From: Planktothrix rubescens CCAP 1459/22
GTDB lineage: Bacteria > Cyanobacteriota > Cyanobacteriia > Cyanobacteriales > Microcoleaceae
Reading direction: 5' to 3'
Assembly (NCBI GenBank): GCA_904830895.1
Contig: LR882958.1
Coordinates: 1,358,001 to 1,422,000, forward strand
DNA length: 64,000 bases
Shown in pieces: positions 1 to 64,000 of the stretch. Position 1 is the first letter of the stretch. Every line of letters begins with the position of its first letter. The notes under the pieces were generated by a model. That model was given only the letters and a program-made list of their open reading frames with translations. It had not been told where the DNA came from and searched no databases. Made by a program: the position numbers and the translations under genes.

Positions 1-2
1 AT

Positions 3-911
3 GTGCGATTAAAACGTCAAGAGGTATCAAAGGAAGGGTTGTGGAGCCAAATAAAGAGCTCGGTAGGGAGCTTATTTGATATGGTAGACACTTATAAAAA
101 AGAACTTGAGGAAAATTACATAAATTTAGCTAAGTTAATAATAGTTAATGACGAGCAAAGCGAAAATTTGAATCTAATCTATTTAAAAAATCTTATCAGC
201 GAAGTAAGAAGGCTATATCAGTTGCAATGTTCGGCTGAAAGTGCCAAGAAAGATTTTTTGGCTATAAAAAATCAAGTCGCTTATGAAATAAAATCTTTGG
301 AACGAATTGCTCAGCAAAATATCTCTTTGTGCAGTAACTTTAATGACTTCGAGATAAGCATGAATGGTTTCGATCCAGAACTTAGCAAAAATCTGCGAAA
401 ATTAGCAGAAAAAGTTATACCCAAGAAAGAGCAAACAGCAGAAAAAGACTATCCGTATGCTAAAAATACCATTGGTGGAGAGGTCGCTTTAATTGATGAT
501 TATGTAGTTATCAGTCAGGGTGCTATTGGCAAATTTTTTAACTTTTTTGACCAAGATGCTAACGTTGTAAAGATTCCAGTGGAAAATATAACAGTTATCA
601 ACTTTAAAGCAAGTGGCATTCTTGATGGAACTATTGAATTTGTATATCCTGGATACTTTCCAAAGCCTAATGAGATGAAGCATCAACAAGAAAATGTAAT
701 TACTTTTGGAGGAAAAGAGTGTAATGAAAACTTCAGAGCGTTTAAAGAGCTTGTAGAAAAACGAATGAGAGAAATAAAGCAACAACTAGCTAATACTTCA
801 GGAAAACCCTCAGTAGCAGATGAACTAGCTAAGTTTGCAAAGTTACACAAGGAAGGAGTTCTTACTGATGAAGAATTTTCAGCTTTGAAAGCTAAATTAC
901 TAGGGTTATAA
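3..911 (+). CDS. PH-like/SHOCT domain protein, 5' end uncertain
   Basis: A 302-residue reading from a GTG at the window edge. The frame is open to base 1, so the true start may lie outside. The first 150 residues are charged and helical, probably coiled coil. Residues about 157-258 form a beta-rich stretch (GGEVALIDDYVVIS ... NITVINFK) like the DUF4429/bacterial PH fold. The last 30 residues (ADELAKFAKLHKEGVLTDEEF) match a SHOCT domain, a short helical oligomerisation or adaptor element usually found at C-termini. Cellular role is unknown; no signal peptide or membrane segment is seen. The gene lies 28 bp before the next small ORF on the same strand. Confidence 0.6.
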   Translation: MRLKRQEVSKEGLWSQIKSSVGSLFDMVDTYKKELEENYINLAKLIIVNDEQSENLNLIYLKNLISEVRRLYQLQCSAESAKKDFLAIKNQVAYEIKSLERIAQQNISLCSNFNDFEISMNGFDPELSKNLRKLAEKVIPKKEQTAEKDYPYAKNTIGGEVALIDDYVVISQGAIGKFFNFFDQDANVVKIPVENITVINFKASGILDGTIEFVYPGYFPKPNEMKHQQENVITFGGKECNENFRAFKELVEKRMREIKQQLANTSGKPSVADELAKFAKLHKEGVLTDEEFSALKAKLLGL

Positions 912-938
912 TTTTTAACCGATCAAAATGATATCTAT

Positions 939-1208
939 TTGGGGGACTTAGAACCCAATTTAAAATCTTACTTAGAGCGTTTATCGGAATCAGAAAAACA
1001 AGTGATATATTGGTTAGCGAATCAAGATCAACCTGTGAATATTTCCCAAAAACCTGCTAATATTGAATTATCAAAACCTCAATTCTGGCAAGTGATACAA
1101 TCATTAATTCGACATAATTTAATTGAAAAAGTCGAAGCAGAAGGGCGATCGCTATTTCTATTAAATCCAATTTTTCAACACTATATTAAACAGAAGATTA
1201 AGGGTTAG
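939..1208 (+). CDS. Orphan winged-helix fragment, probably 3' remnant of an NB-ARC/STAND gene
   Basis: An 89-residue reading from a TTG. Its pattern (ERLSESEKQVIYWLA ... VIQSLIRHNLIE ... FLLNPIFQHYI) parallels the C-terminal winged-helix domain of the NB-ARC protein at 28776-30158 (NRLSELEQKIIIHL ... LASLGQRCWIE ... FTLQPMLKYYI). That domain normally follows an ATPase core, which is missing here. I infer a leftover 3' end of a larger STAND-type gene, or a stand-alone DNA-binding domain. No good ribosome-binding site is visible. Confidence 0.45.
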   Translation: MGDLEPNLKSYLERLSESEKQVIYWLANQDQPVNISQKPANIELSKPQFWQVIQSLIRHNLIEKVEAEGRSLFLLNPIFQHYIKQKIKG

Positions 1209-1243
1209 GATTGCTATAGTTCTTAATCTTCTCAGAATTAATC

Positions 1244-1280
1244 GCTATCATTCTCCGACAATCACTCAAAGAATGATAGC
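1244..1280. terminator. Perfect 11-bp inverted repeat, terminator-like
   Basis: GCTATCATTCT at 1244-1254 pairs perfectly with AGAATGATAGC at 1270-1280 across a 15-base loop. It lies between a plus-strand gene ending at 1208 and mtnA, which ends at 1398 on the minus strand, so it could serve convergent transcripts. No T-run follows directly. Confidence 0.4.
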
Positions 1281-1397
1281 TGAAAATATCAATGATCTTT
1301 GTCTTTTTTGTACCTAATTTTTAGTGAATAAAACAGTCATGATGAGGGACTTTCAATCTGGGTTTCAGTCTTCATTTATTAGTGTCTTTGTGGTTTA

Positions 1398-2450
1398 TTA
1401 AATCACAGAAAATTGTTTTAATTCCCCAGGAATAACCGCCCCTTTTTCTGTTATAATAGCGGTAATTAATTCCGCCGGAGTCACATCAAAAGCCGGATTA
1501 AAAAATTCCACTCCTTCGGGACAAATTCGAGTAGTTCCCACCTGATAAAGTTCCGTAGGATCTCGTTCTTCAATCGGAATTTCATCCCCGGTTGCTAATT
1601 TAAAATCCACCGTTGATAAGGGTGCAGCCACGAAGAAAGGAACGTTGTGAGCTTTAGCCACAATTGCTAAACTATAGGTTCCAATTTTATTCGCCGCATC
1701 GCCATTAGCTGTAATTCGATCTGCTCCAACAATTACCGCATGAATTAACCCCTGTTTCATACAATGGGCTGCCATATTATCGGAAATTAATGTTACTGGA
1801 ATTTGATCTTGTACGCACTCCCAAGTGGTTAATTTAGCTCCTTGTAACCGGGGGCGAGTTTCGTCGGCATAAACTCGATTTAACCGTCCTGAATTCCAAG
1901 CGGAACGAATAACTCCCAAGGCGGTTCCATAACCTCCGGTTGCTAAGGAACCTGTGTTACAATGGGTGAGAATATTCAGTTTTTCGGGTATTTTAGGTAA
2001 TACAATTAACCCCGCTTCTCCGATGGCAAAACAGGTTTTAATATCGTCTTCCCGAATCGTATTGGCTTTGTGTAATAGGGCGGTTTTAATCTCCTCAATT
2101 GTGCCGGGGGTTTCGGTTGCTGTTTGCAACATTTGATCAATCGCCCAAAACAAATTAACCGCCGTGGGACGGGTTGCCCGCAGGACTTGGGCAATGGGTT
2201 CTAGTTGGTTCAAAAATTCCTGACGGTCTGAAGTTTGAATCTCCCTCGCCCCCAAATATAAGCCATAGGCTGCGGCAATTCCAATGGCGGGAGCGCCCCG
2301 AACAATCATGGTTTTAATGGCTTCTGCCATTTGTTGATAGGTGGTAATTTCTATGCGGGTATATTCATCGGGGAGACGGGTTTGGTCGATGAGGGAAGCG
2401 CGATCACTTTCCCAAATAATCGGATAAACTTGAGTTAAAGTTGAGGTCAT
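1398..2450 (-). CDS. mtnA: S-methyl-5-thioribose-1-phosphate isomerase
   Basis: A 350-residue cytoplasmic enzyme of the eIF-2B alpha/MtnA family that isomerises 5-methylthioribose-1-phosphate to 5-methylthioribulose-1-phosphate in the methionine salvage pathway. Visible family signatures are the substrate loop RGAPAIG (residues 51-57), the catalytic Cys164 in [11 protein letters not shown] and the catalytic Asp244 in IVGADRI, with NKIGTYS just after. Length is normal for the family and ATG is the natural start. No other salvage gene is adjacent, so it appears to be expressed alone. Confidence 0.95.
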
Positions 2451-2488
2451 TTTTAGAGTTAAAATTGATAGTAGAATATTGTTGCCAG

Positions 2489-2608
2489 TTATTCAATTAT
2501 AAGTCTAAGAAGTCTCCCATCCTCTAGCTCATAACCAGTATCGGTATCTTGAGCATAATTGAGAAACTCCTGCAAGGACATGATTTTTTCAGTCGTTGCA
2601 TGGGTCAT
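2489..2608 (-). pseudogene. Uma2 (DUF820) endonuclease N-terminal fragment
   Basis: A 39-codon reading that starts MTHATTEKIMSLQEF and includes TGYELEDGRLL. This is the recognisable N-terminus of Uma2-family restriction-endonuclease-fold proteins (compare the intact 187-residue copy at 43206-43769). It stops after about 20% of the usual length, before all catalytic residues, so it is a broken remnant. An in-frame upstream ATG would add six residues. Confidence 0.6.
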
Positions 2609-2672
2609 AGTTGCTTGTCCTCCCATCAACCTATCGGGTGATCCTCATCTATTATAATAATCCTAGACAAAA

Positions 2673-3899
2673 TTAGATTAAATTGAGTTTAAGTTTTAAT
2701 CTTGTCCAAATCCCACTAATTTTATAGCGCAAATATTTGAACCCAGCTTTATATAATCGTTTAAAATCATAGTCAAATAAAATAGCCATCATATCTTCTA
2801 AAGATAAATCCTTGAGATAATAAACTCCTTTATCAATAGACTGGTCACTATATTGTAAATATTTACTCAAACCCATTTGTTCTGACCAGTTCCAAGTTTG
2901 AGTATAGGTTTGTTTAATTTCTTGACGATATTCGGCAAAATTAGTTATTTTTCCCGATAGATAATCCTGAATATATCCCGCCGCAATATTAGCATTTTCC
3001 ATTCCGTGACGAATACCCTCCCCACCCAACATATTAACCATAGAAACTGCGTCTCCAATGGCAATAATATTATCCTGATAATAAATATCTTCTAACCCAC
3101 TAGAATATTTTAACATTCCCCCATGATGGTTAATAATTTTACAGGGAATTTCTGTTAAATAATCCGTTAGTAATAATTCCAGATATGAACGTAAAGTCTG
3201 AGTTTGATTTACCCATTCATGGGAACGATTTAATTTGGCAGAACCGACTTTTAAGCGATTATTTCCCATCGGAAAAATCCAAGAATAGCCCCTGGGCATC
3301 CAACGATGACCCAAAAAGAAAATTAAATCTTGAGAATATTTTTGATAATCATTTTCTGAAAGTTCAATTAAATATTCAATTCCTGTCCCGGTTAAATAAT
3401 TAGGTTGGGGTGCTTTTTTAGCATACATAACAGCCCGAGTCGGCCCAGTCCCATCGACTAAAACTTGAGTTTCTACTGAAATAATTTTCCCGGTAGACCG
3501 TTGTTTTAATTCAACAATTGTATTTTGATTCTCTTGAAAATGCTTAATATAGCGATATCCCATCCATACCTCACCGCCCTGGTTAGTAACTTCTGTAGCT
3601 AAAAATCCCCGTAATTTGGCAAAATCAAAAACAGCCCCCAAAGGTGTTGGAGACTGCCATTTTTGATTAACATTTGTGGTAATAATCACTAGATTTTGCC
3701 AAAAACTTCCAACAACAGTTTCAGGTAAATTAAATTTTTCCAAGGTTTCTAAAGGTGTGGCGGCACTGGAAAAATCATTTTTAGAGAAAGTTTCATGTTG
3801 TTCAACTAATAACACTTGCTGACCCGCTTGGGTAAGTTTTCTTGCACATTGACCTCCGGCTGGCCCCGCACCAATAATCACAACATCAAAACGTTTCAT
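2673..3899 (-). CDS. FAD-dependent oxidoreductase, geranylgeranyl reductase family
   Basis: A 408-residue flavoprotein. The N-terminal dinucleotide fold has VIIGAGPAGGQCA (G10-x-G12-x-x-G15), and the second FAD contact IIAIGDAVSM lies near residue 281, followed by GGEGIRHGMENA, as in geranylgeranyl reductases and PHBH-type hydroxylases. It probably reduces isoprenoid double bonds. It is not the standard cyanobacterial ChlP, whose N-terminus carries a PCGG motif not seen here, so the substrate is unknown. The C-terminus is basic and may attach to membrane. It is flanked by minus-strand genes with gaps over 100 bp and is probably transcribed alone. Confidence 0.75.
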   Translation of the reverse strand: MKRFDVVIIGAGPAGGQCARKLTQAGQQVLLVEQHETFSKNDFSSAATPLETLEKFNLPETVVGSFWQNLVIITTNVNQKWQSPTPLGAVFDFAKLRGFLATEVTNQGGEVWMGYRYIKHFQENQNTIVELKQRSTGKIISVETQVLVDGTGPTRAVMYAKKAPQPNYLTGTGIEYLIELSENDYQKYSQDLIFFLGHRWMPRGYSWIFPMGNNRLKVGSAKLNRSHEWVNQTQTLRSYLELLLTDYLTEIPCKIINHHGGMLKYSSGLEDIYYQDNIIAIGDAVSMVNMLGGEGIRHGMENANIAAGYIQDYLSGKITNFAEYRQEIKQTYTQTWNWSEQMGLSKYLQYSDQSIDKGVYYLKDLSLEDMMAILFDYDFKRLYKAGFKYLRYKISGIWTRLKLKLNLI

Positions 3900-4004
3900 C
3901 GGAATAAAATCTCAAGTTTAAAGAGCTATTATAGTTTAACAAATTACTGTTAATTTGATCTGATGATTTTGGATAGATGCACGGAGGTCAATATTTTGCG
4001 CGGT

Positions 4005-4541
4005 TTAATTTTTAGAATTGATTTCTCCTTTTAATTCAGGACTTTTTGAGGAGGTTATACTCGATGAAGATTGCAGAATTATTGGGTTGAAAGCAGGAAC
4101 TTGACAGGTGACTGTATTGGTTTTAGGTAAACAAGCAATGGGTTGAGTCAAAACCGAAGGAATAGAAACAAATTCACCTTTTAAAACAAAGTCATCGGCA
4201 TTCAAGACAACGCCTAAAATTTCTTGGGTAGATTTGATTTTAATAACTGCATCATCAGTCCGTCCATCCCCATCAAAATCAATTAATTTCGTATAGTCTA
4301 AATCTATTTCATTGATGCCATCGGTTAAGCCAATTTTATCCCCATCATTGAACCAATCAAAATTAGAAATCACAGGAGCATGAAACATATTATGGCTGGC
4401 ATCTTGGGTTTTAAGGACAAATATATCAGTATTGCCGTTACTACTGGGGGTTTGGGCATTTCCCGACATCGGCATGAACAAACTAATCATAAAAGGAACA
4501 ATTGTGGCAATTAAACAGCTACGAACTTGATTGGAAATCAT
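4005..4541 (-). CDS. Exported hypothetical protein
   Basis: 178 residues. Residues 1-30 are a signal peptide (basic start, hydrophobic core, cleavage after GNAQ). The mature part carries DFDGDGRTDDAVIKI near residue 90, which resembles a FG-GAP/VCBS-type calcium loop (D-x-D-x-D), and two cysteines near the C-terminus that could form a disulfide. Function is not recognised; a periplasmic or surface location is inferred. Confidence 0.55.
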   Translation of the reverse strand: MISNQVRSCLIATIVPFMISLFMPMSGNAQTPSSNGNTDIFVLKTQDASHNMFHAPVISNFDWFNDGDKIGLTDGINEIDLDYTKLIDFDGDGRTDDAVIKIKSTQEILGVVLNADDFVLKGEFVSIPSVLTQPIACLPKTNTVTCQVPAFNPIILQSSSSITSSKSPELKGEINSKN

Positions 4542-4661
4542 ACATTTTCCTAATGCTTTGATTTCACTCTACCTGGGGATTGAATAGCTTTAGTGGTTAG
4601 TGAGTGCTACTATTCTAAGTTCTACAAGGTTGATAGAAAATTGGGGGGTCTATTCCAAGAG

Positions 4662-4696
4662 AAAACCCTGATTAAATCAAGCAAAATCAGGGTTTT
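4662..4696 (-). terminator. Rho-independent terminator candidate
   Basis: AAAACCCTGATT (4662-4673) pairs with AATCAGGGTTTT (4685-4696), a 12-bp stem with flanking A/T runs. It lies about 140 bp past the stop of the vWA gene and is placed to end its minus-strand transcript. Confidence 0.6.
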
Positions 4697-4837
4697 AGAG
4701 GTTGTGTCTGTTGGTGAGAAAATAGACAGTTAGAAAATTGGAAAGTTTGCCTTTACACTCTTTAATATCCAGGGGAAACCCGGATTATCCCAAACCCCTA
4801 ATTTTAAGGATTGGATTTCCCAGTTGTTTTTTGCCTC

Positions 4838-6076
4838 TTATTTCAACACGGTTTTAGACACAATTCGGGTTTTCTTCTTATCACTTTCGGATAATTCTTC
4901 TCCCGATTGTAAGCGAGTAGCGCTGGTTTGTAACACCGTTGCTGCGTTTTTATCCCCCATTTGTAAAGCAGTTTTAGCCGCAGTTTGTAACATAGTTGCT
5001 GCCCCCGCCCGGTCGCCTTGTTGCAGTTTGGTTTCGGCAATTTGAGTTTGACGATATTTGGCTAAGGTTAAAATTTGTTGTTGCACAAACCCATCCATTT
5101 TGGGTTGATAATCACTGACAAAATTACCTTCCACCATCACCAAATCAGAATATAAATTTTTTAAATCTAAGGAAGGATCATCATAGCGGACTTGAACATG
5201 GGCGATCGCTTGTTTTCCGGGGGGAAATTTGTCAAAATATAAATTGGCTAAGACCACCCGATCCATATCTTTCATCACATCCCCTAAACGGACAATCCAT
5301 TTATCTCCTTCTTTTTGGATTGGTAATTCAATCGTATCGGGGGCAACTTGGGCGATGGGTTTGAGTTCTGCTAACCGAACATTAGGCATTAAATCCAATA
5401 ATAAATAGGAATTAGTTAAGCCCACCGACTGCATTTTATTGAACAAACGGCTGAATTGATCCAACGCTTGTTCAGGATGTTCAATATAGGCTAAAGTTCC
5501 CCCGGCAGCATCGGCAATTTTTTCTAAAACATCGGAGTTCCAATCTTCACCAAACCCCAAAGTATTAATAGTTAAGTTATAACTAGCGGCGAGTTTGGCT
5601 AATTTTAAACAGCGATCATTGTCTCCATGTTCGTTTTCACCATCGGTTAATAAAAACCCTTGAGAAATTCGTTCCTGTTTGCCCTTTCCTAATTCTTCAA
5701 TTCCTAATTTTAGCCCTTCATCAATGGCCGTCCCCCCGGAGGTTTTTAAAGCGTTGATTTTCCGTTTAATATTTTCCAAATCCGTAATATCTTGATTCGG
5801 AATTAAAACTTTAGCGCGATGATCAAAGGTTATAATAGAAATGCGATCGCCAGGTTTTAATCGATCCACTAACTCAATTGCCGCCTGTTTCACGGTTTCT
5901 AGGGGTTTTCCACTCATAGAACCGCTATGATCTAAAATTAGGCACAAATTCAAAGGGACATCGGCATCACTTTGAGAGGGAAAAGCCGAAATGGAGATCG
6001 CCAACTGACGTTGACTGTTGCCAACGGACAGATCAAAGTTGGGATCACTAAGAATTGCTTGTAAACTGAGTTTCAT
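4838..6076 (-). CDS. von Willebrand factor A domain protein
   Basis: 412 residues from the ATG at 6076. A longer in-frame reading would overlap clpR and its extra residues are not vWA-like, so I reject it. The vWA domain spans about 35-215. The metal-dependent adhesion site is complete in motif 1 (D49-x-S51-x-S53 in LDHSGSMSG), with TSGGT and LTDGEN further on. The C-terminal third is rich in helices and carries repeated ATMLQTAAKTALQ-like segments. There is no signal peptide, so it is probably cytosolic and mediates protein binding. It is divergent from clpR with only 56 bp between starts. Confidence 0.85.
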   Translation of the reverse strand: MKLSLQAILSDPNFDLSVGNSQRQLAISISAFPSQSDADVPLNLCLILDHSGSMSGKPLETVKQAAIELVDRLKPGDRISIITFDHRAKVLIPNQDITDLENIKRKINALKTSGGTAIDEGLKLGIEELGKGKQERISQGFLLTDGENEHGDNDRCLKLAKLAASYNLTINTLGFGEDWNSDVLEKIADAAGGTLAYIEHPEQALDQFSRLFNKMQSVGLTNSYLLLDLMPNVRLAELKPIAQVAPDTIELPIQKEGDKWIVRLGDVMKDMDRVVLANLYFDKFPPGKQAIAHVQVRYDDPSLDLKNLYSDLVMVEGNFVSDYQPKMDGFVQQQILTLAKYRQTQIAETKLQQGDRAGAATMLQTAAKTALQMGDKNAATVLQTSATRLQSGEELSESDKKKTRIVSKTVLK

Positions 6077-6132
6077 TATGATTACCTGAAGTTGCGCTAC
6101 TATTTTTATAAGTTTAAGGTTGAGAATTCCTG

Positions 6133-6819
6133 ATGAGAGAACCCATTCAAGCTGTGCAATCGGCATATTCTTACACCGATAGCCCGATTCGGACTCCCCC
6201 GCCAGATTTGGAATCCCTTCTGTTGAAGGAAAGGATTGTCTATCTGGGACTTCCCCTGTATTCGTCCGATGACATCAAACGCCAAGTGGGGATTGATGTT
6301 ACTGAACTGATTATCGCTCAACTGCTTTACTTACAGTTCGACGATCCTGATAAACCTATCTATTTCTACATCAACTCCACGGGAACTTCCTGGTATGGAG
6401 GGGATGCAATTGGGTTTGAGACTGAAGCTTTTGCCATTTGCGATACTTTGGGCTATATTAAGCCTCCGGTTCATACTATTTGCATCGGTCAAGCCATGGG
6501 AACCGCAGCCATGATTTTAGCCGCGGGGACTAAAGGTTTCCGGGCGAGTTTACCGAATGCAACCATTGTTTTAAATCAAACCAAAAGTGGGGCAAGAGGT
6601 CAAGCAACGGATATCCAAATTCGGGCAAAAGAAGTTCTCGATAATAAGAGAACTATGTTAGAAATTTTAGCAAAAAATACCGGACAATCGGTAGAAAAAA
6701 TTTCTAAAGATACCGATCGGATGTTCTATTTAACGCCAGAAGCAGCCAAGGAATATGGCTTAATTGATAAGGTGTTAAAAAGTCGAAAAGAACTTCCCGC
6801 ATTGGTGGCAACGGTTTAA
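6133..6819 (+). CDS. clpR: ClpR, non-catalytic ClpP-like subunit
   Basis: 228 residues of the ClpP fold with the N-terminal extension typical of cyanobacterial ClpR. The catalytic Ser is replaced by Gly123 ([11 protein letters not shown], where ClpP has [11 protein letters not shown]) and the catalytic His by Asn148 (VLNQ instead of IHQ). In cyanobacteria ClpR forms mixed heptamers with ClpP3 inside the essential ClpCP protease, where it is structural. The gene is 29 bp upstream of clpP, and the pair forms an operon as in other cyanobacteria. Confidence 0.92.
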
Positions 6820-6848
6820 AATTAATTGAAGTTAAAAAGGTAAAAGCT

Positions 6849-7463
6849 ATGCCGATTGGAGTTCCAAGTGTCCCTTATCGTCTTCCAGGTAGTCAATACG
6901 AAAGATGGATTGATATTTATACCCGTTTAGGTGTAGAACGCATTTTATTTTTGGGTCAAGAAGTCACCGATAGTTTAGCCAATCGGATTGTGGCACAAAT
7001 GCTATATTTGGATGCGGAAGATTCTAATAAGCCAATTTATTTGTATATCAATTCTCCGGGGGGATCGGTAACAGCAGGTATGGCAATTTACGATACCATG
7101 CAATATATTAAAGCCGATGTGGTGACGATTTGTGTGGGTTTAGCGGCTTCCATGGGAGCTTTTCTATTAGCCGCAGGAACCCCCGGAAAACGGTTAGCTT
7201 TACCCCATGCCAGAATTATGATTCACCAACCATTAGGCGGGGCAAGGGGTCAGGCAACGGATATCGAAATTGAAGCCAGAGAAATTTTGAGAATCCGCAG
7301 TTTATTGAATGACATTTTAGTCACTCGTACCGGGCAAACTTTGGAGAAAATTCAGAAAGATACGGATCGGGATTATTTCTTATCTGCCCAGGAAGCCAAG
7401 GATTATGGTTTAATTGACCAAGTGATTGAAGAACGGGCGACCGTGGCTTTAACCGCAGGTTAA
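6849..7463 (+). CDS. clpP: ATP-dependent Clp protease proteolytic subunit (ClpP3 type)
   Basis: 204 residues with an intact Ser101-His126-Asp175 triad ([25 protein letters not shown]). It is the catalytic partner of ClpR in the cyanobacterial ClpP3/R core, which works with the ClpC chaperone to degrade unfolded and regulatory proteins in the cytosol. It follows clpR at 29 bp with a plausible AAGG ribosome-binding site. A hairpin at 7487-7507 closes the operon. Confidence 0.94.
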
Positions 7464-7486
7464 GGGTTAACAATTCACTATAATAT

Positions 7487-7507
7487 TGGATGGGTTTTTC
7501 CCATCCA
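7487..7507 (+). terminator. Terminator of the clpR-clpP operon
   Basis: GGATGGG (7488-7494) and CCCATCC (7500-7506) form a perfect stem with a five-T loop, 25 bases after the clpP stop. Only a short T-run follows. Confidence 0.6.
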
Positions 7508-7583
7508 TTTATCCTCTATTTGCTTTTCTATTTGTGAAATTTACTTCCCATATTATTAACTTAAGTCACTGATACAATTAGTG

Positions 7584-8204
7584 ATGGATACAACAGACTA
7601 TTACCGACAATTAGGGTTAAGATTAGGGGCGAGTTTAGAGGCGGTGAAAACCTCTTATCGGCAGCTTGCCAGACAATATCATCCTGACGTCAATCCTGGA
7701 AATGAAGTCGCTAGAGATAAGTTTATGGCGATTACAGAAGCCTATAAATTTTTATTAACTATCGCTAAATCAGAAGCGGAATTAGCACCCGTTACGGCTT
7801 CAAAAAAAACCGTTACATCGGGATCTAAAGTTCCCCAATATCAACCTACAAAAGTTAAAATCACGCCCAAAAGTCCACCGATTGAGTTTAATCCTGAATT
7901 AACAAAAGAAGAACAAAAAATTAAGGAAAATTCCTATTTACAGTTACAACAATTATTAAAATACAAGCGTTTTCCCAGGGCGATCGCATTAATTGAAGGT
8001 TTGGCCCAACGCATTCCCCATGATCCTGAAATTCGCCAATGGCAAGCGATTTCCTATCAACGTTGGGGACGACAATTAATTACGGAAAAGCAGGTTGATA
8101 AAGCGAGAAATTATTTAAAAAAAGCCTTAAAAACCGACCCCCATAATCGGGCATTATGGGCAGAAGTGGAACGGGATTTTAGACAGTTGGAAAAGATTTA
8201 TTAA
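7584..8204 (+). CDS. J-domain protein with C-terminal TPR-like helices
   Basis: 206 residues from ATG 7584; a GTG at 7581 is an alternative. Residues 1-65 are a J domain with the invariant HPD at 33-35 (QYHPDVNPG), which stimulates DnaK ATPase. There is no Gly/Phe or zinc region, so it is a type III Hsp40. After a Lys/Pro linker (75-110), residues 125-205 form paired helices like tetratricopeptide repeats (AIALIEGLAQRIPHDPEIRQW). It probably brings DnaK to a specific client. It sits in its own transcription unit downstream of the clp terminator. Confidence 0.82.
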   Translation: MDTTDYYRQLGLRLGASLEAVKTSYRQLARQYHPDVNPGNEVARDKFMAITEAYKFLLTIAKSEAELAPVTASKKTVTSGSKVPQYQPTKVKITPKSPPIEFNPELTKEEQKIKENSYLQLQQLLKYKRFPRAIALIEGLAQRIPHDPEIRQWQAISYQRWGRQLITEKQVDKARNYLKKALKTDPHNRALWAEVERDFRQLEKIY

Positions 8205-8260
8205 TCTCTAGGTGCCGGGTTTTTGAACTATACTTTTGCGAAGATTTGTAAAAAAAGATA

Positions 8261-8297
8261 AAAAATCCCAATGATGCTTGATTTGCTGGGCTTTTTT
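8261..8297 (+). terminator. Weak terminator hairpin
   Basis: AAAAATCCCA (8261-8270) faces TGGGCTTTTTT (8287-8297) across a 16-base loop. The stem is short and imperfect, but the trailing T-run fits termination of the J-domain gene. Confidence 0.45.
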
Positions 8298-8341
8298 AGG
8301 TATAATCGGGTCATTTATTATTTTCGCCTAAAATTTGTTAT

Positions 8342-8932
8342 ATGAGACACAAATCTCTAGTTTTCACCGGCTTAATTGCCTTGTGTAGTAGCTTTTTAGC
8401 ACCTCAAACGGCTTTGAGTCAACCCGCACCAGGACAAAAAGGGTTTTTCTGCGATACCTCCACTGGAACCCCGACAACACTGTATCAAAACACCCAAGGA
8501 AGTCGAGAACCTTGGATTAAATGGGAGTCTGATGTGTTTTCAGGAGCAGGTTATGATCCCCTAAGACGGTGTACAGAAGTCAGTGGACGTTTAGAAACCT
8601 ATCGCCAGAACAAACAGCTTAAATATATCACGGGAGGGATAATGAACAGTCAACCCGTCATCTGTACAGCCAGTCAAGTTAATGGTCGTTGTGAAGGATT
8701 GATTTTTACCCTAAAACCCGGTCAGGACGTGATCGCCACATTGAATAAACTGTTAGCTTGGCGAGAAGGACAAGCGGGTGTTCCCTCTCTGTCTGAAAGT
8801 GGCGCAATTCCTTATATTGATGTGAGTGGACGCTTGGAAAATGATAGCAATTCCGTGACTACTCCTCAATTAAATTCTCAACCCGTTGTTGCACCACAAA
8901 CTACACCTAGCAACGGTTCACGGGAGCTTTAA
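8342..8932 (+). CDS. COP23-domain exported protein
   Basis: 196 residues with a signal peptide (cleavage near ALSQ, residues 24-27). The mature protein matches the COP23 family (circadian oscillating polypeptide, described in Cyanothece): FFCDTSTGTPTT, then WIKWESDVFSGAGYDPLRRC, RLETYRQNKQLKYITGG, and paired cysteines (VICTA ... NGRCEG). Family function is unknown; it is exported or outer-membrane associated. It is 6 bp upstream of a trypsin-like protease, so the two are co-transcribed. Confidence 0.85.
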   Translation: MRHKSLVFTGLIALCSSFLAPQTALSQPAPGQKGFFCDTSTGTPTTLYQNTQGSREPWIKWESDVFSGAGYDPLRRCTEVSGRLETYRQNKQLKYITGGIMNSQPVICTASQVNGRCEGLIFTLKPGQDVIATLNKLLAWREGQAGVPSLSESGAIPYIDVSGRLENDSNSVTTPQLNSQPVVAPQTTPSNGSREL

Positions 8933-8938
8933 ACACAG

Positions 8939-9766
8939 ATGAATTGCCATTTCATCAGGACTGGAATTTGTATAACAACACTGATGATTCTATCAGGACA
9001 TCATCCCGTATTGGCAGAAATTCCAGAGATTAATCATCGTTTCACTGAACAGCAAACGGTCAATATTGAAAGATTAGCACGGTTAACAACGGTTCGTCTT
9101 TTAACCCCTAATGCTTCTGGTTCCGGTGTAATTATCCAACGACAGGGACAAACTTATACGGTAATTACCAATTGGCACGTTCTCGCATTTAGTCAGCAAC
9201 AAACGGTGATTACTCCTGATGGGCAAAAGTATCAATTATTTGGAGCCAAACAGTTAGGAAATAACGATTTAGCGATCGCCCGTTTTAATAGTAACACCAA
9301 TTATCAAATTGCTCCTATTAGTTCCGGTGCGATCGCAGTTGGAGAACCCGTTTTTGCGGCCGGATTTCCCATGTATGAAGAACACAATTTTCAAACCACC
9401 TTTGATCAAGGTTTGCAAGTGTTTCGTTTCACCCAAGGGATTATCTCTATTTTACCGCCAAAATCTTTACCGCAAGGATATCGTTTGGGTTATACCAATG
9501 AAATTCGAGTAGGGATGAGTGGCGGGCCAATTTTTAACAGTTGGGGGCAATTAATTGGGATTAATGGCAGACTGAAAAACCGTGATCCTGATTTTGGTGT
9601 TTATGCCTTTGAAGATGGCACAGAACCCTCTCAAGAAATGTTGGAATTAATGGTTAATTCCAGTTGGGGGATTCCGATTATTCCCTATTGGCATAATACC
9701 TTAATTCCTCAACCCGTAGGGGCGGGTTCCGTACAAATTTCTGATACCAACAGATCACCTTTCTAA
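8939..9766 (+). CDS. Exported trypsin-like serine protease
   Basis: 275 residues with a signal peptide (about 1-26, cleavage near VLAE). The S1/HtrA-like catalytic triad is visible: His80 (TNWHVL), Asp110 (NNDLAIARF) and Ser194 (VGMSGGPIF). There is no PDZ domain, so it is a single-domain periplasmic or extracellular protease. A C-terminal tail of about 60 residues after the protease core has no known motif. It probably processes exported proteins, perhaps the neighbouring COP23 or repeat proteins. Confidence 0.85.
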   Translation: MNCHFIRTGICITTLMILSGHHPVLAEIPEINHRFTEQQTVNIERLARLTTVRLLTPNASGSGVIIQRQGQTYTVITNWHVLAFSQQQTVITPDGQKYQLFGAKQLGNNDLAIARFNSNTNYQIAPISSGAIAVGEPVFAAGFPMYEEHNFQTTFDQGLQVFRFTQGIISILPPKSLPQGYRLGYTNEIRVGMSGGPIFNSWGQLIGINGRLKNRDPDFGVYAFEDGTEPSQEMLELMVNSSWGIPIIPYWHNTLIPQPVGAGSVQISDTNRSPF

Positions 9767-9886
9767 ACCCGCCCCACCCCACCGTTAATATTCAGTTAAT
9801 CATTAATTTGGGGATGGGTTCGGGGCGGGTTTTGGGAGATTGTTTGTGGGTATTAAAGGTTAACGCGAACCCGCCCCTACGGGAAA
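9764..9886. repeat. GC-rich palindromic repeat cluster
   Basis: AAACCCGCCCC (from 9766), GGGGCGGGTTTT (from about 9821) and GAACCCGCCCCTAC (from about 9868) are arms of the GGGGCGGGTT / AACCCGCCCC family that recurs in intergenic DNA up to 18.2 kb. The GC content is far above that of the flanking genes. Confidence 0.6.
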
Positions 9887-9943
9887 ATATTTGATTTTGT
9901 TTCACAATTTTGATTAATTGTCAATGATTCACAGAGGAAAATT

Positions 9944-10897
9944 ATGAATAATCGATTTTTGGGTTTTAATTATGTACCCAGTATTTTTGTAGGAACTGTG
10001 GCAGCATTAGTAATTGTGCAACCTGCGATCGCTAAAACTGCAAAAGAAGTGGCTCAAATTGCAATTCCAACTACAGTACAGATTAACAATATAGTAGCCC
10101 CTAATTTGGGCGGTTCAGGAGTGATTATTTCTAAAAAAGGCAAGACCTACACGGTGTTGACTGCGAATCATGTGGTGACAAATCCTAATTCTGAGTATGT
10201 GATTCGGACTTCTAAGGGGAAAGAGCATAAAGTGACGGCTGTGAAGGGTTTTCAGAATAATGAAAGCGGGCCGGATTTAGCTGTTGTGATGTTTGAGAGT
10301 GGAGAAGAATATTCAGTAGCACCAATTAGTAATTCCGATGAAGCCGATATCGGTTCAGGAGTTTATATTTCAGGGTATCCTTTGCCAGCAGAGGGTAGTA
10401 AAGAACGGGAATATGCGTTTACGAATGGGCTAGTTTCTAACGTGCGATCGAGTAACGAGCGAGGATATACGATGCGTTATGATGCGGTGACGCGGCGGGG
10501 GATGAGTGGCGGGCCAGTTTTTGATGTTAGCGGTCGAGTAATTGGCATTCACGGAGAGGGAGAAACGGTGGGACTTGCAACTGTTAGCAAACGTGATGAG
10601 GCAAGTCAGGAAAGTGGAGAAGGTGGGCAAAGTGTAAAAACTACCGAAGGTCAAGAAGAGGTAAAAACTGGGTTCAATTATGCAATTCCGATTAATACTT
10701 TTGTGGGCATGATGTCGCAGGCGGGGATGGAGAAATCGGATTGCAAGATGGATAATAAAGCCACGGAAAATGTGGATGCAGAAAAAGTGGATGACACACA
10801 GGTTAATAATTGGTTTGATAATTTTGCTCAAGATTTAATTAAAGATGTAATTCGTAACGAAGTCCAGCGAGGACTACGGCATATTTTACCTTTTTAG
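9944..10897 (+). CDS. Exported trypsin-like serine protease, second paralogue
   Basis: 317 residues with an N-terminal hydrophobic signal (about 10-31, AIA cleavage). The triad is His76 (TANHVVT), Asp111 (GPDLAVVMF) and Ser188 (RRGMSGGPVF). It is paralogous to the protease at 8939 but has a longer acidic C-terminus (residues 210-317) ending in helices (NNWFDNFAQDLIKDVIRNEV). A periplasmic location is inferred. GC-rich repeat DNA separates it from the first protease, so it may have its own promoter. Confidence 0.83.
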   Translation: MNNRFLGFNYVPSIFVGTVAALVIVQPAIAKTAKEVAQIAIPTTVQINNIVAPNLGGSGVIISKKGKTYTVLTANHVVTNPNSEYVIRTSKGKEHKVTAVKGFQNNESGPDLAVVMFESGEEYSVAPISNSDEADIGSGVYISGYPLPAEGSKEREYAFTNGLVSNVRSSNERGYTMRYDAVTRRGMSGGPVFDVSGRVIGIHGEGETVGLATVSKRDEASQESGEGGQSVKTTEGQEEVKTGFNYAIPINTFVGMMSQAGMEKSDCKMDNKATENVDAEKVDDTQVNNWFDNFAQDLIKDVIRNEVQRGLRHILPF

Positions 10898-10906
10898 CAA
10901 CGTACC

Positions 10907-10995
10907 CTCCTCGTTTCTAGGCTCCGCCTGCGCTGACCTATTCAACTTTCATTTTAGAGGTTGACGAGGCAGAGCCTCTTTAACAGCATTCCGAG
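10907..10995. repeat. Palindromic intergenic repeat (ggctccgcct / aggcagagcct type)
   Basis: Begins CCTCCTCGTTTCTAGGCTCCGCCT and ends GAGGCAGAGCCTC ... CATTCCGAG. It is a diverged or partial copy of the element seen in full at 27191-27300 and 30306-30413. AACCCGCCCCTAC follows at once, so two repeat families abut here. Confidence 0.55.
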
Positions 10996-11055
10996 TTAAC
11001 CCGCCCCTACGAGGTTAATTAGAAGATTATTTTAGTCATTGAGTTGAGGTAAATT

Positions 11056-12378
11056 ATGCGTCGGATTCGTATTTTTGCTCTGGGTATTGTCAGTTTTTTT
11101 GCTGTTTTAATGGGTACTTTGTTGGCTCCGGGTACGTTTGTTAATCGCGCTTTATCGGCTGCACTTTGTACGGTTTTTAGTTTTAGTTCGACGGTTTGCA
11201 CGGTGAATTTAGCTAAGTCTTCGGATCGGGTGGTGGCGGCGACTCCGCCTGCTGTGGAAAGGAATATTTCGGATTGGTTGGTGCAGCGAGATCCGGGGGA
11301 GTTTGATGATGCACCGAGTGTGCCGGCTGGGAGTAATCCGCAAGCGCCGCCTTTTCCTCAAGATCCGGGGCCGAATCAGCCATTGCGTCCTGATTTTGAT
11401 AATCCTGGTTCGGGTCAACCTAATCCGCTACAATCCGATAAAGAGTCTTTAGCTGGTATATGGTTATACAGCATTTATGGCTCTTCATCAGAGAGTGAAC
11501 TTGCTTATGTTGCTCCTGTAGAAATCACTGAAAGCAATGGACAGTTCACAATATCTACGTGTGAAACTAACTGTGGTCAACTTCAAACATCAACCAAGTT
11601 CCCAACAGAGAATTTCTTGACAGAAACCTATGAAGATATAATTATAACCTGGGTAGGTAGCCAAGACAGACAAACTAGATGGGCAATAATTCTTGACCAG
11701 AAAAATGGGGACGAAATTTATGTATTAATGGAAAAAATGAATTCTAGCCTGTCATTATATAATTCAAAAAATTTGAAAAATAGACAGAACTATAATTCTC
11801 CAATAGTTGTAAGCATGACTAAAAAAGAGTCTTTTTTGCCTCTACTTACAGAAAATCCATTCAGACCCGAATATAATAATCGAGAATATTTTGAGTCTGA
11901 AAAAAAACTGCGGGAATTTATTAAAAATAGCAAAAAAGACTCATTTGGTCGAAGAGATATAGCACCAGAACCCGTTAACAGTCAGCCACCAGCTACCAAT
12001 CAGGCACCTACAACTAACAGACCAAGCACCAATCAGCCACCTACTACCAACAGACCGCCAATCCCTCGAACACCCGGATATGAGGGTCAAGGGCTTACCA
12101 ATGAACAACTTAATCGTCAGCCACCAAGCACCAATCAGCCACCTACTACCAACAGACCGCCAATCCCTCGAACACCTGGATATGAGGGTCAAGGGCTTAC
12201 CAATGAACAAATCTCTAGATCGCAACCAGTCAGACAGTGGGGAGGAACAGCCAATCTATCTAAGTACAAAGAAAAATTGGCGCGAATAGCAGATAAACTG
12301 GGCAAAGTAGGGGGCGCGATAGGCAAAGTTGCAGGAATTATAGGTAACGCCTACACAATAGACATCTCCAAAATATAA
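11056..12378 (+). CDS. Exported Pro-rich repeat protein, possibly truncated by an IS
   Basis: 440 residues. A signal or anchor segment spans about 1-35. Residues 85-125 are Pro/Asp-rich, 130-255 form a beta-rich globular region with a Cys pair (STCETNCGQ), and 300-390 are low-complexity with two near-identical 34-residue units (NQPPTTNRPPIPRTPGYEGQ). The C-terminus (LGKVGGAIGKVAGIIGNAY) is amphipathic or hydrophobic. The stop lies about 3 bases before the left end of the IS, so the C-terminus may have been trimmed. Function is unknown; a surface or periplasmic role beside the proteases is inferred. Confidence 0.6.
   Translation: MRRIRIFALGIVSFFAVLMGTLLAPGTFVNRALSAALCTVFSFSSTVCTVNLAKSSDRVVAATPPAVERNISDWLVQRDPGEFDDAPSVPAGSNPQAPPFPQDPGPNQPLRPDFDNPGSGQPNPLQSDKESLAGIWLYSIYGSSSESELAYVAPVEITESNGQFTISTCETNCGQLQTSTKFPTENFLTETYEDIIITWVGSQDRQTRWAIILDQKNGDEIYVLMEKMNSSLSLYNSKNLKNRQNYNSPIVVSMTKKESFLPLLTENPFRPEYNNREYFESEKKLREFIKNSKKDSFGRRDIAPEPVNSQPPATNQAPTTNRPSTNQPPTTNRPPIPRTPGYEGQGLTNEQLNRQPPSTNQPPTTNRPPIPRTPGYEGQGLTNEQISRSQPVRQWGGTANLSKYKEKLARIADKLGKVGGAIGKVAGIIGNAYTIDISKI
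12021..12210 (+). repeat. Two tandem coding repeats, 102-bp period
   Basis: 12021-12108 and 12123-12210 are 88-base copies with a single visible mismatch (ACCCGG versus ACCTGG), offset by 102 bp (34 codons). Near identity points to recent duplication or copy-number change. Confidence 0.85.
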
Positions 12379-12380
12379 AT

Positions 12381-13340
12381 TGGGAAGGATAGCAAGATGG
12401 TAAAATTGGATTTTACCCCAATAAGAGATGAGTAACTTAAGAGAGTATCTGGACAAGAATCCCCAGCAAGCAAAAAGGCTATTAGGGATGGAATATGAAC
12501 AGTTGATAGAACTCATTCAAGCTGCGGAGTTATTAGAACAAGAAAAACGACAGGAACAAGAAAAAACTAAAATCAGGTTGATTAAAGCAGGTGGGGGTCG
12601 TCGCCAGAAATTATCTGTGGATGAACAAATATTACTAACTCTAATTTATCTGCATCAGATGCCCACATTTCAAATGTTAGGGTTACAGTTTGAAGTGAGT
12701 GAATCAACAGCGAATGATATTTTCCATAACTGGATAAAAATCTTCAGAGAATTACTACCAGCGAGTTTAGTTGAGCAAGTAAAAAAAAACGAGAGTGATT
12801 GGGAGTGGGTAGAAAAAATTCTGCTGGAATTTGAGTTAATAGTAGATAGCTATGAACAGCCCATGCAAAGACCAACAGACAATGAAGAGCAGAAAAAATA
12901 TTACTCAGGAAAGAAAAAAACACATACGTTTAAAAATCAAGTGATTGTCATGCCAAATGGGAAAGAAATAGTGGATGTAGTAGTGGGTTATACCGGAGCA
13001 ACAAGCGATCTAAAATTGTGGAGAGAAAGAAGCGAGGAATTGGGGAACAATCAAAAATACAGAGGGGATAAAGCTTATGTAGGGGAAACAGCAATTAATA
13101 CACCACATAAGAAACCGAGAAATCAAGAAATATCGCTTGAACATCGAGAAGAAAATCGGTTAAAAGCCAAACAAAGGATTGTAGTCGAACATTTAATAAG
13201 ACTGATAAAAATTTATCGAGTTGCTTCAGAAAGATTTCGGTTAAAGAGGGAAAATTATGAAGCAGTAATCTTGACAGTATGTGGACTAATAAGATGGCGA
13301 ATAGGAGCGATTGTATTATCATCTAAGAATTGCCCATAAT
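12381..13340 (+). mobile_element. IS5-like insertion sequence (boundaries approximate)
   Basis: It holds one transposase gene. Its ends may be the imperfect inverted repeats GGGAAGGATAGCAAGATGG (left, 12381) and the complement of the bases ending ...ATCATCTAAGAATTGCCC (right, about 13338). Both share GGG, AGATG and TAA at matching places. I could not fix a target duplication by eye, so the boundaries may be off by tens of bases. Confidence 0.55.
12428..13339 (+). CDS. Transposase, IS5 family (HTH_Tnp_4 / DDE_Tnp_4)
   Basis: 303 residues. The N-terminal third holds a helix-turn-helix (DEQILLTLIYLHQM ... FEVSESTANDIF). The DDE nuclease core shows Asp in LIVDSYEQP, Asp in RGDKAYVG and Glu in IVVEHLIRLIK, with the order and spacing of DDE_Tnp_4 enzymes. 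Length is full and no frame break is seen, so it may still be active. ATG follows the left inverted repeat by about 45 bp. Confidence 0.88.
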   Translation: MSNLREYLDKNPQQAKRLLGMEYEQLIELIQAAELLEQEKRQEQEKTKIRLIKAGGGRRQKLSVDEQILLTLIYLHQMPTFQMLGLQFEVSESTANDIFHNWIKIFRELLPASLVEQVKKNESDWEWVEKILLEFELIVDSYEQPMQRPTDNEEQKKYYSGKKKTHTFKNQVIVMPNGKEIVDVVVGYTGATSDLKLWRERSEELGNNQKYRGDKAYVGETAINTPHKKPRNQEISLEHREENRLKAKQRIVVEHLIRLIKIYRVASERFRLKRENYEAVILTVCGLIRWRIGAIVLSSKNCP

Positions 13341-13389
13341 TCTTGTAAAAAATGATTGAATATCAGAGATAAAATTCATTAATTATTAT

Positions 13390-13472
13390 TAATGTAACTG
13401 AAAAAGCCTATAAATCCGTTACTTTGGGAGAACCCGGCACAGGAGTGCTAGAGGTTCAAAAATTAGCGATAG
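13390..13472 (+). pseudogene. Coding-like remnant between IS and next ORF
   Basis: One frame reads VTEKAYKSVTLGEPGTGVLEV and then KLAIDGIWGFSEISNR before a stop. It looks like protein sequence but has no start. The next ORF (13473) is in a different frame and begins MAFGDFRRYLIGKG, as if a one-base shift split one gene. I infer the middle of a gene whose 5' part was lost to the IS. Confidence 0.4.
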
Positions 13473-13988
13473 ATGGCATTTGGGGATTTTCGGAGATATC
13501 TAATAGGTAAGGGACTAGCGATCGCAGATTGGTGTTTAAACAATTTTGAAAAATGCAAAATTTGTGCAAGTGACAGAAAATGCCAGCGACTCCTCGATCC
13601 CACTGAACTGTCTGGGAAAATTCGAGATGTTGTAGACCCGCCAACACAACCTAGTCCCTCAAGTGGTAGCGCACCCGTCGTTACCAGCTTCACTTGTAAT
13701 GGTGGAAAAACCTGCACAGTAGGATGGGGGTCAACGGCTCCGCTAATGTTCACCTATGAGGATAAAGATGGTAATGCCAGCAGTTGGGAAGTATCTGGTT
13801 ATACTACAGGAACTCCTGTTGACAAAGAAACAATCTCACCACCCAATGGTAGTGGCACAATTAACTCTAAAGTAAAATGTGTTGGAAGTGGAAGTGGGGG
13901 GCCGAAGGATTATTCAAACTCTGTGACTGTAACTGATGTAACTGGTTTGAAAAGCAACAGTTTGTCTGTAACTGTTAAGTGCCATTGA
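13473..13988 (+). CDS. Cys-containing hypothetical protein, probably 3' part of a broken gene
   Basis: 171 residues as read from ATG 13473, directly after an in-frame TAG. It has a helical Cys region (WCLNNFEKCKICASDRKC, residues 23-40), a Pro/Ser linker and a C-terminal Ig-like beta domain (VTSFTCNGGKTC ... SVTVKC) with Cys pairs suited to disulfides, hence probably secreted. It has no signal peptide of its own, which supports loss of the 5' end at the IS. Confidence 0.5.
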   Translation: MAFGDFRRYLIGKGLAIADWCLNNFEKCKICASDRKCQRLLDPTELSGKIRDVVDPPTQPSPSSGSAPVVTSFTCNGGKTCTVGWGSTAPLMFTYEDKDGNASSWEVSGYTTGTPVDKETISPPNGSGTINSKVKCVGSGSGGPKDYSNSVTVTDVTGLKSNSLSVTVKCH

Positions 13989-14000
13989 ATAAAATTTGTA

Positions 14001-14058
14001 AGGGCGGGTTCACCGATCAATTTTATCACCCACCAATAATCTTAATAAACCCGCCCTC
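14001..14058. repeat. GC-rich palindromic element copy
   Basis: Runs from AAGGGCGGGTTCACCGATCA to AATAAACCCGCCCTCAC. The arms GGGCGGGTT and AACCCGCCC are inverted, with a conserved centre TCACCCACCAATAATCTTAAT. The same layout recurs at 16071 and, inverted, at 18100. Confidence 0.75.
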
Positions 14059-14169
14059 ACTCACCCAAAGAGGATATATTTGCACATTTGTATAGTTGAC
14101 AAATGTGCAAATATAAATTATCCTATAATACTAAATATTCTACGTTATCCTTCAAAAAAATTATTAATA

Positions 14170-14505
14170 GTGAAACTGCCCAATGGTCATCTAGTAGATT
14201 TAGGCAATAAAATAGAAGAATATTCTCTAAATCTGAATCACCAAGCCGGAAAAAATAAAGCTATTTTGTTTGCCAGTAAGTTAGGCATTAACCTAGAAAA
14301 TGCTGAACTGCTCAAACAGGCTTTAAAAGAAGCTGCTATCAACGAAAATGTTATTATTCAGAAAACCAATGAATACGGAACACATTACAACATGAAATTC
14401 TGGCTTCAAACCGAAGTAGGTGAGTCTCTGATTCTAGCGGCTTGGATCATCCGCTCAGGTGAAAATTTCCCTAGATTAACAAATTGTTATCCCGTCAAAA
14501 AGTGA
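14170..14505 (+). CDS. DUF6883 family protein
   Basis: 111 residues from the GTG at 14170 (VKLPNGHLVDLGNKI...). An upstream TTG would add 30 residues that do not look like family sequence. Family features seen are the LNLNHQAGKNKAILFASKLGI segment and the C-terminal beta part with GTHYNMKFWLQT and LILAAWIIRSGE. DUF6883 proteins commonly sit beside DUF4926, as here (10 bp gap), in small accessory cassettes; a toxin-antitoxin or immunity role is suspected but unproven. The 3' third is duplicated at 16183-16325. Confidence 0.7.
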   Translation: MKLPNGHLVDLGNKIEEYSLNLNHQAGKNKAILFASKLGINLENAELLKQALKEAAINENVIIQKTNEYGTHYNMKFWLQTEVGESLILAAWIIRSGENFPRLTNCYPVKK

Positions 14506-14515
14506 GGCAAAAACA

Positions 14516-14770
14516 ATGCAAACAATTAAAGACCTAGATATTGTTGCTTTAACAGAAGACATAGAAGCAACCCATTTTGAAACCAAAGAAATCATTAAAT
14601 TATCTAAAGGACAAGTAGGAACAGTCGTAATGGAATTTGATGGCAGTGCCTTTGAGGTAGAATTTTCTCATCAAGATGGCACAACTTATGCAATGGAGAC
14701 AATTCCCGCCACAATGTTAATGCTTTTACATTATGAATTAGTAGAATCTGTAAGTGCGCGATCGCGATGA
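14516..14770 (+). CDS. DUF4926 family protein, copy 1
   Basis: 84 residues: DLDIVALTEDI, then KGQVGTVVMEFDGSAFEVEF, a small beta barrel typical of DUF4926. The last ten residues (ELVESVSARSR) differ from copy 2 because a 104-bp insertion starts inside the last codons and supplies a new stop. It is probably co-transcribed with DUF6883. Molecular role is unknown. Confidence 0.72.
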   Translation: MQTIKDLDIVALTEDIEATHFETKEIIKLSKGQVGTVVMEFDGSAFEVEFSHQDGTTYAMETIPATMLMLLHYELVESVSARSR

Positions 14771-14840
14771 ATTTTGCCACTCATCAATAATCTTAATAAA
14801 CCCGCCCCCGCCCAACCAATAACCCCTTTCTCGGATATGA
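14737..14840. repeat. 104-bp insertion carrying a GC-rich repeat arm, flanked by TATGA
   Basis: Compared with the paralogous segment at 16552-16565, this copy has 104 extra bases. They are bounded by TATGA at 14732-14736 and 14836-14840 and contain ACTCATCAATAATCTTAATAAACC and CGCCCCCGCCC. This is direct evidence that the GC-rich element, or a piece of it, was gained (or lost by recombination at TATGA in copy 2). Confidence 0.65.
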
Positions 14841-14883
14841 TTAAAGTATTGCTGTCACCTTGCCACAATTTTAATGTCTGCTT

Positions 14884-14947
14884 ATGCCCAAAAAGATTCG
14901 AGAACTCAAAAGCCTACTGCTAAAAGCTGGGTTCACTTATCGTTATT
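14884..14947 (+). pseudogene. hicA remnant (copy 1, 157-bp internal deletion)
   Basis: Starts MPKKIRELKSLLLKAGFTYR like the intact hicA at 16600, then jumps directly to the bases before the hicB start. The distance from hicA start to hicB start is 64 bp here and 221 bp in copy 2. The active-site GSH segment is lost. Confidence 0.85.
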
Positions 14948-15176
14948 ATGAAATTACCTTATATAATTGTTATTCAATGGTCTGATGAAGATAACTGTTA
15001 CAAGCGTGCATTTACCTGATTTTCCATCCCAGCAGTTCCACACTCACGGAGATACCTACGAGGAAGCTTTGAAGAATGCAGTAGAGGTATTAGAGCTTTT
15101 AGTTGAAGAATATCAGATAGATGGTAAATCTCTCCCCAAACCTAAAAATATAACAGAAAACCTTCTGTTTGCTTGA
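14948..15176 (+). pseudogene. hicB remnant (copy 1, +1 frameshift)
   Basis: Begins MKLPYIIVIQWSDEDNCY like the intact hicB at 16821. One extra base near 14999-15005 (TACAAGCGTGCAT versus TACCTAGTGCAT) then ends the frame at a TGA. Beyond it the other frame still reads HLPDFPSQQFHTHGDTYEE to the normal end LLFA. Confidence 0.85.
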
Positions 15177-15440
15177 ACATAGGTTGGAAGCGATCGCGCC
15201 TTAAAGAGTGGAGGCGACGGGTTTACATAATTTGTCGATGGGTATCAAATATCTGGGTGAACCTGCCCCTACAGGGATGGTGAAATGTGGAATTGACAGA
15301 TAAGTAAAAAGGAATTATTATGGGAGACTAGAGGTTATTAGAGTATATTTTTGTATTGGGAGAGTATTATGAAATTTATTAAATATAACTTTGGTAAGCT
15401 CGTTGTTAATTATTAAACCAGCTTATCTTGCTGTTAGTTT

Positions 15441-15713
15441 ATGAAAATATTTCTTTGGAATGAAGACAAAAATAATCAGCTTTTAGCGGAAAGAGAAATC
15501 TGTTTCGCTGACGCAATTCAAGCTATCAGTCAGGGAGATTTATTAGATGTAATCCAGCATCACAATCAACAAAAGTATCCTAACCAAAAGATTTTTATCA
15601 TAAAAATTAAGGAGTATGTCTATCTAGTCCCGTTTGTAGAGAATGATACCGAGATTTTCCTCAAAACTATTATTCCCAGTCGCAAAATGACCAAAAAATA
15701 TTTAGGAGTATAA
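15441..15713 (+). CDS. BrnT-like toxin of a toxin-antitoxin pair
   Basis: 90 residues. The N-terminal FLWNEDKNNQLLAEREICF matches the WDxxKN start of BrnT-type RelE-fold toxins. KIFIIKIKEYVYLVPFVEN forms the central strands, and the end (KTIIPSRKMTKKYLGV) is the common tail of this cyanobacterial subgroup. The likely action is ribosome-independent or ribosome-linked RNA cleavage, inferred from the fold. It is followed after 3 bp by its presumed antitoxin, the usual toxin-first order of brnTA. Confidence 0.7.
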   Translation: MKIFLWNEDKNNQLLAEREICFADAIQAISQGDLLDVIQHHNQQKYPNQKIFIIKIKEYVYLVPFVENDTEIFLKTIIPSRKMTKKYLGV

Positions 15714-15716
15714 AAC

Positions 15717-15983
15717 ATGAATTCTTTAGAACCAGAAGAAAAAAACTTGTTAGATAGTGTAGAAAACCAGGAATGGCAGAGTATTGCTAATCTGACTCAA
15801 GAAGTAGAGAATTATCGGGAATTTGCCCAAAATCATGTTACTAGACTAGCAGAAAGTCCGATTAGTATTACACTCGATCCAGATGTAGCGAAAGTATTTA
15901 AGACTTCCGAATTAGTTAATCAAGTTTTGCGTGTAATAATGAAAAAAAACCTAGCAGTTTCCCTAGAAGAAACTGAATCGTGA
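15717..15983 (+). CDS. Antitoxin partner of the BrnT-like toxin
   Basis: 88 residues. Acidic N-terminus, then SPISITLDPDVAKVFKTSELVNQVLRVIM, a ribbon-helix-helix-like DNA-binding segment (beta strand followed by two helices), and an acidic tail. It probably neutralises the 15441 toxin and represses the shared promoter. Its position 3 bp downstream of the toxin supports the pairing. Confidence 0.65.
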   Translation: MNSLEPEEKNLLDSVENQEWQSIANLTQEVENYREFAQNHVTRLAESPISITLDPDVAKVFKTSELVNQVLRVIMKKNLAVSLEETES

Positions 15984-16022
15984 ACTATCAGTTTAAGTTT
16001 GAATCCTGAATTGAGGTAAATT

Positions 16023-16064
16023 ATGGATAGGATTAAGTTTTGGCGAATCGCTTTTATCATTTGA
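16023..16064 (+). pseudogene. 13-codon stub of a signal-peptide gene
   Basis: The context TTGAGGTAAATTATG is the same as in front of the exported protein at 11056 (TTGAGGTAAATTATGCG). It then reads MDRIKFWRIAFII and stops where the GC-rich repeat begins at 16071. I infer a 5' relic of a paralogue of the 11056 gene. Confidence 0.4.
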
Positions 16065-16070
16065 ATCAAT

Positions 16071-16140
16071 GTAGGGGCGGGTTCACCGATCAATTTGGCC
16101 ACCCACCAATAATCTTGATAAACCCGCCCCCACTCAACGA
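16071..16140. repeat. GC-rich palindromic element copy
   Basis: GTAGGGGCGGGTTCACCGATCA ... CACCCACCAATAATCTTGATAAACCCGCCCCCAC. It is nearly the same as 14001-14058 with an extended left arm. Confidence 0.75.
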
Positions 16141-16182
16141 ATAACCTCGAATAACCATCCCCGCCTCACCGTTAAATTCAAT

Positions 16183-16325
16183 AAACCAATGAATACGGCA
16201 CACATTACAACATGAAATTCTGGCTGAAAACCGAAGTAGGTGAGTCTCTGATTCTAGCAGCTTGGATCGTCCGCGAGGGTGAAACTTTCCCCAGATTAAC
16301 AAATTGTTATCCCGTCAAAAAGTGA
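16183..16325 (+). pseudogene. DUF6883 3' fragment (copy 2)
   Basis: Matches the last 143 bases of the DUF6883 gene (from AAACCAATGAATACGG, equal to 14363) with few changes, but has no 5' part. A local ATG allows a short reading of the tail (MKFWLKTEVGES). It marks the left edge of the duplicated block. Confidence 0.85.
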
Positions 16326-16335
16326 GGCAAAAACA

Positions 16336-16560
16336 ATGAAAACAATTAAAGACCTAGATATTGTTGCTTTAACAGAAGACATAGAAGCAACCCATTTTGA
16401 AACCAAAGAAATCATTAAACTATCTAAAGGACAAGTAGGAACAGTCGTAATGGAATTTGATGGCAGTGCTTTTGAGGTAGAATTTTCTCATCAAGATGGT
16501 ACAACTTATGCAATGGAGACAATTCCCGCCACAATGTTAATGCTTTTACATTATGATTAA
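16336..16560 (+). CDS. DUF4926 family protein, copy 2
   Basis: 74 residues, identical to copy 1 over the first 73 except for the second residue, and ending HYD. It appears to be the uninterrupted version, since its downstream DNA runs straight into the hicA leader. Function is unknown. It is 39 bp upstream of hicA and possibly in the same transcript. Confidence 0.72.
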   Translation: MKTIKDLDIVALTEDIEATHFETKEIIKLSKGQVGTVVMEFDGSAFEVEFSHQDGTTYAMETIPATMLMLLHYD

Positions 16561-16599
16561 AGTGTTGGTGTCACCTTGCCACAATTTTAATGTCTGCTT

Positions 16600-16824
16600 A
16601 TGCCCAAAAAGATTCGAGAACTCAAAAGCCTACTGCTAAAAGCAGGGTTCACTTATCGTTCGGCAAAAGGCAGTCATACCAGATGGGTTCATCATGAGCT
16701 ACCTAATGAACCAATTACCATTGCTGGAAATGATGGCGATGATGCGAAACTGTATTTAGAGAGAGAAGTTAACCGAAAACTCGGAATATTGAAAGCCATT
16801 AAAGAAGAGGACTCGGAATTATGA
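16600..16824 (+). CDS. hicA: HicA-type mRNA interferase toxin
   Basis: 74 residues with the HicA double-stranded-RNA-binding-like fold: MPKKIRELKSLLLKAGF helix, then SAKGSHTRWVHH with the catalytic His of the GSH motif, and a Lys/Glu-rich C-terminal helix. HicA toxins cleave mRNA and stop translation. It overlaps hicB by 4 bp (ATGA), the usual coupling for this pair. Confidence 0.88.
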   Translation: MPKKIRELKSLLLKAGFTYRSAKGSHTRWVHHELPNEPITIAGNDGDDAKLYLEREVNRKLGILKAIKEEDSEL

Positions 16825-17048
16825 AATTACCTTATATAATTGTTATTCAATGGTCTGATGAAGATAACTGCTACCTAGTGCATTTACCTGATTTTCCATC
16901 CCAGCAGTTCCACACTCACGGAGATACCTACGAGGAAGCTTTGAAGAATGCAGTAGAGGTATTAGAGCTTTTAGTTGAAGAATATCAGATAGATGGTAAA
17001 TCTCTCCCCAAACCTAAAAATATAGCAGAAAACCTTCTGTTTGCTTGA
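16821..17048 (+). CDS. hicB: HicB-type antitoxin
   Basis: 75 residues with the HicB fold: VIQWSDEDNCYLVHLPDFPS, then HGDTYEEALKNAVEVLELLVEEY. The C-terminal DNA-binding domain of longer HicB proteins is absent, as in many short cyanobacterial forms. It sequesters HicA. Translational coupling through the overlapping ATGA is likely. Confidence 0.87.
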   Translation: MKLPYIIVIQWSDEDNCYLVHLPDFPSQQFHTHGDTYEEALKNAVEVLELLVEEYQIDGKSLPKPKNIAENLLFA

Positions 17049-17071
17049 ACATAGGTTGGAAGCGATCGCGC

Positions 17072-17157
17072 CTCATTAAATTATCTAAAGGACAAGTAGG
17101 AACGTGGATACGAATATTTTGCTGCGGTTTGCCGATCGATCCAAATACTATCTCTGA
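17072..17157 (+). pseudogene. DUF4926 fragment joined to a PIN-domain N-terminus
   Basis: About 31 bases from 17073 repeat the interior of the DUF4926 gene (ATTAAATTATCTAAAGGACA). They run at once into GTG and VDTNILLRFADRSKYYL, the first-strand signature of VapC-type PIN nucleases (DTNILLRFADR), which stops after 17 residues. Two unrelated TA fragments are fused here. Confidence 0.7.
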
Positions 17158-17609
17158 ACAATAAAAGTCGATCGGACATTTCTCTCAAATCCGATCACCC
17201 TTAAACCAACTCTACATAACACGCACTCCTTAATGCAAAATCTACGAGGGCGATCGCTCTTTTTTAATAAGTAACCCAAGGTAAATAATACGATATTTTC
17301 TAATTGTATCAGTAATTCTGGATTAATTTCACCAATTTTACTTCGCAATCTTGTTTTATCTAAGACTCGCATTTGATGACACAATGCAACGGAATCTTGA
17401 GCTAATCCTCCCTCACTGCCGGGAATAAAAACACAGGAAGGAAGAGAGGCACGGCGCAGATTATTTGTGAGAGGAATACTGATAACAGTAGTCGTGTACC
17501 TCGAAATAGTATCGTTCTGAAAAATAATTGTGGGACGTACACCAGCCTGTTCGGAACCTTGTGTGGGATCGAAGTTGGCAATCCAGATTTCACCTCGTCT
17601 GATTGTCAT
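17148..17609 (-). CDS. MazF/PemK-family toxin with unusual C-terminal extension
   Basis: 153 residues. Core residues 1-117 are MazF-like: RRGEIWIANFDPTQGSEQAG, VRPTIIFQND, TTVISIPLT and LDKTRLRSKIGEI. The family normally ends near LLKK. Here 36 extra residues (SDRPRRFCIKECVLC...) read through DNA holding a HIP1 site and a repeated segment (see 17186), so the native stop seems to be lost. The activity would be sequence-specific RNA cleavage; whether the extended form is active is unknown. It overlaps its antitoxin by 4 bp. Confidence 0.8.
   Translation of the reverse strand: MTIRRGEIWIANFDPTQGSEQAGVRPTIIFQNDTISRYTTTVISIPLTNNLRRASLPSCVFIPGSEGGLAQDSVALCHQMRVLDKTRLRSKIGEINPELLIQLENIVLFTLGYLLKKSDRPRRFCIKECVLCRVGLRVIGFERNVRSTFIVQR
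17186..17222. repeat. Dispersed 30-base repeat, copy 1
   Basis: CGATCACCCTTAAACCAACT and the following CTACAT recur at 18179-18211. Here it lies inside the C-terminal extension of the MazF-like toxin. Confidence 0.7.
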
Positions 17610-17836
17610 ACTAAATCTTCATGTTTTAGGAGTTCTGCATATTCACTAATGCCGAGTTCTGCAAGTTGTTGGTCTTCTTCGCCAAATTCGCTGTAAAGTG
17701 CTGCTAAGTTAGTTTCATCAATTGCTGGAATAGTAACTAATCTGGCACGGAATTTTAGAAATGCAATAAATTCAAATACTTGTTTGAGTTGTTCTTGATC
17801 GAGCTTTTCTAACTCTTGTTGGATTAAATGTTTCAT
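17606..17836 (-). CDS. Antitoxin partner of MazF-like toxin
   Basis: 76 residues from ATG 17836 (MKHLIQQELEKLDQEQLKQV). A longer in-frame reading upstream crosses HIP1-rich repeat DNA and is rejected. It is helical and acidic, like DUF2281-type antitoxins with an EFIAFLKFRAR segment. The stop/start overlap with the toxin (ATGA) indicates coupling. Confidence 0.72.
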   Translation of the reverse strand: MKHLIQQELEKLDQEQLKQVFEFIAFLKFRARLVTIPAIDETNLAALYSEFGEEDQQLAELGISEYAELLKHEDLV

Positions 17837-17968
17837 AGCAGTTATTCTTATTGTCAAGCTTTCTCGATTATAGAATAGAGGCGATCGCCTACCTCTTTGA
17901 ATATAGCTGAATCCAAGAGGGCGATCGCGGAGAATTGTCACTATCAATGCGATCGCACCCAATGACTG

Positions 17969-18260
17969 TAGGGGCGGGTTCGCCTGAATATTTGACACCC
18001 ATCAACAAATTATCAAAACCCGTCCCAACCCCACCGACCAATTAACAATTAATTCAATTTAATGGTTATTCAGTGATAGTTATTCGGGATTATTCGTTGG
18101 GTGGGGGCGGGTTTATTCAGATTATCGGTGGGTGACATAATTGATCGGTGAACCCGCCCCTACAAATTTGATTAAATCGCGATCACCCTTAAACCAACTC
18201 TACATCACACTGAAATTCCAAATAATTCCTGTAGGGGCGGTGCCCCCGTGCCCGTCCAAT
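17969..18260. repeat. Cluster of GC-rich palindromic elements
   Basis: Three units: GTAGGGGCGGGTTCGCC ... AACCCGTCCC (17969-18030); an inverted copy GGGGGCGGGTTTATTCAGATTA ... GGTGAACCCGCCCCTAC (about 18104-18164); and GTAGGGGCGGTGCCCCCGTG from 18231. The 30-base repeat (18179-18211) lies between. No gene is seen in this stretch. Confidence 0.75.
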
Positions 18261-18268
18261 TGTAGCCG

Positions 18269-20683
18269 TTATAGCAGTGTCAAACCCTCTACGGAACTAA
18301 CCGAATAGACATTAGGCAAAAAGTCAACATTTGGACCTGGCGCTGCCAGAAGATCGAATGATTGTTGACGATAATTAACAGTATCAAATAGTTGTCCCCC
18401 CCCTCCAGTCCCAATTGTAACGTCTAAGAAATTATCCAGGCTTGCACTACCCTGTCCTCCTAGCTCTGTACCGATATTGGTCAGAGTGAAATTAAACTCT
18501 CCTTGACCTTTTTTATCTTCTGGAATTAGAAATGTGGGATTTAAAATACCTTCCCGGCCACTACCCGAAATCTCTATATTTTTGCTGTCGTTGTCTGGAT
18601 TCGAGTATTTGACATTCAGGTTACCAGTCTCCTGATAAGGGATAGCAGACGGCTTTACCTCTATTTTTAAGAAGGGAGTGGATGGTGTTGTTGGAGGCGT
18701 TACAGTTGGTGGAGGCGTTACAGGAGTAGTCGCAGGTTCGTCGCAGAAGCCTAACCCCAGACTCTTTCTGAGCGTCTTCATTCCATCCCCTTTGCTAAAT
18801 CCGACTGTATTGGCAACCTTGTCGTAAAGCTTGGAAGTGAAGTTATAAGCAATATCTTTTCGTGCATCGTCCACTTGCCCAAAAAGATCCTTAGCAACTG
18901 CCTTACCATATATTTTGTTTACATTAGCAGCCAGTTCGCTTCTTTCTGTAACAAAATTGATTGCCTTTCTCGTTACTTTCAGGAGAGGACGCACAGCATT
19001 ACCGAGTGCACTACCTTTAGCGAATAGTTTACCGAAAGGAATTAAACCAAAGGCTTCCCTGGCTATATCTCCATCATTACCATTGAGAACAAGGCAAACA
19101 GTATCGAACACTTTGACACCAGCAGAGGCTATCTCCAAAGCACCACCTACTGATGCTCCTATCAGCGCACTCTCCCCTAATGTCGCTGGAGCCGCCACAA
19201 CCCCAACTCCTACCGCGATCAAGCCTCCAAGAGCAAGGTTATCGGAAACATCATTCTTTTCTGAAAGCTCGCAAAGTCCCTTAAATAATTCGCAGGGGGT
19301 TATTGATGTTGGTGCGGCTGGGGTAGTCGGTGTGGTTGGTATTGAGGGGTCACTTGGGCCAACTATGGTAGCAATCGTCTCCTCACTACCAGCCCCATTT
19401 TTTCGCTTGGCAACGATTGAACCGTCATCTTGCCGATCAAAAATTGATTTGCTGGTCGAACCTTGAACCTGAGCCTCCATCCGCTTACCGTCAGGACTCA
19501 TGTTAAGGGTGTGAGCGGGCATACTGCTTTGAGGGCCAGGTTGGTAGCGCAACTCACGGGCGCTGATTTCATCACTCGATCGCTTAATATTGACAACATA
19601 TTGACTGCCATCGCTGCCGTTCAAAATGAAATCATAGGTATTCGACCCGGTACTGCGGACAACAGGTGCTTCATAGGTGACAGTCTCTTCCGGGAGGGCG
19701 GGGTTAGCATCCAAATTAACGAAGCGACCGCGTAAATCGTCAGGTGCCGCCCCCTGAACCACTCCCAATACTGAATTGGTGCCAGCAACACGGATAATCG
19801 TACTCGATCGATTATTGGCGACCGTTGGTTGGAGCAATAGATCGGCCTCGGTGAGATCGAGATCGATCGCGATGAAATCTTCGCTTTTGTTAAAGTCTGT
19901 CAGAATATCTGCCTCACTCACGACAGATGTACCAGTATTAGAGCGCAGCACGAAGGTATCATTTCCAGAGCCACCCGTTAGTGTATCAATGCCAAAATCG
20001 CCGATGAGCAGATCGTTACCAGCCTCGCCGTTGAGAAGATCATTGCCACGACCGCCCCGCAAAACATCGTTATCTTCACCGCCAAACAGCGTGTCTTCCC
20101 CCTGATTGCCATTGAAAGCATCTATGCCCGCTCCACCGCGCAGTAGATCGTTGTCCTCGCCACCGCTAAGAACGTCATCGCCTTCATCACCCGCGATTGT
20201 ATCCGCACCAGAACCGCCATAGAGCAAATCGTCACCAGCACGACCAGAGATAAAGTCATTTCCTGCGTTACCATTCAAAAAGTCTTCTGCGACAGAGCCT
20301 TGTAGTGTGTCGTTTCCCCCCAAGCCAAGGATACCCTGGATATACTGACCTGACTGATCGGGTGTCGCCGTAAATAGGTCGCCACTTTCAGATAAGCGAA
20401 AAGCGCGACCATCGCCGACTTGAGAAAGCGATCGCCTGATATTCGCAGTAGAACTGGGGAGAAATTCGTTTCCTGTGTTAGCATTTAATCGGTCTTGCGT
20501 AACAGAACTTTCTAGCGTATCGTTGCCCCCAGGGTTGAGGATACTCTGGACATTCTGAGCATTCGATACCGTTTCTTGAGTCGGGGCTTTTTTGAAGGGA
20601 CAGCCGCAATCCTCTTGACTTTCTGCACTGCTACCATTCAGTAAGTCATTGTTCTTTTCTAACAAAGCTACATTGTCAGGCAT
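18269..20683 (-). CDS. RTX calcium-binding secreted protein, multidomain
   Basis: 804 residues without an N-terminal signal peptide, as expected for type I secretion. Residues 45-240 hold RTX nonapeptides (GGxGxDxLx; e.g. GGSGADTIAGDEGDDVL), followed by a DxFVL and DxLTDF closing motif (about 243-268). A beta domain (270-430) and a hydrophobic Gly/Ala segment with helices (about 480-640, LALGGLIAVGVGVVAAPATLG) follow, then Pro/Thr linkers and C-terminal Ig-like strands. The hydrophobic middle could insert into a membrane, so a pore or toxin role is possible but unproven. It is divergent from an HTH regulator 160 bp away. Confidence 0.82.
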   Translation of the reverse strand: MPDNVALLEKNNDLLNGSSAESQEDCGCPFKKAPTQETVSNAQNVQSILNPGGNDTLESSVTQDRLNANTGNEFLPSSTANIRRSLSQVGDGRAFRLSESGDLFTATPDQSGQYIQGILGLGGNDTLQGSVAEDFLNGNAGNDFISGRAGDDLLYGGSGADTIAGDEGDDVLSGGEDNDLLRGGAGIDAFNGNQGEDTLFGGEDNDVLRGGRGNDLLNGEAGNDLLIGDFGIDTLTGGSGNDTFVLRSNTGTSVVSEADILTDFNKSEDFIAIDLDLTEADLLLQPTVANNRSSTIIRVAGTNSVLGVVQGAAPDDLRGRFVNLDANPALPEETVTYEAPVVRSTGSNTYDFILNGSDGSQYVVNIKRSSDEISARELRYQPGPQSSMPAHTLNMSPDGKRMEAQVQGSTSKSIFDRQDDGSIVAKRKNGAGSEETIATIVGPSDPSIPTTPTTPAAPTSITPCELFKGLCELSEKNDVSDNLALGGLIAVGVGVVAAPATLGESALIGASVGGALEIASAGVKVFDTVCLVLNGNDGDIAREAFGLIPFGKLFAKGSALGNAVRPLLKVTRKAINFVTERSELAANVNKIYGKAVAKDLFGQVDDARKDIAYNFTSKLYDKVANTVGFSKGDGMKTLRKSLGLGFCDEPATTPVTPPPTVTPPTTPSTPFLKIEVKPSAIPYQETGNLNVKYSNPDNDSKNIEISGSGREGILNPTFLIPEDKKGQGEFNFTLTNIGTELGGQGSASLDNFLDVTIGTGGGGQLFDTVNYRQQSFDLLAAPGPNVDFLPNVYSVSSVEGLTLL

Positions 20684-20757
20684 TGTGTCTCACTTTCACT
20701 CAGATAAATTTGTGACTACTATACCTGACCTTGATTGCATTTGTCTTGACCAAAAAA

Positions 20758-20783
20758 GCCTGAGAAAGCCTGAAAAAGCCCGA
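20758..20783 (+). promoter_or_regulatory. 10-bp-spaced GCCTGA repeats, candidate operator
   Basis: AAAGCCTGAG, AAAGCCTGAA and AAAGCCCGAA follow one another; the GCC cores start at 20758, 20768 and 20778, exactly 10 bp apart. They lie in the 160-bp gap between the RTX gene (minus) and the HTH gene (plus). Same-face spacing suggests cooperative binding, probably by the HTH protein encoded next door. Confidence 0.6.
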
Positions 20784-20843
20784 AGTTTTACACAATTTTA
20801 TTTTTCCTTGACTCAACATAAGCTCCCCAAGGAGGATCGCCCG

Positions 20844-21386
20844 TTGCAAGCCGTCCCTGACGAAAACGAACTGCTGAAATTGGTCGATTGCCTGATCTTC
20901 GAGAAAACGGGCAAACATCTCAACACGCTACAACAGCTAGTGTTTCAGGGAATGTATGATGGCAAAACCTACGAAACGATCGCGCACGACACCCGCTACA
21001 CTACCAAATACGTCCGAGAAGTCGGCTACAAGTTGCTCAAAACTCTCTCGGTAGTTATGGATGAAGATATGCAAAAAGGTAATCTCAAAGCTGCTTGCGA
21101 TCGCAGAAATATTAGCAATAACTCAAACTTCGGTAGGGATTATATTCATCAATACGTTGAATACGTCCACACCCTCAACCTCAAACCCTGTATTTCATCG
21201 CCTAGCGAATCTGACAACAATCAACCCACTGAATCCAGATTCAAAACTCAGAGCGAACGCCTCGAAATTGATGTCGCTGATGTCGTTTGCAAATTGCACA
21301 GTCAAGGTATCGAACCCTGCAAAATTGCTCAATTACTTGGTCTTCCCGATGGGGTGATCGAAACAATATTGCGTGAATTATCTTGA
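20844..21386 (+). CDS. HTH_VMAP-type DNA-binding regulator without effector domain
   Basis: 180 residues from TTG 20844. This start is favoured because GGAGG lies at 20831-20835 with 8-base spacing, and because it puts the N-terminus in line with the homologue at 28776. Residues 7-82 (ELLKLVDCLIFEKTGKHLNT ... YTTKYVREVGYKLLK) form the N-terminal HTH found on vWA-MoxR-associated and NB-ARC proteins in cyanobacteria. After a linker, a second HTH-like segment (IEPCKIAQLLGLPDGVIETIL) ends the protein. There is no ATPase or protease domain. It probably regulates itself and the divergent RTX gene. Confidence 0.68.
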   Translation: MQAVPDENELLKLVDCLIFEKTGKHLNTLQQLVFQGMYDGKTYETIAHDTRYTTKYVREVGYKLLKTLSVVMDEDMQKGNLKAACDRRNISNNSNFGRDYIHQYVEYVHTLNLKPCISSPSESDNNQPTESRFKTQSERLEIDVADVVCKLHSQGIEPCKIAQLLGLPDGVIETILRELS

Positions 21387-21387
21387 C

Positions 21388-21430
21388 ACTCTCGCCGTTA
21401 ACCTTTCAGGTTTAACGGGAGTCCTCTTTT
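21388..21430 (+). terminator. Rho-independent terminator
   Basis: CTCTCGCCGTTAACC and GGTTTAACGGGAG pair around a TTTCA loop, followed by TCCTCTTTTT. It starts just after the stop of the HTH gene. Confidence 0.8.
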
Positions 21431-21469
21431 TGCATTACAGATAGATAAAATACTTCTTTTCACAGATTT

Positions 21470-21540
21470 AAGCGGATTACGCAGATTAACACAGATTAAA
21501 ATCCGTGAAATCCGTGAAATCCTCTTAAATCCGTGATCAT
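21470..21540. repeat. Short direct repeats (AAATCCGTG)
   Basis: AAAATCCGTGAAATCCGTGA and a further AAATCCGTG follow a CGGATTACGCAGATTAACAC stretch. This is dispersed low-complexity intergenic DNA with no coding signal on either strand. Confidence 0.5.
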
Positions 21541-21543
21541 TAT

Positions 21544-21693
21544 TTACCGTAGACGTTTTTCGTCTTCTCTACGTCTGCGATCGCGCCATTCAGCCACCGT
21601 TAAATAAATGACACCTCCGGTAAAAATTATCAACATTGAGAAAGCCAATAATACCAAAATCTCAACCAGGGTTAACTCTTGTAAAACTTCCAT
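21544..21693 (-). CDS. Small single-span membrane protein, 49 residues
   Basis: Reads MEVLQELTLVEILVLLAFSM, then LIIFTGGVIYLTVAEW and the basic tail RDRRRREDEKRLR. There is one clear transmembrane helix (about 10-33) with strong positive charge after it, so the C-terminus should face the cytoplasm. The single-helix plus WRDRRR layout resembles small thylakoid photosystem accessory proteins such as Psb35, but I cannot confirm identity by eye. It has its own ATG and stop in a gene-free gap. Confidence 0.6.
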   Translation of the reverse strand: MEVLQELTLVEILVLLAFSMLIIFTGGVIYLTVAEWRDRRRREDEKRLR

Positions 21694-21861
21694 AGGTTAA
21701 TTGAAACAGTGCAGTTTTTATCTATTTTAATTCAATTTGTAGAGGGAATCATGATTTGATTCACTCTACAACAATCTAGCAAAAGTATTAATCTGTGAAA
21801 CTGGGTAACAGTAGTTTACAACAACCTCGCACAAAGCCCACGCGGTTCACCCGTGGGAGTG

Positions 21862-23565
21862 TCAAACCGCAGGTAACTCATCTAAAATGGTAAACCGAAC
21901 ATGATTAATTGCTAAGCTTCCCAGAGAGACTTTTTCGCGGTCAACATCAACCCCTTCACTGGTCAATCGTTGAAAGCGGATACCCTTGCCAATTTCAATA
22001 TGATACCAAGCTAATCCCATAAAAAATCGCAGAGGATAGGGCCCACCTTCTTGAATATCATCGGGGTTAGATTCCATAGGAACCCAACCAAAACCAGGGA
22101 TATAAAATTCCAACCAAACATGATTATATTCCGGTTCTAAAGGAACGCCTCGACGGTCAGCAAATTGCGGGCATTTATAACGTCCAATAGTTCGACAAGC
22201 GATGCCATTTAATCGGGCTAAAGCTAATAAAACCCCCACATATTCCCCACAGGAACCAATTCCTCGCTGCAAAACTACATCGGGATTTTCAATTTTAGAA
22301 GTCAGACTATAGGATAACTGATCATAGACATAATTACGAATACCTAAAAGTTTTCGGAGAAAATTAGTTTCATTGCGAATTGCTTCCTTGGCTGCGGCTT
22401 GGACAACTGCCGTATTCATAGCCAAATGATCATCATCTATAAAATATTTTTCGGGAAAATCCGAGGAAAGTTTAGGTAAATTTTCTACTTGACGGGGATG
22501 AATTTGATATTTAATACTCCGAACTTCTAACAATGCTTTCCAACCAAAAATCAAACGTTCCGTCGAAGTCAAAGGATTAAATTGAAATACCGCGACTCTT
22601 TCCCCATCTTCAAATTCTTCTCGAAAAGGAATTCCAATCGCCGAAACCTCTAAAACTTTCTGGCGATTTGTATTAGAAGGTAAGGCAATTCGCCATTCTA
22701 AATTTTCGATATGAACCGCATCTAAAGGTTCTAATTCCTCCACATAGGACATTTCAATCAAATAGCCATTAGATGTGGCGTAGTTTTCCTGTTGATTAAA
22801 ATGAAAAGAGAGGGGATGGATAAAAGTACGATTGCGTTTTGCTAATTCAAATTGCTCATAGGAACTGGGATTATCTCGGATATAAAGTTCACTGCCAGCA
22901 TAGGCTACATAGAGAACTTCTTCTTGGGTTTCCGGGTCAGTATAAAAGGTTAAACCAGTAGGAGATTCAAAGGGAGTTAACACACTAAATCGAGTTTCTC
23001 CTGTGGCTTTTTCCAAACAATAAACCGTCTGTTCTTCTCGATCGCAAACCCATAATTCTTCATTTCTAATCGTGAGGTTTTCTAGTCCAATCCCTGGGGC
23101 GGAAAAGCGGGTAATTTCTCGTTTGGTATTTTGACTATAAACTAGGATAGAAGCAATGCGATCGCAAGCAAAATAAAGAGTCGATTCATAAACCGCAATT
23201 CCAGTAGCTACATCGGGTAACAGTATAAACAATTGAGGTTCAAGATTAATAATAGAATTACCTTGAACAACCTGGGGACAAAAATAGACTTCATTGCCGC
23301 GAGTAAACCAAAGATTATCCTGCCAAATTGCCAAACCCGTCACATCTCTAAAAGCTAAAGTTAAATCAGGATTAACAACCGTTGCATTATCTGTTTTGGG
23401 GTCAATTTGCAGCAAAAATCCCCGGGAGGTATCAATCGCTAATAGGGTATTTCCTAACCCCGTTAAACCATATAAAGCCGAAACCCCAATAGGTCGAATT
23501 GTCCGAGGTTTAAAACCGCTATTTTTTCCAAAAGTCAATGAGTTAAGATTCATAGAAATTGTCAT
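21862..23565 (-). CDS. Transglutaminase-like protein with N-terminal propeller-like domain
   Basis: 567 residues from ATG 23565; ATG 23553 is an alternative and a longer start is possible but weak. Residues 30-280 show repeated beta-propeller-like strands (TGLAIWQDNLWF, TGIAVYESTLYFACD, LENLTIRNEELWVCDR). The C-terminal transglutaminase-like fold has the catalytic Cys near 439 (GIGSCGEYVGVLL), His near 482 (YNHVWLEFY) and a following acidic pair (ESNPDD). Such proteins act as cysteine proteases or amidases rather than cross-linkers in many bacteria. No signal peptide is seen. Confidence 0.78.
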   Translation of the reverse strand: MTISMNLNSLTFGKNSGFKPRTIRPIGVSALYGLTGLGNTLLAIDTSRGFLLQIDPKTDNATVVNPDLTLAFRDVTGLAIWQDNLWFTRGNEVYFCPQVVQGNSIINLEPQLFILLPDVATGIAVYESTLYFACDRIASILVYSQNTKREITRFSAPGIGLENLTIRNEELWVCDREEQTVYCLEKATGETRFSVLTPFESPTGLTFYTDPETQEEVLYVAYAGSELYIRDNPSSYEQFELAKRNRTFIHPLSFHFNQQENYATSNGYLIEMSYVEELEPLDAVHIENLEWRIALPSNTNRQKVLEVSAIGIPFREEFEDGERVAVFQFNPLTSTERLIFGWKALLEVRSIKYQIHPRQVENLPKLSSDFPEKYFIDDDHLAMNTAVVQAAAKEAIRNETNFLRKLLGIRNYVYDQLSYSLTSKIENPDVVLQRGIGSCGEYVGVLLALARLNGIACRTIGRYKCPQFADRRGVPLEPEYNHVWLEFYIPGFGWVPMESNPDDIQEGGPYPLRFFMGLAWYHIEIGKGIRFQRLTSEGVDVDREKVSLGSLAINHVRFTILDELPAV

Positions 23566-23773
23566 TATAGTTGAAACCAGGATATTTATTGATCGAATCA
23601 GGTCAAAGTTCAGACTTAAGATAGGCAACAACACCTAAATTTTCCTAAAATCTGATTCAGACTCAAACATTTAAGATTAAGCACAGATTTTGACAAATTT
23701 TGCAGGAACATTAGATACAATAGTGATGTCGATAAATGCTACTATCTCTGCCCATCGGTAAGCGTGATTAATT

Positions 23774-24661
23774 ATGGCTATGCCAATGTTTTTCCTCCAC
23801 CGTGCAACCCTTGGACTAACGTTATTGTTGCAAATCGTGGTTGCTAATAGTTTGATTGTGACTGCCGCCCATTCAGCCTCCTTACCTCAGAATCTGGGGG
23901 ATGAACAGAATCAGGTTAATTTTGGGGATCGGGAACGGGTTCAGCAACCTGAACAATCGGGCCAAAGCAGTGATTCACCGTTTACCAACTGGAATGCCTT
24001 TACACCACCCGAACGGGGAGTACCCGGGCGTCGAGAAGGGGGCGGAACTCGGGGCATAGGTTGTCCTAGTTCGATGACTGCTTTAATTCCAGAGTCTACA
24101 ATGGGTCGCACCGCATCAGGTCAACCCGCATTTTTTCTTTATATTTCAGGGACAGTCGATCAAAAGATATTAGAATTTGAGATTGCAGATGAAGGGGATA
24201 AAACCCTTTACAAAACCACATTTCCCATCAGCACCGATCGCCCTGGAATAGTAGGAATTCAGTGGTCTGAGAATGCTAAATCCGTAACTTTACAAGACAA
24301 TAAAAATTATCGTTGGTATATAGCACTTAAATGTAACAGTAGTGATGCTTCTAATGATCTTCTCGTGAGTGGCTGGATTAATTCCGTTGCTTTAAGTCCC
24401 AATCAAAAACTTGAATTAGGACAAACAACCGATCCCTTAGAACGTTTAAAAATCTATGCCAACCAAGGACTTTGGCATGAAACAATATCAACTTTAGCAA
24501 CCTTAAAATTGAATGATTCTGAAAATTCATCTCTTAACAATCAGTGGAACGATCTATTAAAATCTATTGGCTTTGATCCGGATCAAAAACAAACTCAGAT
24601 TGATAAAGAAAAAGCTCAATCTATCCTCGATGCTCCTATTCTGAAAATTCAAACCAATTAG
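23774..24661 (+). CDS. DUF928 family exported protein
   Basis: 295 residues with a signal peptide (1-35, AAHSAS). DUF928 features: GCPSSMTALIPEST, FFLYISGTVDQKILEFEI and YRWYIALKCN, with Cys97 and a second Cys in the conserved KCN. Cyanobacterial DUF928 genes often neighbour CHAT or two-partner-secretion genes; here the ShlB-type porin starts 128 bp downstream, so a shared export role is likely. Molecular function is unknown. Confidence 0.85.
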   Translation: MAMPMFFLHRATLGLTLLLQIVVANSLIVTAAHSASLPQNLGDEQNQVNFGDRERVQQPEQSGQSSDSPFTNWNAFTPPERGVPGRREGGGTRGIGCPSSMTALIPESTMGRTASGQPAFFLYISGTVDQKILEFEIADEGDKTLYKTTFPISTDRPGIVGIQWSENAKSVTLQDNKNYRWYIALKCNSSDASNDLLVSGWINSVALSPNQKLELGQTTDPLERLKIYANQGLWHETISTLATLKLNDSENSSLNNQWNDLLKSIGFDPDQKQTQIDKEKAQSILDAPILKIQTN

Positions 24662-24789
24662 TAATCCCCGTAAATGGAAGTAGACAGTCATTGTAACCGA
24701 AAAAAGTTTGATTTTATTGTTTTAATGATTGACGGTTGACTGATTACTGATTACTGTTAACTGATAACTGATAAAAAAATAGGCATTCT

Positions 24790-26781
24790 ATGGGTAGGAG
24801 TGAAAATTTTACAAAATTTTGTCACGGTGGTCTGATAGTTACCAGTACCCTATTGCTGGTTGTTTCCCTATTTTCTCGTCAAGGCCTTTCTCAAGAATCT
24901 CCAACCCTAATCTCCTCTGTCATAGAAACCCCCGAATCCCTGACCCCCGAGCACGAGATTCCAGTTGTAAAATCAATCCCATTCCTTTCTCCTTCACCTG
25001 TAACACCCTCAGAACTTGCTGATATTCCTCCAATTCCTCCTCTACAAACCCTGAACTTTGCGGATTTCTCAGGAAAAGGGGTTTCAGGAGAATCTTGTGA
25101 TTTTGGGAATTGTCCCACTTTGGCCCAAGCCACACCAATTAATATTCCCCCCCAGGTTCCCCAGCCCGATCCTAACAGAGATCGCTTTTTACCCCGACCT
25201 CCTATCCCCCCGAAACCCGAACCCCCGCCAAATCCTGAATTAACCCCCACTCCTACCCCCGCCCCTACCCCGCCAACGGATGAAACCCCGATTCCGGTTC
25301 AACAGATTAACGTTACTGGTAGCACTATTCTTACCTCAGAGGAAATAAAAACCTTAGTTAACCCTCTGGAAAATACTTCTGTCACCCTAACTAAACTGCG
25401 AGAAATCGCCGATAAAATCACAGCCATTTATTTGGAACGGGGTTATATTACCTCCAGAGCAATTGTTCCCGAACAAACCATTAATAATGGCATTGTCGAG
25501 ATTCAGGTAATTGAAGGAACCCTAGAAAATATCGAAGTGGAAGGAATCAAACGCCTCCATCCCTCCTATATCACCAGTCGGATTAATTTAGGTGCGGCTA
25601 AACCCCTGAGTACCGCCGCCTTAGAAGACCAATTGCGACTATTAAGAATTAACCCCTTATTTGAAACCGTAGAAGCCAGTTTAAGGGCTGGAACCCAAGA
25701 AGGTCAGAGTATTTTAATTGTGCGGGTCGTAGAAGCACCGCCCTTTGGGGTTAGTTTGAATGTGGATAACTATTCTCCACCGAGTATTGGTTCTGAACGC
25801 ATGGGGATAAGTGTCCGTCATCTCAATCTTACAGGTCGCGGGGACTTCCTGGGACTGTCTTATAATACCACTCGCCTGATTGCGAATGGGGATTCAGATA
25901 TTATTGATGCTTTGTATAGTATTCCGATTAACCCCATGAACGGAACCATACAACTGAGAGTTCAACCTTACCAAAATCGGATTACTCAAAAGCCCTTCGA
26001 CGCCCTGAATATTGAAGGGAAATCTCAACGTTACGAAATTAGCTATCGTCAGCCACTGATCCGTAACCCAATCTCGGAATTTGCCCTCTCTTTTGGCTTT
26101 GCTTACCAAGATAGTCAAACCTTTTTAGACAATAACGGAGAACCCTTTGCCTCCGGGCCAGATAGTAAGGGATATACTCGCACCAGTGTGCTGAAATTTG
26201 GACAGGACTATCTGATTCGAGATACACAAGGGGCTTGGGCCTTGCGATCGCAATTTAACCTCGGTTTAGATATCCTCGGCGCCACCGATGTCAGTACCCC
26301 CAATGCGGCGTTTTTCAGTTGGTTAGGTCAAGTCCAACGGGTACAACGTTTAGGGGAAAATAATCTTCTAATTGCCCAAGGGGATATTCAATTATCGGCT
26401 GATCCGTTATTTCCCTCACAACAATTTGTTATAGGAGGTGCGTTATCCCTCAGAGGATATCGTCAAAATGTTCGGGCTGGGGATAATGGCTTTCGGATTT
26501 CCTTTGAAGATCGGATTACCCTCGATCGCAATAAAGACTCTGAACCTGTGTTTCAACTGGCTCCATTTCTCGATTTTGGTGGGGTTTGGAATCATGATCG
26601 CAACCCTAACCGAATTGTCGGAAAAACCTTTTTAGCAGGTGCAGGACTTGGATTAATTTGGCAACCAGTTAACGGCTTAAATCTTCGCCTAGACTATGGG
26701 ATTCCCTTAATTAGTATTAGCGATCGGGGTAATAATATTCAAGACGATGGGATTTATTTTAGCGTGACTTATACCCCTTAA
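24790..26781 (+). CDS. ShlB/FhaC-family outer-membrane secretion porin (TpsB)
   Basis: 663 residues. Signal segment 1-35, Pro-rich linker (140-165), POTRA_2 domain about 165-243 (INVTGSTILTSEEI ... YLERGYITSRAIVP), second POTRA about 244-318, then a 16-strand-type beta barrel from 320 (APPFGVSLNVDNY ... LSLRGYRQNVRAGDNG, GAGLGLIWQP) ending YFSVTYTP as outer-membrane proteins do. It exports or activates a TpsA partner. No TpsA (haemagglutination-domain) gene is seen within this window. Confidence 0.9.
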   Translation: MGRSENFTKFCHGGLIVTSTLLLVVSLFSRQGLSQESPTLISSVIETPESLTPEHEIPVVKSIPFLSPSPVTPSELADIPPIPPLQTLNFADFSGKGVSGESCDFGNCPTLAQATPINIPPQVPQPDPNRDRFLPRPPIPPKPEPPPNPELTPTPTPAPTPPTDETPIPVQQINVTGSTILTSEEIKTLVNPLENTSVTLTKLREIADKITAIYLERGYITSRAIVPEQTINNGIVEIQVIEGTLENIEVEGIKRLHPSYITSRINLGAAKPLSTAALEDQLRLLRINPLFETVEASLRAGTQEGQSILIVRVVEAPPFGVSLNVDNYSPPSIGSERMGISVRHLNLTGRGDFLGLSYNTTRLIANGDSDIIDALYSIPINPMNGTIQLRVQPYQNRITQKPFDALNIEGKSQRYEISYRQPLIRNPISEFALSFGFAYQDSQTFLDNNGEPFASGPDSKGYTRTSVLKFGQDYLIRDTQGAWALRSQFNLGLDILGATDVSTPNAAFFSWLGQVQRVQRLGENNLLIAQGDIQLSADPLFPSQQFVIGGALSLRGYRQNVRAGDNGFRISFEDRITLDRNKDSEPVFQLAPFLDFGGVWNHDRNPNRIVGKTFLAGAGLGLIWQPVNGLNLRLDYGIPLISISDRGNNIQDDGIYFSVTYTP

Positions 26782-26782
26782 G

Positions 26783-26845
26783 TTACTTTTTCAATTGATT
26801 AAATTCTGCGACCGTAATTCCCATTTGCTTCAAAATTTGGGACAA
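26783..26845 (-). pseudogene. HicA C-terminal remnant
   Basis: Minus strand reads LSQILKQMGITVAEFNQLKK and stops. This resembles the C-terminal helix of longer HicA proteins (TLxxILKQAGIxxEEF). It directly abuts a palindromic repeat element that separates it from a hicB-like fragment. Confidence 0.5.
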
Positions 26846-26849
26846 TAGC

Positions 26850-26989
26850 AACCCAGCGATTAGAAATCGTGGCTACACAGACAAAACCCGCCTACGCGGG
26901 TTTAAGACCCTGATTAAACTATTGTTAAAAGTCCGCGCAGGCGGACTTAGGTTGTATAGCCCGCCGTTTCAACGGCTGGGAACTTTTTT
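26850..26989. repeat. Palindromic repeat element (ACACAGACAAAACCCGCC type)
   Basis: Contains ACACAGACAAAACCCGCC, hairpin AACCCGCCTACGCGGGTT, hairpin AGTCCGCGCAGGCGGACT and TTGTATAGCCCGCCGTTTCAACGG. A second copy at 45648-45774 shares the same order of hairpins. It lies inside a decayed hicB/hicA region. Confidence 0.75.
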
Positions 26990-27100
26990 TGGGTACTTTT
27001 TCCCCAAGCATGACAACCCGAAATGGCACCGAACGTAAGCGACAAATGTTCCATTATCATCAGGACGGGTAACAATCGTATAGTCTTGTAAAATTTTCAT
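26990..27100 (-). pseudogene. HicB N-terminal remnant with frameshift
   Basis: Starts MKILQDYTIVTRPDDNGTFV on the minus strand. A shift of frame then gives GAISGCHAWGKS, the HicB signature (PAIxGCHAWGKT). The rest of the gene is lost at the repeat element. Confidence 0.65.
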
Positions 27101-27190
27101 AGCTATCTAATCACGCACATAATATCCAGAATTAGTTAATTCAATCATATCTAAATCTAGGTATTTTGGCTACTGCAATTAACCCCAATC

Positions 27191-27300
27191 TCCTCGTTTC
27201 TAAGTTCTACCTAGAAATGATATTAATGGAGGCTCCGCCTCCTGTTATTTGAGGCAGAGCCTCAAAGTTGGCATTCCAATGCAGAGCATTGGAACGAGAT
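27191..27300. repeat. Palindromic intergenic repeat (ggctccgcct type), full copy
   Basis: TCCTCGTTTCTAAGTTCTACC, hairpin GAGGCTCCGCCTCC ... GAGGCAGAGCCTC, then GGCATTCCAATGCAGAGCAT and GGAACGAGA. It matches 30306-30413 along its whole length. Confidence 0.8.
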
Positions 27301-27311
27301 CATTATTACTC

Positions 27312-27830
27312 TTATTGATTAATTTGAGAGGCAAATTGAGGACAAAAATGTTTAGTAGCTAAGACCAAACGAAAACTGACAAGGCGAAGATTAGCTCTGT
27401 ATGTTGCTGAACCTTCATCTTGTTGAGACAGTTTTTCAGATTCAGATTTAATAATATCTTGGTAAGATTGACCTGATTGAAAAGCAGCACAAAACTTTTT
27501 GGCTTCATTAACTTCTCCATCTGGTGAATTTTTAATTGTGCTTAATAGAAGACTTTTTAACAAAGGTTCTTCCTGGGAATTAGCTAACTTTTTATAGTTT
27601 TGAATAAAAGATTGTTCTACTGATAAGTTATTCAAAATTTGAGCAGGATTTTGAATAGTAGAATTTAATCTTCCACACATATAAGTTGGAATTCGCATAT
27701 TTTGATCGAGAGAATTGATCCAAAAGCAACCCTCAACTTCTTGAGCTTTAATGTCTAAAATTGAAAAAAAGAAAGTATTAAATAATGTCAATGGTAGAAT
27801 AAACTTTGACATTATTTCATTGATTTTCAT
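27312..27830 (-). CDS. Small exported hypothetical protein
   Basis: 172 residues with a signal peptide (about 1-29, IKAQ). The mature N-terminus GCFWINSLDQNMRIPTYMCG resembles the neighbour at 27865 (GCFIVDHADRVINLDGIC): a Cys pair around a short beta hairpin. The remainder is helical (SATYRANLRLVSFRLVLATKHFCPQF), with a second Cys pair possible. Function is unknown. It is 34 bp downstream of the 27865 gene, so they are probably co-transcribed. Confidence 0.6.
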   Translation of the reverse strand: MKINEIMSKFILPLTLFNTFFFSILDIKAQEVEGCFWINSLDQNMRIPTYMCGRLNSTIQNPAQILNNLSVEQSFIQNYKKLANSQEEPLLKSLLLSTIKNSPDGEVNEAKKFCAAFQSGQSYQDIIKSESEKLSQQDEGSATYRANLRLVSFRLVLATKHFCPQFASQINQ

Positions 27831-27864
27831 GTTTATATATCCTTAAAATATCAATACCAAATTA

Positions 27865-28383
27865 TTATCTCCAGTCTACAAAAACGGGTGGTATTTTTAT
27901 ATCGCTTTCTCTGCGACCTCCTAAATCTGTGTCTTTCAAAACAGGTTTTCTAAATTCACGTCTTTGGTTGGGAGCCAAATAAGCTTCTACATCTAATGTT
28001 TCAGTTGTAATCACATCTCCTGTTGATTTATCCTCAAATTGTAAGGTTATCTGACTAACCTGAATAGTTTCATTTGTTGTATTAGTAATTGTACCTATTA
28101 TAAAAGGAAATTCTGATCTTTCCCTAATTATTTTTGTATTAGTTAAAGCAATGCCTTTAATAATAGCCGGAGGCTCTAACTCTGCTTTTAATTCAGGGAT
28201 ACAGATTCCATCTAAATTAATAACTCGGTCTGCATGATCAACAATAAAACAACCAGGATTTTCCTGTGCTATAGCAACATTTTGCTGATCAGAAGTTACT
28301 AAAATAGTAATCGTTGATACACCCAAAAGTGAAATCAAGCTAATTCCTACAACTTGATTGAAACCGTTAAATTGATTAAGCAT
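27865..28383 (-). CDS. Small exported protein with FxLYD-like domain
   Basis: 172 residues. Signal segment 1-40 (AIAQ), then the Cys hairpin motif GCFIVDHADRVINLDGIC, then an Ig-like sandwich (FIIGTITNTTNETIQVSQIT, then LQFEDKSTGDV, LAPNQRREFRKPV) that resembles FxLYD domains. It is the first gene of a two-gene unit. Its leader contains a strong 16-bp inverted repeat (28406-28459). Confidence 0.6.
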   Translation of the reverse strand: MLNQFNGFNQVVGISLISLLGVSTITILVTSDQQNVAIAQENPGCFIVDHADRVINLDGICIPELKAELEPPAIIKGIALTNTKIIRERSEFPFIIGTITNTTNETIQVSQITLQFEDKSTGDVITTETLDVEAYLAPNQRREFRKPVLKDTDLGGRRESDIKIPPVFVDWR

Positions 28384-28405
28384 ACGTTCTCCTTCTGTTT
28401 GAAAT

Positions 28406-28459
28406 TTAGCTAGATAGAAACCCGAACATTTTCAATGCCTATAGTTTCTATCTAGCTAA
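28406..28459 (-). promoter_or_regulatory. 16-bp perfect inverted repeat in leader
   Basis: TTAGCTAGATAGAAAC at 28406-28421 and GTTTCTATCTAGCTAA at 28444-28459 are perfect inverted arms with a 22-base loop, 23 bases upstream of the 27865-28383 gene. TTTGAA outside each arm extends the pairing. A related TTAGCTAGTTTGAA follows at about 28479. It could be an operator or an RNA hairpin controlling translation. Confidence 0.6.
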
Positions 28460-28630
28460 GTTCAAACTTGTGTTAAAATTAGCTAGTTTGAATTAAAACT
28501 ATTCAGATATTGGATAGCGGGGTTAAATCAAAACTTAAAACTATTTATTTGGGCTAATTCGCTCAGATGAATAATTACTACACATCATTTCAACTAGGTA
28601 TTATTATCGGATAATTTGTGATTCTGTACA

Positions 28631-28740
28631 GTCGGAAAAAGTCGGATTAAGTCGGGAATTTTATATTTTTTTCAGATTTGAGAAAGTCGGAAAAAATCGG
28701 AAAAGGTCGGAGAAAGTGGTTGAGGTCGGAAAAAGTCGGG
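28631..28740 (+). promoter_or_regulatory. Array of GTCGG repeats at 10-bp spacing, with -10 box
   Basis: GTCGG (or near matches) starts at 28631, 28641, 28651, then 28686, 28696, 28706, 28716 (degenerate), 28725 and 28735. Spacing is one helical turn, with one 35-bp step. A -10-like TACAAT follows at 28742, so the last repeats occupy the -35 region. The gene starts at 28776. This points to a cooperative regulator stacking on one DNA face. Confidence 0.7.
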
Positions 28741-28775
28741 TACAATAGAGACAAAACTAACATCTAACACAGGGT

Positions 28776-30158
28776 ATGGACGTGCAAGAAGTCCTCAGAC
28801 TAGCGGATCACTTGGTTTTTACCAAGACGGGAAAGCGCCTGGATGATCTTCAAGAAGCGATATTAAGGGGGAGTTTAGAGAACGAAAAATACTCAAAAGT
28901 GGCGGATGCGTTTCACTGTTCTGAGGGTCATGTCAAGGATATTGCTTCTGATTTATGGAAAATTCTCTCCGATGCTTTAGGGGAAGAAGTGAGAAAATAT
29001 AATTTACGTTCGACTCTGAATCGGCAAAAATCTTCTAATTTCCTAAATTTTGCTAAAGATTCTGTACAAATTAATCATATTAATGTTTGTCATAAACCTC
29101 CTTTATCCTCAGATGATTCTGCTACACCTAAAAACAATAAAAATGAACCTTTATTAAGAGTTAATTTAGATGATGCACCGGATGTTTATGAATTTTTTGG
29201 ACGAACAGAAGAACTGGAAACTTTAACAGATTGGATACTCGAACAACGCTGTCGAGTGGTGATGCTTTTGGGGATGAGTGGAATCGGAAAAACAGCATTA
29301 GCGGTTAAATTAGTTCAAGAGATTCAAGAAAATTTTGATGCGGTAATTTGGCAAAGTTTGGAGGCTCAACCCGCTTTAAATGAATTATTAATAAATTTAC
29401 TGCAATTTTTATTAGACCAACCAGCAAATCAACTTCCAGTAACTTTGAATGAACAATTGAGTGAATTAATGAAGGTATTGCGATCGCAACGTTGCTTAAT
29501 TATTTTAGATGATTTTCAAACTTTATTTAATTCAGGTCAATTAGCTGGAAATTATCGACCCAATTTTGAGAATTATCGGTTATTTATTAAAAAAATCAGT
29601 CAATTAAATCACCAAAGCTGTATTATACTAAATAGTTGGGAATTACCAAAAGATTTAATTGAATTAAGAGGGAAAAATACAGCGATACATTATTTATTGC
29701 TTTCTGGTTTAGGAGAATCAGCAAAAGATTTGTTAAAAGCTCAGGGATTATCAGATATTGAAAATTGGAATACTTTACTTGATTATTATGGGGGAAATCC
29801 ATATTTTCTAAATAGTATTTCTACAGTTATTAAAAATTTATTTGGAGGTAAAGTTTCTGAATTTTTAGACTATGAAACTTTATTTCTAGGAGAGGATTTA
29901 ATGGAAAGTTTAACCCAACAGTTTAATCGGTTATCGGAATTAGAACAAAAAATTATTATTCATTTAGGACAAAACCCTAACAGGATTATGCTATCAGAGT
30001 TTCAATCTAATCTGAAAATATCTCATTCAGATGTATTAAAAGCCTTAGCTTCTTTAGGACAAAGGTGTTGGATTGAAAGATTACAATTAGAAAGTCGCAT
30101 CTATTTTACCCTTCAACCGATGCTGAAATATTATATAGCGAGTCTAAATGAATTGTAA
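28776..30158 (+). CDS. HTH_VMAP / NB-ARC STAND ATPase
   Basis: 460 residues. Residues 1-83 are the VMAP-type HTH (LRLADHLVFTKTGKRLDDLQ). The NB-ARC ATPase runs about 135-370 with Walker A GMSGIGKT (166-173), Walker B LIILDD (241-246) and FFGRTEELETL at its start. The last 85 residues are a winged helix (LSELEQKIIIHLGQ). The usual C-terminal sensor (WD40, TPR or other repeats) is missing, so this is a minimal STAND switch, perhaps truncated. The likely role is ATP-controlled transcription or signalling; a defence role is possible. An upstream repeat array suggests autoregulation. Confidence 0.82.
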   Translation: MDVQEVLRLADHLVFTKTGKRLDDLQEAILRGSLENEKYSKVADAFHCSEGHVKDIASDLWKILSDALGEEVRKYNLRSTLNRQKSSNFLNFAKDSVQINHINVCHKPPLSSDDSATPKNNKNEPLLRVNLDDAPDVYEFFGRTEELETLTDWILEQRCRVVMLLGMSGIGKTALAVKLVQEIQENFDAVIWQSLEAQPALNELLINLLQFLLDQPANQLPVTLNEQLSELMKVLRSQRCLIILDDFQTLFNSGQLAGNYRPNFENYRLFIKKISQLNHQSCIILNSWELPKDLIELRGKNTAIHYLLLSGLGESAKDLLKAQGLSDIENWNTLLDYYGGNPYFLNSISTVIKNLFGGKVSEFLDYETLFLGEDLMESLTQQFNRLSELEQKIIIHLGQNPNRIMLSEFQSNLKISHSDVLKALASLGQRCWIERLQLESRIYFTLQPMLKYYIASLNEL

Positions 30159-30305
30159 AAAATAGGGGTCAATATTTTGAAATATTATCAGGGGAAAATA
30201 TCTTACCCCAATTCACCCTAAACTTAGAACAAATTTGATCAACCCCGTTGTTGCGCTTCAGCGCAATCAGAAACCTATAATCAAAACAATTAACCTCAAT
30301 AATTT

Positions 30306-30413
30306 TCTCGTTTCTAGGTTCTACCTAAAAATGCCGTTGATGGAGGCTCCGCCTCCTATTATTTGAGGCAGAGCCTCAAAATTGGCATTCCAATGCAGAG
30401 CATTGGAACGAGG
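30306..30413. repeat. Palindromic intergenic repeat (ggctccgcct type), full copy
   Basis: Same order of segments as 27191-27300: CTCGTTTCTAGGTTCTACC, GGAGGCTCCGCCTCC, GAGGCAGAGCCTC, GGCATTCCAATGCAGAGCAT and GGAACGAG. Confidence 0.8.
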
Positions 30414-30965
30414 GGAAATTATTCTGAAATATGGAGGTACGCCCAAAAAACCAGGTTTCTTCAAAAAACTAGGTTTTTAATCCTCTGCGGAAAAATTTGC
30501 AAAAATTAACATTTAACCGGGTTAGTTTTGATCAAGGAATTTTTAGGGTAAATAATCAGTAAAATTGCTTAGTCTTTTTGGCCAAAAATTCCTGAATTAC
30601 GATGGGATACCAGAGTCAATGATCACTCTTTAACCGATAACTGATTAGGGTAAAGGGTTTTATGGGGGTAACTTTTGGACATTTCAACCCAACCTGGTTT
30701 TTATTTTTTTGCTTATTGTAACTATTTTTATAAAAAAAGTAATATAAAAAATTAAAAAATATTACTTTGAGGCTTAAAATTGATTCTGATTTGATATAGT
30801 TAAAATTAATCTTTAATCCGCGATAAATCTTGAATTTATAGCCATATCCATTAAAATCACCCCTTTCCTTTCTGGGGTAGTTAGACAATAATGGCTGTAT
30901 CAAACCAAGAAAACCACTGCCAACAGTCAACAGTTTTTAATCAAAACCGATAAGGAGAAACAATC
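30414..30965. other. Gene-free AT-rich leader of chlL
   Basis: I see no convincing gene. Near 30440-30480 there is a mirrored ACCAGGTTTCTTC / AACTAGGTTTTT pair. The rest is AT-rich and ends in AAGGAGAAACAATC, the chlL ribosome-binding site. It probably carries the promoter of the chlL-chlN unit, but no clear -35/-10 pair stands out. Confidence 0.5.
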
Positions 30966-31832
30966 GTGAAATTAGCAGTCTACGGTAAAGGCGGAATCGG
31001 TAAATCAACTACAAGCTGTAACATTTCTGCCGCTTTAGCCAAACGGGGTAAAAAAGTCCTGCAAATTGGATGCGATCCCAAACACGACAGCACCTTTACC
31101 CTCACGGGATTTTTAATTCCCACGATTATTGATACCTTGCAGGAAAAAGACTTTCATTACGAAGATATTTGGCCAGAAGATGTAATTTACAAAGGCTATG
31201 CCGGGGTAGATTGCGTTGAAGCGGGTGGCCCTCCGGCGGGTGCAGGATGTGGCGGTTACGTCGTGGGAGAAACCGTCAAACTCCTGAAAGAACTCAACGC
31301 CTTTGACGAATACGATATCATCCTGTTTGATGTCTTAGGGGACGTGGTTTGTGGTGGTTTTGCTGCCCCCCTCAACTATGCCGACTATTGCGTAATTGTC
31401 ACCGATAACGGTTTTGATGCCTTATTTGCAGCTAACCGCATCGCCGCTTCGGTACGCGAAAAAGCCCGGACTCACCCCCTACGGTTAGCGGGTTTAATTG
31501 GCAACCGCACCTCCAAACGGGATTTGATTGAAAAATATATTGAAACCGTCCCCATGCCCGTTTTAGAAGTGTTGCCCTTAATCGAAGATATTCGGGTTTC
31601 TCGCGTTAAGGGAAAAACCCTATTTGAGATGGCCGAAACCGATCCGTCCCTCAACTATGTCTGTGATTATTACCTAAATATTGCCGATCAACTATTATCC
31701 CAACCCGAAGGAGTCGTCCCTCAAGACACCCCAGATCGGGAATTATTCTCGTTGTTATCAGATTTTTATCTGAATCCGACTCAACCCCTTGTTCAAAGTC
31801 ACGATCCTGAGCTAGACCTGATGATGGTTTAA
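30966..31832 (+). CDS. chlL: Light-independent protochlorophyllide reductase, Fe protein
   Basis: 288 residues, NifH-like. Walker [10 protein letters not shown] (7-15) binds ATP, and Cys95 and Cys129 (AGAGCGG, DVVCGG) hold the bridging 4Fe-4S cluster of the homodimer. ChlL passes electrons to ChlN-ChlB to reduce protochlorophyllide in the dark. GTG start with AAGGAG 10 bases upstream. It is followed by a DUF5331 gene and chlN on the same strand; chlB is not in the window. Confidence 0.97.
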
Positions 31833-31868
31833 TATGTCTAGCTATCTCAGGATGAGGATATAGAGGTT

Positions 31869-33218
31869 ATGGCTTTCTTCAAAGACTTTTCCGTCGCACT
31901 TAAAGATAAGTGGTTGCAATATTACCAGGCCAATCGGGATTGGCTGGTGCTGCAAATGGATTTGAATTCAATCCCGACCCCAGATGGCGGTCGAAGACCT
32001 GCCTCATCCCTCATTTTGGGAACGATCAACGCGCTTGACCCCGAGGCAGCCCAACTAATGTTGCCATTTTCGAGGCTCAATCCCGATCCCGAAAAACTGA
32101 TTGAGGTGTTAGGGCTACATTTTGACCCGGATTTGGCGTTGGCGGGTAGGTCTACATCGGAACAGCCTGCAACCGTTGCGGTTCCAGCCTATCAAGCCCC
32201 AGCCGTTGCCCCAGGTTATGCTCCATCGCCGGAAATACCCCTATTCGTGGCTAAGGCTGTCCCGGGATATCATCATCCAGCACCTCCAGAAACATTGAGT
32301 TTGGAGGAGGACATCACCCCAGCACAAACACTCAATGTTGCGGGTGCTGTGGCGGCAGTGGCGGGCGCTACTGCGGTTGTGGGTGTGGCTGCGGTGATGG
32401 AGAAAACCCAGGATGACTTCAATCTCGAATATGATGACTTGGGCATGGGGGATCTGGGTTTAGATATCGACACAGAGACCGCTAACATAGCCGAGGAAGA
32501 CTTTGAGCTTGGGTTGGAGGATGAATCAGAATCTCTGGGGACTGATGACCTAGACATGGATTTGGAGTCCGATGATTTGGATATGAGTTTGGAGTCCGAT
32601 GAACTTGAGTCCGATGATTTGGATATGAGTTTAGAATCCGATGAACTTGAGTCCGATGATTTGGATATGAGTTTAGAATCCGATGAACTTGAGTCCGATG
32701 ATTTGGATATGAGTTTAGAATCCGATGAACTTGAGTCCAATGATTTGGATTTTGGGCTAGAGTCGGAAACAACATCGGCGGAATTGGACATCAATACCGA
32801 CTCTGATGTCTGGGGAGATGATGTTCAGACCGAACTGGGCGAAGAAAATGGTTTAACCGGTGAACTCGATCTCAGTTTAGATGCCTCCGATGATCTGGGT
32901 TTAGATGGGATGGACGATTTTGGGTTAGAAGCGGACGAACTCGGTTCAGAAGGTTTAGGAGGGTTGGAATTAGGAGATACGGATTCCGGTCTGGATGATG
33001 ATCTCGGTGATTTCGGGTTAGAAGATAGTTCCTCCAATGGCTTAGGTCTTGATGCTGGTGGAGATTTAGATGATTTGGGATTAGGAGATGATGATTTAGG
33101 GGAGTTTAATCTCGACGATATGGGGGATTTAACCACGGGAGATATGGATGATATCGATATCGAAGGGTTAACTGGTTCTTCAGATGATGATGAAATTTCC
33201 CTGTCGGATTTTAAATAA
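31869..33218 (+). CDS. DUF5331 protein with acidic repeat region
   Basis: 449 residues. Residues 1-85 are the DUF5331 domain (FFKDFSVALKDKWLQYYQAN, then DGGRRPASSLILGTI), a protein often encoded between chlL and chlN in filamentous cyanobacteria. Residues 100-170 are Ala/Pro-rich with a hydrophobic AVAAVAGATAVVGVAAVM stretch that could be a membrane segment. From about 180 on it is very acidic, with four exact-length 14-residue repeats (SDDLDMSLESDELE). Its role in dark chlorophyll synthesis is unproven; position suggests a helper for ChlL/ChlN. Confidence 0.8.
   Translation: MAFFKDFSVALKDKWLQYYQANRDWLVLQMDLNSIPTPDGGRRPASSLILGTINALDPEAAQLMLPFSRLNPDPEKLIEVLGLHFDPDLALAGRSTSEQPATVAVPAYQAPAVAPGYAPSPEIPLFVAKAVPGYHHPAPPETLSLEEDITPAQTLNVAGAVAAVAGATAVVGVAAVMEKTQDDFNLEYDDLGMGDLGLDIDTETANIAEEDFELGLEDESESLGTDDLDMDLESDDLDMSLESDELESDDLDMSLESDELESDDLDMSLESDELESDDLDMSLESDELESNDLDFGLESETTSAELDINTDSDVWGDDVQTELGEENGLTGELDLSLDASDDLGLDGMDDFGLEADELGSEGLGGLELGDTDSGLDDDLGDFGLEDSSSNGLGLDAGGDLDDLGLGDDDLGEFNLDDMGDLTTGDMDDIDIEGLTGSSDDDEISLSDFK
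32568..32735 (+). repeat. Four 42-bp tandem coding repeats
   Basis: Units start at 32568, 32610, 32652 and 32694, each TCCGATGATTTGGATATGAG plus 22 bases, with only silent changes (TTGGAG/TTAGAA). A fifth, degenerate unit starts TCCAATGATTTGG. In-frame, so copy number can vary without breaking the protein. Confidence 0.9.
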
Positions 33219-33325
33219 TTTACCGACCTAGTTTCCTAATCCTTAATCGGGTTTGGACTTTGAATCTGCACGATTCAAAGTCATAGATGGTCTTGTCAAA
33301 TTTTGATTAACAAACATCCGATTAA

Positions 33326-34744
<1,419 letters not shown>

Positions 34745-34784
34745 TTATTTCTTTCCTTTTAGGGAATAAATGATTATAATTAAA

Positions 34785-34808
34785 AGGGTGATCGAATGCG
34801 ATCGCCCT
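34785..34808 (+). terminator. Terminator after chlN
   Basis: AGGGTGATCG (34785-34794) pairs with CGATCGCCCT (34799-34808) around AATG with one G-T pair, and CTTTG follows. The right arm includes a HIP1-like CGATCGCC. The remaining gap up to 35121 holds no gene that I can see. Confidence 0.65.
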
Positions 34809-35120
34809 CTTTGCTATAATCCTCAGTAATCGGTGCATCAAATAGAAGGAAAATTTTCGTCTCCTCAGAGTAAATATCCAGATCGTTGTGGTAATTAACG
34901 AATAAAATAATATCGTTAAACCGTTGGGGATCAATATTTTAGGAAAATCACCCCAAAAAAACCCGGAAAACTTTCAATTCCCTTAAGATTGTTTATGAAA
35001 TCGTTAAGTTCACAGAAAAGTTAACCCTTTGCTATGACAATGGAAATACTATATAGAGTTTTATTGGATTATGATCGTTAACTCATCAGTTGATGATCCT
35101 ATCTGGAGGATTTAAGTCTT

Positions 35121-38100
35121 ATGTCTCCCCAAGCTAACCTCCTGACTTTCCTTCAGGTCGTCCCTGTTTGTCACTATGACGCTTCCCTGGAAACCTTGGG
35201 ATTTATTTTTTCCCAGGGAAATTGTGAACAGGTGGTGATTGTCAACTCCCAATATCAGCCCCTAGGAATGATTTCGTTGCGTCGTTTCCTTCCCTATCTG
35301 CTGAATCAGATTCCTGTTTCCCCACCGAGTCAGACTCAACCGTCCCTCGGAGAAATTTTTCAAGCCATCATTGAGCCTGTGATTGGTATTCCCTCCCATT
35401 TAAACCTACAAGAATTCTGGCTCTATTTACAATATCAGAATTCCCAGACTGGGGCGGATCAGACTCAAACTCAAAGTATATCCTTAGCTTTAGTGAATCA
35501 GACGGGGGAATTTATCGGATTAATTGATAGTTTACAGGTGTTAGACCATTTGGTAAAGCATTCCCAACCGTTCCCCCCCGTTGAGTCACCGAAAGCGTCA
35601 CCCCTTCAAACTTTCGACTGGAAGACAGAAAACTCACTCGAATTAAGTTTTTTATCCCCAGACAATTCTACTTTTTCAAATCATTTAATTGAGTTTTTAA
35701 GTGAACTACCTATTCCCTTAATGATTCAACAGAATGATGGCACGATCATAAGTCAAAATTTAGCTTGGCGATCGCTAATTGGGCGAGGAGCAGAAGTCGT
35801 ACAGGAAGTCGCAGAAGCAGTAACCCGTTGGACTGAAACCCCTGAACTATTTTCTGAGCAGGAAAACGGGCTGAATTCCCCTTTAGAAACTACTGGAAAC
35901 TTGGGATTTTTATCTAACCCCTTAACCCATGTTGCTGAACCTTTAGCCTCAAATTCAGCCTCCTTAGAAATGCCCCAATGGTGTCAATTTGGGAACAAAC
36001 CAGATACTTATATTTGCATTTGTCCTGTTACTCAAAATCAGGAGCGGGTATGGCAATTTACCCGTCAACGGTTGAACCCAGAATCAGAAATCGCATTATG
36101 TTTAGAAGAAAAGACTAATGACCTGTGGTTAGTGTTAGCTCAAGATATTACAGAACAGCATCGAGTTGCCCAGGAACTCACTGCTAAAAATACCGATTTA
36201 ATTCAACTAAATCGCATCAAAGATGAGTTTATGGCTTGTATTAGTCATGAACTAAAAACTCCTTTAACGGCAATTTTAGGTCTATCGAGTTTATTAAAAG
36301 ATCAAGTCTTAGGGGAACTCAATGAAAGACAAACCCGTTATGCCCAACTAATTCATAAAAGTGGTCGTCACCTGATGTTAGTGGTGAATGATATTCTGGA
36401 TTTAACCCGCATAGAAACCGGACAATTAGAGTTAGTTCCTGAACCTTTACATATTCATACCGTTTGTCAAGCTGCCTTTGATTTAGCAATTCAACATTAC
36501 CAAAGCCAGGATAAATCGGATATTAAACTACAAGCAGAAATCCTAGCCCAAGTTAAACGTCGATTTCACTTAGAGATTGAACCCGGTTTAGAAACCTTCG
36601 TCGCGGACGAACTTCGCTTACGACAAATGTTAGTCAATTTGTTGTGTAATGCCCTAAAATTTGCCCCCGATGGCAGTGATTTTGGTTTACAAGTTAGTCG
36701 TTGGGAAAATTGGGTAGCTTTTACTATTTGGGATCAAGGAATTGGGATTCCTGATGATAAACAACATCTGATTTTTCAAAAATTTCAACAGTTAGAAAGT
36801 CCCCTAACCCGTGAATTTGAAGGAACAGGACTAGGGTTAGTATTAACCCAACATTTAGCGCGACTACATGGGGGAGATGTCAGCTTTATTTCTAAACCCA
36901 ATCAAGGCAGTAAATTTACGCTATTATTACCACCAAATCCCCCCCGTCACAATTGGGAATTAAGACATAAAATAGGTAGTCAAGACTCTCAATTTTCGAC
37001 TTCTACTCCTGTAGTTTCCTCGGAAAAATCTCGGTTAGTATTAATTGTAGAAACCGTTCCCCAATTTATTCAAAACCTGAGCGAACAACTGACTGATTTA
37101 GGGTATAGAGTCGTGGTAGCCCGTTCAGGAACAGAAGCGGTTGAAAAAGCTCGTTGTTTACAACCTAGGGCGATTTTATTGAATCCTTTAATTCCTTTAT
37201 TATCTGGTTGGGATGTTTTAACCCTACTCAAAACCGATCTAAAAACCCATCAAATTCCCGTGATTGTTACCGCCACGTTAGGAGATAAACAACGGGCAAA
37301 GATGAATCATTGTGATGGATTTCTCCGCCTTCCGGTTCAAGGGTTAGAGTTAGAAAAAATGTTGGCAGAATTACTCCCAGAAGTTCCATATTCTGTGCCA
37401 CAACAGTTAATTATTCTTTGGCTGAGTTTATCGGGAAATCCTCAAAATTTAGTCTCAACGGGAGCTTGGGAAAATAAAAACTATATTTATCATTCAGCCT
37501 TATTTTTATCTCGATTTTCCCATTGCCGAATTTTAGAAGTAGATGATATTAGTCAAGCCTCCATCATGGCTCAAATTTGGCATCCTAATGTCATGGTTTT
37601 AGAGCGAGATAGTTCGATACAAAATCCATCCTATGTTTTACGGGAAATTAGTCAACAAGAAAGTTTAGCCCGTTTGCCCATTGTCACCCTAGACCCCCTG
37701 ACCACTCAGGTTGCTAATCAAGTTGAAAATTTATCAATTTTTCCTTGTTTAGCTAATTCCCCAGAAGACCAACTCAACTCTCAAAGTTTTCCTTTATCTA
37801 TCAGTTCAGCTTTATTAGAAGTCGTTCAAATTGCGACCCGTTTAAGTTGGAAACCTAGTATTTTAGTGGTCGATTCTTCTGTTTTACATGAAGAACAATT
37901 CGGTCATTTATTAGATTCTGAAGACCCTAATATAAACCCAGAGTTTAATTCTGAATTAATATTAGGGTCTGACAACAACTCCCCCTGTAATTTTGAGAAA
38001 AATCCAGCCCGTCTTGATCGGATCAATGATACTAATTTTAAGATCGATCAAGCCCTAGTTCAATATATTGAAATTGCTGGATTTCAAGGAATTATGGGGA

Positions 38101-38471
38101 AAAATTGGGAAGAAATTATTCGGAAAATTCAATGTAAAAGTTTGGATTTAATATTAATTTGTTTTCGAGGTCAATCCTTTGCTAATATCGTTGAAGCCTT
38201 GTCAACTTTGGAAAAAATAGAATCAAAAATCCCCATAATTATTTTAGCACAATCAGATATTAATATCTTGAATCAGACCCTCAGTAAAAAACAAGGAAAT
38301 AAACCATCTTCTACCGTTGAATTAGAGGAGCATATTTGGAAAAAAATGGCTATTTATTTGCAACGCTTTACTTCTAGTTTTCCCCTTAAAGTCTTACCCT
38401 TTAATTTATCCGTAGATTCTTTGTTGGAGGAAATTAAAGTTTTACTAACTCACCCTAAACCCTATAAATGA
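35121..38471 (+). CDS. CBS/PAS hybrid histidine kinase with degenerate receiver domains
   Basis: 1116 residues with no obvious membrane span. A CBS pair covers about 8-150, PAS-like about 190-350, and the HisKA H-box SHELKTPL has the phosphoacceptor His376. HATPase follows: N-box near 511 (LLCNALKFAPDG), G1 WDQGIGIPDD, G2 GTGLGLVL. Residues about 637-755 form a receiver-like fold whose acceptor site reads ILLNPLIPLL, Asn replacing Asp. A second receiver-like segment starts near 911 (SILVVDSS). It is a soluble sensor kinase, probably tied to adenylate or another CBS ligand; its target is unknown and no response regulator lies beside it. Confidence 0.85.
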   Translation: MSPQANLLTFLQVVPVCHYDASLETLGFIFSQGNCEQVVIVNSQYQPLGMISLRRFLPYLLNQIPVSPPSQTQPSLGEIFQAIIEPVIGIPSHLNLQEFWLYLQYQNSQTGADQTQTQSISLALVNQTGEFIGLIDSLQVLDHLVKHSQPFPPVESPKASPLQTFDWKTENSLELSFLSPDNSTFSNHLIEFLSELPIPLMIQQNDGTIISQNLAWRSLIGRGAEVVQEVAEAVTRWTETPELFSEQENGLNSPLETTGNLGFLSNPLTHVAEPLASNSASLEMPQWCQFGNKPDTYICICPVTQNQERVWQFTRQRLNPESEIALCLEEKTNDLWLVLAQDITEQHRVAQELTAKNTDLIQLNRIKDEFMACISHELKTPLTAILGLSSLLKDQVLGELNERQTRYAQLIHKSGRHLMLVVNDILDLTRIETGQLELVPEPLHIHTVCQAAFDLAIQHYQSQDKSDIKLQAEILAQVKRRFHLEIEPGLETFVADELRLRQMLVNLLCNALKFAPDGSDFGLQVSRWENWVAFTIWDQGIGIPDDKQHLIFQKFQQLESPLTREFEGTGLGLVLTQHLARLHGGDVSFISKPNQGSKFTLLLPPNPPRHNWELRHKIGSQDSQFSTSTPVVSSEKSRLVLIVETVPQFIQNLSEQLTDLGYRVVVARSGTEAVEKARCLQPRAILLNPLIPLLSGWDVLTLLKTDLKTHQIPVIVTATLGDKQRAKMNHCDGFLRLPVQGLELEKMLAELLPEVPYSVPQQLIILWLSLSGNPQNLVSTGAWENKNYIYHSALFLSRFSHCRILEVDDISQASIMAQIWHPNVMVLERDSSIQNPSYVLREISQQESLARLPIVTLDPLTTQVANQVENLSIFPCLANSPEDQLNSQSFPLSISSALLEVVQIATRLSWKPSILVVDSSVLHEEQFGHLLDSEDPNINPEFNSELILGSDNNSPCNFEKNPARLDRINDTNFKIDQALVQYIEIAGFQGIMGKNWEEIIRKIQCKSLDLILICFRGQSFANIVEALSTLEKIESKIPIIILAQSDINILNQTLSKKQGNKPSSTVELEEHIWKKMAIYLQRFTSSFPLKVLPFNLSVDSLLEEIKVLLTHPKPYK

Positions 38472-38601
38472 ATTCGGCAAAACGTAAATGGTTGATAGAT
38501 TCCATAATATTTAATCAATTCTTAAAATTTCTAAAAGTCGAATGATTTTATACTGGACTTAAATAGAGTTATATGATTTTACAATAAAATAGGAAAAAAC
38601 T

Positions 38602-40242
38602 ATGCACTGGTTTTCATCTTTTACCTTAACAATAGCCTCTGTATTATTAACAAATCTTCCCGGAATTGCCGCAGAATCAATTCTTGTCCCGTTGGGAAAA
38701 ACAAGCATTTCTATCTCCATTGATTCCTTAGAAAATTATGCCCAAAAAGGCACAATTAATTCCCAACAATCCTTGGCGACCTATCTACAACTATTAAATC
38801 CCGAACAAAAACAAACCCTAATCCGACTATTGAAAATTCGTTATACTAATCAATATATTTCTATTCAACCTTTTTTTAATTCTCCTTTAATCTTAGCCTT
38901 TTTAAGCTATTTGGGAAATATTATTCAAACCCAATCTGGTGATAATGGAGTAGAAGCAATTCAGACTAGCTTAATTGAGGTTGCTAATATCCCCAATGGT
39001 TTTACCATTATAGATGTGATGCGTCGGTTTCCTAGTCCAGAAATTCGTTTAGATGTTGAACAAATATTAGACATTTTAACTCGGATTTTTACTTTAGTTC
39101 AGCAAACTCAGGCCGTCACAAAATCTTTAGAAGTCTTATCAAATATCGAAGCTAAACAAGCTGATTTTACCGATTTTAGTCAAAAACAAGATTTACGGAA
39201 ACCAGGAATATTTAAGAGTATTAAAAAAACCATAACAGTCAATAATCCCGAAAACAATCGGAACTTCGAGGTTGATATTTATTTACCCGATACTTCAACT
39301 TCTTCAGATCAAATCTATCCTGTGATTGTTATTTCCCATGGGTTAGCTTCTGATCGTTCTCGCTTTGAAAGTTTAGCTCGACATCTCAACTCCTATGGTT
39401 TTGCTGTGGCGGTTCCCCAACATCCAGGGAGTGATTATCAACAATTTCAATCCTTACTTAAAGGGGAAGTAAAAGACCTATTTGAACCCGAACAATTTAT
39501 TGATCGACCCCAGGATATAACCGCCTTACTGAATCATCTTGAAAAACTCAATCCCAGTGATTTCAATAATCAATTAGATTTAAAAAATGTGGGCGTAATT
39601 GGTCATTCTTTAGGAGGATATACGGCTTTGGTTTTAGCAGGAGCTACCCTTGATTTTACCCAATTAAAAACCATCTGTAAACAGTCAGATATTCCCTTGA
39701 ATCCTTCGGTTTTTCTTCAGTGTCGAGCTTTAGAACTTCCTGATAATAACTATAAACTCAAAGATTCAAGAGTCAAAGCTATTTTTGTATTAAATCCAGT
39801 GAATAGTATTATTTTGGGAAAATCGGGTTTAAGTGAAATCAAAATTCCCGTTTTTATCACAGCAAGTACCGGAGATTTTCTCACTCCTGCATTATCAGAA
39901 CAGTTGCAAGCTTTTACTTGGTTAACCACCCCCAATAAATATTTAATGATGCAAAATCATGCAACTCATTTTTACGATATTACTTCAGAAAATACCTCTG
40001 AACTCTCTAAACTCCATGAATTTGTCCCTCCCACCTCTAAAATTAGTCGAGAGTATATTAAAGCCCTAAGTACGGCATTCTTTAACACCTATTTAACTCA
40101 AAATGCTCAATATAAACCCTATCTGAACGCGGCTTATATTCAAACTATTAGCGATCGGGCCTATCCTTTGAGTTTAATTCAATCCCTAACTCCCAATCAA
40201 TTAACTAATGCCATTAAGGGGATAACTTCCGATAAAAATTAA
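38602..40242 (+). CDS. DUF1400 alpha/beta hydrolase, paralogue 1
   Basis: 546 residues with a signal peptide (1-24, AA/AES). N-terminal DUF1400 (ILVPLGKTSISISIDSLENYA) is a cyanobacterial helical cap fused to an alpha/beta hydrolase. The nucleophile Ser lies in GHSLGGY near 336 and the general-base His near 456 (NHATHF). It is probably a periplasmic lipase or esterase (PAF-acetylhydrolase-like). Paralogue 2 follows 82 bp downstream. Confidence 0.83.
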   Translation: MHWFSSFTLTIASVLLTNLPGIAAESILVPLGKTSISISIDSLENYAQKGTINSQQSLATYLQLLNPEQKQTLIRLLKIRYTNQYISIQPFFNSPLILAFLSYLGNIIQTQSGDNGVEAIQTSLIEVANIPNGFTIIDVMRRFPSPEIRLDVEQILDILTRIFTLVQQTQAVTKSLEVLSNIEAKQADFTDFSQKQDLRKPGIFKSIKKTITVNNPENNRNFEVDIYLPDTSTSSDQIYPVIVISHGLASDRSRFESLARHLNSYGFAVAVPQHPGSDYQQFQSLLKGEVKDLFEPEQFIDRPQDITALLNHLEKLNPSDFNNQLDLKNVGVIGHSLGGYTALVLAGATLDFTQLKTICKQSDIPLNPSVFLQCRALELPDNNYKLKDSRVKAIFVLNPVNSIILGKSGLSEIKIPVFITASTGDFLTPALSEQLQAFTWLTTPNKYLMMQNHATHFYDITSENTSELSKLHEFVPPTSKISREYIKALSTAFFNTYLTQNAQYKPYLNAAYIQTISDRAYPLSLIQSLTPNQLTNAIKGITSDKN

Positions 40243-40324
40243 TCAATTAAATCTCAAAAAGGTTGACATAATTTGATTTTTAATGGTATTATAAATAATG
40301 ATCAAATAATTCTCCTTTAATTTT

Positions 40325-42013
40325 ATGTTAAAACCTATTAAAAATCTCCATGACTATCAACCAAATAAAAACAATAAAAGGATTCAGTCTCTCTCGACTC
40401 AACTGATTAAAATTGGCTTAGGAATACTATCGGGTTTAATCGCCACAACCTCCTCAGCAATAGCCGCCGAACAAATTGCAGTTCGGTATAGTATTGGTAC
40501 GATCTTGATTTCCATTAAAGACTTAGCCACATTTGCCCAACAGGGAGAAATCTCGCCAATTCTATCAATTCCTGAAACAATTCTTAGCCCTGAAGATGTA
40601 GAAAAACTGCGTCAACTTTTAGTTACTCCCATGACAGCCAGCCCTTGGAGTATTCAACAATTTAATGACACCCCTACGGGGACTGTAATTCTAACTCGCT
40701 TTGGCAATTTTATTCAAACCGATAATGGTGAAAATGGTTTAAATTCTTTAAAAACGGCTATTAATCAAGCCTCTAAACTTCCTGGTGGTTTAACTTTACT
40801 CGGTATTTTAGAAAATTTTCCGGGTAAAAGAATAGAAATCGACCTTAATTTTGGTCGGCAAGTAATTCAAGATTTATCTCAAATTATTTATGAAGATCAA
40901 TCTATTATTAATTGGATTAGAGAACAGGCTAAAGCTGAAATCAATAATCCAGCCCTGCAAAATCGGCCAATTAATTTGAGAAATCCTGGTACAACTGAAT
41001 GGAAAAAAGAATCCTTGACATTTCAAAATCCTCGACGAAATCAGCCTTCTCCCGTTGATATTTATATCCCCCAAATTTCAACTCCAGCCCCTGTAATTGT
41101 GATTTCCCATGGTTTAGGTTCCGACCGAACAACCTTCAAATATTTAGCGGAACATTTAGCCTCCCATGGCTATTTTGTTGCGGTTCAAGAACATTTAGAA
41201 ACCAGTGCCGATGGCTTGGCTAATTTCTTACAGGGAAACGCTCAACCTCCTGGTGCAGACGCATTTGTTGATCGTCCTTTAGATATTACTTATGTACTTA
41301 ATTTATTAGAAGAAAAGGCAAAAAAATCCGCATTTCCTAGCGATTTACTCTTAGATAATGTGGGGGTTATCGGTCAATCCTATGGCGGTTATACGGCTTT
41401 AGCGGTGGGGGGAGCGACCTTTAATACCAACAGAATTAATCAAGAGTGTGCTAAGGTTGCAGACCAACAACTTACTCTAAATATTTCGGTTTTACTGCAA
41501 TGTCAAGCCACTTCTATTGCTAATAAAGGTTATGATCTTCAGGATAAACGGGTGAAAGCGGTGATTGCTGTGAATCCAATTACCAGTGTGGTATTTGGAC
41601 AAGAAGGCATGAGTAAAATTCAAATTCCCGTGTTAATGATTGGAGGAAGTGATGATTATGTAGCCCCGGCTGTTAGTGAACAAATTTATCCCTTTTCTTG
41701 GTTAACTAGCCCTAACAAATACTTAATGTTATTAGAGAAAGGAACCCATTTTTCCTTCTTAGCGTCAGGGGAATCTGTAATTCCTGTCCCGGATCAAATT
41801 ATCGGCCCAAATCCCGAATTAGCCTTTCCCTTTTTAAAAGCAATCAGTTTAGTATTTTTTAATAGTTATATTCGAGGTCAAGCCGAATATTTACCCTATT
41901 TGAATGCTGGTTATATCCAGAGAGTTGAAACCTCTCCTTTTAGTTTGACAATTGTTAATTCTTTAACCCAGGAAAATATTCAAGAAGCAATTCGCAAAGT
42001 TCGTAAAAAGTAA
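40325..42013 (+). CDS. DUF1400 alpha/beta hydrolase, paralogue 2
   Basis: 562 residues. Signal segment ends near 50 (SAIAAEQIAVRYSIG). The DUF1400 cap and hydrolase match the upstream gene; the nucleophile elbow is GQSYGGY near 352 and His near 475 (KGTHFS). The shared Cys-containing LLQCQA segment and the DxPxDxT loop (DRPLDITYVL) are kept. Tandem duplication is clear. It is probably a secreted or periplasmic esterase with different substrate preference. Confidence 0.83.
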   Translation: MLKPIKNLHDYQPNKNNKRIQSLSTQLIKIGLGILSGLIATTSSAIAAEQIAVRYSIGTILISIKDLATFAQQGEISPILSIPETILSPEDVEKLRQLLVTPMTASPWSIQQFNDTPTGTVILTRFGNFIQTDNGENGLNSLKTAINQASKLPGGLTLLGILENFPGKRIEIDLNFGRQVIQDLSQIIYEDQSIINWIREQAKAEINNPALQNRPINLRNPGTTEWKKESLTFQNPRRNQPSPVDIYIPQISTPAPVIVISHGLGSDRTTFKYLAEHLASHGYFVAVQEHLETSADGLANFLQGNAQPPGADAFVDRPLDITYVLNLLEEKAKKSAFPSDLLLDNVGVIGQSYGGYTALAVGGATFNTNRINQECAKVADQQLTLNISVLLQCQATSIANKGYDLQDKRVKAVIAVNPITSVVFGQEGMSKIQIPVLMIGGSDDYVAPAVSEQIYPFSWLTSPNKYLMLLEKGTHFSFLASGESVIPVPDQIIGPNPELAFPFLKAISLVFFNSYIRGQAEYLPYLNAGYIQRVETSPFSLTIVNSLTQENIQEAIRKVRKK

Positions 42014-42060
42014 TAAAAATTGTTTGACCAACTGACAGCAACCTATTATTAAACTTAAAC

Positions 42061-43128
42061 ATGATTGAACCGATTTACAATCCACCTTTCGCCCTAAAAA
42101 ATGGCTTTTTAATGACTATTTATGCAGCATTAAGAGCTAGTCGCACTTGGGAAAAAAGTATTGACTTACCAGAACCTCCCTATCAAGAAACTGTCTTTTT
42201 AGGAGCCGCAGGTGTTCCGATTTATGGGATTGTGGCAATTCCTGAAAACCCAAGAGGAACAATTATTTCCACCTATGGAATTACTGGCACTTTAGACAAT
42301 CAATGGTTTTTAAGAATTTGGGGAAGAAAAGCCTTTGCTGCGGGTTACGCTGTGGTTTTATTTGATTGGAGAGCCCATGGAAAAACCGCCGAATTATCTC
42401 CGACTTTAACCTCCGATGGTTTATATGAAGGGGAAGATTTTGTTAGAATTGCGGCTCAATCTAAATTAATGGGTTGTCCGGCTCCTTTTTGGTTTACGGG
42501 TTATTCTTTAGGGGGACAATTAGCATTATGGGGGGTTAAAACGGCTCAAACTGTCAATCAATGGGGAACAGATTTAGACCTAAAAGATTCCGATATTGCT
42601 GGAGGCGCAGTAATTTGTCCTAGTTTAGATTCAACTCGTTCCTTATCTTATTTAGTCCAACATTCCTGGGGAAAATATTTAGAAAGAGCTATTACGAAAG
42701 AACTCAAAAAATTAGCCAGAAACCTTTATCAACATCATCCCAATGATATTGATCCAGAGGCGATTAAACGGGCAAATTCAATCTGGGGATTTGATAATGA
42801 ATTAGTGATTGGACGCTTAGGATTTAAGAGTGTGGAAGCCTATTATGAAGCCAGTAGTGGGTTACAGTTAATTCCTAAACTTAGGAAACCCACGTTAATT
42901 TTATATGCCGAGGATGATCCTCTATTTGATCCAACTATTATTCCCGATTTAAAAGCAGCTAGTTATCAGAATCCAGCCATTAATTTAGTATCAACAAATT
43001 ATGGGGGTCATGTCGGTTATATTAGTAGTAAAATTTGCCAAAATCAATTTGATGACCCTGACCGATGGTGGGCTTGGAATCGGATTTTGGATTGGCTTGA
43101 TCAACAGGAGAAATCAAAAGATAAGTGA
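42061..43128 (+). CDS. Alpha/beta fold hydrolase, cytosolic type
   Basis: 355 residues without a signal peptide. Nucleophile Ser near 149 (TGYSLGGQLALWG), likely acid Asp in YAEDDPLFDP, and base His near 316 (NYGGHVGY). The family resembles YheT/EMB8-like hydrolases. The start is 47 bp after paralogue 2, so the three hydrolases probably share a transcript. Substrate is unknown. Confidence 0.78.
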   Translation: MIEPIYNPPFALKNGFLMTIYAALRASRTWEKSIDLPEPPYQETVFLGAAGVPIYGIVAIPENPRGTIISTYGITGTLDNQWFLRIWGRKAFAAGYAVVLFDWRAHGKTAELSPTLTSDGLYEGEDFVRIAAQSKLMGCPAPFWFTGYSLGGQLALWGVKTAQTVNQWGTDLDLKDSDIAGGAVICPSLDSTRSLSYLVQHSWGKYLERAITKELKKLARNLYQHHPNDIDPEAIKRANSIWGFDNELVIGRLGFKSVEAYYEASSGLQLIPKLRKPTLILYAEDDPLFDPTIIPDLKAASYQNPAINLVSTNYGGHVGYISSKICQNQFDDPDRWWAWNRILDWLDQQEKSKDK

Positions 43129-43205
43129 TAATACCAAAATTGATTGGGTTAATATTATTATGAAATAAATAGGCTAAAATTAAAATACTTTAGGAGGCAA
43201 CCTCA

Positions 43206-43769
43206 ATGGTACAAACCCCATCTAAAATTATCACTGTAGCCGAGTTTCTGAAACAACCTGAAACGAAACCTGCCAGCGAATATATTGAAGGTAAAATCAT
43301 CCAAAAACATAACCCACAAGGAAAACATAGTACAATTCGAGGTGAACTTGTTACCGCCATTAACGCTATTTTAAAACCTGCCAAAATTGCCCGCGCATTT
43401 CCCGAACTGCGCTGTACTTTTGAGGAACGTTCAATTGTTCCCGATGTTTCTGTTTTTACTTGGGATAGAATTCCTCGTGATCATAATAGTGCAATTGCCA
43501 ATAGTTTTCTAATCGCACCCGACTGGATGATTGAAATTTTATCACCGGATCAAAGTCCAACAAAAGTGATTAAAAAAATTCTCTATTGTCTGAATTATCA
43601 AACTCAAATGGCTTGGTTAATTGATCCCGAAGAACAATCTATCTTTGTTTATCACTCCCAACAACAAACAGAAGTCTTTGAACAACCGGAATCACCAATA
43701 TCTGTTCCCCCATTTGCCACGGATATTAAACTAACGGTTGGCGAGTTATTTGCTTGGCTTTTAGAATAA
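43206..43769 (+). CDS. Uma2 family (DUF820) restriction-endonuclease-fold protein
   Basis: 187 residues, full length. Conserved features: TVAEFLKQPE, EYIEGKIIQKHNPQGKHS, the metal-binding VPDVSVF Asp, MIEILSPDQS Glu, and MAWLIDPEEQSI. Uma2 proteins have a PD-(D/E)XK-like nuclease fold, are very abundant in cyanobacteria, and are of unknown function. ATG follows AGGAGGCAACCTCA. Confidence 0.88.
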   Translation: MVQTPSKIITVAEFLKQPETKPASEYIEGKIIQKHNPQGKHSTIRGELVTAINAILKPAKIARAFPELRCTFEERSIVPDVSVFTWDRIPRDHNSAIANSFLIAPDWMIEILSPDQSPTKVIKKILYCLNYQTQMAWLIDPEEQSIFVYHSQQQTEVFEQPESPISVPPFATDIKLTVGELFAWLLE

Positions 43770-43941
43770 AAAAGATTATAGATTGTTAATAAATATTCAA
43801 AAATATGCCAATTAACCCTAGGAATACTCTACAATTCAACCAGGTAAATTGCAGCCAGGAGAATTAGACTCTAAAAACAATTGTCATCAATTGTTGACGA
43901 TTGGCGAACCCAAAAAGCAGCTAATGGGGAAAACTAGGAAC

Positions 43942-43954
43942 CTGAACTGTTCAG
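43942..43954. promoter_or_regulatory. 13-bp palindrome upstream of gltD
   Basis: CTGAACTGTTCAG is a perfect odd palindrome about 93 bp before the gltD start. No canonical NtcA site (GTA-N8-TAC) is visible in this gap. A possible operator. Confidence 0.3.
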
Positions 43955-44046
43955 CAACAGCTATATTAATATATTGAACAATCTTGACCGTGCATACCGA
44001 TTAAGATGACTAACCACCAATACTCAAAAGTTTAACGGAAACAACT

Positions 44047-45531
44047 ATGGGAAAACCGACCGGATTCTTAGAATATCTGCGGGAGTTACCGTCTGAACTC
44101 GCCCCCCTTGACCGGGTTCATAACTGGGATGAGTTCCATCTGCCCATGGAGGACGACAAACTACGCACCCAAGCCGCCCGGTGTATGGACTGCGGCACCC
44201 CGTTTTGTCATACGGGAAGTATTATTAGTGGCATGGCCAGTGGTTGTCCGATCAATAATCTGATCCCGGAATGGAATGATTTAATTTATCGGGGACTGTG
44301 GAAAGAGGCCCTAGACCGTCTGCACAAAACCAATAATTTCCCCGAATTTACGGGTCGGGTTTGTCCGGCACCTTGCGAGGGTTCCTGCGTTTTGGGCATT
44401 CATAACCCTCCGGTGACGATTAAAAATATTGAATGTTCGATTATTGATAAGGGTTGGGAGGAGGGTTGGATAACTCCTGAACCTCCGGCCAAACGCACCG
44501 GGAAAAAAGTCGCGGTGATTGGTTCTGGCCCGGCGGGATTATCGGCGGCGGCCCAACTGAATAAAGCGGGTCATTGGGTGACGGTTTTTGAACGGGCTGA
44601 TCGTCCAGGGGGCCTGTTAATGTATGGTATCCCGAACATGAAGCTGGATAAGGAACAGGTGGTATTGCGGCGTCTGAAGGTCTTAGAAGACGAGGGCGTT
44701 AAGTTTATTTGCAATACGGAAGTGGGTAAGGACTTTCCCGCCGAAAATCTGTTAAAAGAGTTTGATACGGTACTTTTATGTACTGGAGCTACTAAACCCC
44801 GGGATTTACCCATTGAAGGGCGCGACCTCAAAGGGATTCATTTTGCCATGGAGTTCCTCACTGCCAATACTCAAGCTGTTTTAAATAAGCAACCCGGCAG
44901 TGATTTTATCTCCGCAGAAGGCAAGGATATTGTGATTATTGGCGGGGGAGATACGGGGACGGATTGTGTCGGGACGTCTATTCGTCACGGTTGCAATACG
45001 GTGGTGCAGTTGGAAATTATGCCCCAACCGCCCTCGGAACGGGCTGCTAATAATCCTTGGCCGGAGTGGCCGAAGGTTTATAAAATGGATTATGGCCAGG
45101 AGGAAGCCGCAGCTAAATTTGGCTCTGATCCTCGTGTTTATCTAACTACTGCAACTAAGTTTGAAGGGGATGAAAATGGGAATGTAAAAGCGATTCATAC
45201 CGTTGAGGTGGAATGGGCGAAAAATGAGCAGGGCCAGTTTATTCCTAAGCATATTCCTGGCACGGAAAAGGTGACTCCAACGCAGTTAGTATTATTGGCG
45301 ATGGGATTTCTGGGGCCGGAACAACCGTTATTAGACAGTTTGGGTTTAGAACGGGATGCCCGCAGTAATGTTAAGGCTGAACATGGCAAGTATGCTACCA
45401 GTATTCCTGGGGTATTTGCGGCGGGGGATTGTCGTCGGGGTCAAAGCCTTGTGGTTTGGGCGTTTAATGAAGGTCGTGGCGCCGCCCGGGAATGTGATTT
45501 ATATTTGATGGGACAGACGGATTTGCCTTAA
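44047..45531 (+). CDS. gltD: Glutamate synthase, small (beta) subunit
   Basis: 494 residues. N-terminal 4Fe-4S cysteines C46, C49, C54 (CMDCGTPFC) and C67, then C106, C110, C114 ([10 protein letters not shown]). FAD site [10 protein letters not shown] near 159, and NADPH site GGGDTGTDC near 298. The subunit oxidises NADPH and passes electrons to the large GltB subunit for glutamate formation from glutamine and 2-oxoglutarate. gltB is not in the window, so the gene stands alone, as often in cyanobacteria. Confidence 0.95.
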
Positions 45532-45580
45532 TTTGTTGTTAGAAATCTCTCCTGTTTTCCACCTAGATTAGATCCACCAA

Positions 45581-45608
45581 AGCCCCCCTTAATTAAGCGG
45601 GGGCTGTT
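45581..45608 (+). terminator. Terminator after gltD
   Basis: AGCCCCC and GGGGGCT form a strong stem around CTTAATTAAGC, followed by GTTTC, 50 bases after the gltD stop. Confidence 0.7.
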
Positions 45609-45647
45609 TCATGCTTGGTTGTAAATTGTATGACCTAACCCCCCCAG

Positions 45648-45774
45648 ATTATTCGGCGGTTGAAACCGCGTCTACACAGACAAAACCCGCCGTCGCGGGT
45701 TGTGAGCCGTTGGATTTCTCATCTGTCCGCGAAGGCGGACATCGTTTGTATAGTCGCGAATTTCATTCGCCGGA
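45648..45774. repeat. Palindromic repeat element (ACACAGACAAAACCCGCC type)
   Basis: CGGCGGTTGAAACCGCGTCT, ACACAGACAAAACCCGCCGT, hairpin CCCGCCGTCGCGGG, hairpin TGTCCGCGAAGGCGGACA, and TCGCGAATTTCATTCGCCGG. Same architecture as 26850-26989. The 63-codon reading across it is not a gene. Confidence 0.8.
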
Positions 45775-45850
45775 TGCTTCTTCTTATTTCATGTTATCAT
45801 AAAATCACTTCTATATAATAATAAAAAAACCGAGTGTCACAAAACCTTAT

Positions 45851-47596
45851 ATGAAATCTTCTCGATTCCAAAAACTGATCGACTATCTGCGTCCCCATAA
45901 AAAACCTACAATATTAGGAGTTGTGGCGTTATTTCTTGTTAATGCTTTAGGGGTTTATATTCCAATTTTAATTAGGGATATTATTAATGAACTTCAAGTA
46001 GCGATTAACTTTGATACTGTACAAACTCAAGTGTTTTGGATTTTTATTTTAGCCTCGATTATGTGGGTTATTCGGATGATCTCCCGCACTCTAATTTTTG
46101 GGGTCGGTCGTCAAGTTGAATTTGATTTAAAACAAAAGATTTTTAATCATTTATTAACCCTAGAATCTTCCTATTTTTCGGAAAGTACCGTTGGAGACTT
46201 AATTAATCGCGCTACCAGTGATGTTGATAATATCCGCCGTTTATTAGGTTTTGCGGTTTTGAGTATTGCAAATACCATCTTTGCCTATGGTTTAACTCTT
46301 CCAGTGATGTTAGCCATTAACTTCCGCTTGACTTTATTATCCATTTCTGTTTATCCCTTCATGTTGATTTTAGTGCAGGTTTTTAGTACGAAACTCAGAG
46401 ATCAACAAATGAAAGTTCAGGAAAAACTATCAAATATTAGTGATCTGATTCAAGAGGATATGAGTGGAATTTCTTTAATTAAGATTTACGCTCAGGAAGA
46501 AAATGAACGCCGAGCCTTTGCTCAGAATAACCAACAGTTATTTGATGCCAACTTGGATTTAGCTAAAACCCGAAATATTTTGTTCCCTATTTTAGGTGGA
46601 ATTGCCAGTTTAAGTTTTTTGATTTTATTGGGAATTGGGGATGAATTTATTGCCAATGGAGAACTAAGTATTGGTGATTTTGTGGCGTTAATTTTATATG
46701 TGGAACGTTTAGTATTTCCCACGGCTTTATTAGGATTTACGATTACAGCCTATCAACGGGGAGAAGTGAGTATTGATCGAGTTGAAGCAATTTTAAGTGT
46801 TGAACCTCAGATTAAAGATCCCTTAGAACCCTTACCTTTGCCAACTCCGGTTCAAGGATGGTTAAGTGCATTTAATCTGAGTTATACCTACCCCAGAAGC
46901 AAAATTCCGGCTCTGAATGATGTTAATTTTATGATTAAACCAGGGGAAACTGTTGCCATTGTTGGCCAGATTGGTTCTGGAAAATCAACTTTAGCTAATG
47001 CTATTCCTCGGTTATTAGATATTAAAATAGATCAATTATTTGTAGATGGTCAGGATATTACTCAATTAAAGTTATTAGATTTAAGAAGTGCGATCGCTTA
47101 TGTTCCTCAAGAGAGCTTTTTGTTTAGTACCAACATTAAAAATAATATTGCTTATGGTGACCCAATAGCAGAACAATCGGAAATTGAAATAGTAGCTAAA
47201 ATTGCTAAGATTCATGAGGAAATTTTGAATTTTCCTAAACAATATGAAACCCTAGTCGGAGAACGGGGAATCACCCTATCCGGTGGACAACGACAACGAA
47301 CCGCCCTAGCCAGAGCTTTATTAGTAGATGCACCAATTTTGATTTTGGATGATGCTCTTTCGAGTGTGGATAATCAAACCGCTACGGAAATTTTACAGAA
47401 TTTAAAAGTCGGAACCCAAAGAAAAACCGTTGTTTTTATCTCCCATCAAATGTCTGCGGCGGCTATGGCAGATCGGATTTTGGTGATGGAAAAAGGTAGC
47501 ATTATTCAAACCGGAACCCATAGTGAATTAGTCGCCACCAAAGGACTCTATCAAACCCTATGGAATCAACACAAATTAGAGGAATTATTGGTTTAA
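45851..47596 (+). CDS. ABC exporter, fused permease-ATPase half-transporter
   Basis: 581 residues. Type I exporter membrane domain about 1-310 with six predicted spans. The ATPase has Walker A GQIGSGKST near 371, signature LSGGQRQR near 475, Walker B ILILDD near 495 followed by ALSSVD, and the H-loop ISHQ. It is MsbA/MdlB-like and functions as a homo- or heterodimer; it lacks the C39-like domain of RTX exporters. Substrate is unknown, with no partner gene alongside. Confidence 0.88.
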   Translation: MKSSRFQKLIDYLRPHKKPTILGVVALFLVNALGVYIPILIRDIINELQVAINFDTVQTQVFWIFILASIMWVIRMISRTLIFGVGRQVEFDLKQKIFNHLLTLESSYFSESTVGDLINRATSDVDNIRRLLGFAVLSIANTIFAYGLTLPVMLAINFRLTLLSISVYPFMLILVQVFSTKLRDQQMKVQEKLSNISDLIQEDMSGISLIKIYAQEENERRAFAQNNQQLFDANLDLAKTRNILFPILGGIASLSFLILLGIGDEFIANGELSIGDFVALILYVERLVFPTALLGFTITAYQRGEVSIDRVEAILSVEPQIKDPLEPLPLPTPVQGWLSAFNLSYTYPRSKIPALNDVNFMIKPGETVAIVGQIGSGKSTLANAIPRLLDIKIDQLFVDGQDITQLKLLDLRSAIAYVPQESFLFSTNIKNNIAYGDPIAEQSEIEIVAKIAKIHEEILNFPKQYETLVGERGITLSGGQRQRTALARALLVDAPILILDDALSSVDNQTATEILQNLKVGTQRKTVVFISHQMSAAAMADRILVMEKGSIIQTGTHSELVATKGLYQTLWNQHKLEELLV

Positions 47597-47768
47597 TTCG
47601 GGTAAGTTAGGGAGGGGATAAATTTTAGAGACAAAACCCCTAAAATAAAACATTATAACCTCGGTACAGATCGATCTATATTTATTATGATCAGATGACC
47701 TTGTTCTGTTTTAGAAAAATTCGACATAATACAGAAAGCACAATATTCTGTCATGCTCCTAAAAATCC

Positions 47769-48755
47769 ATGAACCCCGTTGATTATCTTCGCATTAGTTT
47801 AATTGACCGTTGCAACTTTCGGTGTCAATATTGTATGCCCGAAGGCACGGAAATTAATTATATCCTACAACAGAATTTATTAACTTTGGATGAACTCCTA
47901 ACCCTGTTACAAGAGGTATTTATCCCGGTTGGATTTACTCGATTTCGCTTAACTGGAGGTGAACCTTTATTGCGTCCTGGGGTAGTGGAATTGGTGCAGC
48001 AAATTAATGCTTTTCCTGAAACCAAAGATGTGGCAATGACAACAAATGGTTTTTTATTAGCAGAAATGGCAGAAGATTTATATAATGCTGGACTGCGACG
48101 GATTAATATTAGTTTAGATTCCCTTGATTCTGATATTTTTGATCAAATTATCGGCAACCGAGGACGCAGCCGATGGCAACAGGTTTGGGCAGGAATACAA
48201 GCAGCCTATCAAGTGGGTTTTAATCCCTTAAAATTAAATGTCGTGGTCATTCCTGGGGTGAATGATCATGAAGTTTTGGATTTAGCAAAATTAACAATAG
48301 AACGACAATGGCACGTTAGATTTATTGAATTTATGCCCATTGGAAATAACGATTTATTTGCCGATCGCGGTTGGATTTCTTCAGAACAATTACGCCAACA
48401 AATTCGCGAAAAATGGGGTTTAGAAGCCTCACAGGTGAAGGGAAACGGCCCTGCGGATGTATTTCAAATACCGGGAGCGCAGGGAACATTAGGATTTATT
48501 AGTCAGATGTCTGAATGTTTTTGCGATCGCTGTAACCGCATGAGATTCTCCGCCGATGGTTGGTTGCGGCCTTGTTTATTAAATGAAACCGGACAAATCG
48601 ACTTAAAAACTCCTCTGCGTCAGGGTGCGACGTTTGAGGAGTTAAGAGAAAAGGTAAGTAACCTATTAGGAATTAAACCCGATATTAATTTTAAACAACG
48701 GGACTCTGGTACAACAGGAAATTATGCCCGTACCATGTCCCAAATTGGCGGATAG
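47769..48755 (+). CDS. moaA: GTP 3',8-cyclase (molybdenum cofactor step 1)
   Basis: 328 residues. Radical-SAM cluster C15-x3-C19-x2-C22 (CNFRCQYC), second cluster C252-x2-C255-x13-C269, and the C-terminal GG tail essential for catalysis. It converts GTP to 3',8-cyclo-GTP together with MoaC in molybdopterin synthesis. Other moa genes are not present here. Confidence 0.96.
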
Positions 48756-48774
48756 CAACCTGAATAATAAGCAG

Positions 48775-48809
48775 GTGGGGTACGTTATTTTTAGTCGATA
48801 ACGCCCCAC
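48775..48809. terminator. Bidirectional terminator between moaA and rpsD
   Basis: GTGGGG-TA-CGTTAT pairs with ATAACG-CCCCAC around a T-rich loop. It lies in the 78-bp gap between convergent genes. Confidence 0.7.
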
Positions 48810-48833
48810 ATAAAATAGAACGGTGAGGAACTC

Positions 48834-49442
48834 TTAGGCTTGACGAGAATAAAATTCAACCACTAACAGTTCATTAATTTGTAAAGCCACCCATTCCCGT
48901 TCAATGACGCTATTTACCTTTGCAGTTAATTGTTCTTTGTCCAACTCCAGATGACCAGGAATATTGGCTAAACCGGGATATTGTAAATTGGCTTTCACCA
49001 GTTCACGGGATTTTTCGGTATTTCTAACACCAATTAATTCCCCAGGTCTGCATTGATAGCTAGGAATATTGACACGACTACCATTAACGGTAACATGACC
49101 ATGGCTGACTAACTGACGAGCCGCTGGAATTGTGGGGGCCATTCCTAAACGGAAAATGGTATTATCCAAACGCATTTCCAAGGTTTGCAGCAACACTTGT
49201 CCGGTGGAACCGGAAGCGCGGCGAGCTTTACGGACATAACGCAATAACTGACGCTCGGAAACGCCGTAGTTATAGCGCAGTTTTTGTTTTTCTTCTAACC
49301 GAACCGCGTATTCTGAACGTTTACGACGGGCTTGGCCGTGTTGTCCAGGGGGATAGGCCTTTCTGGGGGTCTTCCGAGTTAATCCAGGCAAATCGCCCAA
49401 ACGACGAACAATTCTCAGACGGGGGCCTCTATATCGAGCCAT
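48834..49442 (-). CDS. rpsD: 30S ribosomal protein S4
   Basis: 202 residues. [20 protein letters not shown] is the bacterial/plastid S4 N-terminus, [20 protein letters not shown] is conserved, and the S4 RNA-binding domain has [10 protein letters not shown] and [14 protein letters not shown]. It binds 16S rRNA early in 30S assembly. As in cyanobacteria and plastids, it is outside the alpha operon. Confidence 0.97.
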
Positions 49443-49484
49443 CTAACTTTTTCTCCGCATAAAATTTTTTGCACCAACCTTCTA

Positions 49485-49582
49485 TTATACTATGTATTCC
49501 CCCTGATTGATCTGGTTTTTGAGTAATGGCCCGAATCCGGCTTGCTGGAAATGAGTATCGGCTGTTAGTGCATCAGTCATTA
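49485..49582 (-). pseudogene. PIN-domain C-terminal remnant
   Basis: Minus strand reads VMTDALTADTHFQQAGFGPL, the C-terminal pattern of VapC-like PIN nucleases (LTADRHFxQAGFxxLL), up to a stop at 49485. The frame is closed just upstream by TGA. It lies in the rpsD upstream region. Confidence 0.6.
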
Positions 49583-49652
49583 CCCTCCTTCACCCCTTCA
49601 AAGGGATTGCAGAGTGTTAACTCAGGCACTCGCTTGAAATCATAAGAAAAAG

Positions 49653-49763
49653 ATGGGAGAGTGGAAACTCAGTGTCTTCAGACCTGAGAGGAAACGCGAC
49701 ACAGGGGAATTTATTCCCATTGAAATATCAAAAAATGTGCTAGAATCAAAAACACATGAGTAA
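49653..49763 (+). other. Possible small ORF in an unexplained stretch
   Basis: 36 codons: MGEWKLSVFRPERKRDTGEF and IPIEISKNVLESKTHE. The composition is protein-like but no ribosome-binding site or family is recognised. The following bases up to 50020 show only short blocked frames; I see no tRNA, CRISPR or known RNA. Confidence 0.2.
49668..49690. repeat. 23-bp near-palindromic repeat, copy 1
   Basis: CTCAGTGTCTTCAGACCTGA plus GAG, identical to 50045-50067 inside the 3' end of the PIN gene. CTCAG/CTGAG and GTCT/AGAC arms can fold. Confidence 0.75.
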
Positions 49764-50020
49764 GAACAATAAATATCTGCGTGTTGAAGTATCCTAGTAT
49801 CGGAGAAATCCCGGCTCCCCTGAAACAACGGCTAGATTTAATTCTAACGGCAGTATGACAAGCAAGGAGCAAGTAAAGGCAGGATATGGAGCGTACCGCA
49901 ATTTGGCTTAGTGATATCTTCTGAAAGTGTTTTGATTCAAAAGTAAAAGTATCGGGAAGATCGGGTTTTTCGTCCGATCAACTCAGTAGACGATCTTTGG
50001 CAATCGTAGCGAGAATTAGA

Positions 50021-50413
50021 TTAAACTAATCCTGTCCGCAGAATCTCAGTGTCTTCAGACCTGAGAGTGTCAACCAGATTTCTAGTCATCACACAAGCAG
50101 AGCAGTGCAATGCCGTTGCAGCAATCAGGGCATCGGGAAGTTTGATGCGGTGATGTCGCCGTAATTGAATGGTGCGATCTTCGATTTGGGGCAATAGGGG
50201 TACTCGTTCAAACTGCATCAACAAATCAGCAATTACTGCTTCTTCTTCGTTGGATAACTCTGGAAAACTCAGCAACTCAATTCGCACAATCGAGGAAATG
50301 ATCACCTCATTTTTACTGAGAAATAATTCTGAGAAAAGCGGCAATACTGCTGTTTCTTCAGCCAGGTAGTCAATAAAGATGTTGGTGTCGTAGAGATACT
50401 TCACTGATCCCAC
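50021..50413 (-). CDS. PIN-domain ribonuclease toxin (VapC-like)
   Basis: 130 residues. Acidic PIN residues are visible: YDTNIFIDYL (first Asp), SSIVRIELLSFP (Glu), KLPDALIAATA (Asp) and VMTRNLVDT. The C-terminus LRSEDTEILRTGLV contains the 23-bp repeat also found 370 bp away, so the tail may have been changed by that repeat. Activity would be tRNA or rRNA cleavage. It overlaps the upstream antitoxin gene by 13 bp. Confidence 0.83.
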   Translation of the reverse strand: MGSVKYLYDTNIFIDYLAEETAVLPLFSELFLSKNEVIISSIVRIELLSFPELSNEEEAVIADLLMQFERVPLLPQIEDRTIQLRRHHRIKLPDALIAATALHCSACVMTRNLVDTLRSEDTEILRTGLV

Positions 50414-50598
50414 TCCTGACGTATTGTGTCGAGATGAGCCAGCATTTTTTCTCGCTTATCTTTTAGCAATCCCTTAGCTTTAGCAACCTTGGCATAATCC
50501 CGTTGCCACATCGACACCACTGAAGCCGGGACATCCACGGTAATAAACTCTTCATTCTGGTCGATTAAATACTGCTTGGAAATTTTGATGATGGGCAT
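50401..50598 (-). CDS. Antitoxin partner of the PIN toxin
   Basis: 65 residues, no close named family. It has a short beta start (IIKISKQYLIDQNEEFITVD) and a charged helical end (KGLLKDKREKMLAHLDTIRQ). The overlap with the PIN gene and position upstream are typical of vapBC-like pairs. Confidence 0.7.
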   Translation of the reverse strand: MPIIKISKQYLIDQNEEFITVDVPASVVSMWQRDYAKVAKAKGLLKDKREKMLAHLDTIRQEWDQ

Positions 50599-50629
50599 CG
50601 TTTTTTTCCTGGAATGCTTACTCTGAATT

Positions 50630-50812
50630 TTACCCCTTCATCGTTCCAGGTTGTGCAACCACTGGAGGATATTGGCAAAATGTTTTGGGGAGTTGTTTTT
50701 GGGGTAATATTGTTTCAACAATAATTCTCACCCTTGTACCTACATCCAGGTTTAAGGGAGATTCCAGTTGAAGGGATTTACCATCAAATATTGCATTAAT
50801 TGCTTGAATCAT
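50630..50812 (-). CDS. AF2212/DUF104-like antitoxin, possibly truncated
   Basis: 60 residues. MIQAINAIFDGKSLQLESPL and GTRVRIIVE are the N-terminal barrel of DUF104-type antitoxins. The usual C-terminal toxin-binding part is replaced by a Pro-rich tail (FCQYPPVVAQPGTMKG), so it may be broken. No toxin follows it. Confidence 0.55.
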   Translation of the reverse strand: MIQAINAIFDGKSLQLESPLNLDVGTRVRIIVETILPQKQLPKTFCQYPPVVAQPGTMKG

Positions 50813-51019
50813 AATAATTAAAATGCGCTCAAACCAGTTTTTTAATGATTTATATTAATCCCATAATAGCATTTTTTAGGGAGGCATATCACGGGTTTCG
50901 GGTAACACCACAACCCAATGCCGAAACCAGGTTTCTATAATTTTGGAGGGTTGGGATGTGCGAAACTGCCATCTCCGATGCTGTTGTCTCGTGATCTTTT
51001 AATACTGAAAGCCGAAGAG

Positions 51020-51049
51020 TTGACAGACAACCTGTCTCGTGGTTAGATT
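51020..51049 (+). promoter_or_regulatory. Promoter with overlapping operator upstream of the nurA-like gene
   Basis: TTGACA at 51020-51025 and TAGATT at 51044-51049 (18-bp spacing) form a sigma70-type promoter. GACAG (51022-51026) and CTGTC (51032-51036) are inverted arms that cover the -35 box and spacer. About 85 bases of leader precede the ATG at 51142. Confidence 0.45.
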
Positions 51050-51141
51050 GCAGGGCTGAATGTACAGAGTGATCGTGTGAATGTCAGGGCAGCGACTGTT
51101 ACAATAGATTGTCTTTGCTATAAAACTACTAGAAGTAAGAT

Positions 51142-52374
51142 ATGCCAGGAAAACAGATACCTGATACTGCTATCGAGCAAGTTGCTCAACACATCAACAC
51201 CAGAAGTAATAAAAATCACGGTATTCCCGTGATTGGACATGAAGAGAATATAGAAACTCCTCAAATATTTGAAATTATTCAGTTTGACAAAATTGATGAT
51301 AGCGATAGGAGGTTCTACGCGATAGATGGCAGTTACAACAGTGAGCAGTTTTATAATGGTCTAGCCATAGCAATTTATGCTGCTGGTTACATTTGCTTTC
51401 ATCGAGGTAAGCAAATTAGAATGAATTCATTAGACGATCCAGTTGTACTTGGACAGGCATACTATCCGCAGAATATTTTAATCACACATCACGATCACTT
51501 AAATGCCATTTATGATGAATTTTTAACCTTAGAACCAATAAAATATCTATTCAAATTTCTTGAAGATTCACCAGAAAATGTTTTTCCATATAAAAAAGAA
51601 CAAATTTGCACAAACTTATCAACATTGCTCGGATTCTGTCAGGAAGTCCTAGAAATTGCGCTGATTTTGGAAGTGATTGATCGCCCAGAAACAAAAGCTG
51701 GCGATTTTATTTTAAGAGATGGTACATTACGTCCTCTCCAAATAAAGCAGAAATACTTAGTAAATTTGGGAGAGTATGCTTATAAAAAACAGATAAAAAT
51801 AGTGTCTGTGACTAAGCAATCTCCAGTTAAAATGGAACTAGCTTATACATTCAGACAGATTGATAATTATCTGCAAGATCAGCTTAAGCATGAGTATCCT
51901 TTTGTAGAAACAGAATCCAAACGCCAAAAACTGTGCTGCTGGTTTGAAATTCCAGATGTTGTTCTTAAAGCAGCATATCAGGGTGATATGTTTATTAAAA
52001 AATCAATTAGTGGAGGAAGAGGATTTGGGCTATTTATGGCAGCGAGATTAGATTATGTAGAAAAGCTCCAAAACTATGACTGGCTTATAGCTGATATCAA
52101 CATTTTTGATGCTATTCCACAAATCCGAACAGGCTCGTATGAAAGATGTAGGGAAGAACTTGAGTTAATATTTAAGGAGCTAACTCGGCTTACACAAGAA
52201 CACTATATTCTTGGCTATCCTTACCCATTATGTGAAGTACATAATTTCATATCCTTGAAAAGAAATTTTAAAGATGAGATAATTGCTCGCCTTAAATACT
52301 CTCTTTATAAGGATCAGAGAATGGATAACGTCGATATTGAAAATCTATTTTTAGACACACACGACAGATTTTAG
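51142..52374 (+). CDS. NurA-domain nuclease
   Basis: 410 residues. The NurA fold (RNase H-like 5'-3' nuclease) shows its first metal-binding motif AIDGSYN at Asp62 and the second LRDGTLRP at Asp193, with SVTKQSP and a C-terminal PLCEVHNFIS segment. NurA normally pairs with the HerA ATPase, here encoded 11 bp downstream. In archaea the pair resects DNA ends; in bacteria NurA-HerA modules occur mainly in accessory regions. A substrate of invading DNA is inferred from context. Confidence 0.8.
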   Translation: MPGKQIPDTAIEQVAQHINTRSNKNHGIPVIGHEENIETPQIFEIIQFDKIDDSDRRFYAIDGSYNSEQFYNGLAIAIYAAGYICFHRGKQIRMNSLDDPVVLGQAYYPQNILITHHDHLNAIYDEFLTLEPIKYLFKFLEDSPENVFPYKKEQICTNLSTLLGFCQEVLEIALILEVIDRPETKAGDFILRDGTLRPLQIKQKYLVNLGEYAYKKQIKIVSVTKQSPVKMELAYTFRQIDNYLQDQLKHEYPFVETESKRQKLCCWFEIPDVVLKAAYQGDMFIKKSISGGRGFGLFMAARLDYVEKLQNYDWLIADINIFDAIPQIRTGSYERCREELELIFKELTRLTQEHYILGYPYPLCEVHNFISLKRNFKDEIIARLKYSLYKDQRMDNVDIENLFLDTHDRF

Positions 52375-52385
52375 GAGCGAACACT

Positions 52386-54047
52386 ATGGGAAAAGCAGAT
52401 TTTGGCGTTTTATATGGGCAGAAAACAACTGAAGATGCCCTATTGATATACTCATCCTATGAGGATGCTAAAGCTAGTCCACAAACTGGCGACTTTATTG
52501 TTCTGACACCCAAAGATGAAGGAAATACAAAGTATCTTGCTAGGGTCGAAGCTGAAATTTATGATGAAGATCCTATCTTTAAGTCACAGGAAAAAACGTT
52601 AGTAGCAGTACATTATGCTCGAATTGCAGAAAGAGAGCTTTCTGAGCGAGACAAACAGAAAATGTTCAGTTACACCTACAAAGTTCGGATTCTAGGAACA
52701 TTTAAAGATAGTGGCTCTACCATTGACTTTACAACGGCTGTTAGGAAACTCCCCACAGTTTCTTACATTGCAAGACATCTAAACAAACGCGAAATAGAGT
52801 CAATTCTCAATAAAACCAATGAAAATGGCGCTGAAATTGGATATCTTTGTGTAGGAGAAACTATTTTTAAGGACAAGGGGCCAATTCTTTTCCAAATCGA
52901 TAAATTGCGTAACAAACGCACGATGGTATTTGCTCAATCAGGCTTTGGCAAAACTAATCTTGTTAAGGTACTGCTTTACCATATGACTCGTGATAATTCC
53001 TATGGAAAGTTGATTTTTGATTTGAACGGCGAATATTTTTTGCGTGGCACAGCTACATACGGATTGGGAGATATAGATGAAAATTCAATCCGTGATAATG
53101 TTGTCGTGTATACCGACAAAAAGTTACCAGACACTTATCAAAAACAGAATCGATTTACTTGCGGTGGCAAAGTTACGCTCAATATGCACAGGCACTTAGC
53201 AGTAGGAGACATATTGAATTTTGGTGGTGGTTTTTCTGAAGTAATGAAAGCTTTTCTTCTCTACCTTGATGAAGACGGTGTATCTAATTTTGTGGGAAAT
53301 ATTGATAACTATGTTCAAACTCCAAGCAATCTTTATCGAGATTTTTCGGATTTCTTTGGCGAACAGAAAACAGATAAAAATGGCAACATTAAAGAAGATG
53401 TATCTGCCAGGAAAACAATTATGGCAATTCGGAAAAGGATCCGTCATTTAATTGATGAAGGTAATTTACATTCTGGAGGATCAAATCTTATAGAAGATGT
53501 ATTCAAATATTTGAAGCAAGGAAAGACTGTTATCATTGACCTATCCCTAAAAGACAACATGGATGCCAGCATTATTTCAACTATTCTGGTTCGGAAATTG
53601 TTTGAAAGCAACAAGGAAAAATTCACTTCAGATCAACCAGAAGAAGTTGTCAATGCCGTTGTATTTGTAGAAGAAGCTCAAAATGTTTTATCTCAGGAAT
53701 TCGTTAAGAGTAATGCCAATCCATTTGTTAGAGTTGCCAAAGAAGGACGCAAATTTGGCTTGGGATTAGTCGCTGTAACACAACGCCCATCCGCTATTTC
53801 TGATGAAATTAGAACCCAAGCAGAAAATTTCTTTGCTTTTCATATGGGAAATTCTGACGATATTAAAGCACTGGTAAAGTCTAATATCAATTATGATGGG
53901 GTGATATCGAACTTTATTCAGCGTGAGACAATTGCGGGTAATCTCTATATGGTTTCATCTGATCAAGCTTTCGCCCTCCCTGTACGAGTAACCGAATTTG
54001 AAAAGCTCGTAGAATCAAAAGTTTATAGAGAATCTAAATTTAATTAA
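52386..54047 (+). CDS. HerA-family DNA-translocating ATPase
   Basis: 553 residues. N-terminal HAS-barrel-like beta domain (about 5-120). ATPase core of the HerA/FtsK superfamily: Walker A AQSGFGKTN (183-191), the HerA motif LIFDLNGEY (209-217), Walker B VVFVEEAQN (425-433), and the putative arginine finger region TQRPSAI near 466. It should form a hexamer that drives DNA through a NurA dimer. It ends in TAATG, sharing one base with the next start, which indicates translational coupling. Confidence 0.87.
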   Translation: MGKADFGVLYGQKTTEDALLIYSSYEDAKASPQTGDFIVLTPKDEGNTKYLARVEAEIYDEDPIFKSQEKTLVAVHYARIAERELSERDKQKMFSYTYKVRILGTFKDSGSTIDFTTAVRKLPTVSYIARHLNKREIESILNKTNENGAEIGYLCVGETIFKDKGPILFQIDKLRNKRTMVFAQSGFGKTNLVKVLLYHMTRDNSYGKLIFDLNGEYFLRGTATYGLGDIDENSIRDNVVVYTDKKLPDTYQKQNRFTCGGKVTLNMHRHLAVGDILNFGGGFSEVMKAFLLYLDEDGVSNFVGNIDNYVQTPSNLYRDFSDFFGEQKTDKNGNIKEDVSARKTIMAIRKRIRHLIDEGNLHSGGSNLIEDVFKYLKQGKTVIIDLSLKDNMDASIISTILVRKLFESNKEKFTSDQPEEVVNAVVFVEEAQNVLSQEFVKSNANPFVRVAKEGRKFGLGLVAVTQRPSAISDEIRTQAENFFAFHMGNSDDIKALVKSNINYDGVISNFIQRETIAGNLYMVSSDQAFALPVRVTEFEKLVESKVYRESKFN

Positions 54048-55138
54048 TGGAAAATAATGATTTTTGTACAATTGATCAGAAACTCCTGATTAAAGAACAG
54101 ATTATCCAAAACCTAGAAGATTATGGAGTTTTTTGGGATCGAGATAATCACAAAATCATTGTAAATGACCCCAATGATTTTAGAGAAGTCCAAAGAAAAC
54201 TCTCTGAACAAACTAACTTAAAGGGTCAAGAATATAAAGAAAAAGTTCAGAAGTATTTAGCAGAACCTTCAGATATTAATATATCTAAAATAGATCCATA
54301 TCTTGTTATTGTTGAACCCATAGCAGAACATCGAAGATTATGGGCGTATGCTATATCTCACTGGTCGATACCCGTTACAAATGGTTATGGTAGACGGATT
54401 CGATATTTTGTTTTTGATAGCCAAAATCATAAATTAATCGGAATTATTGGACTTTGTGACCCTGTAATTGGTTTGGGAGTACGAGATGAAAATTCTATTA
54501 ATTGGACAAAAAACCAGAAATTGAAACGACTTTATAATTGTATGACAGCCTATATTTTAGGAGCTATCCCTCCATACAATCGAGTGCTTGCCTCAAAATT
54601 AGTTGCCCTTGCTGTAATGTTTCCAACAGTTCGTCAAGACTTTTATAGAAAATATAAGGATAAATCTTCTCTTATTACAGGGGAAAACAAAAAATCTGAT
54701 CTTGTTTATATTGATACGTTAGGAGCCTTTGGGAAGTCAGCAATCTATAATCGTTTGATTAACTGGGAATTTGTTGATTATACTAAGGGTCAAAGTCATC
54801 TTCATATAACAGCAAATGGAAGTTGGGAACTAATTAAGCAAGTTGTACCACCAGATATTTTTGAAACATACAAATTTGGAAAGGGGCCAAATTGGAAAAT
54901 GCGTATCTTAAAAAGGGGACTAAGAGAACTTGGGTTATCAACAGATATGTTAAGCATTGGTTGGCAGAGAGCATACTATTGTTGTCCATTAGCGGAAAAT
55001 TGGAATGAATATTTATTAGGAGAGACCGATTCTGTTGTCTGGCGAAAATTTACACAAAAAGACTTAGTAACTTATTGGCATCAACGATGGGTTAATCCCA
55101 GAATGGATGTACTACAAGGTAAACTAGATGAGGAGTGA
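54047..55138 (+). CDS. DruA-like (DUF4338) protein
   Basis: 363 residues. Residues about 85-300 match the DUF4338 pattern known from DruA of the Druantia anti-phage system: IRYFVFDSQNHKLIGIIGL, VIGLGVRDENSINW, and ILGAIPPYNRVLASKLVALA. N-terminal helices (1-80) are charged. The molecular function of DruA is not known. No Druantia helicase (DruE) is present; instead the gene is fused by overlap to HerA and NurA. I call it a third component of one operon. Confidence 0.75.
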   Translation: MENNDFCTIDQKLLIKEQIIQNLEDYGVFWDRDNHKIIVNDPNDFREVQRKLSEQTNLKGQEYKEKVQKYLAEPSDINISKIDPYLVIVEPIAEHRRLWAYAISHWSIPVTNGYGRRIRYFVFDSQNHKLIGIIGLCDPVIGLGVRDENSINWTKNQKLKRLYNCMTAYILGAIPPYNRVLASKLVALAVMFPTVRQDFYRKYKDKSSLITGENKKSDLVYIDTLGAFGKSAIYNRLINWEFVDYTKGQSHLHITANGSWELIKQVVPPDIFETYKFGKGPNWKMRILKRGLRELGLSTDMLSIGWQRAYYCCPLAENWNEYLLGETDSVVWRKFTQKDLVTYWHQRWVNPRMDVLQGKLDEE

Positions 55139-55284
55139 CTCTAACATTCCAGTGTACCGCACCCCTTTACACCAAAACCTCATATGTGGGATCAGCCAGA
55201 ATTCTCTCATCAAACTCCATATTTTCCCACTAAAGATAGGAGAAATGACGCGATCGCGATTCTCCTGGGGCGACGCGATTAGGA

Positions 55285-55356
55285 CTATTCATAATCAATT
55301 TCTTGTTGATCTAATGCTAAGAATAACTCTTCAGCATTTAAGATATCGCGTCCTGA
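55285..55356 (-). pseudogene. Possible C-terminal gene fragment
   Basis: Minus strand reads SGRDILNAEELFLALDQQEI and DYE before a stop, with a stop just upstream too. It looks like a helical C-terminus of a small protein but I cannot name it. Confidence 0.25.
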
Positions 55357-55424
55357 CTATAATATAATAATCAACATGATTAAATAGCCGATCAACCGTT
55401 GGATGCAGAAATCCTCACAAAATT

Positions 55425-55655
55425 ATGATAGAAACCAAAATTTTAGAGGCTATTAAACAGATGCCGAATGTAGAGCGTTTAAAGATTATTGAGTTTACAT
55501 TGCGGCTGGTGCGCGAAGAAATGGAAAAACCCGAAAAACTTAGTTTAAGAGATGCGGCTGAAATGATGCGTCCTTACTATGCAGAAGGAAGCGATTTGAC
55601 GGAGTTTGTTGATAGGTCGCATGGGGATTTTTACGAGTATCAAGACTATGCTTAG
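55425..55655 (+). CDS. Orphan antitoxin (MazE/DUF2281-like)
   Basis: 76 residues: LEAIKQMPNVERLKIIEFTL, then LRDAAEMMRPYYAEGSDLTE and an acidic aromatic tail, as in helical antitoxins encoded before MazF/PemK toxins in cyanobacteria. The toxin start overlaps its stop (ATGCTTAG), but the toxin is cut after ten codons, so this antitoxin has no partner here. Confidence 0.65.
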   Translation: MIETKILEAIKQMPNVERLKIIEFTLRLVREEMEKPEKLSLRDAAEMMRPYYAEGSDLTEFVDRSHGDFYEYQDYA

Positions 55656-55680
55656 AGGTCAGATTTGGCTGTTGTTTTAA
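55648..55680 (+). pseudogene. MazF/PemK toxin stub, 10 codons
   Basis: MLRGQIWLLF then TAA. RGQIWL is the invariant start of MazF/PemK toxins (compare RRGEIWIANF at 17609). The rest is gone. Confidence 0.7.
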
Positions 55681-55812
55681 ACATTTAAGGTCATATCGCG
55701 TCTCTGATTTTGCTCTGACTCTAATCCCAAAGAGATTTAGTTTTCAGCAATGTATCTAGCTTTTCATTTTCGACTAATGACTAACCCATGATATCATTGT
55801 GCAAAACTTGAA

Positions 55813-56421
55813 ATGGCTATGAATCCTTCTATTGTGATGTTTTCTGGATTAAAACAAGCACTTCTGACCCACCTCCCAGGACACCACCGTTGGTTATCCG
55901 TAGTGGCGACGGTGAGTTTGTTTCCGTTGTTTGTTTCCGTTGCTCCGGCTGAGGCTTTTCCTTCCTTTGTCTTAATTCGGCGACAGGACTATAGAAACTG
56001 CACTCAACAGTTAGTTACGGCGGGGCTATCGGTAGAGTTGGCAACTCAAGGCTGCGGAATGGCATCTCGGCCTAGGAATATGGGATATTGTGTCACCCAA
56101 ATGCAGAGAAATGTGGCCGCTCTACCCGTAGAAAAAATCTTATCCGGTTGTCTACAGGTACGGCGTCCCGATGAATTAGCTAATTGTGTGGTTAATATTA
56201 ACAGAAATACCAGTGCATCTGATCCGTTAAATGTTCTGGATAGTTGTCGTCGGAGTGTATTACCGGAAACCTTTTCCAATTGTGTTGTTGGAATGAACCA
56301 AGCTAGTACAAATTTAGGAGTTGATCAATTATTGAAAACCTGTTTAAATCCTCCTGAAAATGTTGTTAAATTAGAACAGGAAAAATCCATTGATTTGCAA
56401 CTCAATACACCCAATCAGTAA
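55813..56421 (+). CDS. Exported Cys-repeat hypothetical protein
   Basis: 202 residues. Signal peptide to about 48 (APAEA). The mature part has four repeats of about 32 residues, each with two cysteines 19-20 residues apart (NCTQQL...QGC, YCVTQM...SGC, NCVVNI...DSC, NCVVGM...KTC), joined by 11-residue links. This predicts a solenoid of disulfide-bonded helical hairpins in the periplasm or outside the cell. The family is not recognised. Confidence 0.65.
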   Translation: MAMNPSIVMFSGLKQALLTHLPGHHRWLSVVATVSLFPLFVSVAPAEAFPSFVLIRRQDYRNCTQQLVTAGLSVELATQGCGMASRPRNMGYCVTQMQRNVAALPVEKILSGCLQVRRPDELANCVVNINRNTSASDPLNVLDSCRRSVLPETFSNCVVGMNQASTNLGVDQLLKTCLNPPENVVKLEQEKSIDLQLNTPNQ

Positions 56422-56430
56422 TTAAAAAAC

Positions 56431-56480
56431 CCTGCAAAGACGCGCCGTGGCAGATACGCGCCGTGGCTCGTCTCTACAGG
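56431..56480. terminator. Hairpin between convergent genes
   Basis: CCTGCAAAGACG and CGTCTCTACAGG form a 12-bp stem (two mismatches) around two ACGCGCCGTGGC copies. It sits between genes ending at 56421 (plus) and 56490 (minus) and may terminate both. Confidence 0.55.
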
Positions 56481-56489
56481 ATAGGATAT

Positions 56490-59400
56490 TTAGAACAGGA
56501 TTACATCATCAGGATTTAGGGTTGTTATGCCCGTAACTCCTTCTAATTTAGCCAGAATCCGAGAATCATTCCCGGTTAAATTATTCCCATTGCCATCATA
56601 AATTAAGTAGGTATCCTTACCACTATCAAAGGCAAATAAACCTGGGCTATTTCCCGATAGAACATTCGTTGAAAGATTGGTTTGTACCGTCAGCAGAATA
56701 TTACCAGTACCCGCAATTAAACTGGTGGATAAACCAATTTGATCGCCCCCAACCTGACCTAAACCCTCAAAATTGTTAATAGAATCATATAAACTACTAC
56801 CAATTTGAGCATTAATTCCCGTCCCCACCGCATTAAACCCGATACCGCCCCCATCCAGGGAGTCCGTATAAATAAACAGGTCTTTTTCTCCAACACTCCC
56901 AATTAAACTATCCCGTCCTAAACCGCCCTGAAGTGTATTGTTGCCAATTCCACCCTGTAACAGATCGTTTCCACTTCCTCCCGATAAACTATCATTTCCA
57001 GCATCCCCTCGCAGGGTGTCATTGCCACCCAGACCGCTCAGGGTATCCTCTCCACCCTGACCATTGAGGTTATCGCTAAAACTGCCTCCGGTGAATGAGT
57101 TGGGGTTATTATCAGCAACGGTTAAGAGGTCAATTGTAATATTGGCCGTAGCTGTTCCCCCTTGACCATCACTAATAATATAGTTGAAGGTATCTGGCCC
57201 GGTCGCATTTCCCAAACGGGTGTACTGAACTAAGGAACCCGCCCGAGTCACTAACCCCTGGGCGGTCGCCGGATTATCCACCGAGGTCAAGGTGAGAACC
57301 CCTCCATCGGGGTCACTATCATTATCCAGGGGAGAAATAGCGAATTGGATACTATTGTTCGTGAAAATTTGGCCGTCATTAACCGCAATCGGAGGATCAT
57401 TAATCTCCGTGATACTAATAGTTAAGGTTTGACTCACCGCCGGATTTTGACCATCACTGACACTATAGAGGAAGACCCCCGCCGCCCCGCTAATATTGGG
57501 TTTGGGAACAAATTCTAACTGAGTAATTTCAGCACTGGTTAAGGTTTGACCAATAATAATCGAGTTAGTTTGACCCGTAATTCTGACGATTCCTTTATTA
57601 CTATCGGGAATACTATTAACAGTAATAATTAACGGATCATTATCGGGATCAATCGGAGCCACAATCCCTAAATTAGTGATTACATCTTCATTAATATTAA
57701 CCGTTGTATTCCCTGGAACAATCGGAGGACGATTTAGGCCAGCAAAATCATTCACATCAAGGGTTGTAACCCCATTCACATTATCTAATTTAGCTAAAAT
57801 TCGAGAATCATTCCCTGTTAAATTATTGCCATTTCCATCATAAATTAGGTAAGTGCTACTACCATCATTAAAGGCAAATAGACCCGGATTTGTACCGGGA
57901 ATCACGTCCCCTGTAATATTAGTTTGTACGGCTGTTCCAATACTTGCAAAAGAGGCAATTACCGTTGTAGCAAAACTAATTCGATCTCCAACCGGAGCCC
58001 CTAACCCTTCAAAGTCGGTAATTGTATCATATAAATTACTACCAATTCGGGATTTAACCTCAGTATTAGAACCAGCATTAAACCCAGACCCTCCGCCATC
58101 ATCAGCGTTATCATAGCGGAATTGGTCATTTCCAGCATTTCCCGTCATGCTATCGGGGGCTAAACCACCGTTTAGGGTATCGTCTCCAATACCACCCTGT
58201 AACAAATCCGTTCCACTTCCTCCCAGGAGTAAATCATTCCCTGCATCTCCTCGGAGGGAATCTTTCCCATCCAGACCGCTTAGGGTATCATCTCCTCCTA
58301 GACCATTGAGGTTATCGCCAAAACTGCCTCCGGCGACTGAATTGGGGTTATTATCAGCAACGGGTAAAAGGTTAATCGTAATGGTGGAATTACTGGTACC
58401 TCCCTTCCCATCACTAATACTGTAGTTGAAACTATCTGGCCCGGTCGCATTTCCTAAACGGGTGTACTGAACTAACGAACCCGCTTGAGTTACTAAACCC
58501 TGGGCTGTGGCGGGATTATCCACCGAGGTCAAGGTGAGAATATCTCCATCGGGGTCAGTATCATTATCTAAAGGAGAAATGGGGAATTGGATGCTATTGT
58601 TGGCAAAAATTGGGCCGTCGGGAACCGCCACCGGAGGTTGATTTAGAGCAATTACCGTAATGGTACTAGCTGCGGTATTACTATTGTTAGTTCCATCATT
58701 CACCTTCACCTCTACTGTCCGGGTAGTGGTATTCGGAGGATTGGCCGTATTGTTATAGATAATTTGTCCGATCGCCGTTTGATAAGCACTAATCGCAGCA
58801 TTCCCGGTTAGGGTCAAAACGCCTGTGTTGCTGTTATAACTACTGGCTGTAATCCCCGTAGGTAACACACCATTAACCGATAAACTTTCCACACTGCCAT
58901 TCAGGGGGTTAGTTAAGGTGATGGTAGCTGACTCGGCGTTGGGATTATCAGGATCGGTAATCACAATATTAGTGGCATTGGCGATCGCAATGGCTGGCTG
59001 TCCCTGGGAAAAGGTTACTTGAGTATTATTTCCCGCTTGACTACCATTTAAGTCTAGGGTTGGGGGTTGATTGGGATTAACAGTAATATTGACCGTCGCG
59101 CTACTGGTGCCGCCATTTCCATCACTAATAGTATAGAGGAAACTAGCTGGCCCAGTATGGTTAGGGGCGGGAGTAAATAGAACATTAGTATTATTTAAAG
59201 TCACTGTTCCATTAAACGGATCACTCACTTGAGTAATAGTTAACGGATCATTATCGGGATCGGTATCATTGGCTAATAGGGTTGAAGATGCGATCGTCAA
59301 GAGTACATTTTGCGTCCCCACCACACTATCATTGACCGCATTCGGTGGCTGGTTGGGTTGATTAATCGCAATCGTGCTGGAGGCTTGTTGAGGGCCACCA

Positions 59401-60434
59401 CTACCCGTATTTCCTTGATCCGTTGTTACCACTTGCAGGGTTGCTGAGGTGGTAAAGGATGCGGGTGGGGTAAAGGTTAAACCATTGAGGGCGGTATTAA
59501 TATTATCAACTTGACCAACTAAGGTAATAGTTGTGGTTCCATCCCCAGAAATTGTGACATTATTCGGGGTTGTACCCAAGGTTAGGATTCCGGTACTAGC
59601 GGTTAAAGTAACCTGTACAGGATTAACGCCAGCATCAGGATCACTAATAGAAATTTGATTCCCAGCAGCTTGACTAAATAAAATCGGTTGGCTACCGTTG
59701 GCATTTTGTGACCCGGGAACCGTATTTACAGGAGGATCATTAACCGCATCCACTGTAATCGTGCTAATCGGAATATTACTACTATCTTGGCGATCGGTAA
59801 CAACAACATTAACTACCCGATTTTGAGTATTGGGATTTTGGGAACTATTGCTATAAACCAGTTGAGAAAGTGCCGTTTCATAACTGGCAATTGGGGCAGT
59901 TCCAGTTAGGAGAATAATTCCCGTTGCTGGGTCATAATTTCCGGCGGTAATACCACTGGGCAAGCTTCCCAGGATAGATAACCCTTCAATTTTACCATCA
60001 GGAATATTGGTTAAAGTAATAGTAGCAGAGGTAAGATCGGTATCATCAGCATCAATAATACTGACACTTCCAGTAATCGCAATGGGAGTTGTTCCTTCAA
60101 CAAAAACCGTACTGTAATTATTCCCGGGTTGGGAACTGCTGAGATCCAAAATAGGAGGAACATTAACCGATACTACATTAACTGTAACGGTTGCGGTTCC
60201 TGTTGCTCCGTTATCATCTCGGATTTTATATTCAAAACTATCAAAACCGGAAAAGTTTTGATCAGGAATATAAGTAATTGATCTTGCACTTCGATTTAAG
60301 CTGGCTGTCCCATTGGCAGGTTCTGTAATTCCAGTGATGGTGAGCAGCCCAACTCCCGTATCATTAGCAGTGATGGTACTATTGGGAATCTGCAACAGAG
60401 TATTCTGTAAACCCGATACTGTGTCATTCTCCAT
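56490..60434 (-). CDS. Cadherin-like/RTX surface protein, C-terminal part of a split gene
   Basis: 1314 residues as read from the ATG at 60434. The frame is open upstream through a Pro/Thr linker to about 60740, so this is really the C-terminal two thirds of the protein begun at 62404. Domains: repeated cadherin-like or VCBS Ig domains (PPNAVNDSVVGTQNVLLTI; NDTDPDNDPLTIT; SPLDNDTDPDGDIL), RTX blocks near 730-770 and 1150-1190 (GGDDTLSGLDGKDSLRG), each followed by a SRILAKL-type closing module. The C-terminus TTLNPDDVILF suits type I secretion. Role: probable adhesin, sheath or motility surface protein. Confidence 0.8.
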   Translation of the reverse strand: MENDTVSGLQNTLLQIPNSTITANDTGVGLLTITGITEPANGTASLNRSARSITYIPDQNFSGFDSFEYKIRDDNGATGTATVTVNVVSVNVPPILDLSSSQPGNNYSTVFVEGTTPIAITGSVSIIDADDTDLTSATITLTNIPDGKIEGLSILGSLPSGITAGNYDPATGIILLTGTAPIASYETALSQLVYSNSSQNPNTQNRVVNVVVTDRQDSSNIPISTITVDAVNDPPVNTVPGSQNANGSQPILFSQAAGNQISISDPDAGVNPVQVTLTASTGILTLGTTPNNVTISGDGTTTITLVGQVDNINTALNGLTFTPPASFTTSATLQVVTTDQGNTGSGGPQQASSTIAINQPNQPPNAVNDSVVGTQNVLLTIASSTLLANDTDPDNDPLTITQVSDPFNGTVTLNNTNVLFTPAPNHTGPASFLYTISDGNGGTSSATVNITVNPNQPPTLDLNGSQAGNNTQVTFSQGQPAIAIANATNIVITDPDNPNAESATITLTNPLNGSVESLSVNGVLPTGITASSYNSNTGVLTLTGNAAISAYQTAIGQIIYNNTANPPNTTTRTVEVKVNDGTNNSNTAASTITVIALNQPPVAVPDGPIFANNSIQFPISPLDNDTDPDGDILTLTSVDNPATAQGLVTQAGSLVQYTRLGNATGPDSFNYSISDGKGGTSNSTITINLLPVADNNPNSVAGGSFGDNLNGLGGDDTLSGLDGKDSLRGDAGNDLLLGGSGTDLLQGGIGDDTLNGGLAPDSMTGNAGNDQFRYDNADDGGGSGFNAGSNTEVKSRIGSNLYDTITDFEGLGAPVGDRISFATTVIASFASIGTAVQTNITGDVIPGTNPGLFAFNDGSSTYLIYDGNGNNLTGNDSRILAKLDNVNGVTTLDVNDFAGLNRPPIVPGNTTVNINEDVITNLGIVAPIDPDNDPLIITVNSIPDSNKGIVRITGQTNSIIIGQTLTSAEITQLEFVPKPNISGAAGVFLYSVSDGQNPAVSQTLTISITEINDPPIAVNDGQIFTNNSIQFAISPLDNDSDPDGGVLTLTSVDNPATAQGLVTRAGSLVQYTRLGNATGPDTFNYIISDGQGGTATANITIDLLTVADNNPNSFTGGSFSDNLNGQGGEDTLSGLGGNDTLRGDAGNDSLSGGSGNDLLQGGIGNNTLQGGLGRDSLIGSVGEKDLFIYTDSLDGGGIGFNAVGTGINAQIGSSLYDSINNFEGLGQVGGDQIGLSTSLIAGTGNILLTVQTNLSTNVLSGNSPGLFAFDSGKDTYLIYDGNGNNLTGNDSRILAKLEGVTGITTLNPDDVILF

Positions 60435-60436
60435 CG

Positions 60437-62404
60437 CTAAAATTGCCGGAGTTGGAGGTTCAACAGGCGGAGGTGTGGGTTGAGATGGAGTTGGCGGTGG
60501 TGGTGTAGTCGGTGAGGTAGTAGGTGGGGTAGTGGTTGGCGGGGTTGGCGTTGTTGGTGTGGGAGTTGGTGAAGTTGTTGGTGTCGGAGTTGGTGAGGTT
60601 GTTGGTGTCGGAGTTGGTGAGGTTGTTGGTGTCGGAGTTGGTGAGGTTGTTGGTGTCGGAGTTGGTGAGGTTGTTGGTGTCGGAGTTGGTGAGGTTGTTG
60701 GTGTCGGAGTTGGTGAGGTTGTTGGTGTGGGTGTGGTGTGGGGGGTGTTGTCGGAGGAAGGGGGGCAGTGGGGTCAATAACAAAGTTAGATTCGCTTAAA
60801 ATACTGGCATTAACTCCCTGTAAGACGGCTAAAAATTCACCTGTATTTTTATCTTTAATAATTGTATTACTGGAATTAGAGGCTTGACCTTGGGAAATTT
60901 GCAGATCTTGAAATGTCAGTCCTCCAGATAACCCAATTTTATCGTTTGTCGTAAAATCCGTAACAATATCCGCTAATTCAACGCTAGTGCCGCCCGTAGT
61001 TCCCGTAATAAAACTACCGCCATTAGGAGCTTGAGTAATCACATAACCAAGAACAAAAATATCATCTCCCGCGCCCCCTGTGAGGGTATCTAATCCAGCT
61101 TCCCCGGCTAATAAATCATTCCCAGCATCACCGGAGAGGAAATCCCGACCGTTACCGCCATTGAGAATATCTTCCCCGGCACCTCCATATAAATTATCGG
61201 CTCCATTATCTCCATTCAGGACATCATCCCCGGCATTCCCAAATAGTTGATCATTATCATCCCCGCCAGAAAGGGTATCATTTCCCAAATCTCCATAGAG
61301 AACATCCGCCCCAAGACCGCCGACTAAACTATCATCATCTCCGCCACCAAAAAGTTGATCATTGCCAGCATCTCCACTCAGGAAGTCCTGACCGGAATTA
61401 CCATATAAAATATCGTCTCCATCTCCTCCAGTAACACTATCGTTACCAATATCACCCGATACCGTATCATTGCCTTTATCCCCATAGAGGAGGTCATCTT
61501 CCCCCCCGCCTCCGATACTATCATTGCCTTGGCCACCATACAAACTATCGGCTCCGGCTCCACCATTCAATGTATCATTATCTCTATCCCCAAAAGCCAG
61601 ATCATTCCCGGCATCCCCAAAGATTAAATCATCTCCTTGACCTCCGCGTAGACAATCATCCTCTGAGCCTCCGATAATGGCATCATTGCCTTCATTACCA
61701 TTAATTTGATCCTGTCCAGCATCTCCTTGGAGGAGGTCATTCCCTCCTAATCCAAAGATACTGTCATTCCCTGCTAATCCAGAAATCGTGTCATTTTGAC
61801 TACTACCAATAATGGTGTCATCTGCCTCTGTCCCTGTCCCCGCACCCTGAATCCGAATTGGTTCGAGTTTGGGACTAGGGGTAGGTGTGGGAGTTGGTGA
61901 AGTTGTTGGTGTGGGAGTTGGTGAGGTTGTCGGTGTAGGACTAGGAGTAGCTGTGGGACTAGGCGTAGCTGTAGGACTAGGTGTGGCTATGGGACTGGGA
62001 GTGGCTGTGGGTGCAGGGGTTTCCGGGCTAAATCCATCGGGAGTAAAAATCAAACTTCCGGCTGGCCCGGTTTTAACAGTTCCGGTTGTTTGACCATTCA
62101 GGGTTTGAAATTGACCAGTTTCTGTTTCAGCTAAATAAACAGGTGTATTAGTTTCAATAGATATTGCTTGTACAACAGGTGTATCGGGTACAAATACGAC
62201 CCCCCCGGTTGCACCGGGTAAGGTAGTTCCGATGCCATTAGAAAGGGGAACAAAAGACTGAACATTTGCTGGAAAAGTCTCAAATCTTCCTTGAATTCCT
62301 GATGAAAAAATTAATACTGAATTTCCCGTATTGTACAGGCTATTACTAGGAGAAATTCTTAAGGATAAATTGGCGGGAATTGTATTGATAATAGAACTTG
62401 TCAT
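60437..62404 (-). CDS. RTX protein, N-terminal part of the same split gene
   Basis: 655 residues as read. Residues 1-125 are beta-rich, followed by a TPSPTATPSPT linker, about 20 RTX nonapeptides (195-430, e.g. GGAGADSLYGGQGNDSI), and a closing module (DIVTDFTTNDKIGL). The last about 105 residues (PHQLRHQQPHQL) are an out-of-frame reading of a Thr/Pro linker whose correct frame reads TTSPTPTP and joins the 56490-60434 part. The break is a one-base difference at about 60733-60775. Intact protein length would be about 1970 residues. Confidence 0.75.
   Translation of the reverse strand: MTSSIINTIPANLSLRISPSNSLYNTGNSVLIFSSGIQGRFETFPANVQSFVPLSNGIGTTLPGATGGVVFVPDTPVVQAISIETNTPVYLAETETGQFQTLNGQTTGTVKTGPAGSLIFTPDGFSPETPAPTATPSPIATPSPTATPSPTATPSPTPTTSPTPTPTTSPTPTPTPSPKLEPIRIQGAGTGTEADDTIIGSSQNDTISGLAGNDSIFGLGGNDLLQGDAGQDQINGNEGNDAIIGGSEDDCLRGGQGDDLIFGDAGNDLAFGDRDNDTLNGGAGADSLYGGQGNDSIGGGGEDDLLYGDKGNDTVSGDIGNDSVTGGDGDDILYGNSGQDFLSGDAGNDQLFGGGDDDSLVGGLGADVLYGDLGNDTLSGGDDNDQLFGNAGDDVLNGDNGADNLYGGAGEDILNGGNGRDFLSGDAGNDLLAGEAGLDTLTGGAGDDIFVLGYVITQAPNGGSFITGTTGGTSVELADIVTDFTTNDKIGLSGGLTFQDLQISQGQASNSSNTIIKDKNTGEFLAVLQGVNASILSESNFVIDPTAPLPPTTPPTPHPHQQPHQLRHQQPHQLRHQQPHQLRHQQPHQLRHQQPHQLRHQQPHQLRHQQLHQLPHQQRQPRQPLPHLLPHRLHHHRQLHLNPHLRLLNLQLRQF
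60556..60735 (-). repeat. Seven-plus 24-bp tandem repeats in a Pro/Thr linker
   Basis: GGTGTCGGAGTTGGTGAGGT plus TGTT units start at 60556, 60580, 60604, 60628, 60652, 60676, 60700 and, in part, 60724. The unit encodes eight residues (TTSPTPTP). Copy-number change keeps frame; the frameshift lies beyond the array, next to two six-G runs (60740-60745 and 60760-60765). Confidence 0.9.
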
Positions 62405-62445
62405 AATCAGAATCCTTTGCTGGGAATAGGGATATTAATGTTAAA

Positions 62446-62501
62446 TTTGTAGTAAGCCCTTTAGGGCTATCTGAAGACAGCCCTAAAGGGCTTACTACAA
62501 A
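62446..62501. terminator. Perfect 23-bp inverted repeat
   Basis: TTTGTAGTAAGCCCTTTAGG plus GCT at 62446-62468 and its exact complement at 62479-62501 flank a 10-base loop. It ends 5 bases past the stop of the 62506 gene and 42 bases before the next gene on the same strand. It works as a terminator or is a REP-like element. Confidence 0.7.
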
Positions 62502-62505
62502 ATGC

Positions 62506-64000
62506 CTAGATAATCACAAAATCACTAGGCCCAATTAAGGTACTAATATTATTTGTTTGTGGATCAAGGGATGGTAAAATTCCTAAATCAAAAGCCGGAA
62601 GACTATCATCACTTAAATTCGGATCATAGCCCATAACATAAGCACCCGAAAAACCGGCATAAGACAAGTTATTTCGATAAACAAAGAAAGCGGCAGTATC
62701 ACCCGATCCATTTTGATTTTTCAAGGCAGCATTCACCGCTTGAACATTATCAAAGGTATCTTGGAAAATGATCACCTGTTTATTACTAATATTATCTCCC
62801 CCCGAACCCAGGTTAGAAACAATAATCCCCTGTAGGGGAACCACTGTTCCTTCTGCGGTGGTGAAACCGGGGAAACCTAAAGAATTAAATAGGAATCGAT
62901 CATCACCATTAACATTAAATTCGGTGATCACATCAACACCTTCGGTGGGGGCTAAATAATAGTAGGAATTATTCCCCAAATTTCCAATTAAACTATCCGC
63001 ACCCCCGCCCCCGGCTAAGGTATCATCATCTTCACCCCCAAACAGGGTATCGTTGCCCTCATCGCCAAAGACTAAATCATTGCCAATTCCTCCAAATACC
63101 GTATCCAAGCCATCTCCAGCAAAAATACTATCGTCTCCAAGATCACCGATAATCGAATCATTTCCAGCAGCACCAAAGACAGAATCATCTCCAATCCCGC
63201 CGAAGATTGTATCGGCACCGTCCCCACCATTTGCGAAATCATCTCCATCACCGCCGATAATAGAATCATTCCCGGTTCCACCAAATACGGTATCATTGCT
63301 TTCCCCGGCATCAATGCTATCGTTACCTGGGCCACCGAGAACTAAGTCTCGACCGACTCCGGCAAAGATTAAGTCGTCTCCATCCTCTCCATAGAGGGAA
63401 TCATCTCCGGCATTCCCGGTTAGAGAATCATTACCACTTCCCCCTAACAGGGTATCGTTCCCAATCCCACTAATCAGGATGTCATCGTTATTACCACCGG
63501 AGAGTAAATTACTATCATCTCCGGCAATTAGGGTATCATTTCCATCTTCCCCTAACAGGGTATTGCGACCCGCCCCGCCATCGAGAGAATCATTGCCTTG
63601 ACCGCCAAAGAGAGAATCATTGCCGACTTGACCGAGGAGCGTATCATTTCCTTCTTCTCCTTGCAGGACATCATTTCCTTCTCCCCCTTCAAGGGAATCG
63701 TTTCCCGTCCCCCCTTCGATAATATCTCGGTTGCCAGCACCGATGAGGGTATCATTCCCGGCAAATCCCCTGATATTTTCACTGAAACCAGTACCAATAA
63801 TCAGGTCATCTCCATCGGTACCGGTGATGATGTCATCGACAATGGTGATACTAAAAGAATTTTGGGCTGTAGTTCCAATATTATCGGTCAGGAGAAATAG
63901 AAATTGATCTCCTCCTGATACATTCCGAGCGCTAAATTGGATGGAACCCGTATCAATATTTTGTTGAGTAAATGAACCCCCGGTATTAATTCGTTGGGGT
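62506..64000 (-). CDS. RTX calcium-binding surface protein, 5' end beyond window
   Basis: The frame is open from the stop at 62506 to the window edge, at least 498 residues; the start lies outside. The first visible part is Ig/VCBS-like ([20 protein letters not shown]). It is followed by about 30 RTX nonapeptides (e.g. [26 protein letters not shown]). A C-terminal module follows ([14 protein letters not shown], then [18 protein letters not shown], ending [10 protein letters not shown]) like cyanobacterial bluetail-type RTX ends. It is probably type I secreted. It is in tandem with the split RTX gene downstream. Confidence 0.82.

Follow-up and report, generated by a model that had tools for sequence, protein, structure and literature searches.

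We identified an operon encoding a NurA-family nuclease, a HerA-family ATPase and a DruA (DUF4338) protein in Planktothrix rubescens CCAP 1459/22. The same three genes stand together in bacteria ranging from cyanobacteria to Patescibacteria, Bacteroidota and Spirochaetota; NurA–HerA–DruA is a widespread, mobile unit. The reading that we prefer, and to which we give about an even chance, is that the unit is a horizontally moving anti-phage or anti-plasmid operon acting like restriction-modification, in which DruA marks self DNA and HerA–NurA destroys unmarked DNA.

The operon and its surroundings

Coordinates are those of the window, the whole stretch of 64,000 nucleotides analysed (the host genome is 5.70 Mb). 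Encoded on the + strand are a NurA-family nuclease of 410 aa with an RNase H-like fold (51142–52374), a HerA-family ATPase/DNA translocase of 553 aa (52386–54047) and a DruA protein of 363 aa (54047–55138), which has a predicted GNAT fold and is proposed to be the self-marking (DNA-modifying) part. An earlier note on this DNA had described the genes as tightly packed, as they are: 11 bases separate nurA from herA, and herA and druA overlap in TAATG. A scan of the operon for promoters and terminators gave signals not above those of shuffles.

The rpsD-like and moaA-like genes noted earlier in the neighborhood were recognized upstream from their translations. The ring of toxin-antitoxin genes holds on one side only. 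Upstream are a PIN toxin (PF01850, 50021–50413; Pfam), its small partner ORF, which matches nothing in Pfam, and an AF2212-like ORF with a sub-threshold Pfam score, whereas the 76-aa ORF downstream has no Pfam match. The repeat search for element ends flanking the operon found just short pairs, mostly 70–90% alike. Transposon cargo with its own integrase was considered and rejected, as no integrase was seen among the ORFs beside the operon (read by eye).

The window NurA matches PF09376 weakly (26.0 bits, cut-off 21, E 8e-6), and its NurA identity was settled by a fold search. TdpB is the nearest solved relative both by sequence and by fold. Genome-wide at E 0.001, the only PF09376 match was another NurA gene (E 3.4e-44); the window NurA is missing from this list and is thus a divergent one. 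It scores 15.7 of the 400 bits needed for the NCBIfam equivalog NurA_Sulf, below the cut-off, and the PADLOC protein models returned nothing for it. Among 19 aligned sequences D62, D193 and H367 never vary and E126 hardly does, consistent with the intact Asp motifs reported before.

HerA matches the HerA central domain (PF01935, E 2.4e-16; Pfam) and the PADLOC HerA model (E 1e-29). Among 9 distinct solved sequences at E ≤0.001, TdpA (8wet_A) was the best match to its profile (E 1.1e-28), ahead of the solved HerA 4d2i (E 1.1e-17). The earlier reading of Walker A/B motifs is borne out by residues invariant in all 19 aligned sequences: K189 and T190 (Walker-A), the acidic pair E429 and E430, and also D212 and E216. 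Two NCBIfam equivalogs for repair HerA were not reached (64.4 of 800 and 62.9 of 970 bits). In the Pfam scan neither NurA nor HerA showed a distinct domain for DNA recognition, so discrimination between self and non-self probably lies in DruA. The third gene was correctly assigned to DUF4338/DruA: PF14236 matches it at E 2.6e-65, the sole Pfam family at E up to 1, and the PADLOC DruA model at E 2.4e-78.

Conservation and mobility

A scan of genome contigs with the window NurA protein, limited in reach to relatives with a NurA identity of about 50% or more, returned 21 loci. HerA is the next gene after NurA in 20 of them, the remaining contig ending within NurA. DruA adjoins NurA–HerA in all 18 loci whose contig goes beyond HerA, although in one (L016) it precedes the pair. 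In L003, L005 and L021 the contig goes no further than HerA; L005 is placed here because its HerA frame stops after 269 aa, some 120 bases short of the contig end. L012 and L013 are near copies. The hosts include cyanobacteria, Deltaproteobacteria, Calditrichaeota, Dehalococcoidia, Ignavibacteria, Tannerella, Mucilaginibacter, Treponema and, within the Patescibacteria, Azambacteria, Falkowbacteria and Parcubacteria. Because the genes are kept together in other genomes, this is not a chance neighborhood. Each of the three findings that the earlier note named as fatal to it came out the other way: the DUF4338 match is present, the genes are together elsewhere, and the triple was not found already catalogued (with PADLOC compared by protein models).

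Apart from NurA, HerA and DruA, no family is common to more than two loci, and thus the unit consists of these three. A flank survey covered up to three ORFs of at least 80 aa on each side of the 21 loci (93 proteins). Defence hits among the 25 matches listed per library were two type IIG R-M proteins and one each of PDC-S05, TOTE and Schlafen-type (raw counts). This company is modest, and is counted against a self-marking defence system.

Alignments A1–A3 contain 19 proteins each and omit the cut loci, G157 and G027. There are two types of DruA, about 30% identical to each other: type A (the window, L002, L004, L006, L008, L009 and L016) and type B (12 loci). HerAs of these loci are 60–97% identical to that of the window. 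Well-supported branches of the HerA tree require at least three changes of DruA type; 30–31 of 500 shuffles were as low in such changes, so some clustering of the types persists. Three plasmid DruAs, which we labelled Druantia I, fall on the type B side (support 100/99) in a tree with midpoint rooting and a long-branch warning.

The NurA profile (E 1e-10) matched 4 of 386 cyanobacterial genomes. All three genes are present in the window's own genome, in G157 and in G027; the match in G284 is a fragment (200-aa frame), with no HerA or DruA match in the stretch around it. In G157, of the same genus, the triple is on the same contig and the same side of rpsD, and a block containing the whole triple (50936–55258, no strand) is 94% identical at the same site (blastn). 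By the same comparison the upstream flank (47714–49497) is 90% identical, the downstream flank (55781–59087) 79% and a 70-bp piece (55276–55345) 97%. Synonymous distances to G157 are 0.105 for DruA, 0.219 for HerA and 0.263 for NurA, and the lower value for DruA suggests recombination. dN/dS is 0.08–0.15 for the three genes (against G157 and L002). A third genome of the genus (G261) has no NurA match; its rpsD site has a HEAT-repeat ORF instead (L042 comparison), but the contig ends there and the empty site is incomplete. These results support accessory, mobile behavior of the kind expected of defence.

PF14236 was found in 6 of 373 cyanobacterial genomes, three of them with the window's kind of triple. 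In two others (G030 and G235) the gene order is NurA-like (384–392 aa), HerA (602–611 aa) and DruA, and judged by sequence this is a second, independent triple. The DruAs are about 64% identical to that of the window. The HerAs, with DUF87 above cut-off, share 25% identity over 107 residues with the window HerA, and the NurAs have no meaningful BLAST match to the window NurA. The latter score 19.2 and 14.7 bits against PF09376, under the cut-off of 21, so they are assigned to NurA from weak matches, from DGG/DGS-like motifs seen by eye and from operon order. This NurA occurs in 2 of 244 cyanobacterial genomes, G030 and G235 themselves, and has no match among solved structures. The HerA, searched alone, has two, neither of them TdpA, which is counted against self-marking. 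That similar DruAs accompany unlike NurA–HerA pairs argues for DruA working together with machines of this class. In the sixth genome (G201) DruA is divergent and 246 aa long, and none of the three downstream neighbors scanned is NurA or HerA.

DruA fold and viral copies

The window DruA is predicted, from its structural model, to be a GNAT-fold protein like phage Mom. Foldseek E-values against GNATs are weak (best 0.04), and GNATs that acetylate proteins and polyamines match the model as well as Mom does; both are counted against self-marking, as is a GNAT pyrophosphate loop that seems degenerate by eye. Profile comparison of DruA with Mom (hhalign) gave no significant similarity (0.9% probability with E 0.06, and 0.5% with E 0.13; NurA as control, E 0.52), and DruA has no match to the Pfam Mom family PF25680; these results, too, are counted against self-marking. 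By sequence search DruA has no match to any solved structure. R146 and Y234 are invariant in all 29 aligned relatives, distant phage ones included. This alignment (A6) is of chosen relatives and omits the near copies L002, L013, G157 and G027, as well as G201 and the short second DruA-like genes of L085/L086; that of Mom (A5) has 10 proteins, with Mom matches in 284 phage records. One paper calls DUF4338 a GNAT and lists it among the variable fusions of DndF, and suggests that GNATs so fused suicidally target self proteins, not DNA (PMC10853773), which is also counted against self-marking. Another lists DruA as a Druantia protein of unknown function (PMC7251935).

Alignment A2 led to one viral contig and a DruA from Patescibacteria to three; further viral relatives came from a search with a viral DruA-like protein. 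The window DruA itself had no match in phage records or viral contigs, and the window NurA none in viral contigs or plasmids. On viral contig L078/L084 a DruA 58% identical to that of the window is followed by a 149-aa ORF and the terminase large subunit. Contig L085 has consecutive DruA-like, Mom (PF25680, 1e-41) and DruA-like genes. Contig L086 bears a pair of DruA-like genes; in their vicinity are polymerase B, a clamp-loader-like ATPase and a glycosyltransferase match below threshold. On L087 a single DruA-like gene lies close to a terminase. The stretches examined of these contigs (15.7 of 84 kb for L086) contain no NurA or HerA. The DruA of L078 found only itself in viral contigs, and three Pelagibacter phage records at 24–26% identity. 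Among 50,697 phage records, 31 matched the DruA-like protein of L086, and 25 of these belong to Synechococcus phages. In two, S-SCSM2R and S-PRM1, the gene is surrounded by genes for the sliding clamp and clamp loader; its annotation in S-SCSM2R is "methylcarbamoylase mom". In Pelagibacter phage Mosig, genes for a 2OG-Fe(II) oxygenase and MazG lie close to the DruA-like gene. No NurA or HerA is annotated in the stretches around the gene in these three phages. DruA-like proteins in six Synechococcus phages have been recognized by structure, according to PMC12774648. Viral copies without NurA–HerA are as expected of a DNA-marking enzyme borrowed for anti-restriction, with decoys as the remaining alternative. 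Of 14 plasmid records matched, six were examined: a DEAD/DEAH-box helicase gene is near DruA in five (H1–H4 and H9), and a DUF3883 gene in the sixth.

Proposed mechanism and alternatives

In the HerA–NurA family, a HerA ring pumps DNA into a NurA dimer that degrades it, as described in PMC9960219. By homology, HerA in this operon would pump DNA through its ring into the NurA dimer, where degradation would take place. DruA, as a GNAT-fold enzyme, may add a non-methyl group to host DNA. Marked DNA would stop the machine or fail to load it, so that the mark protects self, and unmarked incoming DNA would be destroyed. The earlier note had the three families, the conserved triple and its accessory, mobile behavior right. 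Its view that DruA recognizes or marks foreign DNA fares less well: kinship with TdpAB, a GNAT fold like that of Mom and viral copies without the nuclease favor marking of the host's own DNA.

DruA could instead be a non-catalytic, GNAT-fold DNA-binding sensor or loader that delivers HerA–NurA to features of foreign DNA, the phage copies being decoys or inhibitors. It is the most divergent and exchangeable subunit (compare the identities of the DruA types with those of the HerAs), and the apparently degenerate loop and the negative comparison with Mom point the same way. However, invariance of R146 and Y234 even in distant phage relatives is more than a decoy seems to need, the viral copies have replication or packaging genes and, in one case, a Mom gene as neighbors, and in comparisons of close relatives DruA and its partners are equally conserved. 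We consider this rather unlikely. Less likely again is that DruA is an acetyltransferase serving as effector or regulator, which would target proteins, tRNA or small molecules once HerA–NurA has sensed DNA. The equally good matches of polyamine and protein acetyltransferases, and the DndF fusions, would fit; a cyanophage gene amid replication genes is odd for a host-killing effector, and a NurA with conserved catalytic residues already supplies the effector. PMC9960219 places canonical HerA–NurA in end resection, which would fit a DNA-repair operon with DruA as an accessory. We think this very improbable for an operon that is scattered over phyla and found in just 4 of 386 cyanobacterial genomes, with another ORF beside rpsD in G261, a separate NurA that matches PF09376 strongly in the same genome, and a window NurA whose nearest solved kin is TdpB and not a repair NurA.

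Self-marking by DruA leads to a broader proposal, which we put forward tentatively and at somewhat less than even chances: DruAs may be a new GNAT-type family of DNA-modifying enzymes, providing phages with anti-restriction marks and bacteria with the self-marking component of NurA–HerA restriction systems that were assembled independently at least twice, with Druantia I also linked to modification. This would be the first proposed function for DruA. If correct, a widespread defence operon that has no account in the literature searched is named, and DruA gains a testable chemical function. A new kind of DNA modification, common to bacteria and marine phages, is then predicted, and HerA–NurA becomes a destroying module open to reuse with various genes for marking or specificity.

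Comparison with known systems

The literature searched, with most subscription journals outside its reach, contains no description of the NurA–HerA–DruA triple, in agreement with the earlier statement that no named system has exactly these parts; nor, with many papers beyond that reach, does it contain an account of DruA as a DNA modifier. HerA is paired with SIR2 in defence. HerA-DUF4297 is a further defence system of this kind, and pairings of HerA-type ATPases with effectors in defence are reported in PMC11291478 and PMC12198126. Unlike both systems, the window operon has NurA as effector and a third gene fixed in the operon. It shares with canonical HerA–NurA two adjacent genes of the same families (PF09376 and PF01935 above cut-off), but is rare in cyanobacteria, mobile and tied to DruA, with a NurA structurally nearer TdpB.

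The Mom protein of phage Mu (8bv8, PF25680) resembles DruA in its GNAT fold and phage carriage, and in one viral contig Mom and DruA-like genes are side by side, but DruA has no significant sequence or profile similarity to it. Druantia type I (DruABCDE) shares its DruA family with the operon, by Pfam and by PADLOC alike, and the Druantia link drawn earlier stands in this respect only; the membership of DruA in Druantia I is counted against self-marking. In the window, however, the partner of DruA is HerA–NurA, and no large DruE helicase is encoded among the ORFs of 49.4–56.4 kb, where HerA (553 aa) is the largest. A simple variant of Druantia was dropped as there is no DruE beside DruA.

TdpABC is a three-gene, phosphorothioation-linked system of thermophiles, in which TdpC is the phosphorothioation enzyme and makes the protective DNA modification. 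Its HerA-like and NurA-like pair, TdpAB (solved structures 8wet, 8wfd and 8y1k), are the nearest solved kin of the window HerA and NurA, and both a TdpA-type translocase and a TdpB-type nuclease are present in the operon. The difference lies in the third gene, which is TdpC in TdpABC and a DruA with a modelled GNAT fold in the operon described here.

Flanking sequences

The 259-bp stretch that lies beside the NurA-HerA-DruA operon (50678-50936 in the window) overlaps a small AF2212-like ORF. Two copies of this stretch were identified in G157, a genome of the same genus (6660-6918 and 7436-7694 of its stretch L036), and a single copy occupies the same site in G261, also of this genus.

Downstream of the operon, on the minus strand, are two large, directly abutting ORFs of 655 and 1314 aa (window 60437-62404 and 56490-60434), both RTX/cadherin-type repeat proteins by appearance. 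The end of the 655-aa ORF consists of a 24-bp repeat array (8.7 copies, window 60550-60756) whose translation gives HQQPHQLR-like residues. The two ORFs look like one gene split by a frame slip, possibly a phase-variable or assembly effect.

Related genes elsewhere

In the cyanobacterial genome G284 (stretch L037), the NurA match is confined to the first 193 residues, and no match to HerA or DruA was identified in the 13 kb examined. This is a decayed or partial copy. Another cyanobacterium, G201, encodes a short, divergent DruA-family gene (L090 5822-6562); neither NurA nor HerA is among the three downstream genes scanned beside it. A sulfotransferase-like gene adjoins it.

On the viral contig L085, DruA-like, Mom (phage DNA-modification family PF25680) and DruA-like genes are consecutive (7756-10548), with genes for a DnaB-like helicase and ribonucleotide reductase upstream. 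This row is a candidate phage DNA-hypermodification cluster.
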